Assembly (NCBI GenBank): GCA_027596195.1
Contig: JADGJG010000304.1
Span: forward strand, 1 to 24,676
DNA from: Podochytrium sp. JEL0797
Lineage: Eukaryota; Chytridiomycota; Chytridiomycetes; Chytridiales; Chytriomycetaceae
Length of the DNA: 24,676 bases
Reading direction: 5' to 3'
The notes beneath the pieces are model-generated. The model searched no databases. It worked only from the letters and a program-made list of their open reading frames with translations, and was not told where the DNA came from. The position numbers and the translations under genes were made by a program. Positions 1 to 24,676 of the stretch are shown here, piece after piece; within the stretch, counting starts at the first letter, position 1; the number at the start of each line of letters is the position of its first letter.

Positions 1-1
1 T

Positions 2-460
2 TGGACGCGTGATCTTGCGGAGCAGGAGAGAACCCGATTCAACAATCGAGTGTCTCGTGGTCCTGTCTTTGGGGATTTTGAGAATTTTAGAAGAACGAGC
101 CTTCGTATTTTTCACCAACTCCTCAAGAGAATTGAAATGGTACTCATCGATTTGTTTCTCGTCAATGCGCCGCGCATCCGGCGCTTGGAACCCCATCAGC
201 GGAAGCTGGTAGTTCTTGACAAGCGGTCGATCTCGCATTGGGTGGGCGTTGCGATCTTGTACGAGGGGCACGGAGAGCCAGAAGGTATTTCCTTTTAAGC
301 TCGCGTGTAGAATCGAGCCCTTCACTGTCTCGCGCCCCTCAATCAATCTCGCACGCATCCACCGGTAGCAGTGTATCGCGAGGTTGTCATCGTCCGTCCC
401 GAAGTGGAGCCGCTGGAGGAACGACGCGTTGAGCACCAGGTTGCGCTCACGAATCGGCAT
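2..460 (-). CDS. Unrecognised protein, N-terminal part (runs off window start)
   Basis: An open frame of 153 codons starts with ATG at 460 and continues without a stop past the first base of the window. A TAG lies a few codons upstream in the same frame, so this ATG is the first possible start. The protein begins MPIRERNLVLNASFLQRL and later reads HCYRWMRARLIEG; it is rich in Arg, Lys and Leu, with a basic tail near the window edge. I see no membrane segment and recognise no domain. The 171-bp tandem duplication begins about 30 bp upstream. It may be an exon of a transposon or host gene whose 3' part lies outside the window. The open frame over 459 bases, in a region where other frames close, is the only evidence that it is coding. 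Confidence 0.4.
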   Translation of the reverse strand, partial: MPIRERNLVLNASFLQRLHFGTDDDNLAIHCYRWMRARLIEGRETVKGSILHASLKGNTFWLSVPLVQDRNAHPMRDRPLVKNYQLPLMGFQAPDARRIDEKQIDEYHFNSLEELVKNTKARSSKILKIPKDRTTRHSIVESGSLLLRKITRP

Positions 461-492
461 GATCGAGCCAACAACGTGTAGAGACGCGATGG

Positions 493-806
493 CCTATCTC
501 TAACATCAATAAAGCACTCGTGACTTGAAGCACGTCCAATTCCACAAATGGGGAACCGGCGAGATTCGAAACTGAAAAAAGAGGTCTTGTTTTTCCGTGC
601 CACCAGCACCAAACACGCTGACAACCACCCAATTTTCACTTTTGTGGACTTTTTATGATCCGCCCTATCTCTTCCATCAACAAAGTACTCGTGACTTGAA
701 GCACGTCCAATTCCACAAATGGGGAACTCGTTAGATTTGGAAATGAAAACAGGGTCTTGTTTTTCCTGTGCCACCCACTACTAAACACGTCCACTCTCTC
801 ACAGAC
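493..806. repeat. Tandem duplication, 171-bp period, two copies
   Basis: The stretch beginning about 493 is repeated, with substitutions and small indels, beginning about 664. The core shared by both copies includes ACTCGTGACTTGAAGCACGT (516 and 687), a CCACAAATGGGGAAC block and GGTCTTGTTTTTCC. The offset of the core is 171 bases. On the minus strand the duplication produces a repeated FPICGIGRASSHE peptide in an open frame, which I take as a by-product. Nothing in it identifies an element family. Confidence 0.8.
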
Positions 807-813
807 AATCGAT

Positions 814-850
814 CACCCAAGTTTCACTATTGGGGTGTAATTGAAAAAAG
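814..850. repeat. Hairpin-bearing repeat, copy 1
   Basis: CACCCAA (814-820) faces TTGGGGTG (830-837) as inverted arms. They are followed by a T-AATTGAAAAAAG tail to 850. The same arrangement and tail recur at 4580-4620 in the same orientation, on the other side of the receptor pseudogene. Confidence 0.55.
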
Positions 851-941
851 CGGATCGGATGTATCCGCGAACCTAACCTACATAGCTTCATTTAGCTGAC
901 TGATGCAAGGAAAACAAACACTCCTCTACTTTATTTTTAGA

Positions 942-3900
942 TCAATTCAATGTCAATAAACACAAACTGTCTGACTGGTACCAACAACAAACTTTGTGGG
1001 AAACTCTCATATCCTTAACGTTCTTTTCCGCCATGTCAAATATACCAACATTCACGCCATCTCCCTTCTCCTGAACAATCCAACAACCCTTGACTTTGAG
1101 GTTCCCAGGCGACAAGCGTTTGTTTGCCTGATCCAAAACGTTGCCAAATGAAACACCACCTGCCCCTTTTTCGAATGTCCCCGTGCATTTCCCAGTTCCA
1201 ACAGACCAACATTTGATTGTTCCATCCAATGAGTTTGACACAATACTTTCCCCATCCGAACTCATGGCAACTTGATCAAATCCTGCCATATGTTTCGCAA
1301 ATATTGAGGTACAGGTTCCCTCCTTAACCGACGACAACCGGATGGAACCATAACTTGATCCCGAAACCACAGTCAACCCATCTGGAGAAAAGATGAACAC
1401 ACTCCATTTGTGTCACCTTCCATTGTTTGGCAGACCCATTCTCCATCCCCCCTCGACTGCCACACCATAAACTCTCCATCACTTGATCCAATCGCCACCG
1501 CTGTACCATCAAAAGAGATTCCAACTGCAGACACGTCCTTCCCACCACCCACATCAAACTTTTTGAGACATATCCCTGATGAAGCAGACCACACCCTGAC
1601 AGACCACACCTTGAACTGATCATCTGATCGCGATACAGAGACAACCCTAGTGCCATCAAAAGAGAGTTCAAAAGCTATGACGCAAGTGTCGGCAACAAGT
1701 AGTGTCTGTGTACATTTTCCAGTGGAAGTGGACCAAAGCTTTATGTCAGTATCATAATCTGAAGTGGCAACGATGGAACCATCCGAAGACATGGTGAATG
1801 TACTCAGCACTAACTCATCATGCAATTTGGAATCCTCATCATCACCACCACCACCACCTCCACCACCATATCCCAAAGTTGGCCAATTCCGTTTGCGGAT
1901 CCAGACACAAACAATGAACCGTTATCAGAACAGAAGGCAACTGCGTTCACGAAAGATTCCATACCACCAAATGTGTGGGTACACTTCCCAGTTACTGTGG
2001 ACCAGACCTTGATTGTCTGGTCTGCACGACTGCTTTGACGACCTGCAGTCACAACTTTCCCACCATCTCTGGAGATTGCAACAGAATTGACTTCCTTGTC
2101 ATGTTTCAATGTATGCAGGCACTTCCGTTCCTTCACAGACCATAACTTGACTGACTTGTCGTACCACCTCCCAGTATATACAACAATCGAGCCATCAAAT
2201 GAGATGCCCGTACAGTAATAATCAGGGCCTTCCTGTTCGTCGGTGCATTCCCCATTCTCCACAGACCACACCCTAAGAGGTTCTTCCCATGACCAAGATA
2301 CAAAAGTCTTTCCATCACCAGAAAGGACCACATAACCTGATTCAGTGTCAAATGTCCTCACGCACCCTCCATCCTTCCCATCCCCCACAGACCAAACTTT
2401 GACATCCTTCCTTGACCCCGAAACCACCGTTTTGCCATCCTCAGATATTGCCACTGAACGCACCCAATCAGTGTGATCAGAAAATGTTTTTACAGTGTAC
2501 TCCCCTCCTTCAAAAACCGACCACACCCTGACCGTTTCATCATACGATCCACACGACACCACCACGATCGTTCCATCCACCAAACTCACTGCTGCCACCG
2601 ACTCAACCTGACCTGTATGGCCCACCAGTGTAGATATACACTCGCCATTGGCAACAGACCACACCTTGATGGTGTTATCGTCTGAGCCAGATACCACGAT
2701 TTGGCCATTCAAACAGGCAGTCACGGAAGTAACACCGCGAGTGTGTCCGAAAAGAGGGGGAGGGCCCCACGTGGAAGCGGATCCAAGAGCCAGTTTGGCA
2801 GGCGCAAGGTCACCACCGTACGTTTTGAAATATTCAGTGCCTTGGGGAACTGACACCAACGCATGGTTGTACACTTGAAGAGGGTTCAACTGGAGTTGGG
2901 GTCTGAAGTTGAATGCCACAAACTTGAGGTCAATAGAATGGACTTGATGCGGTCAGTCTCGTCCCAGTTTCCACCTTCCAAACGAGTGTTAACCGACTCC
3001 ACCACTCTGAAAACATCATTGATCTTGTTGAGGAGAAGAAGGGCTTCCAAGTAAAAGGGGAGTTTGGAGAAACAGAACGTCTGAAGGGCCTCGACTAGTT
3101 TGTCGCGTTGATCAGGGTTTTGGTCAAAGGCATCGCCAAAATGATTGGCCCAGTAGCTGACAGTATAGCAGAGGGCACCAGATGGCCAGACACGTGGACC
3201 CTCGGATCCATTGAGCTGAGGTTGAGCCATGTTCTTGACAAGTTCGCCACCATCCTTTGTTTTCAAGTTGAGGAAAGACAGGCAGGCCAACGCCATGTCC
3301 AAGGAGGTCATTTTCAAGTCAATCTGGAGGAGTTGGGAAGATTGGTTGTGGCAACAGAAGGCAACCTCAGACTGGGAAGGAAGTTGTGTCTCGGAATTGC
3401 AACTGGTATGGCAACTGGTTTTGCAACTGGAATGGCACTTGATGTCTTCGAGGTACTCTGTCACAGTCTTGTGGATGAAGGAAATCTTGCTGTTGCCACT
3501 GGCAGAAGAATCACACTTCCAGAGGGATTGGACACTTCCCAGACTCTCCTCAACATCAAGGTCAATGTCTTCATGTGTTAAAACAGCAAGCTTTCCAATG
3601 GACTCCATAGAGATTGGCTCCTTGGCAACCAAACAGAACCCAAGAGAGATCTTGAGCCGAAGCACTGCCTCCTCATCCACAGTAACACCACCACCTTCCA
3701 CACGACGACATGCCGTCTGCAAGGCTCTGCAGTACAACTCTTGGAGGTCCAACGCAGCAGACTGCTCCAGTCGCAGAATCAAGGCATTATCTTCCTCAAT
3801 TCCACCACCTCTACCACCACCCACTACAACAACCCTGCGTAACGACTTGAGCTGAGCCTTCTTAGTGACATGGAGCTTGCCATCATCAACAGCAGCAATG

Positions 3901-4240
3901 TCTCCCAGCACCAGAACAATCCAGATAAACAGGCCCTTGGAAGAATCAGATAGTTTGCTGGCAAGACTTTGGAGTCTGGCCTCGTTGACATTGGGCAGCA
4001 GGTTAGAGAGACGGTCCACAGCGTAAGTCAGGATATCTTTCTTGTTCTTGTCACAATCAAGATCAAACTCCTGGATATTGTATCGAGTCTTGTCCTTGGA
4101 GTCAACTGGCCGGCTACTCACAAACAGACAAACAGGAACACTATCACCAAGACCATGGTAGGTTTTGATGATTCCGGAGGCACTTCAGAGGATGAAGCGA
4201 TTCTTGAACTCGCCGAGATTCACAAGGTGGAAGTGGAGTA
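942..4240 (-). pseudogene. Decayed NACHT-WD40 (NLR-type) receptor gene
   Basis: Minus-strand pieces in several frames join into the C-terminal two thirds of a fungal NACHT-WD40 receptor. At 4121-2886 lies the region after the NTPase: CLFVSSRPVD, SKGLFIWIVL, ISFIHKTVTEYL and CYTVSYWANHF are hallmarks of this family. Next comes PLQVYNHALV and then about 12 WD40 repeats (2919-942), with units such as VVSGSDDNTIKVWSV and a Cys/Trp-rich tail. Lesions: TGA at 4187-4185 before the SSRP motif; a frameshift at about 2930-3000; another in the GGT tract at about 1850-1870 inside a Gly-run linker; and a one-base shift at about 1390 inside GVC/FSPDG. No Walker A segment is seen upstream, so the 5' half is lost or displaced. 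Such proteins sense ligands through WD40 repeats and oligomerise through NACHT; this copy could not. Introns at the shifts are possible but none has convincing splice sites. Assembly errors in the repeat tract are the other explanation. Confidence 0.85.
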
Positions 4241-4245
4241 TTAGA

Positions 4246-4997
4246 TGGAGAAGATGCATCTGTGGGCACAGAGATTGGTGACGTGGAAACAATCTTTGAC
4301 ATTAGGGAGGGCGGTACGAGAGAGCAAGGATGATTAAATAAACGTAGTTTTATTCGCGTGAGTGGGAAGACGAAAATAATGAAAGTGAATGCGACGATTG
4401 ACAGCGGCGTGAAGTGTTCGCGGTATCATGAAGTCTTAAAGATTTTGTGTCGCTGGAGTAACAGTTACTTGGATTGTTTGATTGATGCTGTGGAGTTGTA
4501 CTTGGAACATTTGAAGGACGAGCACAACATTGGTAACTTCATTAATTTTTTGGTTACCCCGCGTGTGCTTGTGATCTAGCACCAACCAATATTCAATATT
4601 GGGGTGGAATTGAAAAAAAGTGAAAGGATTAACGATTTGAGAGGAATGGGGTCGAATGCTCTAGAAATGTGTAGAGAAGCCGCAAACGCGATATTTCAAT
4701 GCATCCGAGCGCGGCTCCAACTGTGCATGCGCGCGGGGGAGCGCGGGGGTGGGGGATGTGGGTTGAAAATTGCCTGCATACACGTGCGCAAAAATTCGCA
4801 GGCGTAAGAAATCGAGCATCTAGTGTGCACCACAAAGACGCGCGTGAGCAACAATTCTTTAGAGATATGACTGCGCACACCAAAGAGCTGCAACTGCTCA
4901 CCACCACACATCACATCTGCGCGGGCCCACTGAGTTGCGGACCACACGTTTGAAAATATAATTATTTGCGTTGATCCTAAAACACACTTTATTTTCA
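4246..4997. other. Non-coding stretch between the two WD40 remnants
   Basis: No gene is supported here. The first part (4340-4580) is open on the plus strand for 73 codons but resembles nothing. A hairpin repeat sits at 4580-4620. From 4700 to 4930 the DNA is rich in CpG and GTGCGC-like words, including a G-run at 4735-4765. This resembles in composition the 23890-24130 block at the other end of the window, although I could not establish a base-by-base match. Confidence 0.5.
4580..4620. repeat. Hairpin-bearing repeat, copy 2
   Basis: It contains the perfect 17-base interrupted palindrome CCAATATTCAATATTGG (4586-4602), set inside CACC...GGTG arms, then GAATTGAAAAAAAG. Layout and tail match the copy at 814-850, in the same orientation. 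Confidence 0.55.
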
Positions 4998-5820
4998 TCA
5001 TTTCTTGAACCCCAAAAAATCCCAACATTTAACTGGATATATAAATTGCAATGAAAACACCCTCCCGGAATCTTGTTCCCAGTAGCAAACATTGTCTGAA
5101 ATTCCCACACACCTCACGTTATTTGCAAAAAGTACACGAACGTCATCACCACCACCACCACCACCATTACTCTTCTGAATCCAATTGTCTTTGAACTCCC
5201 AATGAGACTGCCATTTGTTTGCTCCAGCCAAAACACTGCCAAATAAATCAGCATTCTGTTCGAAACGACGACGTTTCCCTGTTTTAACAGACCACGTTCC
5301 AACCAACCCATCCTCCCGTGATGCTGACACAAGACTTGAACCCTTTATGCTTATTGCCACCTGAGATACTGTCCCCATATACGCTTTAATTGTCCAGATG
5401 CATGTTCCATCAACAGAATCAACAGACCACAACCCTATATAGCCATCATCTGATCCTGCCACCAATTTCTTCCGATCTGGTGAAATGGCAACGGAACTCA
5501 CGCTTCCTGAGTCCCAATGTAATTTTTTCTCCTTCCCCGAGGTCCAAAGTTTGACCACCCCAAAAAGTGATCCTGACACCACTACTGCTGCATCAAAGGA
5601 CACGTCTACTGCCGAAGGCAAATCATCCCCCACATCTCCTACAGGAGAAAATGTATTGACACATTTTCCAGAATCAGTTTGCCACACCTTGACAGACTCA
5701 TCAAGTGATCCAGACACAGCCATTTTGCCATCATATGAGAGAGCAAAACAGCGAACTCGATCAGTGTTAGGACTCGAGTCTGAGGGTACGAGAGTAGGAG
5801 AGGACGAGAGAATACAAGAC
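4998..5820 (-). pseudogene. 5'-truncated WD40 receptor fragment
   Basis: A clean frame of 241 codons (5723-4998) carries the end of a WD40 protein, and the same frame stays open upstream to about 5820 (SPNTDRVRCFALSYDGK), giving four WD40 repeats with motifs such as AVSGSLDESVKVW and LVAGSDDGYIGLW. The C-terminal tail aligns with that of the neighbouring receptor remnant: GSVLAGANKW against GNVLDQANKR, then a Gly/Asp linker and NVCYWEQDS against KVCCWYQSD. There is no NACHT part, no P-loop and no convincing start codon or exon upstream, so I read it as the 3' remnant of a paralogue. The stop is at 5000-4998. A run of six Gly codons at about 5150 is a microsatellite. It could instead be a short free-standing WD40 gene. 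Confidence 0.7.
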
Positions 5821-5839
5821 CGGGACTTGTGCCGTTAGG

Positions 5840-6192
5840 AGTTCCAGGGAGAAGCAGGAAGCAAATAGGCTCGAAAACGTTTATATTTTCAACTAAGAAT
5901 CCTGCAAAAACACGCGCTCTTATAGCGCTCAAACCACTCAAAATGGAAAATCGAAGAAAAATCCCGCATGCACCAGCTGCACGCGCCATACGCCATCACC
6001 GTAGGAAAACAACTGCACGCGGCATCAGCGAGATAAAACGATAAAAACCGCACTCAAACTGCCAAGAGTACATTTTGCAAAAAAAAATCTTGGAGATTGG
6101 AGTGGATGACCAAAAGTCAGACGCAAACCGGCAGCGGAGGGGGACCGGGAGACGAAGTGGAATATGGCACGCCGTTTGATGGAATAATCGAT
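5840..6192. other. Non-coding stretch, nothing recognised
   Basis: A/T-rich spacer between the WD40 fragment and the 21-bp repeat. Short open frames exist on both strands but have no recognisable protein features. An A8 run lies near 6080. Confidence 0.4.
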
Positions 6193-6270
6193 TGCACACA
6201 CACAAGACAGATTCACACACACACAAGACAGATTCACACACACACAAGACAGATTCACACACACACATTT
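6193..6270. repeat. 21-bp tandem repeat (CA-rich), about 3.6 copies
   Basis: Units start at 6193, 6214 and 6235, with a partial unit from 6256. Each is a CA run followed by AAGACAGATT. There are no spacers between units. On the minus strand, 21 bases being a multiple of three, it keeps frames open and gives a Cys-Val-rich heptad peptide, which is most likely not a protein. Confidence 0.9.
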
Positions 6271-6284
6271 AATTTTGCACACAC

Positions 6285-6720
6285 AGATTTTGTGGAGAGA
6301 GAGGAAAAAAGGGAGAGAGAGAGTAAATTTGTGCAGAGCGAGAGCAAATAAGTAAATAGTGAGAGGAGAAAGGAGAGAGAGAGATTAAAATATTGGCGAG
6401 AGAGATGAAAAATGATGAGAGAGATAGGAATAATTAATTTTGTGCGAGTAGAAAACGAGAGAGAGAGAAAATCAATGACGATAGAAATGAAATCAGAGAC
6501 AGAGCAAATTAATTACAAGACAGATAAGAAATGAAGAGACAGAGGAAGAAATAACTAGAGATAGAAGAAAAGGGGTGAGTAAGTGAATTAGAATGTAGGG
6601 AATAATTAATGAGTAGAGAATGCAGGAGAGTTACTTACGTTGCACAGAGGTATTTATTCAAGAGAGCGGAGAAAAAAGAGAAAAGAGAAATGTGCATTAA
6701 AAATCAAATTAATTAAAAAT
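6285..6720. repeat. Purine-rich low-complexity tract (GAGA-type)
   Basis: For over 400 bases the plus strand is overwhelmingly A and G, with many (GA)n runs such as those at 6291-6325 and 6365-6385, broken by short AT-rich words. Such strand asymmetry suits a decayed microsatellite or a triplex-prone polypurine tract. No gene is seen in it. Confidence 0.8.
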
Positions 6721-7635
6721 GTTCAAAAAGTACAAATAGAGAGATTATCTACTTTCTCTCGAATCAAAGTAAAAATAGTGAAAAAAAAGCGTAAATTGTG
6801 AATTTGCCAATTTTTTATCTTTTTATTCCGTGATTCAAATAAAAATAAAGCGAAAATGGAAAAAAAGCAAATCCGATTTCCGAATAGCGGAAATCGAAGA
6901 ATCGAGGGAACATCAAAAAATCGATGACAAGCATCTTGCGTCAAATCTAAGAGCAGAAAGTCGATCATTAAGTAGCACATTGATTGATCAGGCACAAGGA
7001 AGCCAGACAGATGACGATCGACGACAATGACATGGCAAGATGGCATCCATCGGCGGAAGTCAACCGCCATCATCGCCATCAAGGCACATCTCTTGCCCAC
7101 TATTCGCCTAGGATGGTCTTGGGAGGTGCGAAGAACGGCATGGCATCCGATTAGAGCTGATGGGATGTGGTGGTCGATGGGGATGGGGCATGCACGAGGA
7201 CGAGTGATGATGGAATTTGAAAAATTTTCACCGCCGAAACGTTTCCTGTGACCCACGTATGCCCTGCCCATGGCCCGCGCCTCAGCAATCGAAAGAAGCC
7301 ACCACTTTCATTTCACTTCCTTCAGAGTTGGTCGGGAGAGTGGTTCCGAACTTGGGTGAAGCAGGGATTCTGATTTGACGAGCGATGTCGAACTGGGCAG
7401 AGACAGGGGTGTGCGCGCCGTCGGCCTGCCGAGTACCTGCGACCGAGAGTTGTGGCAAGTGACTCGGGGTCGTGACTCCAGGTTTCTCGCCATTGTTCTG
7501 TTTTTTTAGCCCGCCTCAGACTCTCCACAGTTCCACAGCATTTCCCGCGCCCCAAACCCTCCGGCCTAGGAAGTGTTCTATTGTCGAAATCGTATATCCA
7601 CGACTTGAGCCAAATCGAATAAACCTACTTATAAT
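6721..7635. other. Non-coding stretch, nothing recognised
   Basis: The minus strand is open for 182 codons (7271-6723), but the translation has no domain and ends in A/T-rich DNA giving Phe/Ile-rich residues. From about 7250 base composition shifts to higher G+C and short frames appear on both strands. I support no gene here. Confidence 0.35.
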
Positions 7636-8025
7636 CATGTCTCCCGCCTCCACAACCCCATTTTGGCACTGCGCACCCCCCCAGCCCCTCCTCCTAAGCC
7701 ATCCACCGTCTCGGCACTTATCAACTCATTGCGATGCATATTCGTTTGAAAGAGGGGAGGCACGTGAAGTGGTGGCAAGTGGTGGGCTCTTGCCGCAGAG
7801 GTTAGTGATACTGTTGTGGATATTCGGATTGCGGGGATGAAGTTGAGGGTTGGGGAGGCGTTGTGGCGCGGGTCGTGAATTCGATGGGTGTCGATTTGAG
7901 GGCGTCGAAAGGAGTGTTTAGGTCGAGTTGAGTTGGGTGGAGGGTGGAGGGGGTGGTGAGCTTATTGTTTCTATTTTAGCTTCAAGCTGCTCATCATTCA
8001 CTGGTTAGGTACGTCCAACGACACT

Positions 8026-8876
8026 GTTATCGCGGCGAATCCAACTTTATCGATCCTCCACGTCCCCACCCTCTCCACATCTCCATCACGTGTGGCATCC
8101 AAATCGCCAACTGTCGCGTTGCTTCAAAAGCTCGTGGCCAGTCTCAGCAAAAACCTATTCAATGAGCTCAACAGCAAATCGTCAATCCGGATTTATCCTC
8201 CTCCGCGAACTCGTCGCAGTCCTGCACGGCGGGTTGAACGACACCCATTTCCTATTTGTCCCCTTGATGAAGGCCTCCCTCGCGTCGGGAACTCCTTCCC
8301 CAGCCAGCACGAAAAAGGGACACAAACCCATCAACAACCTGATTCAAAGTCATCCGCCCGATCCCTTCCGCTGCAATCGGAACCGGCGCAATGGAAATCT
8401 CGATCCCACCCCTCAATCCCCACACGCAGCGGCCCACATTCTCGCCATCTACCACGCGGTTCTCGAACGCGTGAAAGTCGCGAACCTGGATATCCTTGAC
8501 TGGGAATGCTCCATCCTTGCACTCAGCACTCTCTTTGCGGAAACGTATAAGGATCTCCCCCGCGCAGGAAGTGGATGCTGTTGTGATTCCGTTGCTGATG
8601 GAAGACGGTACATGCGTTGAAGATGGTGTGTAATTCTCTGTTGTGTGGAACCGGGGATGGGCGTTGGACCTGGCAGCCAGGGATTTCGGAGGCAGATATG
8701 AATTTGTTTCTGCTTGGGTTGGAGGTGGTTGTGTTGGTAGCGAGTCTGCATTTAGCCGCGAGTGGGTGTGTTGGGGTGGGCGTTGAGTGAGTTTTCGGAG
8801 GCTGTGATGAAGGGGGCGGGAGCAGGGAAAATGTGCTTGTGGAGATAGTGAAGTTGTTGATGACGTTTAAGATATG
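8026..8876 (+). pseudogene. CAND1 (TIP120)-like HEAT-repeat protein, fragmented remnant
   Basis: Pieces in different plus-strand frames follow the order of CAND1, the cullin-associated exchange factor that swaps substrate receptors on SCF ligases. First come ALLQKLVASLSKNLFNEL and NSKSSI, then after a frameshift near 8185 SGFILLRELVAVLHGGL, matching the CAND1 part that reads NMLTELVNVLPGAL in human. Next is YHAVLERVKVANLDILD with ECSILALSTLFAETYKDLP (the IKRLKAADID region), a frame change to AQEVDAVVIPLLMED at about 8560, GISEADMNLFLLGL at about 8680 (human LISESDMHVSQM), and VLVEIVKLLM near 8850. The stretch between the first and second blocks is much shorter than in the family. Possible N-terminal scraps lie at 7700-7880 but are too weak to count. 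With at least three frame changes and internal loss, this cannot make CAND1. The comparison is from memory of the human protein. Confidence 0.62.
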
Positions 8877-8930
8877 AAATTACTCCGACTCTCAGCTGTA
8901 TTTTTATTTTTTTTCTTGATCCTTCAATCA

Positions 8931-11900
8931 ATGAATCATGGGCAAGGTGGTCCAAAGGCGGTCACTCGTATCGCATGCAAACACTGCACTGGAGAGTTTC
9001 TTCCAGATGATATCTCCCAAACGGGATACTGTCCGCGATGCCGTGAAGACCGACGGTAACTTAAACTCCTCCACAACCTTCCCAACGCAACAACATTAAG
9101 TTATGGAAAGTAGTCCCCAGAGTGCTGGTTTGTTGAGTACAGTGTCAGCAGGGTCTACAAACCAAACTACAGCGGTTTCTGCTGGTGGTAGTAGTAGGTG
9201 AGTTCTGTTTCCGTTTTCCTTTTTCTCTTCTCTCGTTTCTCTCTGTCTGAATCTTTGTTATCCTAGTGGTGACCAACAGCGCCAGCAGATATTCACTTCT
9301 GGAATCTCTCGCATGATTCCCCTCGCAACCCCCGTTCTGTCGCGACTGCAAGCAAGACCTGTTGTGGCTGCACCCATTCACGCCGCAGCCGTTCGCTCCG
9401 AGCGTCTCAAGGTATTCAGGCCTTACTCCACAGACCACAGCAACTTGTTTGTTGATCCTCTTGAGCAGCCAGGGCACTCCAGAGTTGTGGGAAGAAACTT
9501 GAAAACAACGGTCCATGCCGGTGGCGTCGCAGGTCCAGCCGCCATAAAGAACTTTCCGAACACAATGATGATTCAACTCTCTATCATTGAACCATCTCTG
9601 CTGAATGATTTGAACGGGAATCCTAACACATGCTGGCTTGTCGCAGAGCCCTTCTCGGAACGGTACAAAATTCTCTCTTTTTTCCTTCCTTGAAGTGCAG
9701 TTCCCTAAGTGTACTTCTTAAAACAGAGAATCGGTCCTCACTGCCGCTGGGTTCATCAGAAGGGCGATTGCGGCAAACAATGATCCAGAGTTGTTGGCAA
9801 GCTTAACGGCGGTGGCGATTGAGTACATCGATAAGCAAATGGGAGGGTTTATGGAACGACCGATGCGCATTTTTGTTCTGGGAAGATTTGCCGGGAAGCC
9901 GAAACCGGGGCATTCAAAGTTTTGTCCGGCATTGCTCATGGATATTGTTCCGTCCAACCCGGCACGCACCTTCTTTGTGTACGAACCAATGTCACCCGAT
10001 GGAATTGGAACTACCGTAACTATTTCGACGTTGAAAAAATTCGTGTACAGAGGATCGATGTTTGTGGGAGTTGTGAACCGAAACATGGTTGCTGGTGGGT
10101 TTTTTGTTTGTCGTTTTTGCGCAAAGTTTTCTAATGTGTACGCATCCGATAGGAAATTATCGAAACGTTGAGTCCATCGAATACGACTACTTAGACGATG
10201 GCACGGCAGAGAATCTTCCTGCCACCCCTGCCTCCCCGGCCACCACCGACGACGAGCCTTCCCCAAAAAGACCTCGCGTCGTTCAGCGCATTGTTTACAT
10301 GCCCATCTCTGACTCTACGAACTCAGATTTCAACTCCTCTGCCAGCTCGTCAACTACCCCCTCGGGAACCACCCTGGCAGCAACTGCCTCTGCCGCCACC
10401 ATCGTTGCCCCTCGCACCTCCCTGATCACGTCCACTCCATATTCTGGATCCACCAGACCGTCCGACTTCGTTTGGAAACCAGTCAATGACCTCAGCTTTG
10501 ATCTTGACGCTCCTCAGGATGGCAATGACGACGAGTTTCCCCATTCTACCACCATTGCAATGAATGGAAATAGGGATTCAGTGAGGTATTCTCCAGGCAA
10601 CTTTCTTGCCCCTCTGCCGTCGGATGGTTTTGCCACACGCCCAGCCCCCCCCTCCCCATCGCCTGTTCGCCCTGGAGCTTCTTCAACTCTTTCAGTCGTC
10701 AACGACGGCGTTCAAGCTTTGACTGCTAGTGCCACCACCGCCGCCGTTTTCTGCAGCCAAGCGTCACTCCACGCGTCCTTCCAACGACGTACAGATTCCA
10801 CAGAACGTAATACCGCGGAAGCGGAACCTGTTACCACCGAAGTGCCGCTTCCTCTTGAGCTGGTCGACTTGAGTATTTTCGAGAAGCATCGGGACAGGCT
10901 TGCCAAGGAAAATGGAGCTGCGGAGGCGGATTTAACAGGGCCCTTCCATCTTCGACGGGCGCACGTGTGGGCTTTCGAAGTGAAAGACTTGGCCATTAAG
11001 TACCACGACGCTTTTGTCAGCTGGGAAATGGAGTGTGACACGCTGGAGACCGAGAGGGAGTTTTTGAAGAGTCTGGTTCGTCGTCCACAGATCATTCAAG
11101 CGGGAACCCAGGATGGGGTTGTCGATTCGAAAGGGATTGTGTGGGGTGAGATGATGGTGCAGTTGCTTGGTGTGTACAGGGACAAGGGAACGCTGTTTGA
11201 TCATGGCTGTACTGGCCTGCGGCAGCACTTTAAGAAATCGAAGGCAAAGGCCAATCAAGATGCGTGGCGATTCGGACTTGTAAATATCACGCTTTTTACT
11301 CTCGGTTTTGCCGTCTTTTGCTGACATGAACGTTTTTTTCAAGTTTTTGGCGTATTTGGCCCTCCATTGGGGCCAAATCAAAGCTGTTGATGTGGCTGTG
11401 AATCAGGCAATCTATCTGTTTTGCCTGGGAGCTCCACTCAGTGCTTATACGGAAGAAATGCTGGTGGGGATGGATCCGTCGTCTGCGAAGATTCTGGAAT
11501 GGGATTGCACCAAGGCTGTCGACCTTGAAAATATGCTCCAATATGCTGAGAGTAATGGAATAGAAGTAAGTTCCTCTCGTTTCCTCCTTGTATTCCTGCA
11601 AACACTAACAACAACACCCCAGCTACCTGCAACCTGTCAAACAAGGCCAAATGGCTGGCGTGAATTCTACAAAATCTTTGAGCTGGTGACCTCTCGCACA
11701 AACCCCCTCAACAGTTGCAAGAAGGGATTTCAGAGAATCATGGGCCCCCACACTGAACTCTTGTGGCCTCACGTGAACGGGCTGTTTGAGGTTCCAAAGA
11801 CCATTCAACAAGTCTTGGATCAGTTTGACATGGAAGTGAAACCTCAGAATGTTGCGCAGCTACAGGTGTGGGACATGTTTTTCCACATCATTACATCATG

Positions 11901-12135
11901 GCCCCCCACCCTTTGGTGTGAAATGTTGCGCTGCTTGGTTGGATCTTGCATCATTCCTGTGCAATCAAAGATTCGGATTTACATTGCAACCGGAGCGAAC
12001 CGTGCGGAACCGAAGGTGGTTGTTGGAGTGTGTTTTGCAATGTTGACATTGCCGGAGATTGTTTCACAAGAAGAATTTGAACCGTTAATTGTTGGTTCGC
12101 TGACTGGGAGTACTGGAGGTTTCAACAAGGGATGA
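8931..12135 (+). CDS. HECT-type E3 ubiquitin ligase-like protein of a mobile element
   Basis: Seven exons give about 945 residues: 8931-9055, 9111-9197, 9267-9662, 9727-10094, 10153-11279, 11344-11565 and 11623-12135. All junctions are GT-AG and keep frame. The fifth intron (11280-11343) has CTGAC and the sixth (11566-11622) CACTAAC as branch-like sites; the sixth is 57 nt with no stop, so retention would also be in frame. The N-terminus has CKHC and CPRC pairs 14 residues apart, a zinc-ribbon or RING-like site. The middle (about residues 340-570) is Ser/Thr/Pro-rich and probably disordered. The last 330 residues fit a HECT domain: an N-lobe with YRDKGTLFD, FLAYLALHWGQIKAVDVAV and GMDPSSAKILEW, and a C-lobe with LRCLVGSCIIP and VCFAMLTLPEIVSQEEF, where Cys912 takes the place of the thioester cysteine (family TCF..L.LP). 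The first exon is the least certain; ATG at 9103 is another possible start in the same frame. The integrase gene starts 45 bp downstream. Confidence 0.72.
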
Positions 12136-12180
12136 GTTGTTTTATTTTCTGTTTTTGAAGTGGAGGAAAAAAAAATTGAA

Positions 12181-13961
12181 ATGGACGATCCCAACATTCT
12201 TGCGGCTTTGGACCAACATGTGGACGAAGACTTCCTTGACGATGATGACGAGTCTGGCACTGCTCTTCAAGAACCGGAGCCATCCGATACCCACGTCAGC
12301 GACTCCGTTCTTCAACAAAGCCTCCTCTTGCTCGGACGAGCTCGCCGCGCCATTGTCGAACATGCAACGGACCGGGACACATTGATTCAAACTCGAGAAT
12401 ACCTTCGCCAGATGCTCGCCTACATCACTGCCAACAGCCACAGATTGGGAGAACTCTTCCTAGCTTCCCTCATTCCGGAGATGGATCGCCATATTGAGTC
12501 TCTGGACATCTGCATTTCGAATGTTAGTGACGAGATCAAGAAGGCGTATTCGGGGCGAATCGACGTTGCGTTGCAGAGAACTGGCGGGAGGGGGCGTCCC
12601 CGCAAAGTCGTCAACACGCAGAAAGTGCTCGAGTTGCGACGATTGGGTGTCACGTGGACATTGATTGCAAGCCTTGCCCGCATGCATCGTGGATCTATTG
12701 CGTTGCAAATGAAGGCGGAGCGCGTTGTCGACCCCTACAATTGGACCGACATTTCCGACCAAGAACTCTTGATGCAAGTCCGGGAAATCATTAGTCGCTT
12801 TCCCAAGAGTGGGGCGGGCTTTGTTAAAAGTCACTTGGAGGAGGAGTACAAAACGCGAGTCAGTCGCAAACGTGTACGACACGCTGTCGGAGTTGCCGAT
12901 CCGATTGGGGTCTTCAATCGCCTTGTTCGCACTGTCGTTCGCCGAAAGTATTCTGTGGCAGGGCCTCATTCCTTGCAGCACATTGACGGAAACCACAAGC
13001 TGGTACGTTACAAGTTTGTGGTCCATGCAGGTTTGGATTTACTTCTGATTCTGAATTTCCTTTCAAGAACTGAACTCAAATATAATACATTAGGGATCGA
13101 CGGCTTTTCACACCTTGTCGTTTTTTGCAAGGTTTCAGACAACAACACGCCCGAAACGGTCAAGAATGCATTTCTTGGGGGTGTCGATCAGTATGGCTGG
13201 CCATCTCGTGTTCGGTGCGACAAAGGTAGTTATCTCATGAGATTGTCTTTGTTCTGTCCTAACATTTTGTTCCATTTTAAGGAGGAGAAAATGTTCTTGT
13301 CGCGGACCTCATGCTTCAACACCGTGGGTGTGGGCGCGCTTCGATCATTGCGGGCCGCTCAGTGCATAACCAACGAATCGAAAGATTCAATCTGGACCTT
13401 CGGAAGCACGTGTTGGACACGTTTTTGACACTCTTTTCCGAGCTGGAGGCTTCCAGTGCACTACATGTCTCTCTGAACTGGGAGCTCTGGGTTCTCCATC
13501 AAGTATTCCTCCCTCGGATCCAGAAACGACTTGATGATTATGTAGCTGCTTACAACAGTCATGGCAAGCGAATGCAGCAAGGGCTCTCTCCCAAGCAGTC
13601 GTTTGCGATTGGGAATATTTTGCGTGGAAGTCCTTGGGATGATGATACCCTAATTCAAACAGATGGGGTTGAGACATTTGGTGAAGACCCTTGCTCAAGA
13701 GCCCGTGCTGATCGAGTTCAAGCACAAGACGGGACAAACTTTATGCCAAACTCAAGAAAGTTCAGAGCCCGCGTTCGCCGCATTCAATGCCCTTTGACTG
13801 AAGCTCAGCTTGCTGAGTTTACTGAAGAGTGGGACAAACTCTTTCTTCAGGATGATGGAGCTGATGGAAAGAACATTTTCCTAAATTGCAAGGATTGGGT
13901 CAGGAACAAAATGGAATTGAATGATGTTGAAACAGAGAGTAGCGATGAGGAGAACGAATAA
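12181..13961 (+). CDS. DDE integrase/transposase, IS3-like eukaryotic type
   Basis: Three exons (12181-13030, 13094-13225, 13282-13961) encode 553 residues. The acidic N-terminus is followed by a helix-turn-helix region near residues 140-180 (GRGRPRK, then LELRRLGVTWTLIASLARMH). The rve-type core reads LQHIDGNHKL (D269), GIDGFSHLVVF, SRVRCDKGGENVLVA (D326) and VHNQRIERF (E361), with Arg368 seven residues after the Glu, as in IS3-group transposases. Spacing from the second Asp to Glu is 34 residues. The tail ends in an acidic TESSDEENE. The first intron (63 nt, donor GTTTGG) is in frame and free of stops, so both spliced and unspliced products are possible; splicing restores the conserved HAGIDG join. 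The second intron is needed to complete DKGGEN. All catalytic residues are present, so the enzyme could be active. Placement with the eukaryotic IS3-like (IS3EU) superfamily is from recollection of the family and is tentative. Confidence 0.85.
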
Positions 13962-14035
13962 ATTTTAGTACACCTCGGGCAATTGAAATTATTTGACAAC
14001 ATTTCACTCGTCCCCTCCACATGTTTTAAAATAAG

Positions 14036-14121
14036 ATTTTGCAAGATTGGTCGGTGAATCTTGTGACTGTTTTTCAAATAAGATTTTTCCAAGTCGGGCG
14101 GAATCTTGTACAAGATTGTGT
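14036..14121. repeat. CAAGATT/AATCTTG array with 16-bp perfect palindrome
   Basis: The heptamer CAAGATT occurs at 14042 and 14111 and its complement AATCTTG at 14057 and 14102. The last pair forms the perfect palindrome AATCTTGTACAAGATT (14102-14117). Two similar half-units of about 50 bases, each beginning ATAAGATTTT, make up the block. It sits about 80-160 bases after the integrase stop, a place where transposase binding sites of an element end would be expected, but I found no matching array near the 5' side. Confidence 0.6.
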
Positions 14122-14180
14122 GGAATGGCCAAAAACATTCATCCCCAAATTGGTGCAGTATTTGCGATAGATCTTTAGAA

Positions 14181-14272
14181 ATGAATTATTCTAATGTCTG
14201 TCGTCAATATGAAACAATATGAGGAAATGAAAAGTTCTAATGTCTGTTCTCGTTTTGAATCAATATGAGCGA
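14181..14272. repeat. 46-bp imperfect tandem duplication
   Basis: Two copies (14181-14226 and 14227-14272) share ATGAA...TTCTAATGTCTGT and later CAATATGAG. Function unknown. Confidence 0.6.
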
Positions 14273-14444
14273 GGCATTTAATTAAGGTTCGATGAGAACA
14301 CAAAAAAAGCCAGATATAAATCAAAAAGAACTTGTATTCCATGAACTCCAAAAAATGAACTCCAAAAAAATAACAGAAAATGAACAGAAAATGAGCAACA
14401 AAAACAAACACCACAAGCAACCAACACTACGAAAATCCAGTCTC

Positions 14445-16321
14445 CTAATCCTCTCTATAGTCCTCCAACCAGTCATCAGGCGATGGCTCGCGGAGCATTT
14501 CATCATCGTCCAATCCATCATCCGAATCGTCGTCATCCACATCCGAATCAACGTCATACTCAACCGCCTTGCCCTTGCCCTTGTGTTGCTGGCGCGGGTC
14601 CACAGTCACTTGGCTGTCCAGCGAACGATTTGTCAATTGGCTGTCCAAATCTTGCGAGCGGTTCTTGCCAGCAAACGAAGGCTTGAACTGGACGGTGGGC
14701 TGTTTTCGCATCGAAATCCAGCCAGAGGGACGAACTGGGCGCACGTATTCGAGAGGGACAGGTAGATCGGGAATCTCATCGTCTTCGTGAAACTTGAGCT
14801 TCTTGACTACTGAGCTTGAACCAGCAGATGAAGGTCCACCATGGCTTGAGGAGCTGGATTCGTTGGACGGGGAGCTGGATTTCCCTTGCGTGGCAGAGCT
14901 CGCCCGCTTGTCAGATGACGTGGGCTTCAACGACACATTGGACTTCTTGAGGGGCGTGAAGCCGGCACGGCTGGAGGATGGCGGTGTGGGTCTCAACTCA
15001 ATCTCGACAGAAGACTGGCTTGAACTCGAGGAAGCTTGCTGGGACTGGAGGTGGGTCGGACGCAACTGCAAATTCCCGAATCTGGCTACCGAGGTTTCGG
15101 GTTCTGGAGGGGGTTCATTCGGCAAGCAACGTCGACCGGACTCAACAAAGTCAGAGTATTGATCGGGTGGATACGCATTGACAACTGCAAGCATTGCCGA
15201 CATGTATGGCCAGAAGGACGAGTCCGAGAGCAGCTGACGACTGAGGATCATCCTTGTGAGTGTGAGCTGATTGATGTGGGGGGTTTCAGAAGTTAAATGC
15301 AATCCATGCGGTATATAATTGAGAAAAAATACCAAAATCAACGCGGTCAATTCGTTTTTCTCCATGTTGGACCGCGTGCTCTGGTCAGGGCGTGGGTCGA
15401 GTTTGTAGAGTTTACGCCCCAAGGCGGCAATGTTGGCGACAGGTAATTTGGCATGCTCAATCAACTATTTTTCACCGCAGTCAGTAGAGCCAAAAAAAAG
15501 AGGAGAGCGAAGAAGGAAGAGGGGAATGTGTCACCGTTTTCTTTGAATCACACTTGATTGTCGAAATATGACCAGACAAGGCATTGTTGGCGATCGTCAA
15601 ACCGGCAGCATTTGATTGGTCAGGGATGGATGCGAGCCCGTTTGCCTACACGAGAGATTTATTGAACAAAAGGGGCAGTGGAATAAACCCAATAAACGTA
15701 CCACAAGATATGCCTTAGCCTCGTCCAGAATATTGCCGACTTGATGCGGCTCTTCGTCAAGGTCCCCGAAAATGCCTCCGAACTTTCCGGTGAAATTGTC
15801 GACCGAGCAACACGACGCCCTGCCAAGAGTTTCGTAATAGAATTGACGAGCGTTCTGTAGTGCTTTTTTCTAATCGATGTGGTTAGCATCAAAAGCGAAA
15901 CTAGAGAGAGAGTAGTCATACCGACGTAAAGGCCTCACGCACAGCCTCAAGTTTTTGGATCTCGAATAGGTGGTTGATCGTGAGTGCCGTAGAGACAGTG
16001 AGGTCATGAATAGACATCTATTAACAGATGATCAAAAAAAGGTGCGAAAAACGAAGAAAACGACAAGGGGTGAAAGAGTGTGTCGTACCTGATGAGATCA
16101 CTGGCGGGAAGACTAAACGTTGCCAGCACCTTTGATCCGTGGGCACGCAGCGCTTCTTGATCGCTCCGCCTTTGAGAACGGACCGCCGGAGATTCAGATC
16201 CAGGAGCGATGCTCTCAAGCCGGATCGCGACAGGGTTTGGCGTTGGATGAGCGGGCAAAGGAGCGGCGGGTGGGGTTTGCATGGAAGCCATCATGCCTCT
16301 TTTGGGAGCCGGTGCAGACAT
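14445..16321 (-). CDS. Unrecognised multi-exon gene, disordered and acidic C-terminus
   Basis: Read on the minus strand, exons are 16321-16089, 16017-15922, 15869-15702, 15645-15535 and 15464-14445, about 540 residues. Introns after the second, third and fourth exons are GT-AG, 52, 56 and 70 nt, and keep phase; the first of these has GCTAACC as a branch-like site. The first junction is a problem: the best donor (GTACGA at 16088) leaves phase 2 while the following exon reads well from ATG at 16017, so either a weaker donor (GTGCTGG, 41 bases upstream) is used, one base is wrong, or the gene starts at 16017. Residues after the splices include STALTINHLFEIQKLEAVRE and FFLNYIPHGLHLTSETPHIN. The rest is Ser/Pro-rich and probably disordered, then strongly acidic (DSDVDDDDSDDGLDDDE). 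I recognise no domain. It converges on the integrase gene 483 bp away and could be an accessory gene of that element or of the next one. Confidence 0.6.
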
Positions 16322-16537
16322 GGACGATGGGTGAATTTCAATGCCATTTTCGAAAATGAAAAAAAGGTAACGAGTAAAAAAGCCGCGAGGGCCCAGTCCA
16401 AATTTTTCCAAAACAACCCGACAGCCCACCCACATGAATCATTATTTTATCAAACTCACATTTGTTTTATACTGAGAAATTCATAAAATAAATTAAGAAC
16501 ACAAAGCAAATCAGGAAAAAAAGTTGTTGCCGTCCTT
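16322..16537. other. Divergent spacer
   Basis: About 215 bases of A/T-rich DNA between the start of the minus-strand gene and the relic transposon copy. Promoters for both directions would have to lie here; no TATA box is clear. Confidence 0.4.
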
Positions 16538-17045
16538 GACAATTCACGCTTTCAGTCGCGCCTGCCTCGTACCAAATTTTTGGTAACACTGCACAATGCG
16601 GTCGCATTATTCTGATTTTTCCATTGCAGCAAATGCCCGTATTATTTGAGCAATCTGCATGTCACTTGTTTCTCTCTGAATATCCGTCAGAAACTCACAC
16701 GCGTCCTCCTGCAGTGTTGGAAAGAGAACAGCAGAACGCTCCATACTCTGAACCACACACGCATCTTCCTGCAGCGGTGGAAATCAAAGAGCAGAACCCT
16801 CCATTGCAGCAAATGACCACATTATTTGATCAATCTGTAGGACACGACCTTCCGTCTGGATCTCAGTCTGCTCACGCGCCTCTTTCTGCAGCGTTGGAAA
16901 CAATTGACAGTCCGCGACTCGTTTTGATCCCTGCTCTAACAGAGATGAAGGACGATCCACGCGTAAATAAAATAAAGAAATGGAACAAATATGAGTTCAT
17001 TGCTTGTCGTTGCACTTTGATTTCAAATTCAGAGAACAATTAATA
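16538..17045 (+). pseudogene. Internally deleted relic of the downstream transposase gene
   Basis: This block repeats the upstream and 5' region of the gene at 17281. GACAATTCACG (16538 and 17149), a TTTGGTAACAC block and CATTATTCTGAT recur in the same order, then CCATTGCAGCAAATG against CCATTGCAACAAATG at the full gene's start. The reading frame starts MQQMPVLFEQS and goes on with proline-rich segments repeated two or three times (cores TGCAGTGTTGGAA at about 16710, TGCAGCGGTGGAA at about 16770, TGCAGCGTTGGAA at about 16885). It then jumps to KIKKWNKYEFIA, which matches ESKKWNKYETLA encoded at 18572-18610 of the full gene, and soon stops at 17043. So the middle, about 1.3 kb in the full copy, is missing. 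It is most likely a non-autonomous derivative or an older copy into or beside which the full element came. Translation of the 139-codon frame is possible but unproven. Confidence 0.7.
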
Positions 17046-17280
17046 AATATTCAATCAATATCATCAAGTTTTATCATCTCTTAAATCCATTTGTTCCATT
17101 TTAGTGGAGCGGCGACGCGCTCGGTTGCAAATCTGTGAAAAAAGAGTCGACAATTCACGCGCCCCGTTTCAAGCGTCACGTTTCGCGCGTCTGTCTCGTT
17201 CCAACTATTTGGTAACACAGATCAAAGCAGTCTCATTATTCTGATCGTATAACCAACAGCAGATCTCTCCATTGCAACAA
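17046..17280 (+). promoter_or_regulatory. Upstream region of the transposase gene
   Basis: This 235-bp region precedes the full transposase gene. Its second half (17149-17280) matches 16538-16635 upstream of the relic, so the leader has been kept in both copies. That is why I mark it as the likely promoter/leader or element end. No TATA box is obvious. Confidence 0.4.
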
Positions 17281-20200
17281 ATGGCTGGATTATTCGAAAA
17301 AGTTGACGGAGGATTCAAATGCAGTCTTTGTCACGGGGTCCAGACAAATATTGATTTTTCAAAGATACAAAGGCACTTTCAAACTGATAATCATAAGAGG
17401 GCTGCTCTTTCTGCATGTCAGGCCCTTCTCTCTGGATCACAGCCTGAATGTCACGCGACGCCTCTCTCAGAATTTGAACCAATTGACAATGAGCCACAGT
17501 CTTCCCATGGCCCTGTACCCACTCCTTCTGATGTGGAGGAAAATGATTTGGGCGAAATATTCCGCGATTTGGATTTAGAATCAGAAGACAGCTTCACATC
17601 AAATGATTCTTTGCATTCAGACACTTCAGATGAAAATGATGTACCTTCTCCCAAATATCTCGAGCATGAATCAGAGGGGGGTGAAGGAAGCAATATTGGC
17701 AGTTTAAATGAAGGCTGGGATCATGATATTGACTCAAGAAAGTACAAATTTGGCAGTGGGGATTATGACCCATTTGATGGCGAGCTTGAGTACAATTTAT
17801 TAGAACTGTTTACAAAACTTGGGAACAGCATGACTTCAAGGGAGATGCAGAAAAGTATTCTTCATCTTTTCCCAGCAACGAACTTGGCTCCGAAATATGG
17901 TCGATTGCGAAATAAGCAAACTGAGCTCCGAGAATTACTTAATGTCAAGCCAGAAGTTTTGCATGTTAATGGAAAAGTGGTGCATTATATTCCTCTTGAC
18001 AATCCACTGAGGTTGCTTTTTTCCAACCCTTTGCTGCGCAATGAGCTGCATGTGATGCCAGAAATCAAGAAGAGGGTCCAATCTGAGCTGTACCATTCCA
18101 AAAAGTGGCTGGATGATTGCATAACTCCAATGATTCGTTTGGATCACGAAAATGCGGCAGGAGGTGAGCAGATAGTTTTCAATTTTGCATATTTTGGATT
18201 TGCCTCACATTTTCGATTTGATTATAGACAAATTCTATGACATATTTGCCGATGAAGTATATCAGATTGGGGATATCATTATGGCAATCATAACATTTGC
18301 CATTGAAGATGGTGTTGAGGTTGCTTATGGCCATCCATGTATTCTGACTGGCACAACCTTGACTGTTCTATCAGAGTTGGGTACTCTTGAGGTTACCACT
18401 GATTTTCTCCCATTTGATTTCAATCAAACGGAAAAAATCAACTTTGAATCTTCTGAGTTTTCGGATGCTTACATTGAAACATTTGACGATCCTTCAAAAT
18501 GGCGTGCCATCAGCAAAGGTCTCCGACTCTTTATGGTTCCTCTTACAGTGTGGAATGATGATACAAGTGGAAATGAATCAAAAAAGTGGAACAAGTATGA
18601 AACTTTGGCAACTACTCCAGCTGGCCTTCCCTTTGCAATGACTCAAGTTCAAGAAAATATCATGTTTTTTTGCACATCAAAGCATGCTTCAGCATTGGAA
18701 AGCTCTGTTGCTTTAGCAAAAAGTCTGCGGAAATTACGAAAGGGGGTGCAAGTATGGGATTGCAAACACCAAGAAGATGTCATAATTGTTGGTCAGTTTT
18801 CATGCCTCCTGATTTGATGAATTCTAAATTGTTGAGCAGCTGAAGTATTGCAAGTTTCATCAGACAACCCTGCTTCATCAGACATTGTTTCTCACACAGG
18901 GCTCAGTTCCAACACTCCTTGCCGCATTTGTGACATCAAATCACCTTCTGATCCTGATTCAATGGTACAATATCTGATGAGGACAACTGACAGTGACTGC
19001 AGCCTCTGGCCTGATTTTAAAAGCACCAAAAAGACTTTGAAGGACCTCATGGATGACTATACTCATAATCAAGCTACAAAAACGGAAACTCTGTTGAAAA
19101 TGAAGAGCCTGGGTCTCAAGGATAAATTCTTCATGAAAAAACTCAACAATCCCAGCAACACTCCAGGGATGAACCCACTAATGGGGGAAGAGGGGGAGGA
19201 ACCTTTCATTGTTGGGCCAAATGATACACCTCTTGAGTTACTGCATCTCATTCCTTTAGGAGAGCTAAAACATGGATGGCGTGCAACTATCGCAAAGTTA
19301 ACACCAAAAGAAAAACACATGCTGAAGTCACGTTTGGAAGGTGTTTGCCAAGATGGCCTTCTCACTTCAATCAATGGACATGCAATGGTATTTTTAACCC
19401 TATACATGCTCATTTATTAACCAAAATCCCAGGTGCAGCATGCAGGTTCTCTCAACGGAAAAGACTTTCGATCTCTTGCCCAAGTGGCTCCATTTGCCTT
19501 GCAAGGGCTGATTGAAGATGATGACCTTAAAATGTGGATTTCCTTGTCAAGGCTTACTGCTGTCCTGTATTCTTCAGAAGTCAAGGAGGGCTACACAGAC
19601 AATGTTAAAAATAGTTTGGAAGCATTTGTTATTGCAGCTGCAAATTCACAATACTTCTTGGCATTCTTAAAGCCAAAACTGCACCTTCTCTGCCACCTCC
19701 TCTATTTCATTGCTTTATATGGCCCCCTTCGTCTATGTGCTTCAGAGGCTTTTGAAGGATACAACAAAATAATACGGAAATCAATTTCACATACCAGTCG
19801 GCGTGATACATCCAAAGATGTTTGTGGGAAAATGGGGACATTCATTTGTTTCAACCATATCAGAGATGGTGGCTACTACAAACTAGATGGCTTGATGATA
19901 AATAACCCAATCTTGAAATCTCTCGGTCGGGACACCCCAACAGCAAGGAAAAACCAAACAATACGTGTCTCCAGTTTTGTGACATTTCAGGAAGGTGGTG
20001 CACACTACTTTCTACAAGTACACAAAATTAAGCAAGACGAGCTTGAGGGAATTATGTACACTCAGTCTGGAGAAGAATCTCTGGGATGCCCAGTTATCAA
20101 AAAAACAGCAGTTTCTATACAAATCAATTCAGCTTCAGTGCAGCTTATCAATGTTCAGCACTTGTGCAACCCTGGTTGCACCATTGGGCCTAAGACTGGC

Positions 20201-20686
20201 AAACCAGCTGATGGGAATATCTGCCATTCGCTGACTGTCTTGCATAATGGACAGCGGAAGTATTTGATCAACATCAATTCGTTCGGCACAAGAAAAATTT
20301 TGGCTGACATCATTGAGCCAGTTGCACCAGTGAACCAGGGAAAGATGGCTCAAACAATCAGAGACAATTATGTTGCTCTGCCAAAGAAAGGTCGTCCCAA
20401 GAAATCAGCAGAAAATGTTCCCAAACCTAAGAAAGGTGGACATAAGAAAGCAAAATCAAATGTACCAGCCCATGTTGTCTCATCACATCAGCGATCTTCT
20501 TCAGCTCCACAACGCAAACGCAGGAGAAATCAGTCAACTTCTGAATCAAGCCAAAATTCAGACTCAGAATCAAGCTCAGAAAATGTTCAACAATCACAAG
20601 GAGGATCAGATGATGAATATCGTGGATCTGATGATGACTTTCATCACACTGCACCACACCTTCGACACAGCACTCGGTTGAAATGA
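17281..20686 (+). CDS. Tnp2/Plavaka-like transposase-family protein
   Basis: Four exons (17281-18163, 18228-18791, 18840-19387, 19433-20686) encode 1082 residues; introns are 64, 48 and 45 nt, GT-AG and frame-keeping, the last with a TTAACC branch-like site. A C2H2-like finger lies near residues 12-40 (FKCSLCHG ... QRHFQTDNHKRA), followed by an acidic Ser-rich region. The core reads FMVPLTVWNDDTSGNESKKW, VQENIMFFCTSKHASALES, VQVWDCKHQEDVIIVG, NDTPLELLHLIPLGELKHGW, LNGKDFRSLAQVAPF, LAFLKPKLHLLCHLLYF and SEAFEGYNKIIRKSI. I recall these conserved blocks from a large family of transposase-like proteins in mushroom genomes, related to CACTA/Plavaka Tnp2. The C-terminus is basic with an AT-hook (PKKGRPKK) and then acidic Ser-rich repeats. 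The DD of the NDDTSGN block and His/Glu-rich later blocks are candidates for the RNase H-fold active site. No stop or frameshift is seen, so it may be active. I found no clear terminal inverted repeats. Confidence 0.8.
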
Positions 20687-21231
20687 GGTTGAGGGACACA
20701 ACCACAGAATATTTATTTCATTTCTGACAACAAAGATTAAATCAATTTGCAATCGCTCTTTTCAATTCTCCATGACCATAGGCAAGGTAATACTTTGACT
20801 TGCCATTTCTTTCCCATCCTATGTAAGACGACGGAAATTTCATATTAATTTGTCCATTCTAGGGAAGTGGGGAGCAGGTTCGATTCTCGGTGTTGGCGTT
20901 TTTAATTAGTGAGTAAGTGGCAAGCAAGTCACGTAAAATATTTCTCTTGTTTTAAGCTGTCAAAGATCTACTATTAATGTGAGATAGCTTTTTTCTGTAA
21001 ATATTACGAGACATCTCGAAAACATCTTGTGGCACATTCTTTCAAATAATCTTTCGCAGCATTGTGACTCAAGATGCCACAACATTTTTTCACCAAAATC
21101 TAAGGACAGATGCCATCCCCATATCCCAAAGTATTAACCCGGATTTATATCACGAATTATTTTCAATTGCCCGAGGTGTATTTCTTTTATTCTTAATTTT
21201 TTTTTTCCCTTTCCGAAAAAAGGCTGTAAAA
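20687..21231. other. Non-coding stretch after the transposase gene
   Basis: No gene is supported. GGCAAG and CTTGCC (about 20780-20805) form a small hairpin. At 20860-20888 a TAGGGAAGTGG word is followed at once by GGTTCGATTCT, resembling Pol III A and B boxes but far too close together for a tRNA. A T11 tract lies near 21200. Confidence 0.4.
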
Positions 21232-21310
21232 TGCCCGTGGAAAACGGGATTCGAACCGGGGGCGAAATCGTCAGAGACAGACGCCCTAATCCACTATCCT
21301 AAATACATGT
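21232..21310 (-). pseudogene. tRNA-like Pol III unit (tRNA pseudogene or SINE head)
   Basis: On the minus strand a near-consensus A box (TAGGATAGTGG, 21301-21291) is followed at tRNA-like spacing by a perfect B box (GGTTCGAATCC, 21257-21247), and by a T6 terminator about 30 bases further on (near 21225). The T arm has one mismatch. The anticodon arm folds with only four pairs, its seven-base loop lacks U33, and the two acceptor strands do not pair. I therefore call it a degraded tRNA gene or the head of a tRNA-derived SINE rather than a working tRNA. Confidence 0.55.
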
Positions 21311-22589
21311 TGATAAATGTTTTCAATGGTGAATCAACACTTTGAGAGTGAAAAATGCCTTTTGCACTTTGTCATTTTGTTTCATTTTCAGAACAATTAA
21401 ACTTTATTAAAAATAAAAAATGTATAAGAATAATGTGGCTGTCAATTGAGTCCCTCCAAAGAAATGTAAGTACTGATCTATCCACCAATCACACACAAAT
21501 CCTTCCCCTTTCACAAACGTACAGGCTTGACCTGTCCCCCAGAGAGACAAGGTGTTCGTCCAGCGTTGCGATATAGGCTGGAGGTGAAAATGATGATTGT
21601 ATATCAATGGCAACTTACCAAATGAGTATGTGACCCTCCCAAAGCATAAAACACCAAAAAAAATCTCAATTTGTAAGGAGAATAGTCAATAACCCAAACC
21701 TCACCAATGCCGTTTAGCACTGATAACTGCGCAAGGCAATGATGAAGTTTGCGGCCGGAAAACCAAGATGAAGTAAGAACAATGCGCAAACTCTCACAAC
21801 AGCCAAGTTCAGGCCGTGACTCTGGCAGTCATGAGAGCTTGCTGTTCCACACCACCCAAAACTCAAGAGTGTCAAGCCTGTCACCAACCCATTAAGAGCA
21901 GGACACCGGCCAGTGTCCATTCCTCTCGCAAGGTTCAGCGGCTCCGACACCAGGCACGCGCGATGGGGGATTTTGAGAAACTTTTTGGTTCACGTTTTTC
22001 GTTGGAAGGGAAGCTCGAAATGCCCCAATGAATGAAGTTTCGTCTCCCATCAGGTCAAGTTCATTCATGAGCAAGGGAAAACAAGTCTCTACGGCCGCCT
22101 TTCTTATATAGGTGGCTCACTGGCAACTTGGGTTCGGAATTGGAATAGGAATCTCCTGTCACACTCTCCTCCCACCTCCCCTTCTGTGTGTCTTCTAATT
22201 CAGATTCATTTCAAGATTATATCAGAAGTGTTCATTCATTTGTGAGCCTTTCGTATGGAACAAATCGCTCAGTCTGAGGAAGGAAGAGGGAGGATTCACG
22301 TCTTTGTCTTTGTCGTGATTAAAATGCACTCAAATTGATCCAACGCGATCTCCGTAAATCTCGCGTCTCTTGCCGTTCTGGATGATTCTTCTTTAGGGTC
22401 TCTGTCTCTTTGTATGAATCTCTTTTTTTATCAGCCCTTTCGAATAATTTTCATCTCTATCCCGATTGCAATGTCGCGTTCGTCTGCCGCCCGATTCTTA
22501 ACGGATTCTGAAAGGGAAAGAATGAGTGAAATTTCGCGCCCATTGTTTGTCCATATTCTTTGTAAAAAAGTGAACAATTGCACCCACCA
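21311..22589. other. Long intergenic stretch, no gene supported
   Basis: Short open frames occur on both strands without recognisable features. A TATATA word lies at 22105-22112. C/T-rich DNA from about 22150 to 22450 could belong to the upstream region of the next gene. An extra 5' exon for that gene between 22414 and 22590 cannot be excluded. Confidence 0.35.
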
Positions 22590-23841
22590 ATGGCCCGCAC
22601 TGCACGTCAACGTACCCTCCACAAAAAACGGAGAGCGCAAGTCCTGCGAACTGTTCTGAGTGCTTACCAAAAGGTGGTCGAGAAATTGGACCCTCCGAGT
22701 TTCCGTCGGGAAACGCAAAACCCACTGGAAATGATCAAAGATGATCTTGTGGCATGTGAAAAGAATACTCGTCAAAAGTGGTTGCCTATCACAACAGAGG
22801 TGTGTCCTTTTTAGAGTGCGCTTACTTACCGATCGCAGAACCATTACGTTAAAAAATATACCGTGTCGTTGGCCGACAAGATCGCGAAGGGAGAATATGG
22901 AATTGTTGACCTCAACTCGAATACGAACGATGAAGCGCAGAAAATCTTTGAAGCCCACAATATTGTCCTTCTATTTGACGGTTTGACGTTGCAAGGTTCT
23001 GTTCTTCAAAACCAATGTGGTTTCCCAGAAGTTTTCCGTCACCAGTACTCCAAAGCCACAACCAAAATGATCAACATGTCCCGCATTGGACCTACGGGCC
23101 TTTTACCACCACCAAAAACAGCAAAGTCTCATTCAAACCGGTACCCCAAATTAGTAGAGGAGATTGGTGTCTTTAACAACTCCTTGGGGCTTATGTCGGG
23201 TCATCACGACGACCTGAACACTGAGCTCAAGCTGGATGGTTCAAGATTAAAAAGATCATACAGATTGTTGGCCACTTTCGAGCATTTGCAAAGCACAAGA
23301 TATGTTCCAAAAATATTCGAAGCAGTCACGGGACTGCTTTTTGAAGGATCGATGGAAAGAAAGGAAAAGGTTGTTTCAAATGTGGTAAAAAAGCAACCTG
23401 GATGTAAGGATTTCTTGAACGCAAATGGTGGATTCTTGACCAAGTGAGTTATACTTTTTTCTTCTTCAATTTCCTCTCCCTCACTACCAAACTTAGTTAT
23501 ATCGCACTCAACATGTGCAATCCGTGCCATATTGACCGTCATGACTGCACGGTTATTCCGTCCACGTTGTTATACTCGGGCAATTTCCCATCAAATGCGT
23601 CAGTCCTTCATTTAAAAGACTACAATATTGACATTCCAGTAAGGGCTCAATTATTACCTCTCCCAAGAATACTCCCTTTTAATGGTTTTTTTTAAAGATT
23701 CGCTCCTGGACCATGGTACCTTTCTTTGCGGGAAAGGTGTACCATCAAGTGAAAATAGCATCTACCTTCAAGCAAAAGCTGAAGGACAGACGAGTTCAAG
23801 TTCTAGGGAGTTTGGAGTCAGCATATCGTCTTTTCGTTTAA
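22590..23841 (+). CDS. Probable Fe(II)/2-oxoglutarate dioxygenase-like protein
   Basis: Four exons (22590-22799, 22839-23443, 23497-23638, 23698-23841) encode 366 residues. Introns are 39, 53 and 59 nt, all GT-AG and frame-keeping. The N-terminus is strongly basic (ARQRTLHKKRRAQ). The C-terminal 100 residues have the layout of a double-stranded beta-helix oxygenase: CNPCHIDRHD supplies H283-x-D285 for iron, then SGNFPSNASVLHLKDYNI, then MVPFFAGKVYHQVK with H335 fifty residues later; K344 or K346 could bind 2-oxoglutarate. The N-terminal 270 residues, including KIFEAHNIVLLFDGLTLQG and FEHLQSTRYVPKIFEAV, I do not recognise. The substrate is unknown. In mushroom genomes TET/JBP-type oxygenases travel with transposons, and the transposon-rich surroundings make that a reasonable idea, but I see no specific TET/JBP signature. 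The protein ends soon after the distal His, which is short for the fold. Confidence 0.6.
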
Positions 23842-24571
23842 TTCCACACTTATAATATCGGACCTTTTGACGAATTTATCTACCATAGCCGAAAAGATCT
23901 AATACTCTAAGGGACACTCCACAGTGCGCACTAATTGAATTTTCGCGAGGGCTGTGCGCAGCTTGCACTGTTGGCGACACTCCCTTGTGCGCAGACGACA
24001 CTCCCTTGTGCGCAGACTCATTTCTGCTCGCCTGCCATTTTGGCTTGCCCGATTTTTTTTTTGTCCGCGAAATTTCGTGTGCCTGCACCCAGGCACCTCC
24101 CCCACCCACGCGCACCCACGCGCACCCACCCGCCCCCGACCTACTTTTTAATATTCGGCCATAAAATGAGTGAGAAAGGTTCGTTAATTTCTAAAGTTTT
24201 TTGAACATTTTTTTTGGCCTCAAAGAAAATTCGCCAACTCTGGAAACGAGTTCAGGTGCATTGAAATTACGCGTTTTCGACTTCTTTACATTTCTAGAGC
24301 AATTAAAAACCATGATTTGACTTGGTTTAATGAATGGGGATGGTGGTTGGGAATGGCCGGCTGTGTGTCTCGCCTTTCGTCGCACTGCAAGGTTTTTGAT
24401 CATTTGTTTATTTGTTCGATTCACACTCTCCCACGCTTCGATACGCTTCTCCTCATTGTGATCCATGACTCTAATGCTATTACCTACAAGAGCACGCTGA
24501 AATTTGAAGGAGTGGTTGCTACAAGTGAAAGAAGTGGTACAAGGAGCGGTTCCCTACAAGGCAAGGAGCGG
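23842..24571. other. Non-coding 3' stretch with G/C-rich repeats
   Basis: No gene is supported. It holds two 21-bp units (23975-24016), a CGCGCACCCA-type run (about 24105-24135), A/T-rich DNA, and a repeated AGGAGCGGTT word (24542 and 24564) close to the window end. Confidence 0.45.
23975..24016. repeat. 21-bp tandem repeat, two exact copies
   Basis: Units at 23975-23995 and 23996-24016 share CGACACTCCCTTGTGCGCAG plus one base. A diverged relative (GACACTCCACAGTGCGCAC) lies at about 23913, so the array was probably longer. Confidence 0.85.
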
Positions 24572-24666
24572 TTAGGGTTAGGGGGCTACGTAGTTTAATA
24601 AACTAGAATAAACAACAAATAAAATAAAACTTGAATTTAGGGGGCTACGTAGTTTAATAAACTAGA
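24572..24666. repeat. Two TTAGGG units and an exact 30-bp direct repeat
   Basis: TTAGGGTTAGGG occupies 24572-24583. The second unit begins a 30-base sequence (24578-24607) that contains the palindrome CTACGTAG and recurs exactly at 24637-24666, 59 bases further on. The array may continue beyond the window. Confidence 0.85.
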
Positions 24667-24676
24667 CTGTACAACA

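What the first reader, a model, noticed from the sequence alone, without database searches (positions are those of the whole stretch)
8931..13961. A transposon-like unit pairing a HECT-type ubiquitin ligase with a DDE integrase
Seen: a complete multi-exon frame ending in a HECT-like domain, with a candidate catalytic Cys912 in VCFAMLTLP, lies 45 bp ahead of an integrase with intact D269/D326/E361. Known: HECT C-lobes carry the thioester Cys in a TCF..L.LP context, and rve-type integrases use this triad. Inference: the two form one mobile element whose ligase is an accessory gene acting on a host or transposition factor. A ligase carried by a cut-and-paste element is unusual enough to check for repeated co-occurrence.
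Basis: partly seen in the sequence, partly recalled or inferred. Interest (0 to 1): 0.82.

Follow-up and report, generated by a model that had tools for sequence, protein, structure and literature searches.

The report
Chytrid integrase gene with HECT-like neighbour
In a chytrid fungus, an intact transposon-type integrase gene sits 45 bases after an intact gene ending in a ubiquitin-ligase-like (HECT) domain; the two probably travel as one mobile element, but the element's ends and further copies of the pair could not be shown.

Summary
Both genes are real. The window is a whole contig of the chytrid Podochytrium sp. JEL0797. The integrase (12181-13961, three exons, 553 aa) is a strong rva_4 (PF24764) integrase; D269/D326/E361 are invariant in 13 of 13 aligned sequences, the window's included. 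Alone it scores 15.2 bits against Pfam HECT (cut-off 23.9). A paralogue on contig C761 passes (36.1 bits, E 7.6e-9), and a two-sequence profile finds UBE3A C-lobes (E 6.6e-4) with the cysteines aligned.

One mobile unit is likely, not proven. The 45-bp gap leaves little room for a transposon end. Against it: one copy in the contigs held, no convincing terminal repeats, no integrase beside the C761 paralogue, and no HECT-like gene at 4 of 4 other rva_4 loci. A second transposon starts 9 bp after the integrase stop and hides the right side. Probably an IS3EU/GingerRoot-like transposon with an unusual accessory gene.

The parts
9103..12135 (+). HECT-like gene, six exons (9103-9197, 9267-9662, 9727-10094, 10153-11279, 11344-11565, 11623-12135), 906 aa; NCBI model HDU98_006490
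   Evidence: Splice sites and open frame; NCBI protein P0121 on a 24,676-bp contig
8931..9055 (+).
   Evidence: only sub-threshold zinc-ribbon matches
11344..12135 (+). C-terminal part of the HECT-like domain (last two exons) with the cysteine of VCFAMLTLP and C-terminus STGGFNKG (Phe fourth from the end)
   Evidence: Pfam HECT 15.2 bits, below cut-off (frame 11284-12135); aligned with the C761 paralogue and with canonical HECTs of the same genome; profile to UBE3A C-lobe E 6.6e-4
12136..12180 (+). 45-bp gap, in frame with both genes, 15 codons without a stop after the TGA
12181..13961 (+). rva_4 integrase gene, three exons (12181-13030, 13094-13225, 13282-13961), 553 aa, D269/D326/E361, weak HTH_21 upstream of the core
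   Evidence: PF24764 at 1.5e-20 and 5e-30 on two open frames, HTH_21 20.7 bits (cut-off 28.1); triad positions; triad invariant in 13 of 13 aligned sequences
7783..8862 (+). Left flank, not part of the unit: decayed mosaic, 8113-8862 a CAND1 fragment; similarity to other copies stops at 8862/8859, a possible left boundary of the unit
   Evidence: Copies on C38, C971 and C765; C38 frames carry TPR_CAND1 and TIP120
13971..21178 (.). Separate transposon, 9 bp after the integrase stop: perfect 18-bp terminal inverted repeats CACCTCGGGCAATTGAAA, TA on both sides
   Evidence: shortened relative on C947

Best explanation
The two genes are one two-gene transposon unit of the rva_4 integrase type, closest to eukaryotic IS3EU/GingerRoot elements. 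The integrase is the transposase: it would bind the element's ends through its N-terminal helix-turn-helix-like region and cut and rejoin DNA with its DDE site. The HECT-like protein is an accessory ubiquitin ligase carried with it; it would take ubiquitin on its C-lobe cysteine and pass it to a substrate, most plausibly the integrase itself or a host factor that limits transposition. Shown: two open genes, the DDE triad, the conserved HECT cysteine, spacing and orientation. Inferred: co-mobility, DNA binding, ligase activity and substrate. The unit's right side was overrun by another transposon and its ends are not identified.
For: The integrase is strong, and its start and end are conserved with P0001 of the same strain, 57-62% identical. 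Had an integrase element inserted after an unrelated HECT gene, its left end, promoter and leader would have to fit into 45 bp; the HECT frame is open up to a C-terminus shared with its paralogue. HECT identity: the C761 paralogue is 29-33% identical in the aligned part, keeps an intron at the same place and phase, the cysteine (GTCHSTLSLP) and the Phe fourth from the end, and passes the HECT cut-off; 20 of 20 solved sequences matched at E up to 10 are HECT ligases by name. Both genes are open while the left flank is decayed. Left-flank similarity to other loci stops at 8862, 68 or 240 bp before the two possible HECT starts. Fungal IS3EU elements are known to carry other enzyme genes, TET/JBP and alpha-kinase (PMC12730594, abstract and passages).
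Against: One DNA-level copy of each gene in the genome held (counts are lower bounds). C761 has a HECT-like gene and no convincing integrase match in its contig (best tblastn E 0.29, 0.93 and 0.74). 4 of 4 other rva_4 loci lack a HECT-like frame (C113, 9,000 of 87,358 bases read, and three contigs of 3.4-4.2 kb). Terminal repeats with 5-6 bp duplications: 9 of 10 settings lie within shuffles; the tenth (8263/15761, 20 of 32 with 5 bp, reached by 0 of 20 shuffles) lies inside the CAND1 fragment and the second transposon and I reject it. HECT is below cut-off for this protein itself. Two protein searches found no relative of the HECT-like protein but itself (that search needs shared 5-residue words and did not show the C761 gene either).
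Confidence: 0.52

Rival explanations
1. Chance neighbours. The HECT-like gene belongs to a small chytrid gene family (this copy and C761), and an rva_4 transposon landed just after it; loss of its left end brought the two within 45 bp.
For: C761 has the HECT-like gene without a convincing integrase match; 4 of 4 other rva_4 loci lack a HECT-like frame; the region is rich in insertions, pseudogenes and repeats.
Against: 45 bp is short for a transposon end plus leader, and both coding ends facing the gap are conserved, so a loss would have had to stop exactly between them.
Confidence: 0.3
2. A domesticated pair: a former transposon lost its ends and both genes are kept by the host for some function.
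For: One copy, no detectable ends, both frames open, catalytic residues kept.
Against: Nothing shows conservation of the pair at a fixed place: no related genome could be searched. The same strain has at least two further integrases, 55-59% identical to this one, as expected of a transposon family.
Confidence: 0.12
3. One protein in two parts: the TGA is read through to make a HECT-integrase fusion, or both are made from one message.
For: Same frame, one TGA, 15 open codons between the genes.
Against: Chance gives a shared frame one time in three; the Phe fourth from the HECT C-terminus is kept in both paralogues, as expected of a real end; P0001 starts with its own Met at the matching place.
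Confidence: 0.06

Closest known systems
[quoted passage not shown]
   Same: DDE core resembling prokaryotic IS481/IS3 transposases (NCBIfam IS481 9.7e-10 for P0001 and 6.7e-11 for P0002, IS3 5e-7 for P0003); no HHCC domain seen; fungal members carry accessory enzyme genes (PMC12730594, passages)
   Different: TA..TA ends and 6-bp duplications, stated for IS3EU in PMC10045372 (passages), were not found here; no HECT gene is mentioned for IS3EU in the passages seen; no reference IS3EU protein was at hand for a tree
HECT E3 ubiquitin ligases (UBE3A/E6AP type)
   Same: C-lobe pattern and aligned cysteine; Phe fourth from the C-terminus (recalled as a HECT feature)
   Different: Very divergent (15 bits); N-lobe recognised only by eye (DxxG...E); a long N-terminal region without Pfam match
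Helitron-encoded deubiquitinases (VTD, OTU) and the RING ligase part of RAG1
   Same: Ubiquitin-system enzymes carried by or fused to eukaryotic transposon genes (PMC9741609, passages; PMC10799480, passage)
   Different: Proteases or RING, not a HECT ligase; not a separate gene beside an rva_4 integrase

Membership tests
IS3EU/GingerRoot DNA transposons | DDE integrase-like core | tested here: met
   PF24764; triad in 13 of 13 aligned sequences
IS3EU/GingerRoot DNA transposons | Affinity to prokaryotic IS3/IS481 transposases | tested here: met
   Matches of the close relatives P0001, P0002, P0003, all far under those models' own cut-offs (224 and 160 bits); the window's protein itself was not in that call
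IS3EU/GingerRoot DNA transposons | No HHCC zinc domain upstream of the core | tested here: inconclusive
   Only weak matches found there, among them HTH_21 20.7 bits (cut-off 28.1) and an AT-hook
IS3EU/GingerRoot DNA transposons | TA..TA termini with 6-bp target duplication | tested here: inconclusive
   None above shuffles with 6-bp duplications; right side interrupted by another transposon
IS3EU/GingerRoot DNA transposons | Tree placement with reference IS3EU transposases | not tested
   No sequence named IS3EU was at hand
HECT E3 ligase | Significant HECT profile match of this protein itself | tested here: not met
   15.2, 12.6 and 15.0 bits against cut-off 23.9
HECT E3 ligase | Significant HECT match through a homologue or profile | tested here: met
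   C761 32.3 bits (one frame) and 36.1 bits, E 7.6e-9 (two exons joined); two-sequence profile to UBE3A E 6.6e-4
HECT E3 ligase | Thioester cysteine in the C-lobe | tested here: met
   The cysteine aligns with that of UBE3A and of three canonical HECTs of this genome, L001, L003, L005
HECT E3 ligase | HECT fold | tested here: inconclusive
   The one prediction made had mean pLDDT 39; a second was not accepted
HECT E3 ligase | Ubiquitin transfer | not testable with these tools
   Needs biochemistry

The most novel reading that the evidence does not exclude
A eukaryotic cut-and-paste transposon lineage in chytrids encodes its own HECT ubiquitin ligase next to its integrase, and uses it to control the integrase's lifetime or to remove a host restriction factor.
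Probability: 0.45. Interest if true: 0.65.

Novelty: new variant of a known kind. Interest (0 to 1): 0.42.

Why it matters
Transposon-borne deubiquitinases and a RING ligase linked to a transposase are in print. No listing shown by my term searches names a HECT ligase carried by a DDE transposon (only the top rows of each are shown, the library lacks most subscription journals, and the GingerRoot paper is not held). If the pair recurs, it gives a testable case of a transposon steering turnover of its own transposase or of host defence.

Tried and rejected
Element ends. Inverted repeats with 4-6 bp duplications between 6500-9103 and 13962-16500, inverted repeats without duplication (best 19 of 24 at 7011-7013/15598-15600; 7 of 40 shuffles also reach 19), right end after the second transposon, repeats starting at the 8862 boundary, and shuffle controls for ten settings. 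In one search, nine settings lie within shuffles (2 to 14 of 20 reach the observed score). One does not: 8263/15761, 20 of 32 with a 5-bp duplication, 0 of 20. I reject it as one of ten settings whose arms lie inside the CAND1 fragment and inside the second transposon. The 7012/15599 pair (TG..CA) is at chance and its right arm is inside the second transposon.

Wider co-occurrence. Viral-contig scans with P0001, A1, A2 and A4 gave no confirmed relative. Genome contigs with A1 gave three short contigs binned as a Cycloclasticus MAG of a sponge (that the DNA is the sponge's is my inference). Protein searches with the HECT-like protein found only itself. The contigs of P0001 (5,011 bp), P0002 (7,940 bp) and P0003 (7,968 bp) could not be read; P0001's gene is not in the genome held (only the window matches, at 57-62%), so copy numbers there are lower bounds.

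A CAND1-HECT association. C761:1917-1999 repeats C761:2959-3041 exactly, next to a CAND1 fragment shared with C971. I first took this as a second CAND1-HECT junction; I do not count it, since an exact 83-bp repeat and a 55-bp overlap at a contig end could be an assembly join.

While drafting I took 8931 as unsupported because tried only some acceptors; one search shows an in-frame AG at 9109-9110, and the report is mended.

Structure. The one model was useless.
Full report
Source. A protein encoded by the window, P0121, is NCBI HDU98_006490 of Podochytrium sp. JEL0797 on a contig of 24,676 bp, the window's own length; the genus lies in Chytriomycetaceae, Chytridiomycota. The genome held is 24.4 Mb in 995 contigs and is incomplete for this question: two integrases of the same strain, P0001 and P0002, lie on contigs of 5,011 and 7,940 bp, and a search with P0001 returns only the window, at 57-62% identity.

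The integrase. Three exons give 553 aa with canonical introns. Two open frames match PF24764 rva_4 at 1.5e-20 and 5e-30. A search found 157 proteins at E up to 0.001 among the 7,994 candidates scored, 120 listed; the best three are chytrid (59, 55 and 46% identity), and named others include fish, corals and molluscs. I aligned 12 of the 157 with the window's protein; D269, D326 and E361 are invariant in all 13. P0001, P0002 and P0003 match prokaryotic IS481 or IS3 transposase models significantly, far under those models' cut-offs. In PMC10045372 (part 1 of 5 of the text, and passages) IS3EU and GingerRoot are eukaryotic transposons near these, with TA..TA ends, for GingerRoot sometimes TG..CA, and usually 6-bp duplications. 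Placement there is likely and was not tested by a tree.

The HECT-like gene. Six exons from 9103 give 906 aa; a further exon from 8931 can be joined in frame to give 945 aa. On its own the HECT match is weak: 15.2, 12.6 and 15.0 bits for three versions, cut-off 23.9. Apart from two short fragments, one relative was found in the genome held, on C761 (E 4.7e-22, 32%). It scores 32.3 bits on one frame and 36.1 bits (E 7.6e-9) with two exons joined. It keeps the cysteine, the Phe fourth from the end, a DxxG...E stretch like that of HECT N-lobes (by eye), and an intron at the same position and phase. A profile of the two matched 20 solved sequences at E up to 10, 20 of 20 HECT ligases by name, best UBE3A at 6.6e-4, cysteines aligned, over the C-lobe only in that match. 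The longer profile gave 16 at E up to 1: 15 HECT, and one RNA-editing protein matched in another part. That this cysteine carries the thioester, and that the Phe matters in HECTs, is recalled. The one structure prediction failed (mean pLDDT 39).

The pair. The genes are on one strand, 45 bp apart, in one frame. This leaves little room for a transposon end between them. Each gene has one DNA-level match in the genome held, itself. C761 holds no convincing integrase match (best E 0.29, 0.93 and 0.74). Of four other rva_4 loci examined, 4 of 4 lack a frame matching the HECT-like profile: C113, itself a weak rva_4 match (25.1 bits, 29.1 with its neighbours, cut-off 26) with 9,000 of 87,358 bases read, and three contigs of 3.4-4.2 kb, on which nine frames were also scanned with Pfam, none HECT. 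Short contigs make this a weak test. A fixed association across the whole family is not supported; one within the chytrid lineage stays open.

Surroundings. On the left, 7783-8862 is a decayed mosaic; 8113-8862 is a fragment of CAND1, whose copy on C38 carries TPR_CAND1 and TIP120. Similarity to C38 and C971 ends at 8862 and 8859, a possible left boundary. On the right, 9 bp after the integrase stop, a 7.2-kb element begins with an 18-bp repeat found perfectly inverted at 21161-21178, with TA on both sides; C947 holds a shortened relative. Its CAC...GTG ends suggest a CACTA-type element (recalled); six of its frames gave no Pfam match over the cut-off. This insertion may be why no right end is found near the integrase. 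End searches on both placings of the right end gave nothing that I accept; one of ten settings exceeded its 20 shuffles and is told in Tried and rejected.

Verdict. I favour one transposon unit with an accessory HECT-like ligase (0.52), over chance neighbours (0.30), a domesticated pair (0.12) and a readthrough fusion (0.06). Co-mobility, ligase activity and substrate are inference.

Noticed in passing
window 13971-21178: A 7.2-kb element with perfect 18-bp terminal inverted repeats (CAC...GTG) and TA on both sides, 9 bp after the integrase stop; a relative on C947 has no match to window segments around 14089-16193 and 16893-20715.
   Followed up: partly
window 7783-8862; C971:642-2076; C765:3546-4005: Pseudogene mosaic with a CAND1 fragment, shared with C971 and, in its first part, with C765; C38 carries the CAND1 gene.
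   Followed up: partly
C761:1917-1999 and 2959-3041; C971:1-55: An exact 83-bp repeat links the C761 HECT-like gene and a CAND1 pseudogene; C971 starts with 55 bp of it, so recombination or an assembly join is possible.
   Followed up: no
window 1810-5834 (minus strand): Two frames rich in WD40 repeats on either side of a long frame without a Pfam match at E up to 0.01; perhaps one large WD40-repeat gene or two.
   Followed up: no
window 23898-24676: The end of the contig carries interspersed repeats: 29 rows listed for the right flank, the window itself included; the other 28 fall here.
   Followed up: no
window 21696-21914 and C761:5438-5649: About 220 bp, 73-74% identical, lie right of the second transposon here and upstream of the C761 HECT-like gene; nature unknown.
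   Followed up: no
L030, L031, L032 (LWTN01000118, 139, 127): Animal-type rva_4 integrases on short contigs binned as a bacterial sponge-symbiont MAG; probably host sequence.
   Followed up: partly
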